Origin: Lunularia cruciata
Taxonomy: Eukaryota; Streptophyta; Marchantiopsida; Lunulariales; Lunulariaceae
Direction of reading: 5' to 3'
Length of the DNA stretch: 64,000 nt
NCBI GenBank assembly: GCA_948567375.1
Contig: OX419755.1
Coordinates: forward strand, 47,572,291-47,636,290
This document shows, piece after piece, positions 1-64,000 of the stretch. The stretch's first letter is position 1. Each line of letters begins with the position of its first letter. The position numbers were made by a program, and so were the translations under genes. The notes beneath the pieces were generated by a model, which was not told where the DNA came from, made no database searches, and worked only from the letters and a program-made list of their open reading frames with translations.

Positions 1-730
1 AAGTGGGAGAGGGAGGTTACTAGAGGATAGCATAACTTTATCACCAACTTTAAAGGTGAGATCACGATGATGATGGTCTGCAATTTTTTTTGGCAGTTCT
101 GAGCAACAAGGAGGTGAGACTTGGCTTGTTGGAGAGATTGGAATATAGTGGTCAAGAATGTGGAAGTATGAGGAACTTGAGATGGAGGTGGAGCAAGAAG
201 AGAATCTAGAACAAGCAAATCTTGGCCAAAATTGAGAAAGAAAGGAGAAAATATAGTGCTTGCTTGTTTGGAATTGTTGTAGGCAAATTCTACAACTGCA
301 AGACATTTGTCCCAATTGGTCTAGTGGACATTGACAAAGGTGCGCAACATATCTTCCAATGTACGATTCTCACTTTTGGTTTGTCCATCAATTTGAGGAT
401 GATAGGCCATGGATAGAGTAAGCGTGGTGCCAAGTATCTGGAAGAGTGCTTACCAAAACTTCCCGATAAATCGAGGATCACAGTCGGAGATGAGTACACG
501 TGGCATCCCATGATGCTTGAAGACATTGTCAAAGTAGATTTGCACTAAGGTTGGAGCATCCACAATATCACAGGTTGTGCCAAGTGGATTTGCTTACTAA
601 GCTTATCCACAAACACCACAATTGCAGTGTGTCATTGTTTTGTCTTTGGCAAGGATGTGATGAGATCCAAGCTCACATGCTCCGAGTGAGCGGATGGAAT
701 GGCGAGTGGTTGAAGGAGTCCACTCGGCTT
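1..730 (-). pseudogene. D integrase catalytic core (decayed)
   Basis: Minus-strand translation gives pieces of a DDE integrase core: a segment resembling LDLITSLPKTK with the first Asp, then LISDCDPRF with the second Asp, then HPQIDGQTKSENRTLE. In the usual gypsy motif DGQTERVNRTLE the third catalytic Glu follows the Thr; here that stretch reads T-K-S-E, so the Glu is displaced or lost. Stops and frame changes interrupt it. The C-terminal part continues to the left edge, so a chromodomain could lie outside the window. Confidence 0.75.
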
Positions 731-1012
731 CTAGTTGTTGGTCTTGTTACATTGGCAGCTCTCACACAATCGGAAAAATTCTTGAACATCTTGTGTTATG
801 CTGGGCCACCACCATTGACGTTGGAGGGTACCCAAGGTCTTGTCCACACCCATGTGACTAACGATGGGTAAATCATGGGCTTCTTGAAGGCACACAAGTT
901 GAAGATCACCTTTAGTTGGAACATAGATCTGGTCCTCATGGAATAAAAGGTCCTCCTTGATGGAGAAGGTGTTGTACTCCTTATCGCATGCCTTAAGACA
1001 ACCATGTACCAT
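731..1012 (-). pseudogene. D integrase N-terminal zinc-binding domain
   Basis: An open stretch of 93 codons holding the H2C2 zinc domain that precedes gypsy integrase cores: a His pair (HDLPIVSH), the WWWPS segment typical of this domain, and a Cys pair (CESC). In the family this domain binds zinc and helps multimerise integrase on the cDNA ends. It is followed, across stops, by the catalytic core on the left and preceded by RNase H on the right. Confidence 0.8.
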
Positions 1013-1248
1013 TTAGAAGAACGGATCTTGGTGTAGAGCTGATTGAAACTTGTTTAGGACCTTGGCATCAATTGACACCGTTGAAATTGCCGCTGTGATG
1101 AGAGGAAGAGACTTCAAATCAGGTCGTCATGATAAAGCATCAAGGATGACATGGAACCGACCTAGTTTGTACTCAAGTTTGATGTTATATAGTTGGAGTT
1201 GTTCCTCCCATTGATATGTTGACTCTTCATGTATTTCAAGCGTAAGGT

Positions 1249-1497
1249 CTACAACAATGGTTTGTGATCAGTTCGCATGATCACTTGTTTCCCCAAGAGG
1301 TAATGCCTCCATACCTTGGTGGCATATACCATTGCAAGTTGTTCTTGATCTTGAGCAGAGTAGTTTTGTTCAGCCGTATTGAGTCGGTGAGACACAAAGG
1401 CAATGGGATGGAGTCCATATGGGAATTCTTGTTGCAGCACGGCTCCAATTGCAAAGTTAGAAGCATCAAAATCAACCACATGGTAGTTGTGGATCAT
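1249..1497 (-). pseudogene. D RNase H
   Basis: An 82-residue open segment with the gypsy RNase H signature: DFDASNFAIGAVLQQ at the start (first catalytic Asp), a central segment around EQNYSAQDQEQLAMVYA (catalytic Glu region), and MRTDHKPLL at the end (TDH catalytic Asp). The domain degrades RNA in the RNA:DNA hybrid during reverse transcription. Only this frame piece is open and neighbouring pieces lie in other frames. Confidence 0.85.
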
Positions 1498-1688
1498 ATG
1501 GTTGAAGAATGGGTCTTGAAGACACCATATGCTTTAACTTCTAGAATGCTTCTTCATGTTGGGTGGTCCACTAGAAGCTCAAGTTCCCAAGAGGTCAGTC
1601 AATGGTGTAGCCACATGAGCATAATAATGGATGAACCGTCGGTAAAAACTAGCCAATCCATTGGATGCTCATACTTCTGTAGCATCCT

Positions 1689-2310
1689 TTAGGGTAGGCC
1701 AATCAGTAATGGCCTTGATCTTCTCTTCATCCATCTTGATCCCATCTGATGAGATCTTATGACCCAAGAAAGTAACCACCTTCTGCCAAAAGGCACACTT
1801 CGACCCCTTGTAGTAAAATTTCCATTGCCTAGTCGTCTTAGGACTTCTCGCACATGGTTCATGTGTTCTACCTCTATCTTACTATAAATTAAGATATCAT
1901 CCAAGAACACCACCACGGACCAATCCAATAGTCCACCCAACACCTAATGCATATGATCCATGAAGATTGTTGGAGCATTAGTGAGTCCAAAAGGTAGAAC
2001 TTGCCACTCAAAATACCCATACCTTGTATGAAAGGTAGTCTTTTGCACATCCTCTCTATCAATAAGAATTTGCCAATAGCCGCTGCAAAGATCCAACTTG
2101 GAAAACTAGAGTGCTCTATTTTGTTGATCAAGCAAGTCATCGATCCGAGGCAAGGGATATGCATTCTTCATGGTTTGCTTATTGAGCCCACGGTAATCAA
2201 TACATAAACAAAGTCCTCCATCCTTCTTTGGAACAAATAGTACCGGTGCTCCCCAAGGAGAGGTACTATGTCGTATGAAGTCCTTCTCCAGCAACTCCAT
2301 AAGTGTTGTT
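1689..2310 (-). pseudogene. D reverse transcriptase
   Basis: Two open pieces in different frames cover the RT fingers and palm. The N-terminal piece (2106-2300) has [16 protein letters not shown] and [20 protein letters not shown], standard for gypsy RT. The C-terminal piece (1689-1943) has VVVFLDDILIYSK, with the FLDD form of the YxDD active site intact. A frame break lies between them. It belongs to the polyprotein with retropepsin upstream and RNase H downstream. Confidence 0.9.
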
Positions 2311-2531
2311 CACAACTCCTCCAACTCCTTTGGTGAGAGCCGATAGATCGCTCTACTCACTGGAGTACTCCCTGGCAATAACTCAATCTTGAAGGGCATA
2401 CCTCAATTGGAGGGTAATCCCTTTGGTAGATCATCTAGAAACACGTCCGCAAACTCCTTAACTATCAAATCAACCATTGCTTGATGAGGCTCTCGGTCCT
2501 CCACAGATTGTTCTTGTGCAATCGGCTTGAT

Positions 2532-2756
2532 CTACACCACGAATATAGACTTATCTTCCTCCAAAGCGTGCTCTATGGTTGCTTTGCTAACAAACTTCCC
2601 TTCTAGGGACTCTTCTCTCTTCCAAGCTTGCTCCATGGTTGCCTTCTTGGCAAACTTCCCATCTTGGGACTCCTCTCCCTTCAAGGTTTGCTCTATGATC
2701 ACCTTCTCAACAAACTTCCCATCTTGAGACTGACTATTCTTAGATGTCTTACTCAA
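2532..2756 (-). pseudogene. D protease-RT linker with repeated Gln/Glu/Lys-rich units
   Basis: A 74-codon open stretch between protease and RT with an internal repeat: three related blocks ending in SQDGKFVEKVIIEQ, SQDGKFAKKATMEQ and LEGKFVSKATIEH. The repeat is visible in the DNA as roughly 60-base units. It has no recognised domain and is best read as a low-complexity spacer of the polyprotein. Confidence 0.55.
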
Positions 2757-2774
2757 AGGTGCCAGACAACCTAA

Positions 2775-3167
2775 TCAGAAATTCCTACCTTGGTGTTGTA
2801 CTTGAATTTGGCGTCGGGTCCAATCAAATTGAACCTTATGACGTTCAAGCCAAGATAGACCCAAAATGATATCATAGTGTAGAGGTGCCACTACAAACCT
2901 CATACACTCCAAATACTCCTTCCTAATCTTGAAGGTAACAGGATGTGAGGTGCGGAATGCAAAACCCTTTCTACCATCTGCCATCGTCAAACTACTTCCC
3001 ATCACTGGCTTGATAGGAATTCCCAATTCCTTTGCTACTTGCATAGACATGCAATTCTCTGAACTTCCAAAATCAACCAAAATCCTACAACCCCAATTAG
3101 ATATCATACCTTGCAAGTGAAGCAACCTTGCGTAGGTTGAGCCTTCAATCCCATTGGAACTAATCAA
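2775..3167 (-). pseudogene. D retropepsin-type aspartic protease
   Basis: A 130-residue open segment. ILVDFGSSENCMSM corresponds to the active-site loop (normally D-S/T-G-A/S, here D-F-G-S), and DIILGLSWLERHKVQFDW is the conserved C-terminal protease signature of plant gypsy elements. It would cleave the Gag-Pol polyprotein. The residue after the catalytic Asp is altered, so activity is doubtful. Confidence 0.8.
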
Positions 3168-3179
3168 GCTCCCAATAGG

Positions 3180-4682
3180 CGGCTCAAAATCTCCTACTGG
3201 GATTCCTTGTTTCCCTGATTATTCTGCTCTACAACTTCTACTTGGGCAACTTGTCGAGGTCATCCATTCTTGAGTGGACATTCAGCAATGCAATGCCCCA
3301 ATTGGTGACAATAAAAACAACCACCATTTTGTGGCAGTTTCTCTCTATCTACTGCACCAAGTGGTCTTTGTTGAATGGCTGTAAATTGCTACGATGGCGT
3401 CGCTGTAGGAACGAGTTCTCGGGGACCGAAATGCGCAACGGTGACGAATTATCACTAGTGGAGCCGGTGGGCCTCTCCGGCTGGTCGGGGCCCAAAAAAC
3501 TAGGGGCAGGGCGGGGCTCTAAGACTAAAAAAACGACTTGGCCTTAGATCCAACGTTGGTTAGCGCCTGTTTATTATTTTGGATAGACATAAGCAAAAGC
3601 CAAGCCCTGGGTCCGGAGAGTCCGAAGGATACTTCTTTGGCTTTATGAAAGAAACGCCGGGGCCCCGGACTGTCAAACAAACAAGGAAAAAAAACTTAAA
3701 AAAAGGGCCCCAGGGGGACTGTCAGAAAAAAAAAAAAAAAAACACTGCCAGGAAAAAATTGACAAGAAACTCACAAAAAAATAAAAAAACTGACGGGACA
3801 CGAGACCTTAGGGAGAGGCTCTTTCTCAGTACAAGTTCCTAATACTCTAGTTTTGAAGAGGTATTCCGGCTCTAGTGCCGACGATTTGGCAACTCAAGGA
3901 ACAATATCAGGTCAAATGGAAGTGGAAGTCCCTCTTGGACCAGTAAAAATTACCGCAGGAACGGATCAATCTCCATTGGTGCTGGCTCTTCCACTTGTGT
4001 GTAGTGTATTGGTAGGCTCTATGGAGGTTGAGGTCGAGACCAAGTTGTTGCCACCAAGGAATCAAAACGTTTTGCCAACCACATTGCTTCCTCCAAGTGT
4101 TGTGGCTCTTGCATGGTTACCTCTAATTTGGTTCTTGCCTTCAAGCTCCTCACAAATTGATCCAGAGCTTCACCTTCTAATATATCTAGAATTTGCATGA
4201 TGGTGATTTGGAACTACATGATGTAACTTCTTACAAAGCCAATCTGTTTCAACTTTGCCAACTTATCCCGTGCAGCTTGTGTTGCATTTATAGCTTGGAA
4301 CAGACTAATTATTGTGCTCTTGAATTCTGCCCATGTCAAGATTGGTGCAACAATTTATCATTTTTCTTGCTCCACTTGGAATCTCCACCATAGCTTTGCT
4401 ACTCCATCCAATTGGCTAGAAGCCAAGAGAATCTGTTTTTGTTTGTCTTGTAGATTGGTAGCTTCAAAATATCATTCACAATCAAACAAAAAATTCTCCA
4501 CTGCACCCGAAAGATTCTTGCCTTCAAATACCTTAGGTTTAGGGAATTTGATCCGGTCTTCTCCTTCTCAAATTGGTACTCTCTCCACTTGCTTGTCATT
4601 GAAGACCTTGTTCATCCAACAATCGAGTAAGGTGCTTGATTTGTTGTTGCATAGCAAGGATAACATCGTGTATTGCCGCCAT
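3180..4682 (-). pseudogene. D gag with CCHC zinc knuckle, interrupted by an insertion
   Basis: The minus-strand start Met-Ala-Ala-Ile-His-Asp is at 4682 and is followed by a Gln-rich helix (MQQQIKHLTRLL). Further on, the sequence around EALDQFVRSLKARTKLEV is typical of plant gypsy capsid. Near 3262-3340 a zinc knuckle reads CFYCHQLGHCIAEC (C-X2-C-X4-H-X4-C), which binds the RNA genome. Stops and frame changes are frequent. A GC-rich block at about 3395-3842 separates the capsid part from the knuckle and does not look like gag. Confidence 0.8.
3395..3842. other. GC-rich, homopolymer-rich insertion inside D gag
   Basis: About 450 bases with composition unlike anything nearby: GC-rich runs such as ggccccgg and ggggcccc next to long A runs, including one of about 17 A near 3728-3745. 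Gag homology stops on one side and resumes on the other. No clear target duplication, tRNA-like A/B box, tRNA homology or coding frame was found. It could be an inserted non-autonomous element, a captured fragment or a poorly assembled patch. Confidence 0.5.
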
Positions 4683-4937
4683 GGTTGCTACTCTATCACA
4701 CCACTCCCAATCTATCTAATTTATTAACACATAAAAAAAACACGTCCACCATTCTCCATAAGTTACAACCGGAAGCACCAAGGATTCCTCAGATATGGTG
4801 ATCATATGTAGAAAATCTTGTCCAAAGTGCGAGGTGATGAATTGTGTGAAACAATGCTTGGGTAGTACTTGGATGCAAAAATCCCAATGGTTTGGTGGAA
4901 GTGGATTTGGTGGTCCATAAATTCCATCCATCCCATT

Positions 4938-4953
4938 CTTGCTCTAATACCAA
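4938..4953 (-). promoter_or_regulatory. D primer-binding site (initiator Met-tRNA type)
   Basis: On the minus strand TTGGTATTAGAGCAAG lies directly after the LTR end. It differs by one base from TGGTATCAGAGC, the plant initiator Met-tRNA complement that primes minus-strand cDNA. Its position fixes the inner LTR boundary at 4954. Confidence 0.85.
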
Positions 4954-5057
4954 TGTAAAAGACCAAATCCAAGGAGAGAAATAGGAGAATGGAAACTCAC
5001 ATTGGGACACTTGAATGAGGGTAAAATCCAAATGCCTAGCATGAGCTTTGGCTTTGG

Positions 5058-5065
5058 TATTTATA
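5058..5065 (-). promoter_or_regulatory. D LTR TATA box
   Basis: Minus-strand TATAAATA in the context CCTATAAATACC, about 105 bases before the LTR's inner end. This is the expected place for the U3 promoter, with transcription likely starting near 5030. The heat-shock motifs begin about 20 bases upstream of it. Confidence 0.7.
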
Positions 5066-5086
5066 GGTAGCTTACAAGGCCCTTGA

Positions 5087-5407
5087 GAAGCTTCTCAAGA
5101 AGCTTCCTCAAGCCGATTTCTTAGAGTGCAAGCCAAGTTAACTAGGAAGCTTCTCAAGAAGCTTCCTTCTAGAAGCCGCCTACTTGGCGTGCAAGTTAAG
5201 CTAGTTAGAAGCTTCTAGAAGCTTCCTTCTAGAAGCTACTTATTTGAAGTGCTAGCTAAGCTAGCCGTGAAGCTTCCTAGATACTTCCGGAATATTCTAG
5301 GCTAATTTGTCTTATGTGCTACTTTGTAAGCTCGACTAACTTTGTTACTAAACTCCATATTGTTACATATTAAGCTTCTGAAGAAGCTTCCGAAGAAGCT
5401 TCCTAGA
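5087..5407 (-). promoter_or_regulatory. Cluster of heat-shock elements in the D LTR
   Basis: Repeated GAA/TTC modules matching the heat-shock factor site nGAAnnTTCnnGAA. The best is at 5208-5225, a perfect GAAnnTTCnnGAAnnTTC followed by TTC and GAA at 5227-5234. Others lie at 5087-5106, 5146-5174, 5270-5276 and 5373-5404. They are immediately upstream of the TATA box in element orientation. Heat-inducible plant retrotransposons such as ONSEN use the same arrangement. Function here is inferred. Confidence 0.65.
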
Positions 5408-5488
5408 TACTTCCAAAATATTCTAGGCTAATTTGTCTTATGTGCTACTTTGTAAGCCCGACTAACTTTGTCGCTAAACTCCATATTG
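5270..5488. repeat. 126-base direct repeat in the D LTR
   Basis: The sequence starting at 5271 (agcttcctagatacttcc) recurs at 5397 with few differences, giving a 126-base period. Each unit carries one heat-shock-type block followed by an AT-rich spacer ending ctccatattgtt. The duplication enlarges the promoter-proximal region. Confidence 0.8.
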
Positions 5489-5878
5489 TTCTAGTCTCCT
5501 CTTGTAAGCTTGGGTCCAATTTTTTGCCCCCAAGTATCCTCTTTAGCTATTGTAGAGGTGGAAGATGCATTGATTAGTTACTACACAAGGATTTTGGGAG
5601 TAATACTATCATGCCTCCAATTGCTAAAATCCTCAACCTCAAAGCAAAAAACTCCATCTACTTTGGTTGCAAGTTCCACACATCCTCTAGCTGCATCCCA
5701 AGTAGACAAGGGTGTAGCCCAAGTAGATCATTCTCACCTAGATGTACCTTAAGTAGACCATCTCACTAGTAGTTGTTGGATGTGTCTCAAGAATACCATA
5801 TCCATTTGGTCTATCATTCCCAACATGTGCTTGAATTGTCTCAATAGGCATAGAGTTCACACATGTCAAAGTAGTGAT
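5489..5878 (-). pseudogene. Family A fragment: end of methyltransferase and linker to RT
   Basis: The minus strand aligns by eye with A2 at about 34645-35025, that is, the end of the DNMT-like domain plus the linker before RT. Shared blocks include ctatgcctattgagac and aaagaggatacttggg. It is the downstream continuation of the copy at 20311-23509. The two halves are separated by element B and its target duplication. Confidence 0.8.
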
Positions 5879-5883
5879 GCTTG
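5879..5883. repeat. Left target-site duplication of element B (gcttg)
   Basis: gcttg at 5879-5883 recurs at 20306-20310. Removing 5884-20305 plus one duplication rejoins family A sequence collinearly with A2 (gcctatcaag region), which strongly supports one insertion event. Confidence 0.8.
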
Positions 5884-6660
5884 TGTGACAACCCAACAAG
5901 TATCACTTTTATGGTAATCAGCAAGTAAAAGTTTGTTCCCACAAAGATACAAGTCAGAAATTGTCAAATACAAAGTAAATAATAACAATTTATTTCTTCT
6001 TGAGTTCATCTTTAGTATCTCAGGTAGAAACCACACCCAAAAGAGAGTAACAAGCATTGATCACAATCTCATCATAAATTAACACACCATAATCACCATG
6101 CTTCTCCAATCTTTCCAGATCAACTTTGATTATGATGATTCAGATTCTCCCAAAGACGGCTACTTCATCACAAAATGACTTTGCTTCATAATTGTGTTGC
6201 ACCCTCTAACTAAAGGCACAACTTCTTTGATCAAAATTGTTTCACATCAAACTCACGTTGCACTCACAAATGCAGAATACTACCAACACTACAATTCTTC
6301 ATAGATCTATCAAGGAATTGCTTTGATTGCATTTCACTCATGAACAAACACATAGAATGAAGATCAGCATTGTGGAATCCAATATCCAACAAGCTCACTG
6401 ACTTGCACTTCAAAATTCTCCACACACTCACAAATACACACAAAAACTTGATACTTGGAATTAAACTCAACACTTCACTTTATCTATCTTCAAAAATTTG
6501 GAATATTGAACAACATAAGACTACAAATGCTTCCTTTGAATAGGCAAAGCAATTCAACAATTATCTAATAGCTATACCATTCTACAACAACTTTACCATC
6601 TTGCAAATCCAAAATGACAATACACTTCTTCATATCTGCCTCTTTAGATCTCAAAACTAT
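5884..6660 (-). repeat. B left terminal repeat region
   Basis: It starts TGTGACAACCC and matches 18409-19200, including blocks such as gtagaaaccacaccca and cttgatcaaaattg. As B's coding frame lies on the minus strand, this would be its 3' terminal repeat. The inner boundary cannot be set, because homology to the right copy continues into the coding region. Confidence 0.6.
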
Positions 6661-6662
6661 TA

Positions 6663-7875
6663 CTACTGCAATCTAATGTCAACCTCAACTTTGGCTTCCA
6701 AACCCAATGTTCTTTTACAACTTTCCCCTTCTTTGGGTCTCTCTAATTCTACTCCACCTTCTACCAATCGTAACATTTCTTCACTACACTCTGTAATTAA
6801 GACCATGGGTAATCTATCTATGTCTTTATCTTCTAAACCATTCTTCTCTATTGTTTCTAGTAATTGATCCAAAGACACATGCACTCCTATGTTTGCTACT
6901 TTGGACTTCTTGTCTCCCTTCATACTATTCCAAAGTCTCTCTAACTTTGAATGTACAAAATTCTAATATGAGACACACATTGTCTCCTACTTCTAACATC
7001 TTCATATCTACTTGATCTCTTAAGCAAATCAATAATTTATTCAACTCTATATCTTTTCCTTTCTTCTTCCTCATCTCTTGCACCAACAACTTCAACTCGT
7101 GCAGTCTTGACTCCTCCAATTGACACTCAAACATTGTTCCAAGCATTACCTTCACCCCCCACTACTTCTTCAACTATCTCTTGCCTCAACATCTGCAGCT
7201 TCTCTTTCTCTGCTAACAACTCCTCATGATACATCTTTGCTTCATCTTCTAACTCGGCCTTCAAAGCTTCCTTCTCCTTCAAACTTTGCTCAAGTTGCTC
7301 TTTTATTCCTCCAATTAAACCATGCAATCACTCTTCTTCCTGATTCCGCATAGCTAACTTCCTCTGCCAAGCTCTATCCTTCTCTACCACACTTGTCTTC
7401 AAACTCTCCAACTCTTGCCCCATTATTGCTACCATTGCTTTCAAGTGAATGACCTCCACTTGCATGTCATGCACTTCCGCCCTCAAGGTCTCAGTCTTCT
7501 CCAACTGCTTCCTTCTTTCTTCCTCTTGCTTTGCCATGGCTTTGCCACTCTTCACAAAGTCCTTTGTCAGCTCTCCTTTCCCAAGGAATGTAGCCCTAGT
7601 TTCCACATTGGCCTCTCTTCCCAACACCAATCTCCAATCCAACTCTCTCCATTGAGTTAGATTTCCTCTCTTTCCTTCATTCTCAAGCCCTTCCTTGCAA
7701 TCACTTGCAGCTACTTTTGCCATGAATTCTGGAAAACTCAAGTTCCAATTCCAAGCAAAAAATGTGATACAAAGCCTACTTAGCACTTTGATCATGGCTA
7801 TCATATCTAATCTTCAAATAACTAGGTTTCTTACTACAAGCAATGGACTCTTCTTCTCACCCTTCCTCGGCATTG
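6663..7875 (-). pseudogene. B coiled-coil protein, frame-shifted
   Basis: From a possible start MPRKGEKKS at about 7875, the minus strand encodes an acidic/basic heptad-rich protein. One frame runs 7804-7127 through a single stop, with segments such as KQEEERRKQLEKTETLRAEV and KEKEALKAELEDEAKMYHEE (long coiled coil). Then 7155-6925 and 6923-6663 follow in the two other frames. The C-terminal part (VHVSLDQLLETIEKNG) has a homologue at 19201-19515. No known domain is recognised. A Gag-like structural protein of a non-autonomous element is possible but unproven. Confidence 0.5.
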
Positions 7876-8038
7876 TGCAAAGTCTAATGCTTGGTATCTA
7901 AAAGATAATTCTACCTTCTCTTGGTATCAAGATCCTAACTCCTTCAGAACTATTAAACATCAAACTATCACCTAGCTTTGCCACAGGCACTCCTTGGGTC
8001 TGCTACTTAGTAGCTTATAATACTTTCATGACATCTTG

Positions 8039-8043
8039 AAATC
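8039..8043. repeat. Left target-site duplication of A1 (aaatc)
   Basis: aaatc at 8039-8043 recurs at 18039-18043, exactly outside the first base of the 5' Y repeat and the last bases of the 3' X' repeat. It is short and could be chance, but it places both ends of A1 independently. Confidence 0.55.
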
Positions 8044-8492
8044 TATCACACCATTTGTAGTGCCGCATCTAGATGCTTGGACACTAGAGTTCTAGTGATA
8101 GTAGTTAGAGTTATTTTAGCAGTTTCTCAGAGACTACTTTCCTATGCTCAGATTTTGTGTTTGGGGTACTGACGTCACGGTGAGGCCCACCGTCACTTTG
8201 CACCGTTTGCACTGTCGAGTGTGCCGTCAGCGGGACCGTTAGGGTTTCAGAGCTAGCTTGAGTCCGGGGGGTATAGTTTCGAAGCGAGCTCCAGAGAGCT
8301 CACTTCTCTGATGTTGAGCCTTCGAGTTCCTGGCTATGGTGGACAAAGGCCGGCAAGCTTCACCTGGATTCTTTATGCTTGAGTGGGTGTGGCTTGATTG
8401 TAATCAGTGCCCAGTTGTTGGCAGTTTATAGAGTGACAGATCAAGTACTGATCTGAGTTGAGTTGAGTTGAGAGTGGTAAGTAATCTGATTA
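8044..8492 (+). repeat. A1 5' terminal repeat Y
   Basis: It runs from tatcacaccatttgtag to gtaatctgatta and recurs at 17494-17933 and in A2 at 39029-39482. Here it is followed by cattagagaag, not by the X' unit seen at 3' ends. It contains a GC-rich inverted motif (gtgaggcccac region) near 8180 and a short gagtt repeat at about 8456-8470. Confidence 0.75.
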
Positions 8493-9659
8493 CATTAGAG
8501 AAGTGAAGTAAGGGGGAAATCGGGTGCAGGAACTTTGAGTGTTTGTGGTATCTCCAAGCTCAGTGGATTGTTGGTAGCTCAATTCAAGTTCAGTGTTTCC
8601 CTAGTGTGCAGAAGCTCGTTCAATTGATGCAGATTTGGCAGTTAGGTAGATGGTGTGCGGAAGTGCTAGCCAAATTTTGAGCAAAAAAGGAGCAAATTTT
8701 GAGCAGTGTTGTGATTTTGAGCTCAAGAGGTGAAGACATGACCAATTTACTGCAAGTTGGGCTCAAAAAGTCAAATTGAAGGTGGAGTTGGGAAGCTCTT
8801 CTCATGAATTTGTGATTTGGAAAAACCCGTGTTGTCAATTTGGCTCGAGTGGAAAGTTAGCGGGGGATTTGGCGGACAACCATCTTTAGGGTTTACGTCA
8901 GATTTTATGTCAGATTTTGGCCATATTTGGAGGAGTTTTGCCAATTTTGGAGAAGGTTTGAAGTGGCAACAAGAAAGGCCTCATTTGGCTATTCGAGGCT
9001 TCGAGGCATAGGGCTGTGGGCTATGAGAGGTTACGAAGGCTAGCAAGCCAACTTGCTGGCGTGAGGCTAGCTAGTTTAGAGTAGATCTTGGTCATTGGTT
9101 GGCAAAATTTGCCTTTCTTGCTAGCTTGTGCGCAATAAGGTTTGACCCCTAGATCTCTTGTTCCTAGACTGGTGCCCTAGCCAACTGGTCCACCCTCACT
9201 TGTTGTCCTAGTGACTGTACCACTATTATCTATACACATGTAGCTTTGGCTAGGAGAGGCATTTTGATCCCATTCTTGGTGATCTTGGTAGCTTAGGACT
9301 TAGATACAAACTTCTCTTATGTCAAATGCCAAATGGTGGCAGAGTCAGTCCCGTGTTGTGTTATGAGATGGAGGGTTTTCATTTAGATTTCTTGTGAGTG
9401 GATCCCCTCCATTCTCAGCTTCCTATTTGTGCACCACGTTTGTGTGAGATGCCCTGACTTTTGAGCATTGGTGCTCTGGTGTGCTCTCGGTGGTGAGGCT
9501 GGAGTGATGACCAGTCAGACTACCTTTGTTTCTCTCCGGTGAGGCAGGAAGTGATGACCTGCAGACCATGAGAGTGCGTGTTATGATGACAAGTTACAGG
9601 TTGCCCTTTCCCCTAGTGTAGTTATCTTGGTTAGAGTTACATTAGTGGGTGGTGCTTAG
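8493..9659 (+). other. A1 untranslated leader
   Basis: About 1.2 kb without a credible coding frame, conserved in the minus-strand copy at about 42080-43030. Blocks such as gccaaatggtggcagagtc (near 9328) are shared. That block resembles a tRNA complement and may be the primer-binding site, but this is only a suggestion because it lies about 840 bases inside the 5' repeat. Confidence 0.5.
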
Positions 9660-11605
9660 TTGGTGTTGGCATGTGGTGGTGTTGGCACTTGGTGGGGCAC
9701 TTGCGGTTGCGACTTGTGGTTGCAGTTGGTGGTTCGGGTTTGCTATTGTGGTTACTTTGTCGCGACGGAGTTCTTTGGAGATTCCAGAGGAGTTAGCCCT
9801 ATAGTACGTAGTGGGTTTACTTGGAGTGGTGCTAGGTATCAGCCTGTATCTCAGGTCTCAGTGAGGGAGGAGATGGACTCTAAGTTGGAGTTCAACACAA
9901 GAGCTGATTCCGTTGAGAGTGCACTTGGTGTGTTCGCACCGTTGTTGTTGGGCATGGACGAGATTTATGGGGCCTCCAAAGGCCCTAGGTGTTACTCTGG
10001 TATAGTGGGTACCATTGAGTTGGATGACTTCATCTAGGAGTTCTATAGTTGGTGTGATCTGCAGTAGATGCGGAACCCGACTTTGTTCACACCCTTCATG
10101 GCATGGAAGGGGTTGTTTCAGCATCTGGAGGGTCCGCCAATGGATGACTACCATGAGTTCAGGAGAGCTCATTTGGAGGAGATCAAGTTATGGAGACAAT
10201 ATTGGTCTCCACACTATGTCTCTATCACTTCAGGCTTGGTGGCCAAGAGTAGATCGGCTGTACCTACGAGTTCTAGCTCAAGTAGTGTTGGTGGAGCTAG
10301 TGGAGGTGCACTAGCTGGAGATAGTGCTACTATGAGTGGAGGTACCGCTGCAAGAGGTGGTGTGGTATCGAGGTTTAACCCCATGGTAGAGTTCTTCCTA
10401 TGTTTGAAGCAAAACTACCAGGGAGTGTGGACTAACAAGCTGAGGAGCTTGCAGGAGTTCCAGCAAAAGGCTGGAGAGAGCCTACGCAAGGCATACACTC
10501 GCATGAGGCGGCTGATCAGTTTCACTCAGGGAGTTACTGAGGCCCAAGCAGTCCAGTTTTGGTATGGGATACTGGACAAGGAGTCGCAACATAGAGTTCG
10601 TGATGCTATGTTGTTGCAGGCTACTTTGCCCACTTTGGTAGTAGTCTTTGGTTTGGTTGAGCGTATTGAGCTCAATATAGTGGAGGAGAGAGTGGTGACA
10701 TCTGGATTTGGTAGGGAGACCTCATCCATGGCTGTGACTTCTTCTAGAGTGCAGCAGAGTGCACCACGCCTAGTTGGTTTTTGAGGAGAAGGTGGACAGC
10801 CCAGATCCTATTGAGCGAGTGGAGGGCCTAGTGGAGTTAGACCCTTACGCTCATTTTTGGGTCAGTAGCAGCCAGTGAGTGGTGGTGTTGCTTGTTGGAC
10901 TTGTGGTGGACCTCACCATCGGAGAGAGTGTACTCAAGGCAGTGGACCTGATACCTCGGGTGCATCACAGCCAGCACAGAGGCAGTGTGAGCATTGCCAT
11001 AGATTTGGTCACACTAGTGACCGGTGTTTTGACCTACACCCGAAGTTACGGAGTGGTAGAGCTGCTATGGCAAGTAGTAGAGGAGCTCCAATTCATGGAG
11101 GATGAGGTAGTCGAGGTGGTGGTAGAGGATCTACACCTAATAGGGGTGCAGTACCTACCTTTACTTCTGACACAACTATGGCTACTTGGATTGAGCAGTT
11201 GGAGCAAAGATTGGCTAGTATGGCTATTGCTAAGAGGAGATCAGATTCGGGTGCTGAGGCTTCCACCTCATATGCTAGTGATAGAGATGCTTTGGACTTC
11301 ATGTGCAGAGCAGCACAGGTGGATGCATCTGCAGCAGTGACTAGGAGTGCAGTACGTGCTCTAGAGCCTAGAGGAGCATCAGTGGAGTTGGACCCACATA
11401 GAGGAGAGGTTGGGAGACAGGTCCGACTTCCCTAGTCTTTCACGCTATCTGAGGCATTGTAGACAACATCCATGGTTCCTAGACGTCCTAGTGTGGTAGG
11501 TGGTGATGGAATACATGATGGACTACCTGCTAGTCAGCCACCTTCTACTACACAAACTAAGTCTAGCATGATGTTGGGTGCGGCTCAGCTGATTATGTGA
11601 CGTCC
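9660..11605 (+). pseudogene. A1 gag with two zinc knuckles
   Basis: One reading frame carries the whole region, interrupted only by stops (for example TAG at 10035 and TGA at 10782). The capsid-like part includes MDDYHEFRRAHLEEIKLW, then FFLCLKQNYQGVWTNKLR and a segment on RKAYTRMRRLISFTQGV. Two Cys/His knuckles follow: CWTCGGPHHRREC and CEHCHRFGHTSDRC. A helical segment (WIEQLEQRLASMAIAKRR) comes before protease. No ATG is certain; the Met at 9874 (MDSKLEFNTRADS) is the best early candidate. Confidence 0.75.
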
Positions 11606-12330
11606 TTTGTTTTTGGCCAATGATATGTTTACATTGGGAGTTGACCCAGCCCCAGTATTCCGGTTGGCTGCCACGTTGTGTAAGAATAGGGATGGTGCGG
11701 TTCCTATTACTAGAGCAGAGGTGGTTGGTAGTGGAGTTGACTTGGTTGAGGAGCATGGGATCCATTCAGCGACCAGTGGTTTATGGTAGGCAACACAATG
11801 GGTAGACTGGAGGAGTTGCCAACTAAACCGGCCTTTAAGAGAGCACGGTTTACACCTGGTGTTGTCCTATTGGATAACTAGAGGGGGATTTTTTGTTTGG
11901 TGGGACCTTCAGGGAAGGTCTATACACCACAGAGAGTCTTGTTAGACTTTGGTGTGCAACCCCTTATGTTGGGGAAGGCTACAGTTGTCGGTCTAGAGTT
12001 ACGGAAGACCAATGTGGAGAGGTGTCTATTTCAGGTCCAGACATCTCTAGGTGGTGGTTCGACATAGTACATCACACGTGGGGAGCTTGTTGTCCAGGTT
12101 CAGCCTGGTCATCCGACTGATAGCGCGGTGGTGAGAGCTCAGGCTATTGTGACAATAGCTGAGTCATATGATGTGCTAGTTGGGGGAGCAGTGTTATACT
12201 CCATGGGTTTCAACATTGACTATTGGGAGGAGACAACCTCTTATAGACTTGGTTGGCAGTCTGGTGAGGGACGGGTATATTGCCTACCAATATGCTTTAG
12301 TAGTGGTAGTCTTGGCTCACTATAGTCCGG
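11606..12330 (+). pseudogene. A1 retropepsin region
   Basis: Gag-protease linker (FTLGVDPAPVFRLAATLC) followed by the protease. The active-site loop reads RVLLDFGVQPLMLGK, whereas A2 has LLDSGAQPLMLGK, so A1 lost the Ser after the catalytic Asp. The conserved flap/C-terminal part YDVLVGGAVLYSMGFNIDYW remains. A 2-base insertion near 11790 relative to A2 shifts the frame. Confidence 0.75.
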
Positions 12331-12639
12331 GACCATGGAAGCATCAGTTTTAGCTTTCAGTGGTGCAGTTACTTGGCCTAGTGACTTGTTGGAGGGGAAT
12401 GCCCATGCAGAAGATACTCCATTACCAGAGGAGATCACTTGGCTTTGGAGTACGAGTGGGATTGTTCCATCCACCTTGGATGTTCTATTGTGGAGTACAG
12501 AGGAGGCATTGTAGCAGCATGCAGATCAGTTGGTGCAGTAGGCTTGGAGTGGAGCCTTCGTACCATCAGGAGATGAGTGTGAGGATGAGCCTCCAGTGGT
12601 GATTGCTTTGACATCTCTGGATTCCACGCTCATTGCTTA

Positions 12640-13690
12640 GTAGTATCCAGTAGAGAGGATATGCCTATTGGAGTTGTTTGGTGGGATCAGCATCGGACTA
12701 GCTATAGTGTTACAGGCGGGTATCTGAGTATAGAGGTACTTGTATGTAGAGAGAGATGAGACTGCTAGGCGAGTCTCTCTACATCATGTAGCACACTTGG
12801 CCTATTGGTATTCGGAGTTATTACCGATGTCAGCAGTCAGAGGTTACCAGAAGGCCCTACCACGAGACATTTCCTTACTGGGGGCGCATGACCTAGAGAG
12901 ACATGGGCCTATTCACTTGGTGATTTCTGGATGGCCATGTTAGGGACATACACATGCTGGTAGAGGATTAGGTCTTCAGGATCCTCGTTCTAGTGTGTTT
13001 TGGGAGATGTTACGGATACTACGACATCTCCAAGTTCATGAATCCGTTTCTCCAGCTTACCTTTTGGAGAACGTTCCTTTGATGGGTGATTCTTGCACTA
13101 GAGTGGTGGCGAGTACACATCAGGTCCATTCTTGGATGGGACCTGCTATATTGTTAGATGCAGCTAGAGTGGGATCACGGGCTCATCGTCTTTGTCTTTG
13201 GTGGACGAACCTCTTACCCAGAGAGGTTCTACAACGCGCTTATGATGGGATTCAGTGACTTGACCACATCCTTGTTGATGATATCTTGGATGCTGGGCGT
13301 CAGTCTCAGATAGTGGTAGTGGCTGATAGGTCACCTATGGCAGTGGTGAACCTAGTTTGACAGCCTAGAGTTGCATTTCCCACACTCATGAGTTTCCCAA
13401 TCTCTCATGCTTTTCGAGAGGGAGGACCTGGACTTGTTTGGGACTCACAGTTACAACATTTGGTGGAGCCCAACGCTGATGAGAGAGAGCGGGCAATGGG
13501 TTTTTGCACCGGTATTACCATTGTTCCAGTAGTGTTAGAGGGATCCAGGCGTCAAGTGTTAGGTCAGGCTATGGACTTGAACTGTTTGACCTGGATTGTG
13601 AGCCTTGGCTTGGCAGAGCAACGTAGGATGCACTTGATAGGCATCACCACTTGGACACTTGTGAGCCCTATGCCTATCGAGACGATTTAA
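12640..13690 (+). pseudogene. A1 DNMT3-like C5 cytosine methyltransferase, with stops
   Basis: One frame carries all methyltransferase motifs found in A2: motif I ELFGGISIGLA, motif II YVERDE, motif IV with Pro-Cys at 12935-12940, motif VI YLLENVP, motif VIII AHRLCLWW, motif IX ADERERAMGFCTG and motif X LGQAMDLNCLTWIV. It differs from A2 mainly by stops: TAG directly after the catalytic Cys codon at 12941 (A2 has CAA), TGA at 13256, and stops near 12727. The domain transfers methyl from S-adenosylmethionine to cytosine C5 in its family. Confidence 0.85.
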
Positions 13691-14200
13691 ACACATGCTA
13701 GGGGCAATGGACCGAGTGGACATGGTATTCTTAGGACACATCCAGTAGCTACTAGGGAGAGTGGTCTACTTGGAGTCCATCCAGATGAGCATGGGCTACT
13801 TGGATTACACCCTTGGTCCCCATGGGATGCAACTAGAGGACGTGTGGAGCTTGCAGCCAGAGTGGAGGGAGTTTTTCACATAGAGGTTGGGACCTCTAGT
13901 GGTCGGGAGCATGACACTATTGCTCCCAAGGGCCCAGTGTAGCAGTCAGTCAGTACGTCTTCCACTCCTACTACAGTTACAGAGGATACTTGGGAGCCAG
14001 ATCTTGGACCCAAGCTTATTGGAGAGGAAAGACTGAGGGTTTGGAGGTTCTTGAGGAGTCACACGAGTTGTTTTGCCTTCAGTATGAAGGATTTGGATGC
14101 TCTAAAGGGGTATACGGATTGAGCTGACTAGCGACACACCAATTTTCTGATGTCCTTATTGATATAGTAAGATGGAGAGGACATTCATTCAAAGCCGGAG
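13691..14200 (+). pseudogene. A1 linker between methyltransferase and RT
   Basis: It continues the methyltransferase frame with a Gly/His/Leu repeat (GLLGVHPDEHGLLGLHPW). Then comes a pre-RT segment (WRFLRSHTSCFAFSMKDL) corresponding to the connection seen before RT in gypsy elements. A TAA at 13688 replaces Gln of A2, and a 5-base loss near 14108 shifts the frame into RT. Confidence 0.65.
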
Positions 14201-15420
14201 TAGTGATCTTTTTGAGGCTCGTTTGGTGGAGATTTCACATGGAGATGCATCAGCAACAATTATGCCAACCAAGACCAATATGCATGGCAACTATACAGAT
14301 AGGCGGATGTGTGGAGATTACCATCCTATCAACCAATAGACCAGGGCTAATCCATATGCCATGTCTACACCCGAGGAGATTTTTGATGCGATTGGGCATG
14401 CAAAGGTCTTCAATACTTTGGATCTTCTAGCAGGATATCATCAGTTGCCGATGAGGGAGGAGGATAAGTCCAAGACAACATTTTGGGCTATTGATCCTCA
14501 CGGCAAGGATGTGTTATATCAGTGGAGGTTCTTACCATTTGGGTTGAAAAACGCTCCTGCTGAGTTCCAAAGGGTCATGGATAGGATCCTAGCCGGATTG
14601 GATTTTGCTCGGTGCTATATTGATGACATTTTGGTTTATAGCACTATTGTGGAGGAGCATGAGAGACAGTTGTTGGAGGTGTTTGAGAGGTTGAGATCTC
14701 ATGGACTCAAATTACATCTTGGGAAGTGTAGGTTCTTCCACAAGCAGGTTGAGTATTTGGGTCACACTATCTACCTCGGAGGACTTGGTGTTCAGCAAAC
14801 CAAGGTGGAGGCTATTGCACGTATTCCTTGGCCTACGGATGTGAGCAGAGTGCGAGCATTCCTTGGGTTAGCAAACTTCTATTGCCGTTATGTTAGAGGA
14901 TTTAGTGCCATTGTTAAGGCCTTGACGAAGCTGACCAAGCTTACATAGGAGTGGTGTTGGGAAGATGAGCAGGAGAGAGCTTTTGTAGAGATCAAGGAGA
15001 GGTTGACATCTGCTCTTATTTTGAGGAGACCAATCAAGGGATGACCATTTCAGGTTCATATTGATTGGAGTATGTTGGGGCTTGGAGCGGTGCTCACCCA
15101 ACATGATGATGAGGGGAAGGAGTTTGTGGTAGCATATGCTAATCGCTCCAACAATTCAGCAGAGGCAAAGTATGGTTCATATGAGGGAAAGTGCTTGGCA
15201 GCAATTTGGGCAGTAGCACATTTCCGATGTTACTTATTTGGTAACCCCTTCACTCTCATCACTGGTCATCAGCCGCTGAAGTGGTTGATGGAATCCGACA
15301 AGCTTTCAGGGAAGCTTGCATGATGGGCTCTGATTTTATAGGAGTATGATTTCATGGTTGTTCATAGACCTAGAGTGGTGAACCGTGATGCAGATGGGTT
15401 GAGTAGAAACCCATGTCCCA
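14201..15420 (+). pseudogene. A1 reverse transcriptase and RNase H
   Basis: A 195-codon open piece (14361-14948) covers RT palm and thumb, with TLDLLAGYHQLPM, FLPFGLKNAPAEFQRVMD, the active site CYIDDILVY, and VRAFLGLANFYCRYVRGF. The same frame continues through a TAG at 14946 and a TGA near 15043 into RNase H (VAYANRSNNSAEAKYGSYEG, then LITGHQPLKWLM). The catalytic TDH of RNase H is Thr-Gly-His here, while A2 keeps TDH. RT is of Ty3/gypsy type. Confidence 0.9.
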
Positions 15421-15930
15421 GCCAGCAAGATCAGACCGGAGCACGTTGGCATGGTAAGACAGATGAGGAGATGGTGCCAGGTTGGCATGCATCAGTCTTT
15501 TTTTGTATATTTGCAGAGGCTTTGGTGGTATCTCTCTTAGCGCATACAGGAGGAGTTATTGAGGTCACAGATCCAGAGAGTGAAGATATTGGTACAGTTC
15601 AGCGAGACATTCATGATGATGTCTTAGTGATGGACTATCTTTGCACTAGTGTTGTGGGTGGCACAATTGGGGCCAAGGAGAGAGACCGTGTTCTTCAGCA
15701 AGCCAGACGGTTCAGATTGGAGGGTAGACACCTTTTGCGTGTATGGGAGGATGGTAGAGGGCGAGTAGTACCACTTCTATCACAGAGACCACAGTTGGTT
15801 CGTCATGCTCATGAGGAGCTAGGACATTTTGGAGTAAAGCGTACATATAGCTTACTCCAGAGTCATTATTGGTGGCGCGGTATGCAGTCCGAGGTACAGT
15901 AGTTTGTTGCCAGATGTGTGGTTTGTGACC
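15421..15930 (+). pseudogene. A1 integrase N-terminal part with zinc domain
   Basis: It is in frame with RT/RNase H. After a spacer comes the H2C2 zinc domain: HAHEELGHFGVKRTYSLL, then HYWWRGM, then CVVCD. A TAG at about 15900 replaces the codon between the His and Cys pairs, and A2 has stops at the same place. The segment ends abruptly at the 171-base insertion. Confidence 0.8.
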
Positions 15931-16101
15931 GTCTTCAAGTCGGATAGGACCGCAGAAGCAAAGATACAAGTCTTCAAGGCCATAAAAGCTGGAAGCAATT
16001 TGAAGTAGACCATGTCAGACGGGACCTAAAATTTTTAATTTATTGTTTTTTGTTGATGGCATAATGGAAATGAAAAAAATTATTATATAAAAAATCATAG
16101 G
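15931..16101. other. 171-base insertion in A1 integrase
   Basis: A2 reads directly from gtttgtgacc to gttagagcatc, but A1 has extra sequence between them. The left half can be read as a short peptide-like stretch (VFKSDRTAEAKIQVFKAIK); the right half is AT-rich and ends in A/T runs. No terminal inverted repeats or target duplication is evident. Origin unknown; a captured transcript fragment or short non-autonomous insertion are possibilities. Confidence 0.6.
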
Positions 16102-16990
16102 GTTAGAGCATCATTCAATGCTCCTACGCCACAGTTACACCCATTACCTATCATGGGATTGGGTTACCATTGGAGTTTAGACTTTGCCGGACCTTTATGG
16201 CTGACTGTGAGATATCATTGGTATGTTTTGGTGATGGTGGAGCACTTCTCCAAGTGGATTGAGTTGGTGGCACTTCCTGACAAGTCTAGTGAAGGGACAA
16301 CTTACTCGTTCCTGGATCGAGTTCTTAGTCATTTTGGTGCACCAGTTGAGGTTTTGACTGATCAGGGTACAGAGTTCTTGGGGGAATTTTGGGTCTTGTA
16401 TGACAAGGCTTTGATTGATCATCATACTACATCCTGAGATCACCTTGAGGCAGATGGCTTAGCAAAGAGAGTGGTTTAGACGGTGAAGAGAGGATTGCAA
16501 AAGTATGGTTTGTAGAGAGGCCACTTGGGAGATTGGGATCTCCAATTACCTTGGTTGGCCATGGGCTAGTGGTTCAGCCGGCAAGCCTCCTTAGCATCCT
16601 TCTCTCCATACTTTCTACTCTATGGACGAGATCCAAATTTACCTGCAGCCATTCGTCAAGATGCTACTGTAGTTTTGGACTTGGATGACCCCGATGTATG
16701 GATGAGCGCATGTTCTCAGCGGGCAAAGATCTTTCGGAGAGTGATGCCGATGGCCTTTGAGAACTTGGCGATTGCTCAGCATAGAGATACTTTACGCTAT
16801 GCTACCATTTGAGGAGGAGGTTATAGACCCTTGATCCGTTGATTTCATCCAGGTGACTATGTATATCTACAATAGACAGCACCGACAACACTTGATGTTT
16901 CTATAGGCCGCACTATCTTGAGAGTGCGTGAGGTTTTGCCATCTGGAGTCCTTGTGTTAGAAGGACATGATGGTGTTGTTTAGAAGGATC
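16102..16990 (+). pseudogene. A1 integrase catalytic core and C-terminal region
   Basis: A single frame with scattered stops. WSLDFAGPLWL carries the first Asp and VEVLTDQGTEFLGEFW the second. In the third catalytic segment (EADGLAKRVV, reading through a stop) the expected Glu of the usual ER pair is Lys. Downstream are FSPYFLLYGRDPNLP and a C-terminal segment (FHPGDYVYLQ, RTILRVREVLPSGVLVL). It would insert cDNA into the genome. The Glu-to-Lys change is shared with A2. Confidence 0.8.
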
Positions 16991-17217
16991 ATGTGTGCAA
17001 TTGTGCGCCATGCCACCTTCCAAATATTGATGGTATTATGGACCCAAGCTTGGCACTTGTACATGTAGGCTTGAGGTGTATGTTATGCGGCTCTTCTGGT
17101 GGAGCTGCTACTATGTTAGTGTGTGATAGCTGTTTGAGAGGATGGCATATGACATGCATGACTCCTCCCCTCACGGTGGTTCCTCAAGGACAATGGTTAT
17201 GTCCTAGATGTACTTGA
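16991..17217 (+). CDS. A1 C-terminal PHD finger (open terminal segment of polyprotein)
   Basis: The last 74 codons of the polyprotein are open to a TGA at 17215. They contain a complete C4HC3 PHD finger at 17077-17211: CMLCGSS, CDSCLRGWHMTC and WLCPRC, including the Trp before the last Cys pair that is typical of PHD fingers. PHD fingers read histone H3 tail modifications. The position matches where chromoviruses have a chromodomain, so it may steer integration. It is not a separate gene, as it continues the integrase frame. Confidence 0.85.
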
Positions 17218-17386
17218 CCTATAGCTAGTTCATTCTTTATATGGTATAGATTGCAGACAAGCGACTAACAATAGGGCTCCATAGCACCCAGCCTCCTGAT
17301 CTTTGCCCATTAGAGGGTATACCATATACTTAGAGTAGATGGCTATCTGGAGTTAGAGGGACCTAACCGCCCCCTAGGGAGGCAAT
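17218..17386 (+). other. A1 3' untranslated region and polypurine-like tract
   Basis: About 170 bases after the stop codon, conserved in A2 (38754-38921). It ends in a G-rich run (cccctagggaggcaat) immediately before the X repeat. In A2 the run is tagggggcaat, and in the minus-strand copy near 24140 it is aataggggggtgat. This is where a plus-strand primer (polypurine tract) is expected. Confidence 0.6.
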
Positions 17387-18038
17387 TGTGGCACTTTAGA
17401 GTCTATGTATGACTTATGTGTGAGTTGTGCTTCTATAGTGTATGATGTTGACAGCAATGTATGTTGTGTAGCAATGTTTATACGCACAACAATTGTCATG
17501 CCATTTGTAGTGCCGCATCTAGATGCTCGGACACTGGCATTCCAATGATAGTAGTTAGAGTTATTTCAGCAGTTTCTCAAAGACTACTTTCTGACAGTCA
17601 GATTTTGTGTTCGGGGTACTAACTTCACGGTGGGGCCCACCATCACTTTGCACTGTCAAGTGTGCCATCAATAGGACCGTCAGGGTTTCAGAGCTAGCTC
17701 GAGTCCGGGGGGTATAGTTTTGAAGTGAGCTCTAGAGAGCTCACTTCTCTGATGTTGAGCCTTTGAGTTCTTGGCTATGGTGGACAGAGGCCGGCAAGCA
17801 TCACCTAGATTCTTTATGCTTGAGTGGGTGTGGCTTGAATGTAATCAATGCCCAGTTGTTAGCAGTTTATAGAGTGATAGATCAAGTACTGATCTAAGTT
17901 TAGTTGAGTTGAGAGTGGTAAGTAATCTGATTATTGTGGCACTTTAGAGTCTATGTATGACTTATGTGTGAGTTTTGCTTCTATAGTGTATGATGTTTAC
18001 AGCGATGTATGTTCTGTAGCAATATATATACGCATAAC
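17387..18038 (+). repeat. A1 3' compound terminus X-Y-X'
   Basis: X (17387-17491, starting tgtggcactttagag, ending acgcacaaca) is followed by Y (17494-17933) and a second X copy, X' (17935-18038, ending cgcataac). The 5' end of A1 has Y alone. The same X-Y-X' order occurs at 38922-39587 and, on the minus strand, 24140-23510. The layout matches split direct repeats (A1 ... B1-A2-B2) rather than two identical LTRs. Confidence 0.75.
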
Positions 18039-18043
18039 AAATC

Positions 18044-18408
18044 CCCTTGATGAAGTTTCAATTTTATAGTGCTTTGTCAATCAGTCATTCTTCTATCAAT
18101 CTTCATTGAAAGTCACATCTTCTGCATGAGTTCATCCTAGCGCTGTCAAGATGAGTTATTTGCACCTTAGCTGTTTTCTTACCTTTCCTTTCTTCATTGA
18201 CAAACCCAAAGGAAATTTTTTATGCCATCTTCACATTGGGTTGATCACCCAAGGATTAAGTTTCCTTACTTTGGGTTTCTCTGTGCCAAATCTGATCCGA
18301 GTACTTTGGTTTTGACACAAAGTCACTACTTTGAGTTGCAACCCAAAGACGGAATTCTCCTTCTTTCAAGGCCATTTAGGTTCAATAAAACCTTGTCTAT
18401 ACACTTCT
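18044..18408. other. Element B internal sequence right of A1
   Basis: About 365 AT-rich bases between the A1 target duplication and the second TGTGACAACCC. A repeated word related to acccaaag/aacccaaagg occurs several times. No convincing coding frame or known element was recognised. Confidence 0.4.
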
Positions 18409-20305
18409 TGTGACAACCCGGCAAATATCACTTTTGCGGTAATCGGGTAAGTAAAATTCATTCCCGTAGAGATACGAGTCAAAAATGTCCAAATACGAAG
18501 TCAAACAGTAACAATGTGGTTCTTCTTGAGTTCTTCTTTAATCTCTCAGGTAGAAACCACACCCAGAAGAGAGTAACAAACACTGACTCGCAATCTTGTC
18601 ACAAATTCACACTCCTTAATCACAACTCCATCAAATCTTTCCAAACAATCTTGATTGTGATGATTCAGGCTCTCCCAAAAACGGCACTTCATTGCAAAAC
18701 AACTTTGCCTCAGAATTGTGTTCCACCCCTCCACTGAAGGCACAACTTCCTTGATCAAAATTGCTTAACATCAACTTTGCACTACACTCACAAATGCAAA
18801 ATACTACCAACACTCCAATTCCTCTCAGATCTGTCAAGGCATTACTTCGATTGCACTTCACTCAAGATCAAACACACAGAATGAAGATCAAGGCTGTAGA
18901 ATCCAACATCCAACAAGCACTCTGACTTGCACTTTGAATTTCTCCAAACACTCATAAACACAATTGCAAAGTTGATACTCGGAATCAAGCTCAAGGGACG
19001 AGCACTGCTTCACAACACTTTGCTTTATCTATTCTCAGAATTATGAGCACTGAACAACATTTGACTGCAAATGTCATTCTTAAGTAGTGAAGCAATCAAC
19101 AATTATCTTCCTAATGTACCTCTTCCTAACAACTCTACAAACCTGCAGATCTCATATGACAATACAACCTTTCATATCTATTCAAATCTCAAATCGGTTT
19201 CTACTCTGATCCAATGTCTACTTCTTCCTCGGTTTTCAAACCCAAACCCAAAGTAATCTTACTTTCTACTACTCTGTCCTCGGGTTTCACAAATCCTAAT
19301 TCCTCCACTAATTCTAACATTTCTCCTTCTTGATATGAAATTCCTATCACAGTTAAATCTTCTAAATCTCTATCTCTTGACCCACTCTTCTCTAAAGTGT
19401 CAAATGTCAAATCCAAAGACACTTGCACTCCTATCTCTCTTACCTCGAGTTTAACTACTATCAATTCTTTTACTAATTCTATTGTGTCATCATCAAGAAT
19501 TGTAATTGAAAGCATGAATACACTATCTATACCTTCAATTTGTAACCCACTTTCCCCTAATCACTCATGTTACTAACCTGAAGACACTTACTGTCTGATC
19601 TGCACTTTGGGTTTATTCACTAATGCTACTTCTCCTTCAATTCATGTTCCATCTTCAATTAGAACTGGGTATTCTAACTATCTTCTTTCCCTACTCTAAC
19701 TTCCTCTAATCCCTCTGGCAAAACTCCCAATGTCACCTTCACTACACTCTGAGGTCCGACTACCTCGGATTTAGTCATCTTGAGGCAAAATCTTTAGACC
19801 CAAAGTCATGTAAACCCGAAGTACGAAGTCCGAAGTCCGAAGTCACATTGACCCGAAGTACATCTACTCTAGAAACTTCAAATGCTTGTTACTTCTTCTA
19901 CAGACCTCCAAACTTTGTGATTTTGGTGGCAATGGAAAGCCCTGAACAAGACGCTTCCAACAAAATATAGCACGCTTGATTTGGAATTGTCATCACTGAG
20001 ATATGGTCCCCGCAAGAATCCTGACCTATAACCTCCCTTCCTCCTTAACGTCTAATCCAAGTTTTTCCTCCTCTGACACAAAGTAAGCTTCTTCAGGTCT
20101 GATCCAAACCGAGCCTTTCTTCCTCTTACACAAATTGACTTCCTTGGGTCTGATCAAAACACAAGTTTGCACTCATTTCTTCTCCATTTGGTTTCAATTT
20201 GGTTTCAGCAAGACACTTCTTCTTCAAAACTCGTCCAAAATGAAAAATATAGGTACCACACTTCTTGTTCACAATAAACCAAAAACAAAAAATGTGTGGA
20301 TCACA
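18409..20305 (-). repeat. B right terminal repeat region
   Basis: It starts TGTGACAACCC and ends GGATCACA, with gcttg duplicated immediately outside. The first roughly 1 kb parallels 5884-6920. It includes a minus-strand coding remnant at 19201-19515 (VQVSLDLTFDTLEKSG) homologous to the C-terminus of the coiled-coil frame at 6663. The second half (about 19520-20305) has no visible counterpart in the left copy and includes a (cgaagtc)n tract at about 19817-19844. Confidence 0.55.
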
Positions 20306-20310
20306 GCTTG
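20306..20310. repeat. Right target-site duplication of element B (gcttg)
   Basis: Partner of 5879-5883. Family A sequence resumes immediately afterwards. Confidence 0.8.
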
Positions 20311-21340
20311 TCAAGCATTTCTTATGCTACTCAACTAGACCAAGTTTCACAATCTAGGTCAAATAGGTTAGAGCTATAGCCTGACCTAACACCTGATACC
20401 TTGATGCCTTTGACACTATTGGAATGGGTGTAATACTAGTATAAAAATCCATCACCCACTCTCTATCATCAATGTTAAGCTCCAACAACTACTATTATTG
20501 TGAGTCCCAAAAAAGTCAAGGACCTCCCTCTCAATAAGCATAGAATGTTGTGAAACTCATTGATGTGGGTGAAGTGGCTCTAGGCTGACCTATAAAGTTC
20601 AACATTGCCATAGATGACATATTAGCCACTCCTACCATATGAGACTTACACCCAATATTCAAGGTATCATCAACAATCAAGTATAGGGGTTGTTCAATAC
20701 CATCATAGGTACATTGTAGAACCTCTCTAAGTAAGAGTTTCATCCCAAAGACAAAGATGATGAGCATATTATCCAACTCTAGATATATCTAACAGCACAA
20801 TAGGTCCAATTCAAGACTAAACTTGATGTGTACTTACCACCACTTATGTGCAAGAACCACTCATAAAAGGGATATTATCCAAAAGGTATGTTAGAGAATT
20901 GTTTGATGAAGTTGGAGATGTCAAAGTATACATAACATCTCACAAAACAATCCAAAATTGTGATCCTATAAACCTTGACTTATCTTCCATGAGTTTGTTC
21001 TTGACATGGACATCTAGAAATCACCAAATAAAAAGTACCATGGCTCTCCAAATTTTGCACTCCCAACAACAAAATGTTTGATAGTAGGGTCTTTTGGTAC
21101 ACATGATGGCTAATATTGAAAATAACTTTGGATACCAATAGGCCAAGTATGCCGCATGATGTAGAGAAACTTGTCTAGTTGTCTCATCCCTCTCCACATA
21201 CAAGTACCTCTAAACCCATATGCTTGCTTGCAAGGTACAACTAGTCTAGTGTTGATCCTACAAAAAAATCCAATAGGTACACTCCCTCCACTATATACCA
21301 CCAAGAAATACGTGTTGTATCCAAAGATAACAAGGTAAAA
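20311..21340 (-). pseudogene. Minus-strand family A copy: decayed DNMT-like domain
   Basis: The minus strand aligns with the A2 methyltransferase. The motif VI equivalent reads LLDNIP instead of LLENVP. The motif IX/X region near 20390-20480 keeps gtgttaggtcaggctata, the DNA behind LGQA. Stops and frameshifts are dense, so no protein could be made. It shows that the methyltransferase was already part of the family when this much older copy inserted. Confidence 0.8.
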
Positions 21341-22300
21341 AACTCCAAAGGATCATTCTCAAATTGGTCCACTAGTACAAAGGCTCCACTCCAAGCATGA
21401 TGTACTTATTGATCCACATGCTACTACAATCTCTCATTAGAACTTTACAATGGAATATCCAAGGTGGATAGAAGAACTTCATTTGTACTCCAAATCTGAG
21501 TGATCTCTTCTCATACAAAGTATCTTTTGCATAGGCATTCTCCCTTAGTCACTCACTATTCCAAGTAACAAAACCATTAAATGTCTAGACCAATGCTATG
21601 GTCTTTATATGTAGTGAGCCAAGGCTACCACTACTAAAGTACACTTTTAGGCTACATACACATCCCTCACCCAATTGCCAACTTGGCATATTTGAAGTTG
21701 TCTCTTCCCAATAGTCGATGTTAAACCAAAGGATATAACATTGCTCCACCAACTAACACATCACATGACTCTATCAAAATAGCATGAACTCTCATCATAG
21801 AATTATTATCTCATGATTTGGCTAAATCTAAACAATGAGCTCCTTATATGTAATGTATTGTGGAACCACTCCCTAGAGATGTTTAGATCTGAAATGAACA
21901 CCTCTCCATATCACTCTTTTGTAGCCAAAGACCAAGAATAATATCCTTCCCCAACATAAGGTTACACACCAAAGTCTAATAAGACTCTTTGTAGTATATA
22001 GACCTTCCTTGAAGGTCCCACTAAACTAAAAATCGCGCTTTGATTGTCCAATAAGACAACCTCAAGTGTAAACCTAACTTTCTCAAATGAAAGTCTAGTA
22101 GGTAACTCTTAGAATCTATCTATAAGGACTTGCACAAGCCATTGATAGCCAAATGGATGCCATGCTCCTCAACCAAGTTGGCTCTACCATCAACAACCTT
22201 TTCTTTATAAGCAAGAACCACACTATCTTTATTGTTACAAAGTATGGTAGCTAATCAGAACACTAGATTTGTGTCTACTCCTAATGTAAATATATTGTTG
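21341..22300 (-). pseudogene. Minus-strand family A copy: protease and spacer
   Basis: Minus-strand translation in several frames recovers the A2 protease landmarks, including a CDVLVGGAMLYPL segment near 21740-21780 and the GRSIYYKESY segment near 22000. It lies between the gag remnant on the right and the DNMT remnant on the left, matching family A order. Heavily decayed. Confidence 0.7.
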
Positions 22301-23509
22301 GTTGAGAATAAAGGAGAGTACATAATCAACTAAGCCACTCCTAACATCATGTTAGATCCAATCCCTGTATTAGCAAGTGATTGACTAGTATCTAGTCCAT
22401 CATGCACTCCATCACCACCTACCACACCTACATTAGGCTATCTAGGAGCTATAGATGTTATATATATTGCTTTAAAAAGTCTAGAAGATTGGGGAAGTCT
22501 AACATGTCTACAAGCCTCTCCTCTTTGTAGGGCCAACTCCATTGATGCTCCTCTAAGCTCAAGAGCATGCATTACATTCCTAGTCATTATGGAGAATGTA
22601 TCTACTAAAGCTGATCCACACATTAAGTCAAGGATATCTCTATCACCCTAATAAGAAATGAAAGATTCAGTACTTGAATCTGATCTCCTTTGAGCTATAG
22701 CAATGTTAGCTTGTCTTTGCTTCAACTACTAAATCCAAGTAGCCATGGTGGTATCAGAAGTAAAGGTAGGTACTTGGTCCTTATCAAGTGGAGGTCCTTT
22801 ACTATCTTGTCTTCCATGACCCTTAGCTCCTCTACCTCCTACCATAGTTTCCTTTTCATTCCACAACTCCTTGTGTAACTCAAATTATTGGTCAATAGCA
22901 TGACCAAATATATGGCAATGATCACATTACCTTTGGGTTGATTGAAGTGCTCTAGAGGTATCATGCACACCACCCAAAGTGCAGTCTCTCTTGTGTTGAG
23001 GTCCACCACAAGTCCAACAAGCAACACCATCACTCATTGACTACTATCAATCCAAAAATGAAGGTAAGTATCTATGTGCACTGGGCTCTCTATTCACTCC
23101 ATGAGATCAAAATAGTCCACTTTGTCCATGTAAGCCAACTTGGTGTGGTGCACTTTATAAGAAGTAAAAACTATGGATAAGGTCTCTCTACCAAATCCAG
23201 ATGTCACCATACTCTCCTTTACCATGTTGAGCTCAATGAATTTTGTCAAACCAAAGACCACCACCAAAGTTAGTGAGGTAGCCTATAACAATGTAGCATC
23301 ACATACCTTATGTCATAGTTCCCTATCTAGTTTCCCATATCAAAATTGGACAACATGAGCCTCAATAACTCCTTAAGTGAAACTTATCAACAATCTCATG
23401 CAAGTTTATGCCTTGTAGTAGCTCTCTCTAGCCTTTCTCTAGCCTTTAGAACTCCTACAAGCTCTTTAGCTTGTCACTTTGCACTACTTGGTAGTTCTTC
23501 TCAAGCATT
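22301..23509 (-). pseudogene. Minus-strand family A copy: gag remnant
   Basis: Reading leftwards from 23509 the minus strand matches A1 gag from about 10405, with decayed forms of KQNYQGVWTNKLRSLQEF, then the zinc-knuckle region near 23020-22880 and the WIEQLEQR helix near 22740. The copy begins inside gag, directly against the X' end at 23510, so its own 5' repeat and leader are missing. A tandem-copy recombination or deletion would explain this. Confidence 0.75.
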
Positions 23510-24140
23510 TATTGTGCATATATACATTGCTACACAACAAAAATTGTTGTCAACATCACACACTATAGAAGCACACCTCACACATAAGTCATACATGGAC
23601 TCTAAATTGCCACAAGAATCAGTTTGTTCATACAACTTGAATCACACTCAATCAGATCAATAATTGATCTGTCACTCAATAATTTGCCAACAATTGGGTA
23701 CTAATTATAGTCAAGCCACACCCACTCTAGCTTAGAGATTCCAAGTGTTGCTCACCGGCTTTTTGTCCACTATAGCAAAGAACTCAAAGGCTCAACAATA
23801 GAGAAGTGAGCTCTTTGGAGCTACACTCCCAAGGTATACTCTTGATTTTGACATATGTCTCATACAAATGGTCCACCTAACAACACACTTGACGGTGCAA
23901 ATGGTGCAAGTGATGATGTAGTCAGTACACAAAACACAAAATCTAATTGTCGGAAAGTAGTCTATGAGTAATCGCCAAAATACCTCTAACTACTATCATT
24001 ACTACTTTAGTGTCCAAGCAATCTAGACGTGATGCTACAAATGACATGACAACTGTCATACATATATACATTGCTACAAAACATACATTGCTCTCAATAT
24101 CACACACTATAAAAGCATACATGGACTCTAAAGTGCCACA
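23510..24140 (-). repeat. Minus-strand family A 3' compound terminus X-Y-X'
   Basis: On the minus strand: X about 24140-24057, Y about 24055-23616, X' about 23614-23510. X follows a G-rich tract (aataggggggtgat). The order matches the A1 and A2 3' ends, a third independent instance of this arrangement. Confidence 0.75.
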
Positions 24141-24565
24141 ATCACCCCCCTATTTGGCGGTTAGGTCCCTCTAACTCCAAATAGCCATCTATTCCAAATA
24201 TATGGTATACTCTATGGTAGGCAAAAGATTAGGAGGCCAGGTGCTATCTAGCCCTATTGTTAGTTGTTTGTCTACAATCTATACCATATAAAGGATGAAC
24301 TAGCTATAGTTTAAGTACATCTAGGACATAATAACTATCTCCAAGTAACCACCATGAGGGGAGGAGTCATACATGCCATATGCCATCCTCTCAAACAACT
24401 ATCACACACTAACAAAGTAGCAACTCCACCTGAAGAGCCTCATAACATACATCCAAGCCTGCACATAAAAGTGCCAAGCTTGGGTCCATAGTACCATCAA
24501 TGTTTGGGAGGTGGCATGGTGCATAATTGTGCACATTGATGCTTCTAAATAAGACCATCACATTT
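24141..24565 (-). pseudogene. Minus-strand family A copy: PHD finger and integrase end
   Basis: The minus strand resembles A1 at about 16980-17385. The PHD region is recognisable around 24330-24470 but several Cys codons are disrupted. The sequence is cut at 24565 by element C and resumes at 32372. Confidence 0.75.
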
Positions 24566-25253
24566 TGTGAGCCGGCCTATCTCTCACTCAAGATGAACCT
24601 CTGATGGCTATTATGGTAATGCACCATGGACTAAGAAGGCAAGGAACCCCAACTCTATCATACTCCTCCAAGGCTAACACTCCAAGACTCAAGACATTGC
24701 TCACTAGAGAACTCAATGAGAGAGATAGTTGCAAATGAAAGGATGTTGAGTACCTCCTCACCCCTTGTTTATATACTTGTGAAATAATTACGTACCAAAG
24801 TTACTAATTACTGGAGTAACTCAAGTTATTAGGTTAAAGTCAAGTAGAGTCAAAAAGTAGAAAGGAATATCCATTCACATGGGCATATTCCACTAGCATG
24901 TGATCCTATCTTGACCCAACCACTAAGTCAAGGATTCATTCAAATGGGCTATCCTTGGACTATAGAAGAATCCAAAACAAAAAGGCTTGCGGGCCCAAGA
25001 GTTCTCAACTCTTTCCTCAAAGCAAAACACCTAGGAATCATACCAAGTCAACACACTAGAATCCAAAATAGTGGTGCTCATCTTTTCCACCTCCTCTAAA
25101 GTAAGGTCCCTTCTATCTTATCTATGACTAACTCTAGCTAATCATGACTAATGTAGAACCATCCTTTATCTCTATATAAACAATATCTCTCAAGTACTTG
25201 TAATACCAAGCTAAATATCACAATACCACATACATGCACAAATGGGTGTTACA
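24566..25253 (-). repeat. C 3' LTR
   Basis: Plus strand starts TGTGAGCCGGC and ends GGGTGTTACA; it is nearly identical in layout to 31662-32371. A purine-rich tract (minus strand agtccggaggtaaa, 25254-25267) lies immediately inside, as expected of the polypurine tract. Confidence 0.9.
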
Positions 25254-25568
25254 TTTACCTCCGGACTTTATTTTCACTTTGTCCTCAAAGTGAAGGTCTC
25301 TCTACCTTCTATGGTACATCTTCAACTTATCATGGTTAATCCTATCAAAGTGTCTTCCTCCCAATTCCTTGAGATCATAGGTATAATTGCCCCACACCTT
25401 CTCCACTATGAAAGGTCAAAAGTAATTAGGCAAAAACTTCTTTTGCACTCTCTTGAATCGAATGGAATCAAACAAAATAACCCAATCACCTTCTTTGAAA
25501 GGCTCCACCTTCTTCTTGCCTTGTCTATTGTCATAGCTCTCCTTTTGTTTCCTTTGGGCTTGCTCCAC

Positions 25569-26117
25569 TCAAACCATAGCAACTACTCTTGCCTCTTCCA
25601 ACTCCGTGAGTTGATCCTTCCTTGACTTCTCTCCATCACCTCCTTGTGATTTCTTCAATCTCTTATGAATGCTTTGGAATGTAGGAAGATCAAAGTGAAT
25701 AGGTAAGGTAGACTCAATACCAGATACCAATTGAAATGGAGAATACCCGGTGGAAGTCTTCATGGTTATCCTATACTCCCACAAAACTGCATGAATCCTC
25801 TTGTCCCAATGATGTTTAGCTCCCTCCATTTCTGCATCTTTGGCCAACATCATGCACAAGGTCTGATTGGTTTTCTTTGCCAAGCCATTGGAATTTGGCT
25901 TATATGATGTAGTTACTCTATGTGTGATAGAGAAATGTCTTAGCATAGCTGTAATAATGCTTCTTGTAAACTCTCCTCCTCTATCAAAAACCAACTCCAA
26001 AGGGCATCCAAACCTAGTGATAATGCATTCATAAAGAAATCTACCCACTTCATCTCCATTCTTGTCCCTCAATAGTCTAGCCTCAACCCACATGGTAAGG
26101 TCATCAATAACTACCAC
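25569..26117 (-). pseudogene. C integrase core
   Basis: An open run of 182 codons. It starts within the core (VVIDDLTMWVEARLL) and has ELVFDRGGEFTRSI (second Asp), then SYKPNSNGLAKKTNQTL. The usual catalytic Glu (ER) is Lys-Lys here, suggesting loss of function. WEYRITMKTSTGYSPFQLV, the conserved gypsy segment after the core, follows. The first part of the core (26118-26322) is in another frame. Confidence 0.85.
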
Positions 26118-26322
26118 AATGTACCAATTGTTCCTTGGGATTCTATTGAGAGGACCTACAAAATCAATTCCCTACTTCTCAAAAGGTCCTAGCAATGGAA
26201 TTGATCTAAGTGGTAGAGTGGATGTAGACTTTCTAGCAAAAGCTTGACAAACATGACAAGTTTTGCAATAATCAAGACAATCCTTGAAAATCCCTCTCCA
26301 ATGGTAACCTGCATCTGGAATC

Positions 26323-26835
26323 TTAAAAGTAGTCACCTTTCATGCAAAAGTGTCCTCCACACACTAAATCTTCATGCAACTCCTTTCTGAGTGAGATAGA
26401 CTCTTCCTTACCCATTGCTCTTTGAAGTAGACCATCTGCTCTTTGGTGAAAAAGAATATCCTCCACCATTGTATAAGGTCTAGATCTTGTTGCAAGGGCC
26501 TTCCTCTCCCTAGCATGCATCCCTTCTGGATAGTTACCTCTTGTCACAAAATCCACAATCTCCTTGTACTCCATTGGAACCTCTTGAGTGACTGAGATTG
26601 TCATGAGCTCCTCATCTAGGAAGGAATCATCCACTGGCTCATCTCCATCATGATCATAGGCTCTAGATAACAAATCAACATTTGCATGTTTCTTTCTTGG
26701 CCTATCCTCAATGGTGAAATCATACTCATGCAAGAGTATCATCCACCTTGCTAGTCTCCCTTCAACATTAGGCTTGTTGAAGATGTACTTCAAAGCCTTG
26801 TGATCCGTGACAATGGTGACTTTCCCTCCAATCAA
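26323..26835 (-). pseudogene. C RNase H end and integrase zinc domain
   Basis: A 170-codon open segment. It starts in RNase H (VTIVTDHKALKYIFNKPN, LARWMILLHEYDFTIE, HANVDLLSR, all standard). After an acidic spacer it ends in the start of the integrase zinc domain (LRKELHEDLVCGGHFCMKG). The missing His/Cys ligands are in the next frame. Confidence 0.85.
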
Positions 26836-27381
26836 GTAGTGTCTAAACTTTTGAGACTAAAGATACATTGCCAACCCTTCTCTCTCCGTGATAGAGTAGT
26901 TCTTTTCTGCTGAAACCATCTACCTACTAGCATAAGCTATTGGATAATCATGCCCATCTTGGTCTAATTGACTAAGAGTGCATCCTATAGCTACATTAGA
27001 AGCATCAGTGTAGAGGATGAAAGGCTTACTCCAATCAAGTTTAACAAGAATTGGAGCTACAACAAGGGATTGCTTGAGCTCCTCAAAAGCTTTGAGAGCC
27101 TCCTTGTCCTCCAAAATCACCATGTAATCTACACCCTTCTTCATGTAGATGGTCAATGCATAAGCCTTGTAGGAAAATGAGAAGATGAACCTCCTATAGT
27201 ACCCAACCATCCCCAAGAATTGGCGTAACTTTGTCAAGCTTGAAGGGAATGGAAGGTCTGAGATTTTCCTCACCTTCTTAGGATCAACTACTATTCCATC
27301 CTTGGATGATGTGCCCCAAAAGTAGACCTTCTTCACATCCAAAAATGCAATTCTATGCATTGAGTGATGCATTTGCCTCAT
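26836..27381 (-). pseudogene. C RT thumb and RNase H start
   Basis: The open segment 26920-27381 contains LRQFLGMVGYYRRFI (RT connection), a charged EEL segment and FILYTDASNVAIGCTLSQ (first RNase H Asp), ending near DYPIAYASR. It is separated from the RT palm by a frame change. Confidence 0.85.
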
Positions 27382-27802
27382 CCAAGCGTTGCAAGACCTT
27401 GATTAGGTGCTCAAAGTGCTCCTCCTTGCTCCCATAGACACAAAAGTCATCAATGAAGTCTCTCACAAATTTCCCAATGAAAGGTTCAAATACCTTGTTC
27501 ATGAACCGTTGGAATGTGGCTGGAGCATTGCAAAGCCCAAAAGGCATGACCTTGAAAGCGTAAGTTTCCCAAGGTGTGGTGAATGTGGTGAGTTGTTGAT
27601 GCTCTGGTGCAATCTTGATTTGGTTATATCCACTATAACCATCTCCAAAATTGTACCTCTCATGACTTGCAACCTCCTCCAAGATCTCATCAATGAATGG
27701 CAATGGGTAGTAGTTCTTCTTGGTAACAACATTGAGCTTCTTGTAATCCACACATACCCAAAGCTTGCCATTCTTTTTCTTCACAATGACAACTGGAGAC
27801 AT
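27353..27802 (-). pseudogene. C reverse transcriptase palm
   Basis: A 149-codon open segment with all core RT blocks: VVIVKKKNGKLWVCVDYKKL, YYPLPFIDEIL, MPFGLCNAPATFQRFM and the active site RDFIDDFCVYG (FIDD in place of YxDD). It is among the best preserved pol pieces in the window. Confidence 0.9.
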
Positions 27803-28234
27803 CTATTCCAAATTCTCTACCTCAAAGATAAATCCAGCCTCCTTGAGCTTATCAATCTCCTCCTTCACAACCACAGACATTTGTGGGTTAATGCAACATT
27901 GCTTTTGGCAGATTGGTCTTGCATGTGACTCCACCTCTATCTTCTGCTCCTCCAAGGTGACTTCCTTCAAATCCTTGTAACTAAAAGCAAACACATGGAT
28001 GAACTTGCAGAAAATCTCCTCAAATCTCACCTTCTCCTCCTTGGTAACATTTGGACCATACTTGAGGGTAGATAACCTTCTCTCTATCTCCTCAAGTGTC
28101 ATTGGTGATTTATTTGGGTCCTTCAAAACCTCTGGCTTAGGTGAAAAATCCATAGCACACAAGAGATACACATCTGAATCAGATTCAAATTCATCCTCCT
28201 CCGTGGAAGTCTCCTCTTCCATGCTTGTGTCCAC
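27803..28234 (-). pseudogene. C protease-RT linker
   Basis: A 143-codon open acidic segment containing FEEIFCKFIHVFAFSYKDL and a segment before RT (QMSVVVKEEIDKLKEAGFI) that matches the start of gypsy RT. It joins protease to RT. Confidence 0.75.
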
Positions 28235-29167
28235 ACCTGAAGCTCCTTCTTCAGAATCTGATTCTCAATAATCAGAAGATGGTGTATCTGAATGTGAAGT
28301 GTTGGTGGTGTTATTCATAGGAACTGTGACTCTATGGTTTGATGGCCCAATCCTCAAGTACCCTTTGTGTCATTGATCAGTTGTGCGTGCTGCTCTCAAC
28401 CATGGCCTCCCAAGAAGTAAGTCATAGCTTGAATCCTTCAAGACTTAGAAAGTCATGAGATTTTGAACTTCCATAACTGAAACTACCACTTTATCCATCA
28501 CCCCTATTGGTCAAACTTGTTGCTTGTTTGCCATGCTTACCACACATGTTGAAGGTCTTGAGGGTATCATACCCAACTTCTTTATCAACCTTTCTGACAT
28601 GGCATTCACTGCTGATCCTCCATCAACCAATGCATCCTTGATGTTATGACCATTCACTCTCACATCAATCTTGGAGGCATATTCACAAGCCTCCCATGGT
28701 ATTGGCTTGGCATCCACCACCCCCATTGATACAAGAGCTTTTGCCTTCTTCTTCCTCTTGCTCCTTGTAGAACTCAAACCACCTCTAAGCTCCTTTCTCA
28801 AGGTAGGGTTCAAAGCAATCAATTGGCCCATTGTGATGTTAGCCTTGTGACTACCAACATCCTCCAACACATTGTAGTTCCATTGTTGCTTTGAAATCAA
28901 GAAATCCTCCATCTCTAACTTCTTCCTTGGAGTCTTTGTTGTTGATGGTGTTGAAGTGCAAGTGCTCCTAGTAGACATAGGAGTATCCTTGCTTGGAGTA
29001 AATCCTTGAGAAAAGTGAACATCCTCTGCAAAATGAGATCTCTTCTTCTCTTGTGCTAATAGCTCTAAATTAAGACCCTTGGAGTTTGAGCACTCTCCCT
29101 TCTCATACTTGCTCTCAACCACATCTTTGTATGCTATCTCCTTACCTTTGTTTGGATTAGGAGCCAC
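28235..29167 (-). pseudogene. C aspartic protease region
   Basis: The 218-codon open run at 28511-29167 ends with KDALVDGGSAVNAMSERLIK, the active-site loop with D-G-G-S in place of D-S/T-G. The segment CVVSMANKQQV follows, and the rest of the protease continues to about 28270 in another frame. The N-terminal half is a Lys/Ser/Thr-rich spacer. Confidence 0.75.
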
Positions 29168-29199
29168 TTGGGTTTCACTACCTCCCTCTTTCCCTCTAT

Positions 29200-30104
29200 T
29201 GGCTCCCTCTTAACCCCTTCCTCCATGGTAAGTGGAATTTGGGCAATTCCTTTGGATATGGCCTATTCCTCCACAACCAAGACAATTTCTATCATTGAAA
29301 TTGTTGGCTGGTTGGCTTCCTCTATATGAATAGTTTCCATAACTCCTAGGCCCTCTCCCTACATTCTGATCCACCTCTCTTTTTTTCCTATAGTTGCACC
29401 ACATTCTTGAGATATGCAAGTTGTTCTGTGATGGTTTAAAGTGGATCCTTTGGTGGAGGTGCAAGAACTGGAGCAACTTATACTTGCGGTGCAACCCTTG
29501 CCACCAAAGTATCAGAATTTCCACCATACTTGTAGCCTTGAGGAGGATGTACAACCTTGTTCACCACCAAATCACTCTCATCCCCTTCCAAACTCTCCTC
29601 CATACAAATTGCGATCTTGATAGCTTCAACCTTGGAAGAAGGTTTCTCATATCTCACCTTGATTTCAATTTGTGGTCTCAACCCTCCCACAAAATTCTTG
29701 GTGAGCAGGGGCCAATCATAGTAGTCTCCACATCATCCCCACCCTTCCTCAACACTATGCAAAATCTTGACTCTAACTTTTCCACTCTTTCCACATAGAC
29801 CCTCACTTTCTCTCCATCTCCTTGCTTGAGAAAGGTAATCTCACTCATAACTCTTATCAGGAAAGTTCTCAATGAGTGCTGAAGTTAAAGTCTCCCAAGA
29901 CTCCTCTTCCCCATCTCTCTTCTCTCTCTTTTGGTATTCTGACTCATACCATGTAAGTATTGCATCCTCAAAGAAATCTAGTAATAATGAGGCCCACTCA
30001 TTCTTCCTCATCTCATTCTTTCCTATGCAAGCTCTCTTGAAGTCTCTCACAAAGGCCTCCATATCTTCTCCATCCTTGCCAAAGAAAACCGGAAGTTTCC
30101 CCAT
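29200..30104 (-). pseudogene. C gag with CCHC zinc knuckle
   Basis: Overlapping open pieces. MGKLPVFFGKDGEDMEAFVR, followed by LLDFFEDAILTWYES (30104-29841), is a classic retrotransposon gag start. Then come an MRTFLIRVMSEITFLKQ segment and ICMEESLEGDESDLVV. Finally there is a zinc knuckle CLGCGGIGHIQRNC near 29285-29240 (C-X2-C-X4-H-X4-C). Three frames are used, so small indels have accumulated. Confidence 0.85.
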
Positions 30105-30329
30105 CTTAACCCCTTACTATCTTTCTTTTCTCTTGATTTTTTTTCTTTCTCTCACTCTATAACCAATAGAGTATATACATGACTAACACCATTTGAGAAT
30201 AATCCACCCTAAGGAAAACAAAAGGCTCAAGTTGCTCCAAGATTTCTATAGTAACATCAAATCCTAAAGTGCATATTAATCAAACCCTCATGGATAGTTT
30301 ATCCATAAGTTGAAAGATTATCTCCATCA

Positions 30330-30964
30330 CTAATCTTGAGAACTAGCTGATGAAGGTGGTAGTATTTCTGTAGTTGTACTAAGACTCTCTCCAACATCCT
30401 TCACCAAAGTCTCCAAAAGTGATTTTACTCCACTACACTCATGTCTTTTTGGAAGTCCTTCAACTCCATAAACCTCACACAACTCCTTGGTCTTAGATCT
30501 TCTCCCTCCCAATCTTGGTGAAGAAGGTCCAACATGCAAACCCAAGTCAAGTAAGCCTCTCCTTTCCCTCATATCTCTTGCTCTCAAAGGTCAATGGACA
30601 TGAAATTTCCTTATGTCCTTTCTCTCCACATAGAAAGCACTTAGACTTACTCTTTCCTCCAAGTAGTGTAGGTTTTTGGATCCTCTCAACACTCTCTTCA
30701 AATTCTATTGTAAACTCTCTTTTCCTCAAATCCACCCCTAGAATCACCTCAAACCCTTGGGGAACCTTGCATATTTTTAATTGTCACTCTTGGTGACCCT
30801 CCATGTTCCCAAGATGAATCAAAACACTCAAACATGCTTTTTGTTGCTCTCAAACTCCTCATGCATGAGATCTCAACTCTGCAGAATTGACACTTCCTCA
30901 CAATTTCACTCAGATCTCTCAATTTGTATGTTCTAGTCCTTTGAAATTTTTCACACATGATCAC
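30330..30964 (-). pseudogene. C upstream ORF with its own zinc knuckle
   Basis: Between the 5' LTR and gag the minus strand has three consecutive open pieces in different frames. The middle one (30747-30547) holds ILGVDLRKREFTIEFEE followed by CFLCGEKGHKEISC, a second complete CCHC knuckle separate from the gag knuckle. The layout beta-strand-then-knuckle recalls DUF4283/zf-CCHC_4 proteins of plant retroelements, but this is only a resemblance. Extra 5' ORFs are not standard for plant gypsy elements. Confidence 0.5.
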
Positions 30965-31661
30965 AACTCTAGGATGTCCCTCCTTAAAAAATTTCAGATC
31001 TTTTCATTTAACCATTTGGCCTAGACACCTTTCTATTCAGCACACATATTTCAGATTTGGTCTGAAAACCACCTCCCTCACTTCAAAAACTCATAATTCC
31101 TTGCTCAAGAATGATCTCTCTCTAATTTTTATGTCTTCAGGTAGGACATAATGTAATGCATTTTCTTGGAAAGTTTCACAATACTCCACTAGAAATTAAA
31201 GAAATGGCAGACTCTGTACAATTTTCCAGAGAGCATGCAGTTGCGGGAGTAGTTTACCCTATCAAATTTCAAAAGTTCTAGCCTAATGCGCATAATAGCT
31301 CTCACAATAGTTCCAAGTGTGCTAATTGAAAGATAACCCAAGCTATCATGTATAGAAATTTCAAGTCCAGATCTCAAACTTGAGATTTTGCCCAAAATCA
31401 CCTTAATCCCCAAAATCTGCAATCCACCTCACACAAACTATCCAAATCCTCTCATGTGTACAAGATGTACAAAATCACTTCAAAGACATCATAATGAACT
31501 ACAGGGTATACAAGTGGATCTTGGTTCTCTAACATAAGTTCAGCTTTCCTCTCCTAATGTTCTCTACAAGTGAGCTCTCATAGCCTCCTTCTGTCTAATG
31601 TAGAATTGAACGCGGAACATTGCCTTGCATTCTAGAGAGATCCCGGTAATGGAACCAAAAA
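30965..31661 (-). other. C 5' leader and primer-binding site
   Basis: About 700 bases of leader without a convincing coding frame. Immediately inside the LTR the minus strand reads TTTTTGGTTCCATTACCGGG (31661-31642). TGGTTCCATTACCGGG would pair with a tRNA 3' end and is the likely primer-binding site; the cognate tRNA was not identified. Confidence 0.65.
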
Positions 31662-32371
31662 TGTGAGCCGGCTTGTCTATCACTCAAGATGAACCTCTGA
31701 TGGCTATTATGGTAGCGCACCATGGACTAAGAAGGCATGGAACCCCAACTCCATCATACTCCTCCAAGGCTAACACTCTAAGACTCAAGACATTGCTCAC
31801 TAGAGAACTCAATGAGAGAGAGATAGTTGCAAATGAAAGGATGTTGAGTACCTCCTCACCCCTTTTTTATATACTTGTGAAATAATTACGTACCAAAGTT
31901 ACTGATTACTGGAGTAACTCAAGTTACTAGGCTAAAAGTCAAGTAAAGTCAAAAAGTAGAAAGGAATATTCATTCACATGTGCATATTCCACTAGCATGT
32001 GATTATTCCACTAGCATGTGATCCTATCTTGACCCAACCACTAAGTCAAGGATTCATTCAAATGTGCTATCCTTGGACTATAGAAGAATCCAAAACAAAA
32101 AGGTTTGTGGGCCCAAGAGTTCTCAACTCTTTCCTCAAAGCCAAACACCTATGAATAATACCAAGTCAACACACTAGAATCCAAAATAGTGGTGCTCATT
32201 TTTTCCAGCTCCTCTAAAGTAAGGTCCCTTCTATCTTATCTATGACTAACTCTAGCTAATCATGACTAATGTAGAACCATCCTTTATCTCTATATAAACA
32301 ATATCTCTCAAGTACTTGTTATACCAAGCTAAATATCATAATACCACTCACATGCACAAATGGGTGTTACA
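31662..32371 (-). repeat. C 5' LTR
   Basis: Plus strand TGTGAGCCGGC to GGGTGTTACA, 710 bases, 22 longer than its partner. Most of the excess is a small duplication of ttccactagcatgtgat near 31987-32010. The minus-strand end TGTAACACCC is typical of gypsy LTRs. Confidence 0.9.
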
Positions 32372-32561
32372 GTTCTTTTAACACAAGGATTCTAGATGGA
32401 AAAACCTCACGCACTCTCAAGATAGTGCAGCCTTTAGAAACATCAAGTGTTGTCAATGTTGTCTATTATAGATATATATAGTCACCTAGATGAAATTGGT
32501 AGATTGAGGATCTATAACCTCTTCCTTGAATGGTAGGATAGCGTAAGGTATCCTTATCCTA
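32372..32561 (-). pseudogene. Minus-strand family A fragment: integrase C-terminal region
   Basis: The minus strand matches A1 at about 16790-16965, including cactatcttgagagtgcgtg and the FHPGDYVYL region. It is the continuation of 24141-24565 across element C. It ends abruptly against A2, in head-to-head orientation. Confidence 0.75.
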
Positions 32562-32578
32562 TAGAGACTGAGTCTAGC

Positions 32579-33352
32579 ATGATGTTGGGGGCGGCTCAGC
32601 TGATTATGCGGCATCCTTTGTTTTCAACCAGTGACATGTTTACATTGGGAGTTGACCCAGCCCCAGTGTTCCGATTGGCTGCCATGTTGTGTGAGAGTAA
32701 GGATGATGCAGTTCCTACTACTAGAGCAGGGGTGGTTGGTAGTGAAGCTGACTTGGTTGAGGAGCATGGGATCCATTTAGCGACTTGTGGTTTATGGCAG
32801 GCAGCAGCGGCTATATTGGAGGAGTTGCCCGCTAAACCGGCCTTTGAGAGAGCGCGGTTTACACCTGGTGTTGTCTTATTGGATAACCAGAGGGGGATTT
32901 TTCATTTGGTGGGACCTTTAGGTAAGGTCTATACACCACAGAGAGTCTTGTTAGACTCTGGTGCACAGCCCCTTATGTTGGGGAAGGCTATAGTTGTTGG
33001 TCTAGAGTTACGGAAGACCGATGTGGAGAGGTGTCCATTTCAGATCCAAACATCTCTAGGTGGTGGTTCAACACAGCACATCACACGTGGAGAGCTTGTT
33101 GTCCAGGTTCAACCTGGTCATCCGACTGATAGCTCGGTGATGAGAGCTCAAGCTATTGCGACAATAGCTGAGTCATATGATGTGCTAGTTGGGGGAGCAG
33201 TGTTATACCCCATGGGTTTCGGCATTGACTATTGGGAGGAGACAACCTCTTATAGACCTAGTTGGCAGTCTGGTGAGGGATGGGTATGTCGCCTACCAGT
33301 AGTGGCAGTCTTGGCTCACTACAGTCCGAGACCATGGCAACATCAGTTCTAG
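32579..33352 (+). CDS. A2 gag end and retropepsin (open, 257 codons)
   Basis: Open segment of the Gag-Pol frame. The first 110 residues are the gag-protease spacer (MFTLGVDPAPVFRLAAMLC). The protease has YTPQRVLLDSGAQPLMLGKA with an intact D-S-G-A active-site loop near residue 125. ESYDVLVGGAVLYPMGFGID is equivalent to the conserved ILG(M)xW block. The frame ends at 33352 because of a 10-base deletion relative to A1, where protease and methyltransferase share one frame. The first listed Met is internal, not a proven start. Confidence 0.75.
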   Translation: MMLGAAQLIMRHPLFSTSDMFTLGVDPAPVFRLAAMLCESKDDAVPTTRAGVVGSEADLVEEHGIHLATCGLWQAAAAILEELPAKPAFERARFTPGVVLLDNQRGIFHLVGPLGKVYTPQRVLLDSGAQPLMLGKAIVVGLELRKTDVERCPFQIQTSLGGGSTQHITRGELVVQVQPGHPTDSSVMRAQAIATIAESYDVLVGGAVLYPMGFGIDYWEETTSYRPSWQSGEGWVCRLPVVAVLAHYSPRPWQHQF

Positions 33353-33642
33353 CTTTCAATGGTGCAGTTATTTGGCCTGGTGACTTGTTGGAGAGGAACG
33401 CCCATGCAGAGGATACTCCAGTACCAGAGGAGATCACTCGGCTTTGGAGTACGAGTGGGATTGTTCCATCCACCTTGGATATTCCATTGTGGAGTTCAGA
33501 GGAGGCATTGCAGCAACATGCAGATCAATTGGTGTAGTAGGCTTGGAGTGGAGCCTTTGTACCATCAGGAGATAAGTGTGAGGATGAGCCTCTAGAGGCA
33601 ATTGCTTTGACACCTCTGGATACCACACTCATTGCTTGGTAG

Positions 33643-34941
33643 TATCCAGTAGAGGGGATATGCTTATTGGAGTTGTTTGGTGGGATCAGCATCGGACTAG
33701 CTACATTGTTACAGGCGGGTATACGAGTACATAGGTACTTGTATGTAGAGAGAGATGAGACTACTAGGCGAGTCTCTCTACATCATGTGGCACACTTGGC
33801 CTATCGTTATCCGGAGTTATTACCGATGTCAGCAGTCAGAAGTTACCAGAAGGCCCTACCACGAGACATTTCCTTATTGGGGGCGCATGACCTAGAGAGA
33901 CATGGGCCTATTCACTTGGTGATTTCTGGATGGCCATGTCAAGGACATACACGTGCTTGTAGAGGATTGGGTCTTCAGGATCCTCGTTCTAGTGTGTTTT
34001 GGGAGATGTTACGGATACTACAACATCTCCAAGTTCATCAATCCGTTTCTCCAGCTTACCTTTTGGAGAACGTTCCTTTGATAGGTGATTCTTGCACTAG
34101 AGTGGTGGTGAGTACCCATCAGGTCCATTCTTGGATGGGACCTGCTGTATTGTTAGATGCAGCCATAGTGGGATCATGGGCTCATCGTCTTTGCCTTTGG
34201 TGGACGAATCTCTTACCCAGAGAGGTTCTACAACGTGCTTATGATGGGATTCAGCAATTGGACCACATTCTTGTTGATGATATCTTGGATGTTGGGCGTC
34301 AGTCTCAGACAATGGTAATGGCTGATAGGTCACCTATGGTAGTGGTGAACCTAGTTGGACAGCCTAGAGCCGCATTTCCCACACTCATGAGTTTCCCAAG
34401 CTCTCATGCTTTTCAAGAGGGAGGACATGGACTTGTTTGGGACTCACAGTTACAGCAGTTGATGGAGCCCAACGCTGATGAGAGAGAGCGGGTGATGGGT
34501 TTTTGCACCGGTATTACCGCTGTTCCAGCAATGTCAGGGGCATCCAGGCATCATGTGTTAGGTCAGGCTATGGACCTGAACTGTTTGACCTGGATTGTGA
34601 GCCCTGGCTTGGCAGAGCAACATAGGATGCGCTTGATAGGCATCACCACTCGGACACTTGTGAGCCCTATGCCTATTGAGACGATTCAGGCACAGGCTGG
34701 GGGCGATGGATCGAGTGGACATGGTATTCTTGGGACACATCCAGTAGCTACTAGGGAGAGTGGTCTACTTGGAGTCCATCCAGGTGAGCATGGGCTACTT
34801 GGATTACACCCTTGGTCCACATGGGATGCAGCTAGAGGACGTGTGGAGCTTGTAGCCAGAGTAGAGGGAGTTTTTCACATAGAGGTTGGGACCTCTAGTG
34901 GTCGGGAGCATGACACTATTGCTCCCAAGGGCCCAGTGTAG
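33643..34941 (+). CDS. A2 DNMT3-like C5 cytosine methyltransferase domain (open)
   Basis: Open from 33643 to the TAG at 34939. Numbering from Leu-Glu-Leu-Phe at 33667: motif I LFGGISIGLATLLQAGI (3-19), motif II YVERDE, motif IV GWPCQG with the candidate nucleophile Cys91 (33937-33939), motif VI LLENVP (Glu134), motif VIII AHRLCLWW, motif IX NADERERVMGFCTG, motif X LGQAMDLNCLTWIV (298-310). Order I to X without rearrangement, and the motif IX-X spacing, resemble animal/plant DNMT3 more than CMT, MET1 or rearranged DRM. It is a polyprotein domain (no own ATG), between protease and RT. Catalytic competence is inferred only. Confidence 0.85.
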   Translation, partial: YPVEGICLLELFGGISIGLATLLQAGIRVHRYLYVERDETTRRVSLHHVAHLAYRYPELLPMSAVRSYQKALPRDISLLGAHDLERHGPIHLVISGWPCQGHTRACRGLGLQDPRSSVFWEMLRILQHLQVHQSVSPAYLLENVPLIGDSCTRVVVSTHQVHSWMGPAVLLDAAIVGSWAHRLCLWWTNLLPREVLQRAYDGIQQLDHILVDDILDVGRQSQTMVMADRSPMVVVNLVGQPRAAFPTLMSFPSSHAFQEGGHGLVWDSQLQQLMEPNADERERVMGFCTGITAVPAMSGASRHHVLGQAMDLNCLTWIVSPGLAEQHRMRLIGITTRTLVSPMPIETIQAQAGGDGSSGHGILGTHPVATRESGLLGVHPGEHGLLGLHPWSTWDAARGRVELVARVEGVFHIEVGTSSGREHDTIAPKGPV

Positions 34942-35226
34942 CAGTCAGTTAGTACGTCTTCCACTCCTACTACAGTTAAAGAGGATACTTGGGAGCCAAA
35001 TCTTGGACCCAAGCTTACTAAAGAGGAAAGACGGAGGGTTTGGAGGTTCTTGAGGAGTCACACGAGTTGTTTTGCCTTCAGTGTGAAGGATTTGGATGCT
35101 CTAAAGGGACTTGGTATACGGATTGAGCTGACTAGCGACACACCAATTTTTTGACGTCCTTATCGATATAGTGATATGGAGAGGACATTGATTTAGAGCT
35201 GGAGTAGTGACCTTTTTGAGGTTGGT
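34942..35226 (+). pseudogene. A2 linker between methyltransferase and RT
   Basis: It continues the same frame after a TAG at 34939: a Ser/Thr-rich stretch, then RVWRFLRSHTSCFAFSVKDL and IRIELTSDTPIF, the usual segment leading into gypsy RT. Two more stops occur near 35154 and 35195. Confidence 0.7.
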
Positions 35227-35736
35227 TTGGTGGAGATTTCACATGGAGAGTATGCATCAGCGACAGTGATGCCAGCCAAGAAGGATATGCATGGCAACTA
35301 TACAGATAGGCGGATGTGTGGAGCTTACCGTCCTATCAACCGACAAACCAAGGCTGATTGGTATGCCATGCCTACACCGGAGGAGATTTTTGATGCGATT
35401 GGGCATGCAAAGGTCTTTAGTACTTTGGATCTTCGAGCGGGATATCATCAGTTGCCGATCAGGGAGGAGGATAAGTCCAAGACAACATTTTGGGCTATTG
35501 ATCCTCACGGCAAGGATGTGTTATATCAGTGGAGGTTCTTACCATTTGGGTTAAAGAACGCTCCTGCTGAGTTCCGCAGGATCATGGATAGGATCCTAGC
35601 TGGATTGGATTTTACTTGGTGCTATATTGATGACATTTTGGTTTATAGAACTACTGTGGAGGAGCATGAGGAACAGTTGTTGGAGGTGTTTGAGAGGTTG
35701 AGATCTCATGGACTCAAATTAAATCTTGGGAAGTGA
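35227..35736 (+). CDS. A2 reverse transcriptase (open, 169 codons)
   Basis: In frame with the methyltransferase. It contains VMPAKKDMHGNYTDRRMCGA and YRPINRQTKADWYAMPTPEE. These are followed by FSTLDLRAGYHQLP, FLPFGLKNAPAEFRRIMD and the catalytic CYIDDILVY. All RT core blocks are present. A TGA at 35734 (A1 has TGT, Cys) ends it just before the thumb. Confidence 0.9.
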   Translation: MVEISHGEYASATVMPAKKDMHGNYTDRRMCGAYRPINRQTKADWYAMPTPEEIFDAIGHAKVFSTLDLRAGYHQLPIREEDKSKTTFWAIDPHGKDVLYQWRFLPFGLKNAPAEFRRIMDRILAGLDFTWCYIDDILVYRTTVEEHEEQLLEVFERLRSHGLKLNLGK

Positions 35737-36436
35737 AGGTTCTTCCACAAGCAAGTTGAGTATTTGGGTCACACTATCTACCCCAAAAGACTTGGTGTTC
35801 AGCATACCAAGGTGGAGGCTATTGCACATATTCCTCAGCCTATGGATGTGAGTAGAGTGCAAGCATTCCTTGGGTTGGCAAACTTCTATCGCCACTATGT
35901 TAGAGGATTTAGTGCCATTGCCAAGGCCTTGACCAAGCTGACCAAGCTTACACAAGAGTGGTGTTGGGGAGATGAGCAGGAGAGAGCTTTTGTAGAGCTC
36001 AAGGAGAGGTTGACATTTGCTCCTATTTTGAGGAGACCAATCAGGGGACAAACATTTCAAGTTCACATTGATTGGAGTATGTTGGGGCTTGGAGCGGTGC
36101 GCACCCAACATTGATGATGAGGAGAAGGAGTTTGTGGTGGCCTATGCTAGTCGCTCAAACAATTCAGTGGAGGCAAAGTATAGTTCATATGAGGGAGAGT
36201 GCTTGGCAGCAATTTGGGCAATAGCACATTTCCAATGTCACCCATTTGGTAACCCCTTCACTCTCATCACTGATCATCAGCCACTGAAGTGGTTGATGGA
36301 GTTCAACAAGCTTTCAGGGAAGCTTGCACAATGGGCTCTGATTTTACAGGAGTATGATTTCACAATTGTTCACAAACCTAGAGTGGTGAACCGTGATGCA
36401 GATGGGTTGAATAGAAACCCATGTCCCAACCAATAG
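35737..36436 (+). pseudogene. A2 RT thumb and RNase H
   Basis: 35764-36114 continues the RT frame (VEYLGHTIY, VQAFLGLANFYRHYVRGF, FQVHIDWSMLGLGAV). A one-base insertion near 36110 shifts to the frame 36068-36436, which holds the rest of RNase H (VAYASRSNNSVEAKYSSYEG, LITDHQPLKWLM with catalytic Asp kept, VVNRDADGLNR). Confidence 0.85.
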
Positions 36437-36960
36437 GATCAGACTAGAGCACCTTGGCATGGTGAGACAGATAAGGAGATGGTGCCAGGTTGGCATGCAT
36501 CGGCCTTTCTGTGTATATTTGCAGAGGCTTTGGTGGTATCTCTCTCAACGCATATAGGAGGAGTTATTGAGGTCACAGATCCAAAGAGTGAAGATATTGG
36601 TACAATACAGTGAGACATTCATGATGATGTCTTAGTGATAGACTATCTTTGCACTGGTGTTGTGGGTGGCACAATTGGGGCCAAGGAGAGAGACCGTATT
36701 CTTCAGCGAGCCACATGGTTCAGATTGGAGGGTAGACACCTTTTGCGTGTATGGGAGGATGGTAGAGTGCGAGTAGTACCACTTCCATCACAGAGACCAC
36801 AGTTGGTCTGTCATGCTCATGAGGAGCTAGGACATTTTGGAGTAAAGCGTATGTATAGCTTACTCCACAGTCATTATTGGTGGCACGGTATGCAGACCGA
36901 GTTATAGTAGTTTGTTGCCAGATGTATGGTTTGTGACCAAGTTAGAGCATCATTCAATGC
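36437..36960 (+). pseudogene. A2 integrase zinc domain
   Basis: The frame of RNase H continues through a TAG at 36436 (A1 has a Gln codon there) to CHAHEELGHFGVKRMYSLL, HYWWHGM and CMVCD, the H2C2 domain. Two adjacent stops at about 36906 lie between the His and Cys pairs. Confidence 0.8.
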
Positions 36961-37133
36961 TCCTATGCCACAGTTACACCCATTACCTATCATGGGATTG
37001 GGTTACCGTTGGAGTTTGGACTTCGCCAGACCTTTACCGCTGATTGTGAGACATCATTGGTATGTTTTGGTGATGGTGGAGCACTTCTCCAAGTGGATTG
37101 AGTTGGTGGCACTTCTTGACAAGTCTAGTGAAG

Positions 37134-37137
37134 GGAC
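37134..37137. repeat. Target-site duplication of the solo LTR (ggac)
   Basis: ggac at 37134-37137 is repeated at 37831-37834. A1 at 16291 shows the empty site (gaagggacaacttac), which proves the boundaries. Confidence 0.9.
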
Positions 37138-37830
37138 TGTGAGCCGGCCTGTCTCTCACTCAGGATGAACCTCTGATGGCTATTATGGTAATGCACCATG
37201 GACTAAGAAGGCAAGGAACCTGAACTCCATCATACTCCTCCAAGGCTAACACTCCAAGACTCAAGACATTGTTCACTAGAGAACTCAATGAGAGAGAGAT
37301 AGTTGCAAATGAAAGGATGATGAGTACCTCCTCACCCCTTGTTTATATACTTGTGAAATAGTTACGTACCAAAGTTACTAATTACCGTAGTAACTCAAGT
37401 TACTAAACTAAAAGTCAAGTAAAGTCAAAAAGTAGAAAGGAATATCCATTCACATGGGCATATTCCCCTAAGCATGTGGTCTTATCTTGACCCAACCACT
37501 AAGTCAAGGATTCCTTCACATGGGCTATCCTTGGACTAAAGAAGAATCCAAAACAAAAAGGCTTGCGGGCCCAAGAGTTCTCAACTCTTTCTCCAAAGCC
37601 AAACACCTAGGAATAATACCAAGTCAACACACTAAAATCCAAAATAGTGGTGCTCATCTTTTCTACTTCCTCTAAAGTAAGGTCCTCTCTATCTTAGCTA
37701 TGACTAACTTTAGCTAACCATGACTAATATAGAACCATCCTTTATATAAATATATAAATAATATCTCTAAAGTACTTGTAATACCAGTTAAATATCACAA
37801 TACCACACACATGCACATATGGGTGTAACA
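37138..37830. repeat. Solo LTR of a C-type element
   Basis: A 693-base sequence from TGTGAGCCGGC to GGGTGTAACA, matching both C LTRs over its full length, with 4-bp duplications and no internal region. Solo LTRs arise by recombination between the two LTRs of a full element. Confidence 0.95.
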
Positions 37831-38530
37831 GGACAACTTACTCGTTCTTGGATCGAGTTCTTAGTCATTTTGGTGCACCAGTTGAGGTTTTGACTGATCA
37901 GGGTACAGAGTTCTTGGGGGAATTTTGGGTCTTGTATGACAAGGCTTTGATTGATCATCGTACTACATCCTGAGATCACCCTGAGGCAGATGGCTTAGCA
38001 AAGAGAGTGGTTTAGACGGTGAAGAGAGGATTGCAAAAGTATGGTTTGTAGAGAGGCCACTTGGGAGATTGGGATCTCCAATTACCTTGGTTGGCCATGG
38101 GCTATTGGTTCAGCCGGCAAGCCTCCTTAGCATCCTTCTCTCCATACTTTCTACTCTATGGACAAGATCCAAATTTACCTGCAGCCATTCGTCAAGATGC
38201 TACTGTAGTTTTGGACTTGGATGACCCCGATGTATGGATGAGCGCATGTTCTCAATGAGCAAAGATCTTTCGGAGAGTGATGCCGATGGCCTTTGAGAAC
38301 TTGGCAATTGCTCAACATAGAGATACTTTACGCTATGCTACCATTTGAGGAGGAGGTTATAGACCCTTGATCCGTCGATTTCATCCAGGTGACTGTGTAT
38401 ATCTACAATAGACAGCACCGACGACACTTGATGTTTCTATAGGCCGCACTATCTTGAGAGTGTGTGAGGTTTTGCCATCTGGAGTCCTTGTGTTAGAAGG
38501 ACATGATGGTGTTGTTTGGAAGGATCATGT

Positions 38531-38753
38531 GCGCAATTGTGTGCCATGCCATCTTCCAAACATTGATGGTACTATGGACCCAAGCTTGGCACTTGTACGT
38601 GCAGGCTTGAGGTGTATGTTATGTGGCTCTTCTGGTGGAGCTGCTACTATGTTAGTGTGTAATAGTTGTTTGATAGGATGGCATATGGCATGCATGACTC
38701 CTCTCCTCACGGTGGTTCCTCAGGGATAGTGGTTATGTCCTAGATGTACTTGA
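38531..38753 (+). pseudogene. A2 PHD finger
   Basis: C4HC3 finger at 38613-38747: CMLCGSS, CNSCLIGWHMAC, WLCPRC. All eight metal ligands remain. A TAG at 38727, where A1 has a CAA Gln codon, would truncate the protein just before the final Trp and Cys pair. It continues the integrase frame. Confidence 0.85.
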
Positions 38754-38921
38754 CCTATAGCTAGTTCATTCTTTATATGGTATAGATTGCAGAGAGGCAA
38801 CTAACGATGGGGCTCCATAGCACCCGGCCTCTTGATCTTTGCCCATTAGAGGGTATACCATATACTTAGAGTAGACAGCTATCTGGAGTTAGAGGAACCT
38901 AACCGCCAGCTAGGGGGCAAT
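38754..38921 (+). other. A2 3' untranslated region and G-rich tract
   Basis: Parallel to A1 17218-17386, ending tagggggcaat directly before X. Confidence 0.6.
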
Positions 38922-39587
38922 TGTGGCACTTTAGAGTCTATGTATGACTTATGTATGAGTTGTGCTTCTATAGTGTATGATGTTGACAGCAATGTATGTT
39001 GTGTAGCGATGTATATACGCACGACAGCTATCACGCCATTTGTAGTGTCGCATCTAGATGCTTGGACACAGGAGTTCTAGTGATAGTAGTTAGAGTTATT
39101 TCAGCCATTTCTCAGAGACTACTTTCCGACGGTTAGATTTTGTGTTTGGGATACTGACTTCACGGTGGGGCCCACCGTCACTTTGCACCGTTTGCACCAT
39201 TGAGTGTGCCGTCAGTGGGACCGTTAGGGTTTTAGAGCAAGCTTGAGTCCTGGGGGTATAGTTTCAAAGTGAGCTCTAGAGAGTTCACTTCTTTGATGTT
39301 GAGCCTTCAAGTTCCTGGCTATGGTGGACAGAGGCCGGCAAGCGTCACCTAGATTCCCTATGCTTGAGTGGGTGTGGCTTGACTGTAATCAGTGCCCAGT
39401 TGTTGGCAATTTATAGAGTGATAGATCAAGTACTGATCTGAGTTGAGTTGAGTTGAGTTGAGAGTGGTAAGCAATCTGATTATTGTAGCACTTTAGAGTC
39501 TATGTATGACTTATGTGTGAGTTGTGCTTCTATAGTGTATGATGTTGACAGCGATGTATGTTGTGTAGCAATGTATATACGCATGAC
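38922..39587 (+). repeat. A2 3' compound terminus X-Y-X'
   Basis: X 38922-39026, Y 39029-39482 and X' 39484-39587. The perfect 17-base palindrome ACGGTGGGGCCCACCGT is at 39162-39178 in Y. A gagtt microsatellite has one more unit here than in A1. The element ends cgcatgaca and abuts a minus-strand family A copy. Confidence 0.75.
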
Positions 39588-40330
39588 ATCTTGGATTGTA
39601 GTGAGCCAAGACTACCACTACTAAAGGGTATTAGTAGACAACATACTCGTCACTCACTAGACTACCAACCTGGTCTATTGGAGGTTGTCTTCTCCAAATA
39701 GTCAATATTGAAACCTATGGAGTATACCATTGCTCCCCTAACTAACACATCATACAACTCAACTATGGTTGCAATGGCCTGAGCTCTCACCAAATAGTTA
39801 TCAATCAGATGATTGCACTAAATCTGAACAACAAGCTCTCCACATGTGATGTATTGTGTAGAACCACCACCTAGAGATGTCTAGATCTGGAATGGACACC
39901 TCTCCACATTGGTCTTTCGTAACTCTAGATCAATAACTACAGCCTTCCCCACCATAAGGGTTTGCATACTAGAGTCAAAGTAAGACCCTTTGTGGTGTAT
40001 AGACCTTCCTTGAAGGTCCCACCAAACAAAAATCCCCCTTTGGTCATCCAATAGGACAACCCCATGTATAAACCATGCTTCCTCAAAGGCTTGTCTAGTT
40101 GGTAACTCCTCCAATCTAGCTGTTGTTGCCTGCCATAAGCCTTTGATTGCTGAGTAAATCTCATGCTCCTCAACCAAGTCAACTCCACTATCAACTACCC
40201 TTGCTCTGGTAGTAAGAACTACATCATCCCTACTCTCATAAAGCATGGCAGCCAACCAAAACATTGGGGTTGGGTCAACTCCCAATGTACACATGTCACT
40301 GGCTAAAAATAAAATAGCATATAATCAACT
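39588..40330 (-). pseudogene. Minus-strand family A copy: protease region
   Basis: The open piece 39881-40294 matches the A2 gag-protease spacer (MCTLGVDPTPMFWLAAMLYE) and protease. The active-site loop reads FDSSMQTLMVGKAV, the counterpart of LDSGAQPLMLGKA, and it ends VERCPFQI. The copy stops at 39588, where A2 is inserted. The fragment at 32372-32561 may be its other side. Confidence 0.8.
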
Positions 40331-42080
40331 GAGCCGCCCCCAACATTGTGCTAGACTTAGTCTGTGTAGTAGTAGGTAGTCCATCATGCACCCATCACAA
40401 CCTACCACACTTGCACTAGGACATCTAGGAGCCATGGATGTCATCCGTAGTGCCTTAAAGAGTATAAAAGGCTAGGGAAGTCTGACATATCTACCAATCT
40501 CTTCTCACTCTGAGTCCAACTCAACTGATGCTCCTCTTGGCTCTAGAGCACGTATTACACTCCTAGTCACTATGGCAGATGCATCCACCTATGTAGTTCC
40601 ACACATGAAATCCAAGGCATCTCTATCACCCGCATATGAGGTAGAAGCCTCAACACCCAAATCTGATCTCCTCTAAGCTATAGCCATGCTAGCCAATCTT
40701 TGCTCCAACTGCTCAATGCAAGTAGCCATGGTTGTATTAGAAGTAAGAGTAGGTATTGCACCTATATAGGTGTGGATCTTCTACCAGCACCTCTACCACC
40801 TTGTCCTTCATGACTTGGAGCTCCTCTACTACCTGCCATAGTCTCCCTACCACTCCGTAACTCTAAGTGTAGGTCAAAGCACTAGTCACTAGTGTGACCA
40901 AATCTATGGCAATGCTCACACTATCTTTGTGCTAGCTATGATGCACCTAAGGTTTCAAGCCTATTGCCCTAAGGGCACTCTCTCTTATGATGAGGTCCAC
41001 CACAAGTCCAACAAGCAACACCGGCATTCATTGGCTGCTATTGACCCAAAAATAAAGGTAAGGGTCTAACTACAATAGGCCGTCCACTTGCTCCATAGGA
41101 TCTGGGCTCTCTACCTTATCCTCAAAAACCAACATGCCTGGTGCACTTTGCTACACTTTGGAAGAAGTAGCTGTTGTGGATGAGATCTCCCTACCAAATC
41201 TAGATGTCACCACTCTCTCTTCCACCATGTTGAGCTTAATACGCTCAGCCAAACCAAAGACCACTGCCAAATTAGGCAAAGTAGTCTAAAATAATGTAGC
41301 ATCACAGACTCTATGTTGCAACTCCTTGTCTAGTATCCCATACAAAATGGAATACATGGGCCTCAATAACTCCCTTAGTAAAACTTATTAACCATCTCAT
41401 GTGAGTGTATACCTTGCGTAGCCACTCTTTAGCCTTTTGTTAGAACTCTTGCAAGCTCCTCAGTTTGTCAATCTGCACTCCTTGGTAGCTCTACCTCAAA
41501 CATTGGAAGAACTCCACCATGAGATTAAACCTTGGTACTATACCACCTCATGTAGTAGTACCTTCACTTGTAGTAGCACCATCTCCAAGAGATCCACCAA
41601 TGCTACTAGAGCTAGAACTTGTGGGTACAACAGATCTTATTCTAAAAACCAAGCCTAAAGTGATGGAGACATAGTTCACCAATACTATCTTCATCCACTC
41701 AATCTGCTCCAAGTGAGCTCTCCTAAACTCATGTTATTTATCCATTAGCAGACCCTCTAAATGCTGAAATAATCCCTTCCATGCCATGAAGGGTGTGAAC
41801 AAAGTTGGGTTTTGCATTTGTTGTATATCACATCAACTATCAAACTCCTTGATGAAGTCATCCAACTCAATGGTACCCACTATACTAGAGTAACATTTAG
41901 GACCTGTGAAGGCCCCATAAATCTCATTCATATCTCACAACAATGGTGCGGACACACCAAGTGCACTCTTAACTGAATCAACTCTTGTATCAAACTCCAA
42001 CTTAGAGATCGTCTCCTCCCTCATTGGGACCTAAGATACAAGCTAATACCAAGTGCCACTCCAAGTAAACCCACTACATA
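40331..42080 (-). pseudogene. Minus-strand family A copy: gag
   Basis: The minus strand aligns with A1 gag over its length. It has decayed capsid blocks near 41780-41350, the first knuckle region (CWTCGGPHH form) near 41010-40980, the second near 40925-40890, and the WIEQLEQR helix near 40720. Stops and frameshifts are numerous. Confidence 0.75.
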
Positions 42081-43290
42081 TTGCAATGCATCTCCTTTGA
42101 AATCTCCAAAGAACTCCATTGTGACAAAGTAACCAAGAACTAAAACCTGCAACTACAACCTCCGCAAGTACCTTAAGTGCCAACACCGCCAAGTACCAAT
42201 ACCACCAACTAAAACGTCACTAACTAATGTAGCTCTAACTACAACAACTACACTGGGGAAAGAGCAACCTATAACCTACCATCATAACACATACTCTCAC
42301 GGTTTGCAAGTCATCATTTCCTATCTCACCGGAGAGAAATATAAGTAGTGACTGATTGGTCATCACTCCAACCTCACTATCAAGAGCACACCAGAGCACC
42401 AATGCTCTAAATTCAAGGCACCTCACATAAACATGGTGCACAAATAGGAAGCAGAGAATGGAGGGGATCCACTCACAAGAAAGCTAAACAAAAACTCTCC
42501 ATCTCATAAATCAACACCGGACTAACTCTACCACCATTTGGCATTTCACATAATCAAAGTACCTATCTACTTCTTGAGTTATGAGGATCACGAGAATGGA
42601 ATCAAAGTTCTTCTTGGACAAAATTCAACTTCACAAAATCTGACATAAATATGATGGAAAATCTGATGTAAAATCTGATGTAAATCTCTAAAAATGGCTG
42701 ACCGCCAAATCCTCCACTAACTTTTCACTTGAGCAAAATTTGAAAGATGGGTTTTGCCCAATCTCTAATTTGCTAGAGTGGGTTCCGATTCCACCTTCAA
42801 TTTCACTTTTTGAGCTCAATTCACACCAGATTGGTCCTATGTTCACCTCCTAAGCTCAAGATCACAACTACCGCTTGAAATCAACTCTTTGGGGCTCCAA
42901 ATTTGGCCAATGCTTCCGCACACAATCACTCCCAAGGAAATTAGAACTATGATCAAGGTACCACGATCCATCGGGCTTGGAGATACCACCACCACCCTCA
43001 GTTTGTGCACCCAATTTCCCCCTTACTCTCACTTCTCTGTTGTAATCAGTTTGTTCACACAATTTGAATCAATCAAATTAGTACTTGATATATCACTCAA
43101 TAATCTACCAACAACTAGGCACTAATTACAGTCAAGCCACACCCACTCTAGCTAAGAGACTCCAGGTGACGCTCACAGGCTTTTTTTCCACTCTAACCAA
43201 GAACTCAAAGGCTCAACAACAAAGAAGTGAGCTCTTTGGAGCTGCACTAACAAGGTATACTCCTGATTATATGGCACACAGATAATTATC
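42081..43290 (-). other. Minus-strand family A copy: leader and partial 5' Y repeat
   Basis: The leader (about 42081-43050) matches A1 8493-9659, including gccaaatggtgg near 42540. The Y repeat (about 43051-43290) is truncated at its outer end. As in A1, Y is followed by leader (gattacaacagagaag), not by X', confirming the 5' arrangement. Confidence 0.7.
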
Positions 43291-43309
43291 AAATGGTACC
43301 GACATAAGG

Positions 43310-43760
43310 TTTGATACTAGTACCCTAACTCTTTAAATCCTAAGCAAGTATTGTTTTTTGGAAGAAGATCCCGTACTTAGTAGAGACTTTGTCTTTAGAA
43401 GAAGAATATACCAAAGATATCATAGATGACTCCAAAGATTTGTTGGAGGAGGACATAGTAAACTACTTAGGCTGCTATGACATACAAGATGAGGCAAAAA
43501 GGAGTGACCACTCTAAGGTCAAGAAGATAACTCATGCTTCTTGATGCAAGCCTTGTAAGCTATGTTGAGGGCATTGTCAACCTTGAAGATTGCATAATGA
43601 TGATTGTAGTAGAAGGAAAAACCTTGAGGGTACCCAAGTTTGTGTCCCAAGCATAGAACAAAGAGTATGCAACCTTATTCTAGATCAAGTAGTAGGTAAT
43701 GAGTGCTATAGGATTTTAGATGAATTTTAAGGTTATAACTAGGTCTCAATTTGGGAAGAA
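43310..43760 (+). pseudogene. E region upstream of RT
   Basis: About 450 bases with acidic coding-like composition on the plus strand but no block firmly matched to protease or RT fingers. It is probably the protease-RT linker, by position only. Confidence 0.35.
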
Positions 43761-43789
43761 GATAGAGACAAGACTACCTTCACCATAGA

Positions 43790-43987
43790 TTGGGTACTTA
43801 TGCTTTTAATTCTAAGCTATTTTTCTTATGTAATGCACTTGCAACTTTCAAGCAAATCATGATAGCAATTTTCAAAGATTATCTATGGAAGTTCATGGAG
43901 ATATTCATAAATGACTATTTTATTTTCAACCAAAGGGAATATCACCTCTCATTTTATGCTAGACATTTGAAAGATGCTAATCAATAG
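43790..43987 (+). pseudogene. E reverse transcriptase palm
   Basis: A 65-codon open piece: TYAFNSKLFFLCNALATFKQ corresponds to the usual TYAFxxMPFGLCNAPATFQ block, and FMEIFINDYFIF to the FMDDFSVF active site, with the first catalytic Asp replaced by Asn. It is clearly RT but inactive. Confidence 0.8.
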
Positions 43988-44039
43988 AAGTATCCTTATA
44001 TACAAAGAAATGCATCTTTGGGATGACCAAGGGCATTCA

Positions 44040-44811
44040 GCTTGGGCATCAAGTTTCAAGAAGAGGTGTAGAAGTAGATATAGAAGTTAAAGTTCATCTA
44101 GGCCCTTGAAGCCCTGGAAAACCTAATAATGTTATCAGCCTTCCTAGGCCATGTAGGGTACTACAAAAGGTTCACTGACAACTATGCAATTCTAGCATCA
44201 CTTCTCACAAGGTTGTTGAACAAGTCTAAAGAATACATATGGGCAAAGAAACAAGAGGAAGCCTTTGTAGCACTAAAGGTTAATTTGGTAGAGGATTTTG
44301 TGATATTTGCCTCTATTTGGAATGATGTTTTCCATGTGTATGTAGATATAGACTCAATTGCGGTAGGAATAGTACTCATCCAAAAAGATAAGAACAAAAA
44401 GATTATCCTACGTATTGTGCCAGCATGCAACCATCCAATGTTGAGCAAAATTATACCAACACTAAGAGATAAGGATGTGGAATGGTGTATGATCATAAGA
44501 AGTTTCACCACTATCTAGTAGGATATAAGTTTATCTTCCATCTTGATCATTAAGCGTTGTAACACTTGGTGTAGAAGGCAAACTTATTGAGATAAATGGC
44601 AAGATGGGTAATTTTGTTGCAAGGATGTACATACATAATATACATGAGGAAGAGGGCACATCATGAGAATGCTAACTTCCTATCCCACCTCAAGACTAAA
44701 GACCAAGCAAAAGATCTCAATGATGATTTCCCAAACAAAGAGATCTTCCATATTTCAACAACAAAGGAAAAATGCTACTTAGTGGAGTACATTTACCTTT
44801 GTACTTTGTAG
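44040..44811 (+). pseudogene. E RT thumb and RNase H
   Basis: A GIQLGHQVSRRGVEVD-like stretch near 44030-44090 leads into the open piece 44129-44518, with LSAFLGHVGYYKRFTDNYAI and VYVDIDSIAVGIVLIQKD (RNase H start). 44596-44811 gives ARWVILLQGCTYII and HHENANFLSHL, the RNase H end. Stops separate the pieces. Confidence 0.8.
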
Positions 44812-44883
44812 TTCCCCAAAGAGATGATCCCAAAGCAAAGAGTACTATTCTTTCACAAGATGGGTCCATACTAGCTAAAAAAA

Positions 44884-44921
44884 TTTCCTACTCTTATCTT
44901 ATTCAAGATAAGAGTAGGAAA
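44884..44921. repeat. 17-bp perfect inverted repeat with 4-base loop
   Basis: TTTCCTACTCTTATCTT, loop attc, then its exact reverse complement. It would form a stable hairpin in single-stranded DNA or RNA. It lies between the RNase H and integrase remnants of E and no T run follows. Function unknown. Confidence 0.9.
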
Positions 44922-45890
44922 AATTCTTTAAAGTTGTCTTGAATCATCCAAAGTAGGAGTGTAATACAAGCCTTTGCATGTGCAAATTCCCAGAGGACAT
45001 TACATGCTAAAAAATACAGTAAATAAGATCTTGTTCACATGTTATTGGTAGCCAACAATGTACAAGGATTTATATGAATACATCAAAAGATGCAATGTGT
45101 ATCAACAAAATTGAAGGCCTAAGTCAACTACAAAATGGCCTTTGAGCCCCATTTTTCCCTTAGTTCCATTTGAGAAATGTATAATTGACTTCATATGCCC
45201 AATATAAGCAACCACAAAACCACTTAAAAATATATCTTTGTCATTATTGACTATGCAATGAAGATGGTTGATACAATAGCAAAATTCTCTTTCATAGCAT
45301 CATCTCTTGATATGGATACCCTTTAGAATTTTTCAACAATAAAGGAGTGCATCTCCTCAAAAACTTGGTGACATAACTCATAAAATACTTCTAGATTAAG
45401 CATGAAAAGACCAATCCCTCCAACCTAAAGGAAAATGGTTTGATAGAGAAGGCTAATAGCCTACAATGCAAGATCTTGAACAAGGTAATTATATATTATG
45501 CAAACAATTGGGATGAAAAATTGCTAGTAGTCTTGTGGCTTACCACACCATGGAAAAGATCACTCCAAAGCAGAATTCTTACTTCTTGACTTACACTTTA
45601 CATCCAATCCTACTAGTGGAATTTGATACCAACTTATAGGATCCTTTCTGAGGAAAATTTGTCCAAAGAAGAGAGTAAGCACCTCTAGATGCAACAATTA
45701 ATGTTCTTGGAAGAGAAATGAGATGATTCATGAGAACGTACAAAGAGACACAAACAATAGAGTAAAGAGCACCATAACAAGAAGGTTTAATGGTTGATAG
45801 ATGTAGAAGGGGAATAAGTCTTGCTATATGATAGTAAACACACTCTTTTCCCCAAAAAGCTACATCTCTAATCAATGGATACATTATTAT
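44922..45890 (+). pseudogene. E integrase remnant
   Basis: Plus-strand translation in shifting frames shows decayed integrase landmarks. A zinc-domain-like stretch lies near 44990-45110 and a core-like VIIDYAMKMVDTIAKFS segment near 45240-45290. A conserved post-core segment lies near 45500-45560. It is too degraded for residue-level claims. Confidence 0.55.
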
Positions 45891-46620
45891 ACACTATAAC
45901 TACCTTGTAATGTCCAAATTACAAGGTATTAATAGTTTATAATAATGGATCTTTGTAGTTGGCTTATCTAGAAGGAAACTTGTTTGCCACTTAAGTGAAT
46001 GGTTGGCAAATCCAAACGTATTACAATAAGGGGTTTCAAAAATAGTTTTATGAAGTTCTATATATTTCCATATAGGTTTTTACAAAGCATTGACACCAGA
46101 GGAAGAAAGGGACCAACTACAAACTTCCGTCCAAGTTCTTTATTATTAGCAAACTCCATAATAAGTGGATTGTAGGAAATAAGGGATATGGATTTTTTGT
46201 TGACACATTGTAAAGCATTTATTGCAATTTAGGGTTAATAAAGTGCTTGGTTTAAGGTGCTACTAAAGTGGGGGAGATGGCTCTTCTCTAGATGTATGAG
46301 AACATCACAAGATGTACAAGAACAAGAAATGAGAATGAGAACAAGAACAATAAATTGACGAAGAGGTGGGAAGAATGTGTGCAGGTTGGAAGGAGTGGGA
46401 GTAAATTTAATTGAATTGCAATCCATATTTTGAAATTTCCTTGTTCTAGAAGTCATTTTTCTCAAAGAATCTCTTATTCTCCTCTCTTGTTCATAGTCAT
46501 TTTGCTCAAACAAATCTCTCATTTTGCTTTCTTGTTCATTGTGCAAAGAATGTGAAAAGAGTAGAGCATGTCAAGGGGTAGCACTCATGGAGGTCTAACT
46601 AGAAACATTAAGAAATGTAT
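45891..46620. other. Unassigned AT-rich sequence left of F
   Basis: About 730 bases without a convincing gene. It may hold the end of element E and the upstream part of the Harbinger-like locus, since F's target duplication joins 46620 directly to 53976. A minus-strand frame at 46235-46546 has a charged N-terminus but no recognised domain. Confidence 0.3.
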
Positions 46621-46625
46621 ATAAT
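46621..46625. repeat. Target-site duplication of F (ataat)
   Basis: ataat at 46621-46625 is repeated at 53971-53975. Confidence 0.85.
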
Positions 46626-48137
46626 TGTAATACTCCGAGGATAGGAGACCTGAAGAGAAACACACCATGAGAAACACACACTTTCACACTCAAACTCCGA
46701 TGCCCCAAAGGAGCACCTTCTCTTTATTATATAGGCAAAGCGGATCTCCTCCAATGAAGCTCCACCATAGGATTAGGTACATAGATAGGTGACATGTCAG
46801 CAAGCTCCACCCTTGGATTACTTACTTGGATGGGTGACATGTCGGTCTTGGTCCTATCTGGTTGGTCAAACAAGCTTTGACCGGAGGGAATCTTTTAGGG
46901 AATCTTCCTTTAGGAATCTCAGAATCACGTGGGTGAGGTACCATTGGAAAGCTCTTGACGAGACAAAGCAGACAAGAGGGAAGGACAGCCTTTCCTCTTT
47001 TGAGAAGAGTGGAGGAATCTGCACATTTTTGAGGCCTAATTCATCCGTTTAGGCCTCCAAAATTGCCTTCAAAGATTTCAAGCATATTTCAATTCCAACT
47101 CTAGTGTTAGTAGAAGTCTCATTTTGATGATACCTCTTTCTGATCTATTCAGTCCATCCTGTGTAACATCCTTCCAGATGTTACCAACCCAATTCTCACC
47201 TTCAAATCATATATCTAGCTATTGGTTCTAAGGTTTTCAAATCTATTTTGGTTTTTTGCCCTATGTTATACTCCGAGGACAAGAGAAGAGAGAAAACACA
47301 GATTGCACATTCAAACATTCGATGCCCCAAGGGAGCACCTTCTCTTTATTATATAGACAAAGAGGATCTCCTCCAAGGAAGCTCCACCATAGGATTAGGG
47401 ACACAGATAGGTGACATGTTTAGCAAGCTCCACCCTTGGATTACTTACTTGGATGGGTGACCTGTCTAGTCTAGGTCCTATCTGGTTGGTCAAACAAGCT
47501 TAGACCGGAGGGAATCTTTTAGGGAATCTTCCTGTAGGAATCTCAGAATCACGTGAGTAAAGTACCATTGGAAAGCTCTCGATGAGACAAAGCAGGGGGG
47601 AGGGAAGGCCAACCTTTCCTTCCTTGGGGGGGGGGGAATCTGCACATTTTTGAGGCCTAATTCATCCGTTTAGGCCTCCAAAATTGCCTTCAAAGATTTC
47701 AGGCATATTTCGGTTCCTACTCTATTAGTAGAAGTCCCCTTTTGGTGATACCTCTTTCTGATCTATCTAGTCCATCATGTGTAACATCCTTCCAGATGTT
47801 ACCAAACCAATTCTCACCTTTAAATCATATGTCTAGCTATTGGTTCTAAGGTTCTCAAGTCTATTTTGGTTTCTGCCCTATTAGTAGAAGTACTCTTTTG
47901 GTGATACTTCTATCTGATCTATTTTGACCATCATGTATAACATCATTCTAGAAGTTACCAAACCAAATTTCACATCTAGATCATATGGGTAACCCTTGGT
48001 ATTACACCCTATTAGTAGAAGTACCCTTTTGGTGATATTTCTATTTGATCTATTTTGACCATCATGTATAACATCATTCCAGATGTTACCAAACCAAATT
48101 TCACATCTAGATCATATGGCTAGCTCTTGGTATTACA
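46626..48137 (-). repeat. F 3' LTR, compound (partial LTR plus second LTR)
   Basis: 1512 bases versus 725 for the right LTR. The first part (46626-47261) is nearly identical to the right LTR but stops at gccctat. A second, more diverged LTR start (tgttatactccgagg) begins at 47262 and runs to the end at 48137, with three instead of two copies of the roughly 130-150-base internal unit. A minus-strand purine tract (aaaaggagggaggtt) precedes it. An 11-G run at 47626-47636 lies in the second part. Confidence 0.85.
47104..48137. repeat. Roughly 130-150-base subrepeats in the F LTR
   Basis: Units beginning ttagtagaagt and ending near ctagctattggt or the LTR end recur at about 47108, 47727, 47880 and 48005. 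Related units occur in the right LTR (53673, 53833) and in G (55386, 55535, 60892, 61045). They share catccttccagatgttacc. Confidence 0.85.
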
Positions 48138-48177
48138 AACCTCCCTCCTTTTAAGACGCAATGTCCTCGTTGTGCAA

Positions 48178-48609
48178 CTATTGCTCAAATGCTTGCACCA
48201 ACACCGGTGCATGTGTCAAATTGGCAGCGGGTTCCCAGCTTGCTTCATAGAGGGGGTAACCTTTCCATTGGACAAGATAATCCACTCGTGGATGACGAGT
48301 ACCACGCATGCGTTTTAGGAGAATACGCTCTACTTCATATTCCTCGTTGCCATTAACGAGTGTCGGACAAGGTTGAATGTCTTGTGTGGAATGACCTAAG
48401 CCTGATCGGGGCGCATATCTGCATAGTAGGGAAACATGGAACACTGGATGGATCTTCATGTGTGGTGGTAGCTCAAGGTGATAGGCCACAACACCGACTT
48501 GACAGAGAATTGAGAAAGGCCCAATAAAACAAGGTCTGAGCTTATGAGGTCCCACTAATGTGAGGTTGGTTGTCGATAGCCACACCCGATCCCCAACATT
48601 GAACTCCAT
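48178..48609 (-). pseudogene. F integrase C-terminus and chromodomain (open, 143 codons)
   Basis: The segment KLRPCFIGPFSILCQVG followed by HPVFHVSLLCRY is the conserved end of chromovirus integrase. YEVERILLKRMRGTRHPR, then DYLVQWKGYPLYEASWEP, is a well-preserved chromodomain with aromatic cage positions Tyr, Trp and Trp. Chromodomains bind methylated histone H3 and guide integration to heterochromatin. The frame ends at 48178, just before the purine tract. Confidence 0.92.
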
Positions 48610-49700
48610 GTGCCTACGGTGTGCATCAGCATATTGCTTTTGGTGATTTTATGCAATCTATAATTTGTGCTTAGTGCTCTCCACCCCTTGTTGGATTCTA
48701 GAAACAAATGTGTTGACTCCATTGATCTTGGTAGCCAACGGATGGATCTTCATCAAGCTGGAAGGTGTGAAGGGATAATCACCATACATGAGGAAGAACG
48801 GAGTGACCTAGGTGGATGCATTTACTGAATTGTTGTAAGGGAAATTCCACCAATGGGAGTAGGGTGTCCTACCTCTCTTGCTCTTCTAAGGTGAAGCCGC
48901 GTAACATTTCTTCAATAGTGTAATTAGCCCGCTCTATTTGTCCATCTGTTTGTGGGTGGTAAGCTGTGGATATGGCCAACTTGGTTTTGAAGAAACCAAG
49001 GAGGGTATGCCAAATAAATTAGTGAATTGAGTACCCCTATTGGTGATGAGTACTCGAGACAAGCCATGGTGAGAGAAGACTACATCTAAGTATAATTGAG
49101 CAAGTTGTGGAGCGGTCACCTCCTTGGTGGTAGGGCGTACATGAATCATTTTGCTGACCCGGTCCATAAAGACCACGATGGAGTCAAATCTTGATGTGGT
49201 CTTGGGTAATTCACAGACGAGATCCATACACACTTGTTCCCAATGTTGTGTAGGAATGGAGAGAGGTTGTAGGAGCCCTGCAAGAGCTTGATTAGAAGCT
49301 TTGTTCTATTGACAAAGTAAGCAATTGCGCACGTAGTCCATCACATTGTTGCTCATCTTGGGCCAATAGTAATGGCGCTGGACTACATCCAAGGTCTTTT
49401 CCACTCCAACATGACCTGTAATGGCTGAATCATGACATTCCGCTAGAATGGTGGTGTGCAATTCTGGGACATTTGGAATCCATAATCTACCATCACAAAA
49501 GGTGAGTCCTTGGGTGTTGGTGACGCCTTTGGATGTTTGCACTTCTACAATTTGTGGATCAATTTTTGTAACCGCCAGAATCTCTAGCCAGAATTTAGGG
49601 TTAATCTGGACCTCTGCCACCAAGTTGTTTGCCATTGGCATGCTGGTGAATGCATCTACAAGCTGCTTCTTACCTTCAACATAGGTGATTGTCATGTTGA
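48610..49700 (-). pseudogene. F integrase zinc domain and core
   Basis: 49306-49695 holds the RNase H end (VEGKKQLVDAF) and the zinc domain (HDSAITGHVGVEKTLDVVQ, YYWPKM, CLLC). 48934-49233 holds the core start (MDLVCELPKTTSRFDS, first Asp) and VLITNRGTQF, where the second catalytic Asp is Asn. The rest of the core (48610-48933) is frame-shifted. Confidence 0.88.
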
Positions 49701-50335
49701 AGCATTGTCTCCACTCTGCACATCAAATCTAGCAACAAGATAGACCCTCTATGTCTCGGGGTAGATTAGAGGTTTGTGGTCTGTCTCTACCATAAATGCC
49801 TTCTCGCCCAGATAGTGCTTCCAATGCTTGGTTTCCAAGACGATGACCAACTCTTCTTGTTCTATGGTGTGATAGTTGCGCTCTACCGGTAACAAATTTC
49901 GAGAGAAATATGCAATGGGATGCCATCCGTCATGCCACTCTTGTTGTAAGACTGCTCCGATTGCTACACCTGATGCATCTGTAGCCAACTTGATTGGACG
50001 TTTTGGGTCATACCACTTCAAGATTGGTGCATGTAGCAAGGCGGCTTTCAATTCTTGAAGGCCAACTCTTGTGTGGTTCCCCATGTCCACTTCTTCCCCT
50101 TGCCAAGTAGTGTTGTTAAAGGCTGTGCAACCTTGGAGAAGTCCTTGACAAATTGACAATAGAATCCCATCAAACCCAAGAAGCTCTTGAGTTGAGTCTG
50201 ATCTTTTGGGGCACTCCATTTTTGAATGACCTCTATTTTATTTGTCAATACTTGAATACTCTCTTCACTTACTCTATGCCCCAAGTAGTCTACTTCAGAC
50301 TTGCCAAACTCACACTTTGAGATTTTGGCATACAA
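49701..50335 (-). pseudogene. F RT thumb and RNase H
   Basis: 50048-50335 has KISKCEFGKSEVDYLGHRVS and LKSFLGLMGFYCQFVKDFSK. 49749-50219 holds ATDASGVAIGAVLQQEWHDG, NYHTIEQEELVIVLETKHWK and VETDHKPLIY, the RNase H catalytic blocks with TDH intact. A frame change separates them. Confidence 0.88.
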
Positions 50336-50992
50336 TCAATTATGTCTTAGAATCTGGAGTACTTCTTGTAGATGTTGTTTGTGTTCCGTCATTGTGCTAT
50401 TGTATACTAAGATGTCATCCAGGAAGACAATGATAGACTTATCCAAATATGGACAAAATATGTCATCCATTAGACTCATGAAAGTGGCAGGTGCGTTTGT
50501 GAGACCAAAAAGCATCACGAGCTACTTGAAGTGGCCATACTTGGTTCAAAAGGCAGTCTTGTACACATCCTCCTCCGCAATTCAGATTTGATTGTAACCG
50601 CTCCGTAAATCTAGTTTGGTGAAGTGTCTTGCTCCATTCAATTGATCAAATAGATCATCCATACGAGGTAAGGGGTATTTTTTCTTCATTGTTTGCTGAT
50701 TGAGACCTCGATAGTCAATGCACATGCGTATTGTACCGTCTTTCTTCTTCACAAACAAGACCGGAGCCCCATATGATGATACATTGGGTTAGATGAACCC
50801 TTTCTACAACTTATCCTCAATTTGATTCTTGCACTCCTCCAACTCATGAGGTGATAGGCAATATGGGGCCTTACAAGGAGGTGTATTCACCGGGAGTGTC
50901 TCAATTTTATGATCTACTCTCCTTTTTGGTGGTAATCTTGAGGGTAGATCATCAAGAAAGACATCTTGAAACTCATTTACAACATCCTTCAA
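50336..50992 (-). pseudogene. F reverse transcriptase
   Basis: 50804-50992 opens with the pre-RT segment (FQDVFLDDLPSRLPPKR, CKAPYCLSPHELEE). Through stops the frame continues with [50 protein letters not shown] and [12 protein letters not shown] (FLDD active site). Typical chromovirus RT with four or more stops. Confidence 0.9.
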
Positions 50993-51025
50993 TTTCTCAT
51001 GAATATTTCCCTTGAGTTGTGCACT

Positions 51026-51442
51026 CTAGACTTCTCTTATTAGACCCATGAAACACCTATCAGTCTTATAGATAGTTGTTGTCCCTATGACATAGAGAGG
51101 CAATTCTTGCCTATGTGATTTTTCTTTAACCCCAATGATCGACCATTGGTGGGTTCTCACTTTTTTCTTCCTCCAATCTACCATAGGGTTGTAATGCTCC
51201 ATCCATCGCATACCTAAGATTGCATCATAATGAGCTAATTGTATCACTCGCCACTCAATTGCTTCTTGATATTTTCCTACAAAGAGTGTTACCCGCCTAG
51301 GTAATGATTCAATTCTCTCTGTTTGTCCATTAGGTAACTCTACTTCTTCACTCTTATCTCTCTCTAGATCCAATCCCAATCTTATTATAATAAAGCGAGA
51401 TAGGAAATTCTTTGTGGCTCTCGGATCTATTAACACTCTCAC
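51026..51442 (-). pseudogene. F aspartic protease
   Basis: A 138-codon open piece. The active-site loop VLIDPRATKNFLS has D-P-R-A where D-x-G-A is expected. The C-terminal block YDAILGMRWMEHYNPMVDW is canonical. Probably inactive. Confidence 0.82.
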
Positions 51443-52662
51443 TTAATTGCCTTCTAGGACCACATTCACTACAATCAATTGTGAGATTGCCTTTTGGTAA
51501 CTTTGTGCACTCGTCTTCTTCCTTCCCTCGCTTTTCTGCTTCCTTATTGAGCCAGTAAGGCCACAAGGTACATTTACTGGTGATCTTTGTTTTCCAAATT
51601 GATTTCCACCTCCTCCTCTTCAATGCGTCTCTCCATGTTGTTCAAAGATCGCTTGTATGAAGGTCAAGGACCTCTGGGAAGTCGAGCATAACAGTTGGTA
51701 GATATATGCCCAATACGACCACAATTGTAACAATGGTGTTGTTCTCCTCAAGTTCCTTCTCCTTGTGGTGCTCCATCTCTCCGTTCTTCTACCCGTCCTT
51801 ATTCTCCTTGAAGCGGTCGTGCTCCTCGGTCTTGAAATTGAAGGTTTCCCAGTTCCATCAGTACTAGTCCACCCAAGGGTGGCATTTCTGCCCAATAATG
51901 TTGAAGTGGAACTACTCCTTCACCTCCACCTAATGCTCCTGTTATTCTTTGCGCACAAGCAATGGCTTCAAATATCGTGCAAGGATTTGGTACCATGACT
52001 TCTTGGCAAATCCGCTCCTTCAAACCTCGTTTGAAATTGTCAAGAGCCTCTACTGGACTCATGTCAGTTATTGCAACTTGAAGTTCCAGAAATGCCTCCA
52101 CATACTCTTGTATGTTGTTCTTTTGTTTCAATCTCCTTAGTCGGATTTGGGCCATCTGCACAGAATTCATCGATTAGAAATTCTTTAGCAATCCTTCTTG
52201 CATTGTTGTCCATGTGACCTCCCTTCTCTTGGCCAACATGGATTGTTCCCAAGCGTTCTACCATGTGAGGGCTTTATCGGTCAAGTACCCACATGCAAAC
52301 ACGCCTGCAGCATGCTTGGTGATCTCTGTTGAGAACAACCAAAAATATTGATTCATTCTCGAGATCCAATTCTCCACTACTCCTATCGTACGCTGATCCT
52401 TGTAAGGCTCGATGTTACAGGTCTTCTTCATCCGGAGTAGTAATGTGGCTTCATCATTGATAGGGTTTGTAGGCACGGGTGCCTCTCCAAGTACTTTAGT
52501 CGCAAGTATTGGATTTTGAGACGTCTCTTCTTCTTGCATTGCTTGATCATTTCTGAGGGTCTACACTTGACTTTGTAATGCCTCCATGGTCATCTTAATC
52601 TCTCAAAATTTGTTCAACATCCCCTGCATTCCTTGCACCAACTCCTGCAACTACGGATCCAT
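51443..52662 (-). pseudogene. F gag with zinc knuckle
   Basis: The start Met-Asp-Pro is at 52662, with an early stop. Open pieces include 52258-52539 and 51799-52170 (IRLRRLKQKNNIQEYVEAFL, EALDNFKRGLKERICQEVM, typical gag). A knuckle CYNCGRIGHISTNC lies near 51735-51690. A charged spacer leads into protease. Confidence 0.88.
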
Positions 52663-53245
52663 GGTTCTTGTACCACTCAATTGCTATACCCTAAACTTCA
52701 ATAGAGAGTTAATATGATCACTCTAGAGGACGCACAAACTATTGGAACTACAATTGGGACCTCAAAAGCTACGACTCGTTGGTAATATTCCTCACCAAAA
52801 TTCTTGACCACAAAATCCCTAAATATCACTTTTGGTCTCACTACATAACAAATTTCTACTTGAGTGTTACGGGGAAAGGATTTGGGACATTCAAATCCAT
52901 CACAACAAAATGTAAATTGTCAAATCCCACTCTCTATCGTAAATCACTACAGACAAAAATCATTGGGTTTGGCGAATTCATTATTGTATCCATGAACTCT
53001 GCTCCAAAGTGAAAAAACAAATACACTCTCACTTGCTCACGCTGAATGTACATAATCTTGATGTTGAATGGATTCAAGAATGGAAAGCAAGGCATTGGAT
53101 ATTGTATTCCCGGAGCATCCATTCTATCCTCCTAATCTACCAATTACACCAAAATGTCTCTCCTCAAAATTACTCAATCTCAATAGCCCATGTTCTTCCA
53201 AGAGGGATGATCCGCTCTCTTGGACAACACCTGCTCTGATACCAT
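52663..53245 (-). other. F 5' leader and initiator Met-tRNA primer-binding site
   Basis: Directly inside the right LTR the minus strand reads TGGTATCAGAGCA (53244-53232), an exact complement of the plant initiator Met-tRNA 3' end. The rest of the leader is non-coding. It contains one copy of a unit that is tandemly amplified in G. Confidence 0.9.
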
Positions 53246-53970
53246 TGTAATACTCCAAGGATAGGAGACCTGAAGAGAAACACACCATGAGAAACACACA
53301 CTTTCACACTCAAACTCCGATGCCCCAAAGGAGCACCTTCTCTTTATTATATAGGCAAAGCGGATCTCCTCCAATGAAGCTCCACCATAGGATTAGGTAC
53401 ATAGATAGGTGACATGTCAGCAAGATCCACCTTGGGATTACTTACTTGGATAGGTGACATGTCGGTCTTGGTCCTATCTGGTTGGTCAAACAAGCTTTGA
53501 CTGGAGGGAATCTTTTAAAGAATCTTCCTATAGGAATCTTAGAATCACATAGGTGAGGTACCATTGGAAAGCTCTCAACAAGACAAAGTGGAATCCGCAC
53601 ATTTTTTAGGCCTAATTCATCCATTTAGGCCTCCAAAATTTCCTTCAAAGATTTCAGACATATTTTAGTTCCAACTCTATTCGTAGAAGTCCCATTTTGG
53701 TGATACCTCTTTCTGATCTATTCAGTCCATCTTGTGTAACATCCTTCCAGATGTTACCAACCCAATTCTAACTTTCAAATCATATGTCTAGCTATTGGTT
53801 CTAAGGTTTTCAAATCTATTTTGGTTTTTTGCCCTATTAGTAGAAGTACCCTTTTGGTGATTTGGTGATACTTTTATCTGATCTATTTTGACCATCATGT
53901 ATAACATCATTACAAATGTTACCAAACCAAATTTCACATCTAGATCATATGGCTAGCTCTTGGTATTACA
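53246..53970 (-). repeat. F 5' LTR
   Basis: TGTAATACTCC to TTGGTATTACA, 725 bases. A minus-strand TATA box (TATATAAT, 53346-53353) marks the promoter. Two roughly 150-base subrepeats occupy the distal half. Confidence 0.95.
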
Positions 53971-53975
53971 ATAAT

Positions 53976-54270
53976 GGATTATACAATTAGATTTGGAGAT
54001 ATTGTTGTATGAACTAGAACATGGAGAGGTAGATTTAAATATGCTAGAATATTGATTAGTAGATGGGAATATGCACATACACATAGGTACTTAGAACCCA
54101 AAGTTACATACCCTTGTAGTAGGGAATTTATCATGAAATATTTTAGAAGTCTAGATGTGAAGGCCTTTTGCTAGTTGACTAGAATAGATGTTTATTCCTT
54201 TTCAACATTAGTAGATTTGATAAAACGTCACATTGTATTTGAAAAGAACTATCAGTGGGGAGCAAAGACT
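53976..54270. other. Sequence between F and the transposase-like exon
   Basis: About 300 bases directly continuing the pre-insertion locus left of 46621. Plus-strand coding potential is suggested but no block is recognised. It may be the N-terminal part of the Harbinger-like gene. Confidence 0.3.
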
Positions 54271-54952
54271 GGTGTAGATCCAATTAGCTCTAGCTCTCAT
54301 CAGATTTAGGCATCACAATAATGGAGCTTGTGTTGCAAGGAGGTTAAACATTTGGGGCATTAGTGCGGGTCAACAATTGCCTTTATGGATTGAGTTATGA
54401 CAGCAATATTAGATTTGATGAGAAGTCAAGTGGCATGGCCTAAGTAGGAGGACAAGAGGAGAATATCCCTAGTTTTTGCACACAAAGGTTTCCTTGGTTG
54501 TGGAGGTTTGGTAGATAGAACACTATTTCCTCTCGTAGTTCAACCCACAATTGATGGAGAAATCTATTTGAGTAGAAAGTGCTCCTATTCCAGAAACAGC
54601 CAAGTGATTTGTGATGATAAAAGAGAATTATTCATTTTATAGGAGGTAAGTTTTTGATATCTACTTTGAATAGTTGTTTGTTTTTTTCTTTGTCTTGTTT
54701 AGTTCATTCAATTTGGTGCATCTTCTTGTACATTGCCATGATTTGATTCAGGTTAGATTTGATTTGTTTATTTGCATGAATGCCAAGGTCATGTCACAAC
54801 ATGACATGTTTGAAAATATTATCACTATGGAATGATTTGAACCAGAGAGGAGGATTTCTTAGTTTTGAGGCCAAAGAGTACCTTTTAGGTGATTCTAATT
54901 TATGTAACCATGCATCGCTTAGTCTCAACTTTCAAGCAAGCCCAAACATAGA
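54271..54952 (+). pseudogene. PIF/Harbinger-like transposase gene, 5' part
   Basis: Plus-strand translation gives a helix-turn-helix-like block (LIRFRHHNNGACVARRLNIW), then GFLGCGGLVDRTLFPLVV with the first DDE Asp, IDGEIYLSRKCSYSRNSQVI and CDDKREL. These match the order G-x-DGT, RKxxYSxNxQ, CD seen in Harbinger nucleases. A possible 5' splice site (aggGTAAG, 54646) follows, and after about 105-130 bases the frame resumes with EYLLGDSNLCNHASLSLNFQ (second Asp). Several stops and a frameshift make it non-functional. Element G interrupts it at 54957. It could be a transposon or an ALP1/HARBI1-like domesticated gene copy. Confidence 0.7.
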
Positions 54953-54957
54953 ACAAG
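54953..54957. repeat. Target-site duplication of G (acaag)
   Basis: acaag at 54953-54957 is repeated at 61177-61181. Confidence 0.85.
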
Positions 54958-55664
54958 TGTAATGTTCCAAGGATAGTCAAGAGATACAAAGGAGAAAACA
55001 CAAGTTTCACACTCAAAACTCTGATGCCCCAAAGGAGCACCTTCTCTTTATTATATAGTCAAAGAGGATCCACTCCAAGGAAGCTCCACCTTTAGATTAG
55101 CTACATGGATGGGTGACCTATCAGCAAGTTCCACCCTAAGATTACTTGCTTGGATGAGTGGCATGTTGTTCCTTGCCGTATCTGGCTGGGATTTTAGGTT
55201 TTGACCAGAGGGAATTTTTAGAGAATCTTCTTGTAGGAATCTCAAAATCACATGGGTGAGATATCATTGGAAAGCTCTTGCTGAGACAAGCTTGAGAGGA
55301 GGCTTTACATGTTTGAGGCTTAATTCATCCAATTAGGCCTCTAAAATTGCCTCAGAAGTTTTTAGGCATATTTCAACATCTACCCCATTAGTAGAAGTAC
55401 TCTTTTGGTAATATCTCTATCTAATCTACTTAGTCCATCATGTGTAACATCCTTCCAGATATTACCAAACCAAATTTCAACTCTAGATCATATATCTATT
55501 GGTTCTAAGATTTCCAAGCATATTTTAATTTCTACCCTATTAGTAGAAGTACTCTTTTGGTGATATCTCTATCTGATCTATTTAATCCATCATGTATAAC
55601 ATCCTTCCAAATGTTACCAACCAAATTTCACCATTATATCATATGTCTAGCTATTGGTATTACA
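54958..55664 (-). repeat. G 3' LTR
   Basis: TGTAATGTTCC to TTGGTATTACA, 707 bases, two distal subrepeats and a TATATAAT-type promoter motif on the minus strand near 55052. A purine tract (minus strand aaaaagaaagaggtt) lies just inside. Confidence 0.92.
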
Positions 55665-55679
55665 AACCTCTTTCTTTTT

Positions 55680-56130
55680 AAGACGTAATGTCCTCGTTGC
55701 AAAGTTGTTGCTCAAAAGATTGCACTAACACTTGTGCATGTATCAAGTTGGCAGTTGGCTCCCAAGTTGCCTCATATAGTGGGTAACCTTCCATTGTACT
55801 ATATAGTCTACATGTGGATGGAGAGTACTATGGATGCATTTTTGGAGAATATATTCCACTTCATATTCCTTTATACCATCAATTAGTGTCGGGCAAGGTC
55901 AAATATCTTGTATGGAAGGACAGTGGCCCGATTGGGAGGCATAACTATGTAGTAAGGAAACATAGAACACTAGATGGATCTTCATGTGTGGTGGTAGCTC
56001 AAGGTGATAGGCCGCAATGCTAACTCGATGAAGAATAGAAAAAAACCCAATAAAATGAGGTCTAAGCTTACGAGGGCCAACTAATGTGAGGTTGGTTATT
56101 GATAGGTACACATGATTCCCAAATTCAACT
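55680..56130 (-). pseudogene. G integrase end and decayed chromodomain
   Basis: 55899-56111 gives LVGPRKLRPHFIGFFSILHR and HLELPPHMKIHLVFYVSLLH, the integrase end. In the following frame a KEYEVEYIL segment, then DYIVQWK, show the chromodomain start (about 55870-55790), but the SWEP part is disrupted. Confidence 0.8.
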
Positions 56131-57261
56131 CCATGTACTTACGGTTTGCATTGATATATTGCTTTTGTCAATTTAGGTACTCTGCAATCTATGCTTGGCG
56201 GTTTCCACACCTTGTTGGATTCTAGAAATAAACTTGTTGATTGCATCAACCTTGGTAGCCACCAAACAGATCTTCATCAAACTCAAAGGTGTGAGGGTAT
56301 GTTCGCCATACATGAGGAAGAATGAAGTGACTTGGGTGCATGCATTCATTGAATTGTTGTAAGAAAACTCCACTAGTAGAAGTAAGGTGTCCCACCTCTC
56401 TTGCTCATCTAAGGTGAAGCCGCACAAGATGTCCTCAATAGTGCAATTAGCCCGCTTGTTTTATCCATTGGTCTATGGATGGTAAGCCGTGGACATGGCC
56501 AACTTGGTCGTGAAGAAATCAAAGATTGTTGCCAGAACAAACTAGTGAATTGAGTACCTCTATTGGTGATGAGCATTCAAGACAAGCCATGGTGAGAGAA
56601 GACTACATCTAAGTATAATTGAGCTAGTTGTGGAGTAGTCATGTCCTTGGTGGTAGGCCGTACATGAATCATTTTGCTGAGTCGGGTCAACAAAAACTAT
56701 GATAGAGTCAAATCCTAAGGGAGTCTTGGGCAATTCACAGACTAGATCCATACTCATCTATTCTCAATGTTGTGTAGGAGTAAGGAATGGTTGAAGGAGT
56801 CATGTAGGAGCTTGGCTAGAAGCTTTGTTCTATTGACAAAGTAGGCAGCTCCAAATCTATTCCATCACATTGTTGCTCATCTTGGACCAATAGTAATAGC
56901 GCTTTACTACATCCAAGGTCTTGTTCACTCCAACATGACCTACAACGGCAGAATCATGACATTCCACCAGGATGTTGGTGCATAGTTCTATGGTATTTGG
57001 GATCCATAATCTACCATCACAAAAGGTGTGTCCTTGGGTGCTAGTGACACGTTTGGATGATTGAGCTCCAACAATCTATAGATTAATTTTTGTAGCAGCC
57101 AAAATCTTTGGCCAGAATTTAGGGTTCATCTTGACCTCATAGCCACCTAATTTTTGGCCATCGACATTTGGGTGAATGCATCCACAAGTTGCTTCTTGCC
57201 TTCCACATAAGTGATTGTCATGTTGAATTGGTGCTACCACTTTGCCCATCAAATTTGGCAA
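56131..57261 (-). pseudogene. G integrase
   Basis: 56173-56427 is the post-core segment (WDTLLLLVEFSYNNSMNACT, FFLMYGEHTLTPL). 56560-56757 is the core start (MDLVCELPKTPLGFDSIIVF). The zinc domain and RNase H end are scattered over 56830-57261. Frames change repeatedly. Confidence 0.8.
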
Positions 57262-58270
57262 TGAAATATATCTTTCTGCATCTCAAGGTAGACTAGAGGT
57301 TTGTGGTCTATCTCCACTACAAATGTCTTCTTGCCAAGATAGTGCTTCCAATGCTTGGTTGCAAGGACAATGGCCAACTCTTCTCATTCTATAGTGTGAT
57401 AGTTGTATTCTACCGATAATAGCTTTTGAGAGAAATATGCAATTGGATCTCATCCGTCATGCCAATCTTGTTGCATGATTGCTCCTATTGTTATGCCAAA
57501 TGCATTTGTAGCCAACTTGAGTGGACATTTTGAGTCATACCATTTTTGATATTGGTGCATATACAAGGTGTCTTTCAATTCTTGAAAGGTCAACTCTTGT
57601 GCGGTTCTCCACATCCATTTCTTCTCCTTGCCAAGTAGTAACATTAAAGGTTGTACAACCTTGGAGAAGTCCTTGATAAATTGACGATAGAACCATGTCA
57701 ACTCCCAAGAAGCTCTTGAGTTGAGTCTTATGTTTTGGAGCGCTCCATTTTTGAATGACCTCTACTTTATCTATTTATACTTGGGTACCCTCTACACTTA
57801 CTTCATGCCTCAAGTAGTCTATTTCTGACTTGCCAAACTCACACTTCAAGATTTTGGCATACAATTGATTTTGTCTTAGAATCTAGAAGACCTCTCATAG
57901 ATGCTATTTGTGTTCCATCCTCATCCTACTATATACTAAGATTTCATCTATGAAGAAAATAATAGACTTATTCAAATATGGACAAAATATGTCATTCATA
58001 AGACTCATGAAAGTGGCAAGTGCATTGGTGAAGCCAAATGGCATCACGAGGTACTCAAAGTGACCATACCTAGTTTGAAAGGTAGTTTTGCATTCATCTT
58101 CCTTTGCAATCCGGATTTCATTGTAACCGCTCTGTAGGTTTAGTTTGGTGAAGTGTTATGCTCTATTGAGTCAATCAAATAGGTCATCCATGCGGGGTAA
58201 GGGGTATTTTTTCTTCATTATTTGCTGATTGAGGCCCCGATAGTCAATGCACATGTGCATTATACCATCT
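57262..58270 (-). pseudogene. G RT palm/thumb and RNase H
   Basis: 57450-57701 has FYRQFIKDFSKVVQPLMLLL and LATNAFGITIGAIMQQDWHD; the RNase H TDAS motif is TNAF here. The RT palm is recognisable at about 57900-58260 by homology to F but lacks an open frame. Confidence 0.78.
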
Positions 58271-58276
58271 TTCTTT

Positions 58277-58516
58277 TCACAAACAAGACAAGAGCCCCAA
58301 GTCATACGTTGGGTTGGATAAACCCTTTCTGCAACATATTTTCAATTTGAGCATTACACTCTCTAACTCACAAGGTGATAGACGATATGGGGCCTTACAA
58401 GAAGGTGTCTTCTTTGGAAATATCTTGATTTTATGATCTACTCTCCCTTTTGGTGGTAATCTTGAGAGTAGATCATCTGGAAAGACCTCTTGAAACTCAT
58501 TTACCACATCCTTCAA
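58277..58516 (-). pseudogene. G pre-RT segment
   Basis: A 79-codon open piece: VVNEFQEVFPDDLLSRLPPK, then CKAPYRLSPCELES, homologous to F 50804-50992. A frame change inside the fingers ends it. Confidence 0.85.
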
Positions 58517-58766
58517 TTTCTCAAGAATTTATCCATTGAGTTGTGCACTTTGGACTTCTCTTATTAGACCCATGAAACATCTATCTATCTTACAAAAGTT
58601 GTTTTCCCTATGACATAGAGAAGCATTTCTTGGCTATGTGATTTTTCTTTAACCCTAGAAATTGTCCATTGTCCATTACTTTCCTTCTCTAATCTACTAT
58701 AGGATTGTAATGCTCCTCTATCCATGGCATGCTTAAGATTGCATCATAATGAGCTAATTATATCAC

Positions 58767-59102
58767 TCACCACTCAATTACTTCGTGATATTCTCCTATG
58801 GAGAGTGTTACATTTTTAGGTAATGACTCAATCTTCTCTGTTTGCCCTTTAGGTAACTCTACCTCTTCATTCTCATCCTTCTCTAGATCCATCTCCAATC
58901 TTATTGCAACAAAGCAAGACAAGAAATTCTTTGTTGCCCCAAGATCTATCAATACTCTTACTTGATTGCCTTTTAGGATTCCTTTCATGACAATCAATTG
59001 TGAGTTTACCTTTTTGGATCTTTGCACACTTGTCTTCTTCCTCTCCTTGCTTTTCCACTTCCCTATTGAGTTAGTAAGGCCATGAGGTATATTTATTGGC
59101 AA
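58767..59102 (-). pseudogene. G aspartic protease
   Basis: A 111-codon open piece. VRVLIDLGATKNFLSCFVAI is the active-site loop (D-L-G-A, closer to functional than F's D-P-R-A). It ends near VIEW, before the ILGM block. Confidence 0.82.
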
Positions 59103-59830
59103 TCATTGTTTTCCAAGGTGATTTCCACATCCTCTTCTTCAATACATTGCTTCATGTTGTTCAAAGACGGCCTATATAGGGGCCGAGGTCCTCTAGGGAA
59201 ATGAGCCTGACAATTGATAGATATGTGCCCAATACAACTATAATTGTAGCAACAATGTTGTTCTCCTTGGGTTCCTTCTCCTTGTGGGACTTCATTTCTC
59301 TGTTTTTCTACCCGTCTCTACTCTCCTTGAAGTGATCGTCTTCCTCGGTCTCAAAACCAAAGGTTGCACAATTCCATAGGTAATGGTCCACCAACATGTG
59401 GCATTTCTGCCCGATAATATTGAGATGGAACTACTCCTTCACCTCCTCCAAGTGTTCTTGCTATTCTTTGAGCGTAAGCAATAGCGTCAAATATAGTACG
59501 AGAATTTTGTACCATGACTTCTTTGTGAATCCGCTCCTTCAATCCTTGTTTGAAATTGTCCAAAGCCTCTATTGGACTCATGTTGGTTATTGCAACTTAT
59601 AGATCAAGGAATACCTCCATGTACTCTTGTATGCTATTCTTTTATTTCAATCCCCATAGTCAAATTTGGGACATCTGCACAAAATCCACAAACTAGAAAT
59701 TCTTCAATTATCTTTCTTGCATTGTTGTCAATTCTTGCATTGTTGTGACCTCTCTTATTTCTACAAACATTGATTGTTTCCAATCATTGTACCATGGATC
59801 CATGGTTCTTGCAAACGCTCAATCGCTACT
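59103..59830 (-). pseudogene. G gag
   Basis: 59351-59581 corresponds to the gag segment EALDNFKQGLKERIHKEVMV and IAYAQRIARTLGGGEGV. The zinc-knuckle region near 59250-59215 is damaged. About 500 bases of the N-terminal gag seen in F appear to be missing near 59790. Confidence 0.78.
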
Positions 59831-60445
59831 TCCTACTTCAATAGAGAGTTAATATGATCACTTGAGAGTGCACACAAACTATTGGGACTACCATTGGGAC
59901 TTTAGAAGCTATCACTTGCTGATAATGTTAATCACAAAAATTCTTGACAACAAAATCCCCAAACATCACCTTTAGTCTAACTCTGTAATAAATTTCTACT
60001 TGAGTGTTGAAAGGGAGAGGATTTGGGACATTCAAATCCATTACAAAAAGATGTAAATCCCACTTTGGGACATTCAAATCCATTACCAAAAAATGTAAAT
60101 CCCACTCTAGGACATTCAAATCCCACTCTCTATTGTAAATCACTATAGTCAAAATCACCAAGTTTGGTGAATTCATCATGTTGTCCATGAACTCTACTCC
60201 TAAATGGTAAATGAGATATACTCACGTGTTCTTGTTGGATATACATGACCTTGATGTGAAATGGATTCAAGAACAAAAAATAAAGTGCATGAAATTATCC
60301 TCTAGGAGCCTCTATCCCATCCTCTCTTTAAAATACTCCTAACCTATCAATTGCTCTACGGTTTTTCCCAAACTTACTCAATAGCTCATGTTCTTCCAAG
60401 AAGGATAATCCACTCTCTTGGATTGAAACACTTGCTCTGATACCA
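59831..60445 (-). other. G leader with primer-binding site and 42-base tandem repeat
   Basis: Minus-strand TGGTATCAGAGCA lies at 60444-60432. At about 60022-60130 a 42-base unit (gggacattcaaatccatta...) is repeated about 2.6 times, whereas F has it once. Confidence 0.85.
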
Positions 60446-61176
60446 TCATAATGTTCCAAGGATAGTAGAGAGACATAAATGAGAAAATACAAGTTTCACA
60501 CTCAAAACTCCAATGCCCCAAAGGAGCACCTTCTCTTTAGTGTATAGTCAAAGGGGATCCACTCCAAAGAAGCTCCACCCTTGGATTAGCTACATGGATG
60601 GGTGACCTATCAGCGAGTTCCACCCTTAGATTCGTTGCTAGGATGAGTGACATGAGTGACATGGTCCTATTTGACTATTTGATGGGAGGGAATATTTAGG
60701 GAATATTCCTATAGGAATCATGTGGATGAGATATCATTAGAGAGCTCTCATTGAGACAAGCCTAGGGGAAGGAAAGGAAAATCTTTCCTTTGTTTAGGGA
60801 AGGGAAAACTTGCATATTTTTTAGGCCTAATTCATCCGTTTAGGCCTCCAAAATTACCTCTAAAATTTTCAAGCATATTTTAATTTCTACCCTATTAGTA
60901 GAAATATTCTTTTGGTTATACCTTTATCTAATCTACTTAGTCGATCATGTGTAACATCCTTCCAAATGTTACCAAACCAAATTTCACCTCTAGACCATAT
61001 GTTTAGCTATTGGTTCTAGGGTTTCTAAGCATATTTTGATTTCTACCCTATTAGTAGAAGTACTCTTTTGGTGACACCTCCATCTAATCTATTTTTTCCA
61101 TCATGTATAACATCCTTCCAGATGTCACCAAACTAAATTTCACCTCTAGGTCATATGTCTAGCTATTGGTATTACA
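60446..61176 (-). repeat. G 5' LTR
   Basis: It matches 54958-55664. The outer end is TTGGTATTACA at 61176. The inner end reads catcataatgttcc, so the first bases have mutated from TGTAATG. Two distal subrepeats are present at about 60892 and 61045. Confidence 0.9.
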
Positions 61177-61508
61177 ACAAGCAAGAGTTAAACAAATATT
61201 TGGCAAAAGGCAAGGGTGATAAATGAGCATTTTATAAGAGTAAAGAAAGCTAAATGGATTTATCTCTTGGAGTTGATTGTGAAAATTAAAGACAATAATA
61301 GAAATGCATATATATTAAATTGAGTTTTATTTTGTATTATTTTCTTTGTGCCAATAATTCAAATGTTTGGTTAGAAGATGATGGCGGATTTATAGAGGAA
61401 ACTCAAATAGATAAAGAAATGTCTCTAAATGGAATGGAGCTTGGTAGAGAAGGAAAAAGTTCAAGGGTGATGCAAAAATGCCTTGCTTGTCATCAATTTA
61501 TGGAATAA
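61177..61508 (+). pseudogene. PIF/Harbinger-like transposase gene, 3' part
   Basis: It continues the gene across element G. The frame reads RVKKAKWIYLLELIVKIKDN at about 61235-61320, which fits the helical C-terminal part of Harbinger nucleases. An open piece at 61320-61508 (VWLEDDGGFIEETQIDKEMS) ends at a stop. The intervening AT-rich stretch could be an intron. The assignment rests on position and weak similarity. Confidence 0.5.
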
Positions 61509-62950
61509 GAACATATTTATCTATTATAAGAATTCTATTATTCTTCTTCAATTTTTTTGAGAATGTAAATCTAGTATTTTTTCCAGAATGTGATCCATGA
61601 TCTTATTTATTTACAATTTAGTATTCCAAGTTGTTGCACATTGATACTAGTTGAAGATCTTATTCTATTCACAATTTAGTATTCCAAGTTTAGTTGCTCC
61701 TCATTGACACCAATTGTGGATCTTATATAAGAAGGCAAGAAAAGACAATGAGTGATGCTCAATGTAACTCATAGGTGTGGGGTGATACCCAATGTGCACT
61801 AGAAGACATTAGGTGACACCTAGTGTACATTACAACGCATAGGTTGGTAGGCTAGTGCCTGCTAATGCCCAACATAATAAGGAAAAGGAGCATGTAGATG
61901 CTGGTCAACACCAATTACTGCCAGGTGTAGTGTGTTAATTTAGGATTAAATAGGCTTTCAATAACACTGCTTGATGGTGCTTGTAGCCACTTGATGGCAA
62001 CAAGGCGATTTGCATGTTGTCATTGGTTGTTGCTCAAAATTTCAAAAAATATATCCTGAATTTGGGTTCTTCCTACTTAAATATAACTTTTTCACTACAA
62101 GATATAGATTTAGTTTCTCATGTGAGTGGCTATAAAAACTTGCCTCTTAAAAAAAAGTTCCAAAATTCACTTTTCTAATTTGCACTTCAGCCAATTTGGG
62201 AAAATTTGCAATTTAGCAACAATTTGCACTATCTCTCTTGCTACACTAATATATGGAAATGAACCACCACACCAATGCAAAACTACTAAACCCACTACTT
62301 AGTTTACTAACATGAGCATAGCACAACAATGGTGAATTTGAGTTCAAATAGTTGAGAGTGGCATTTTGGATCCACCAAAAAAATTCATAAATCACCCTTT
62401 AAGAATTCACCCACCAAAAAGTATGGCAACCCTCTCAAGAAGCCACATCACCCTTTTTGACAATCATTTATTTCAATAAGGCAACCCTAAATATCCATAA
62501 TATGGCACTTGATATTTATAGATGAATGCAACTTGCACTAAATATCCCATGACACCATTTATGGGGCATTCATTTATTAGCACTTCAATCTCCTTATAGA
62601 GTTCACTAAAATTAATAATGAGTTTTTATTCATGCCATAGACATCTGTCAAAACTATTTCTAAAACCTCCTAATTGAGCACACAAAAGGAGTAGCCTTGA
62701 TATTCACAAGGATGCTCAAATTTGCAAAAGTGGTATATAGTGACAGCCTTTTTGCAAAAAGCTTTTTCTTTGTGTTTTTGGGTCCCTAAAACCGCCCTTT
62801 GGAAGACCTTTGGCCCCAAATAAAGTACAAAAATTTGAATGTGCCACCACCTAGTTAAATAATTACCATTGCAAACTATTGCACCAAAACACTTGCATGT
62901 GTGGATTGAGACTATTCAACTACAACTCAATCATTAAAAATGGATGATAG
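61509..62950. repeat. AT-rich non-coding DNA with short tandem repeats
   Basis: No gene recognised. At 61599-61720 a 56-64-base unit beginning gatcttat and containing acaatttagtattccaag is repeated twice. At 61745-61870 degenerate 25-30-base units related to gtgacacctagtgtac follow. The rest is unremarkable AT-rich sequence. Confidence 0.55.
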
Positions 62951-63432
62951 ATAAGTTAAGACTATAAAATCAAGGCCTCATTAGCAATCCTTCACATTTT
63001 GCATATTTATGAGCCTAGAGCAATCAAGAGTATCTCTCATTTATGATGTTGCATTTTCATAGGCCTTCATGATAGAAACTTCCCTTTTTCTTTTTCTAGA
63101 AGAGAGAAGTAATATGGTGAGAGGAGGTAGCATGGTGAGAGCACCAAGGCACCATAGGCAAGTGCTTGAGATAATTCTTGGATGACCAACCATAAAAAAA
63201 TGCGCATTGCATTGTAGAGCAAACATAATCAAGAAATTAGGCTTCTTGTTATGGAACTAAGAATTAAGTCACCCAAGGATGATTCAAGAAATTTGAGAAA
63301 TAGGGAGCCTTGTAGTGGTAACCTTAGAGGAAATTTTTTTGGCTTGACTGGACATTGGAGCATTGGAGAGATGTCTTTGCACCAAAAAATTCACCACTAG
63401 GAATGATGACCTTGGACATCCAATGACATTGA
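62951..63432. other. AT-rich DNA without recognised features
   Basis: No coding frame, repeat boundary or RNA gene was recognised. The plus strand near 63330-63430 has some coding character (WTLEHWRDVFAPKNSPLGM) that may belong to the frame at 63433. Confidence 0.3.
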
Positions 63433-63843
63433 CCGGACAAGAACTTGGAGAAGGTTTTGAATGCCTCTTCCTATGAACCAAAGATGAATAACAGGTGGAA
63501 AGTAGGAAGTTATGATGATCTCAATCAAGGAGCTATTTTTGAGGCGGTTATGAAAATATTCAAGTCAAGAAGAACAACCTACCTCAACTCTAGCCAAACA
63601 ATCTTCTTTGAGTTCTTGCACAAAGTGTAGCCAATGAATTAAACGCACTTGTTCTACACTTTGACCCAAGACATGTGTAGAGACATGAACAAGGATGGAG
63701 GACTAACACATTTGTCTTCATTTGTATTACATTTCTATATGGGAATGAATCTCCTAACCAAGGAAGAAAAGAAGAAGTTCCCAAGTCACTTCCATCTAAA
63801 GAGGTACTTTGAATCACAATTGGAGGAGAAGACAATGTATTGA
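63433..63843 (+). pseudogene. Hypothetical coding fragment
   Basis: Two open pieces, 63433-63630 and 63649-63843, share one plus-strand frame separated by stops. The first contains MNNRWKVGSYDDLNQGAIFE, the second SSFVLHFYMGMNLLTKEEKK and HFHLKRYFESQLEEKT. The composition looks protein-like (balanced charged and aromatic residues, collinear frame) but no domain was recognised. It could be a transposon-associated or host pseudogene. Confidence 0.35.
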
Positions 63844-64000
63844 AAGTACAAAGAGGCCAATGAGGAATATGTAAAATAGTTAAATATGATTTTGTAGAAG
63901 AATTAAGTTATACCCTTGGCTTTAACAAGACGAAGAGATTGATCTTTGCAAGGCCAAAGGTAAATGAAAAGAGTGCAAGTAAGAACTTTTATATGGTTGA
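63844..64000. other. Right edge of window
   Basis: Continuation of the same AT-rich sequence with further weak plus-strand coding character. Nothing recognised. Confidence 0.3.

Follow-up and report, generated by a model that had tools for sequence, protein, structure and literature searches.

Plants silence mobile DNA by methylation, and an element that itself keeps a methyltransferase under selection raises the question of whether the enzyme serves self-silencing, disguise or protection. This question is posed by a locus of the liverwort Lunularia cruciata (assembly GCA_948567375.1, contig OX419755.1), analyzed here within a stretch of 64,000 nucleotides, referred to as the window. The original prediction had placed a DNMT3-like cytosine methyltransferase between the protease and the reverse transcriptase (RT) of a gypsy-type element of a land plant, and this placement stood: the coordinates agreed, and both PF00145 and DNMT3A were matched. 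A PHD finger and A-B-A-B repeats, absent from that prediction, were found in the later analysis. The question can be put to the test, since the element has relatives in the standard laboratory plant Marchantia polymorpha.

Identity of the methyltransferase domain

In the element copy designated A2, an open frame of 432 codons spans positions 33643–34938, and its residues 1–331 (33643–34635, plus strand) constitute the DNMT3-like C5-methyltransferase domain. The match of this domain to PF00145 was significant (E 7.8e-6; 26 bits, above the cut-off of 22) and covered residues 75–147 only; in P0122, a protein from one of the element's own genomic copies, the score reached 31.2 bits against the same cut-off. 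Human DNMT3A was the best solved-structure match by sequence (9.7e-9), and DNMT3A/B ranked top by sequence, Foldseek and VIA-align.

The expected unpermuted motif order was recovered in the A2 domain, where motifs I (FGG), IV (WPCQ), VI (ENV), VIII, IX and an X-like motif (LGQAMD) follow one another. Motif X usually contains GN, whereas the element domain has GQA. The catalytic Cys was kept in 46 of 48 alignment rows and the Glu in 44 of 48, the rows being 32–69% identical to the window domain, and both PCQ and ENV are present in the window copy. At the motif VIII position, A2 carries Cys where Arg stands in 42 of at least 47 rows, and because of this replacement the A2 copy of the methyltransferase is probably inactive. 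By its sequence, the Gag-side frame of the element ends with a C5-methyltransferase of the DNMT3 fold.

Element copies in the window

Copy A2 (32552–39588, plus strand) is truncated at its 5′ end, keeps its 3′ end, terminates in ACGCATGACA, and is 91.7% identical to a second copy, A1, across 4.4 kb. Its retropepsin region (LLDSGAQ; 32537–33349, plus strand) lies in a different frame from its methyltransferase. Behind the domain, all on the plus strand, follow the weakly constrained ORF1 tail (34636–34938), the in-frame TAG CAG TCA that ends ORF1 (34939–34947), the RT (YIDD) with the start of RNase H (35197–36111, one in-frame stop inside), and the PHD finger region downstream of the integrase (38604–38726); the families of the RT, RNase H and PHD regions were matched on the relative P0123. 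The integrase of A2 is interrupted by a solo-LTR-like insertion. Three such TG...CA copies of about 700 bp were observed in the window (24566–25256, 31662–32372 and 37138–37831), one of them being that inside the A2 integrase.

Copy A1 is present from end to end (8044–18039, plus strand) with the 4-bp duplication AATC on both sides, its interior being decayed and its frames broken. It comprises the 5′ repeat A (8044–8492), Gag zinc knuckles read by eye as CWTCGGPHHRREC and CEHCHRFGHTSDRC (10869–11102), a methyltransferase domain with in-frame stops (12644–13690, 87% identity by tblastn), the TAG CAG TCA leaky-stop context (13940–13948), the RT (14340–14945, PF00078 E 4.3e-29), the PHD finger (17071–17214), and a 3′ end at 17385–18039, all on the plus strand. 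A diverged relative of about 72% DNA identity lies on the minus strand (20311–24560) and carries the protease and a decayed methyltransferase (20311–21340) in the same order.

Four window copies had been credited with the domain. For A2, A1 and the decayed minus-strand copy this was borne out; the fourth, at 5489–5878, aligns to 34640–35027, a segment made up of tail, stop and pre-RT spacer. This minus-strand fragment (5497–5880) contains only the ORF1 tail, a decayed stop context (TAGTAACTA) and the start of ORF2, and as it is without the catalytic domain, three window copies keep the domain rather than four. Another 5′ part of the family (gag-protease; 39593–43248, minus strand) stops short of the methyltransferase.

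No tRNA gene was found within the window. Two other minus-strand features were noted: a separate repeated family at 46600–61200 with a chromodomain-like stretch (PRVDYLVQWKGYPLYEASWEP), in which a methyltransferase frame was not evident by eye, and another gypsy-like element at 25569–29209, which has frames for RT, RNase H and integrase and in which inspection by eye showed no methyltransferase.

Coding layout and genomic copies

The genome searched comprised 566 Mb in 74 contigs. The PF00145 search yielded 2161 first-look candidates, of which 123 were scored, at least four of these being host genes. From this search, 20 copies were fetched, chosen for frames of at least about 780 codons around the domain. 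By tblastn the domain was present in all 20, and in frames of at least 150 codons motif IV was tagged in 19 copies and the RT in 18, with RNase H tagged in the two that had no RT tag. As estimated from the PF00145 search together with pattern counts, the genome holds about a thousand copies or pieces of the element, and 1,027 junctions between its two frames were matched. The view of the domain as a family trait was thereby upheld, and in the fetched copies the domain is followed by RT or RNase H motifs; a one-off insertion was rejected on the same 20 copies and 1,027 junctions.

In two fetched genomic copies, gag, protease and DNMT share one uninterrupted ORF1, 1428 codons long. ORF2, in the same frame as ORF1, carries RT, RNase H, integrase and PHD after the stop. 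In P0123 the domain order was PF00078, PF17917, PF17921 and PF00665 (rve, the DDE integrase core), and the PHD finger after the integrase matched PF00628 with E 7.4e-10.

Protease, DNMT and RT had been predicted to share one frame. This is the case for protease and DNMT in intact genomic copies; in A2 the two frames differ, and a conserved stop precedes the RT. Because this leaky-type stop separates DNMT from RT, there is no continuous protease-DNMT-RT polyprotein.

Stop context between the two frames

The stop codon at 34939–34941, with which the stretch of the original prediction ended, is itself a conserved feature. TAG-CAG-[CT][CT]A was present between the frames in all 20 fetched copies, in both window copies and at four further loci. 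Junctions were counted genome-wide with a pattern requiring both exact flanks and allowing any 12 letters between them, a procedure that favors young copies; of the 1,027 junctions, 917 keep TAG-CAR-YYA, and a reversed control pattern gave no match genome-wide in either junction count. When 100 of these junctions were read letter by letter, 98 kept a stop, 96 kept TAG and 89 the full motif. Among the 89, the third codon was Pro in 70, Ser in 13 and Leu in 6, YYA being constant.

Within the genome, common ancestry of young copies could suffice to explain this conservation. The stronger points are the exact match to a known motif and the position of ORF1 ends in relatives. The context matches UAG-CAR-YYA, the consensus of type I (TMV-type) leaky stops (PMC2194720), and the TMV context is reported to allow 6–10% readthrough in transgenic Arabidopsis (PMC2754532). 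ORF1 ends 122 residues behind the DLNCLTW motif in the element's own copy, and in six relatives it ends 93 (two Marchantia), 95 (Calypogeia, Sphagnum), and 73 and 89 (two others) residues behind it. In this comparison of 14 proteins, three from Marchantia without the exact anchor motif were left out, and three others continue past the stop into the RT across a gap (gene models P0127, P0129 and P0145; two Marchantia, one Sphagnum).

The placement of the stop after DNMT puts the enzyme on the Gag side. On known readthrough biology, most ribosomes would stop at the UAG and produce Gag-protease-DNMT, while a small share would read through to the full product. With translation dominated by the stop, the methyltransferase would be produced in amounts resembling those of Gag and not those of Pol, as the stop context predicts, and would thus be a likely particle component. 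New cDNA could then be methylated before integration, incoming copies bearing host-like CG marks, and the PHD finger, whose position resembles that of a chromodomain, may steer integration to chromatin of a given histone state. This combination of a Gag-side DNMT, readthrough dosage, particle packaging, cDNA methylation before integration and chromatin steering by PHD is the best explanation, and we give it a probability of roughly one half.

The gene models that jump the stop would also agree with an ordinary ORF end at the UAG, in which case ORF2 would be expressed by internal initiation, splicing or a separate message, and dosage control by readthrough would not exist. We regard this as quite improbable. 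False introns across stops are common in gene predictions, which counts against this use of the models; a random stop would match the exact context about once in 1,500 cases by our own estimate, with even bases; and ORF2 lies in the same frame, its first 47 residues being devoid of Met in one copy.

Selection, methylation footprint and host genes

The ratio dN/dS was determined from pooled Nei-Gojobori counts over genomic copies, window copies being excluded together with those having indels, less than 60% identity or less than 90% coverage in a domain. For DNMT, a value of 0.38 was obtained (CI 0.27–0.54, 22 copies), compared to 0.21 for RT, 0.27 for both RNase H and gag, 0.37 for protease, 0.54 for integrase and 0.29 for PHD (CI 0.05–1.33). 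The ORF1 tail yielded 0.61 (CI 0.34–1.27) and the spacer before the RT 0.85. The methyltransferase thus appears constrained about as other parts of the element are, with confidence intervals that overlap those of the spacers and with copies picked for long frames. The same choice of copies applies to the 24 indel-free domain rows; decay is frequent even there, only 12 of them being free of stops.

Identities to other bryophytes were also compared. Between the retro-DNMT and proteins of Marchantia and Calypogeia, identity was as high as 72%; in other parts of the element, the Marchantia comparison gave 66% (RT), 58% (protease) and 60% (gag), with RNase H reaching 80%.

These values bear on whether the domain is kept as an enzyme at all. 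It might instead serve a non-catalytic job, such as RNA or DNA binding or particle assembly, or be a slowly decaying passenger, and the atypical motif X (GQA), the damaged motif VIII of the window copy, the dN/dS above that of RT and the stops in 12 of 24 domain rows would all fit. We consider this unlikely, given that the catalytic Cys and Glu are kept in nearly all rows across 32–69% identity, and that the identity of the DNMT to its Marchantia and Calypogeia counterparts exceeds that of RT, protease and gag, although not that of RNase H.

C/T differences between copies were most frequent at CG sites (5.4%), followed by CHG (3.6%) and CHH (0.9%). As read from the aligned copies, the CG and CHG decay is the footprint of methylated copies, and since it is strong, the element was not spared despite having its own enzyme. 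Host enzymes could account for all methylation of the element. The host genome contains two DNMT3-like loci of several exons, L029 and L030, along with L002, a gene of the DRM type whose motifs are rearranged; in a tree without Riccia proteins, L029 grouped with MpDNMT3b of Marchantia (support 100/99).

On the biology, the best rival to methylation of the element's own cDNA is action in trans, with the enzyme directed at host chromatin or silencing, for instance through marking of integration sites or competition with the host's de novo system. The DNMT3 fold, the PHD finger on the companion product and the presence of host DNMT3 and DRM genes as targets of interference speak for it. The PHD finger, however, belongs to the readthrough product and not to the DNMT product, and a benefit shared by all elements alike would bring weak selection per copy, whereas the DNMT value of 0.38 lies between those of RT and integrase. 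Action in trans is ranked as improbable, and methylation of the incoming cDNA by a packaged enzyme is preferred.

Repeats, ends and target sites

The element has the repeat layout A-coding-B-A-B, which is DIRS-like, with A (about 450 bp) at the 5′ end and B-A-B at the 3′ end (B about 110 bp). In A1, the 3′ part consists of B (17385–17492), A (17493–17932) and B (17933–18039). The ends read TGTC...GACA, and perfect 4-bp target duplications were found in 11 of 13 copies, the exceptions being L009, which is followed by another repeat, and L010. The internal B-A joint has the form GACA-GC-TGTC expected of joined ends in 9 of 13 copies.

Canonical LTRs were rejected: the sequence behind the 3′ repeat A was near-identical in seven of seven copies, and the 5′ flanks differed. 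The usual Ty3/gypsy layout of an ordinary LTR pair, one per end, is absent here as it is from the Klebsormidium element discussed below, and for this reason the element is gypsy-type by its coding region only. In place of the tyrosine recombinase of DIRS elements, it has the PF00665 integrase core seen in P0123 together with the 4-bp duplications.

In the 7 of 20 copies whose whole pair lay inside the fetched stretch, the A repeats were 97.3–99.1% identical, on account of which the family was probably active recently. Window copy A1 is older, with A repeats 90.4% identical.

At the 3′ end of L009, a second repeat A was observed after the last repeat B. Together with the minus-strand copy at 23507, this suggests that element copies may stand in tandem and share repeats.

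Relatives and phylogeny

A search with the domain returned 136 proteins, of which 120 were listed. Named hosts among the matches listed were Calypogeia fissa, Marchantia polymorpha, Riccia sorocarpa and three Sphagnum species; one match among those listed came from a bacterial bin (Obscuribacterales, P0025, 2.4-kb contig) and is presumably a misbinned contig. With the 1428-codon frame, scoring covered the 7989 candidates that had the most words in common with it and gave 47 proteins, including ones from Sphagnum fallax and from Closterium sp. NIES-53; in the Closterium match, a single protein combines protease, DNMT and RT. No relative was found in the viral contigs searched.

The domain had been expected at the same place throughout the family. 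This was true of the fetched copies, but motif positions revealed the order RT-DNMT-integrase in at least 8 of the 47 relatives, six of these eight also having the PHD motif. With the enzyme on the Pol side in such relatives, Gag-level dosage is no general need.

Among metagenome proteins, the polyproteins P0146–P0166 were seen to carry RT-RNaseH-DNMT-integrase-PHD in one frame, so that the methyltransferase occupies two positions within one domain clade. P0170 (1598 aa), diverged too far for placement, carries an N-terminal methyltransferase-like domain followed by RT, integrase and an end that looks PHD-like by eye.

The tree was built from 59 domains, three of 62 rows (P0231, P0168, P0225) having been dropped beforehand. 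All 39 retro-type domains formed one clade (100/100) that excluded the 10 plant and 4 animal DNMT3s; P0015, P0018, P0022, P0025, P0026, P0031, P0048 and P0074 were labelled by similarity with neither protease nor integrase in view, and P0094 and P0108, on the other side, likewise by similarity alone. The stem of the retro clade is long (1.85), and the forks around it among the DNMT3s were left open. A single clade for all protease-DNMT-type rows was not rejected (AU p 0.24). Recent capture from a bryophyte host DNMT3 was rejected when the 10 bryophyte-type retro rows were constrained to group with the 10 plant DNMT3s (AU p 6.3e-5).

Sphagnum copies and one other grouped with Marchantia retro-DNMTs (99/95), and horizontal transfer of the element between mosses and liverworts is possible. 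Across 267 aa, the retro-DNMT of P0122 was 71.5% identical to Sphagnum P0009, a closer match than that between the host DNMT3s of the two plants (48–51%); in this comparison, which also took in Sphagnum P0017 and P0145, two other Sphagnum gene models reached only 50–59% identity to P0122.

A wider reading can be offered tentatively, at odds well below even. One ancient capture of a DNMT3 would have founded a PHD-bearing gypsy-type clade in streptophyte algae, mosses and liverworts that was active recently; the bryophyte enzyme would be a Gag-level particle component writing CG methylation on cDNA before integration, and some of the spread between mosses and liverworts would be horizontal.

Comparison with known systems

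The presence of such an element in a land plant had been called unusual. A 2019 article describes Ty3/gypsy and DIRS elements that encode DCMs in protists, green algae and charophytes and holds such transposons to be absent from land plants, such as tracheophytes (PMC6338049). What these DCM elements have in common with the present one is a cytosine methylase carried by a gypsy-type element of the green lineage. The class itself, however, is known from Klebsormidium nitens, where de Mendoza et al. (2018) described KnitGypsy-Dnmt3, a gypsy element with a DNMT3 domain (PMC5890265), and a 2025 survey treats retro-DNMT3s as already on record from streptophytes and dinoflagellates (PMC12344493).

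By description, KnitGypsy-Dnmt3 agrees with the bryophyte element in having the gypsy domain set, in coding for a DNMT3-type domain that is under purifying selection and has unpermuted motifs, and in its DIRS-like arrangement of repeats (PMC5890265); the A-coding-B-A-B layout is described there for DIRS, with the same repeats on a gypsy core in Klebsormidium. Its host is a charophyte alga, and its domain is said to lie within the Pol polyprotein. The present element, in contrast, inhabits a land plant, its domain ends the Gag-side frame before a leaky-type stop, and its PHD finger follows the integrase. In yeast, the Klebsormidium domain, the closest counterpart in type, produced no methylation, which its authors called inconclusive, and the DNMTs of SymbioDIRS-Dnmt3 methylated CG (PMC5890265).

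The shared repeats, gypsy core and DNMT3-type domain, along with the single clade of 39 retro-type domains that includes Closterium, would suit a simpler account in which the Klebsormidium lineage was carried into land plants with no new behavior. The chance of this falls a little short of even. The comparison was made by description, a Klebsormidium-named sequence being absent among the matches listed in the protein searches, and the text of PMC5890265, figures aside, mentions neither readthrough nor PHD.

SymbioDIRS-Dnmt3 of Symbiodinium is similar in its DNMT3-type domain, its A-coding-B-A-B layout and the occurrence of two domain orders in one host group, but has a tyrosine recombinase instead of a DDE integrase, and DNMT and RT in one frame (PMC5890265). 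Orchids have Ty3/gypsy elements that carry an m6A demethylase domain; these are likewise land-plant gypsy elements that acquired a nucleic-acid modification domain, in that case an unrelated enzyme with RNA as its substrate (PMC9289625).

The host plant DNMT3s (MpDNMT3a/b in Marchantia, the two own loci here) share the enzyme fold and the unpermuted motif order with the retro domain. They differ in being multi-exon genes, with DUF3444 (PF11926) in other plants, and the retro domains group apart from them. We know of no methyltransferase in SIRE1 of soybean or in Moloney MLV, with which the element has the in-frame stop in common. In both, this stop splits one frame into two products, serving an env-like product in SIRE1 and gag-pol, with a pseudoknot, in MLV (PMC2194720).

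A literature search found, among the entries listed, no bryophyte element with a DNMT in titles and the openings of abstracts, most subscription papers lying outside its scope. We judge that the class of gypsy elements bearing DNMT3 was already known and that the bryophyte form, for which we favor a packaged, Gag-level enzyme, is a variant with a new anatomy: a Gag-side DNMT before a leaky-type stop, A-B-A-B repeats combined with a DDE integrase, a PHD finger, and bryophyte hosts.
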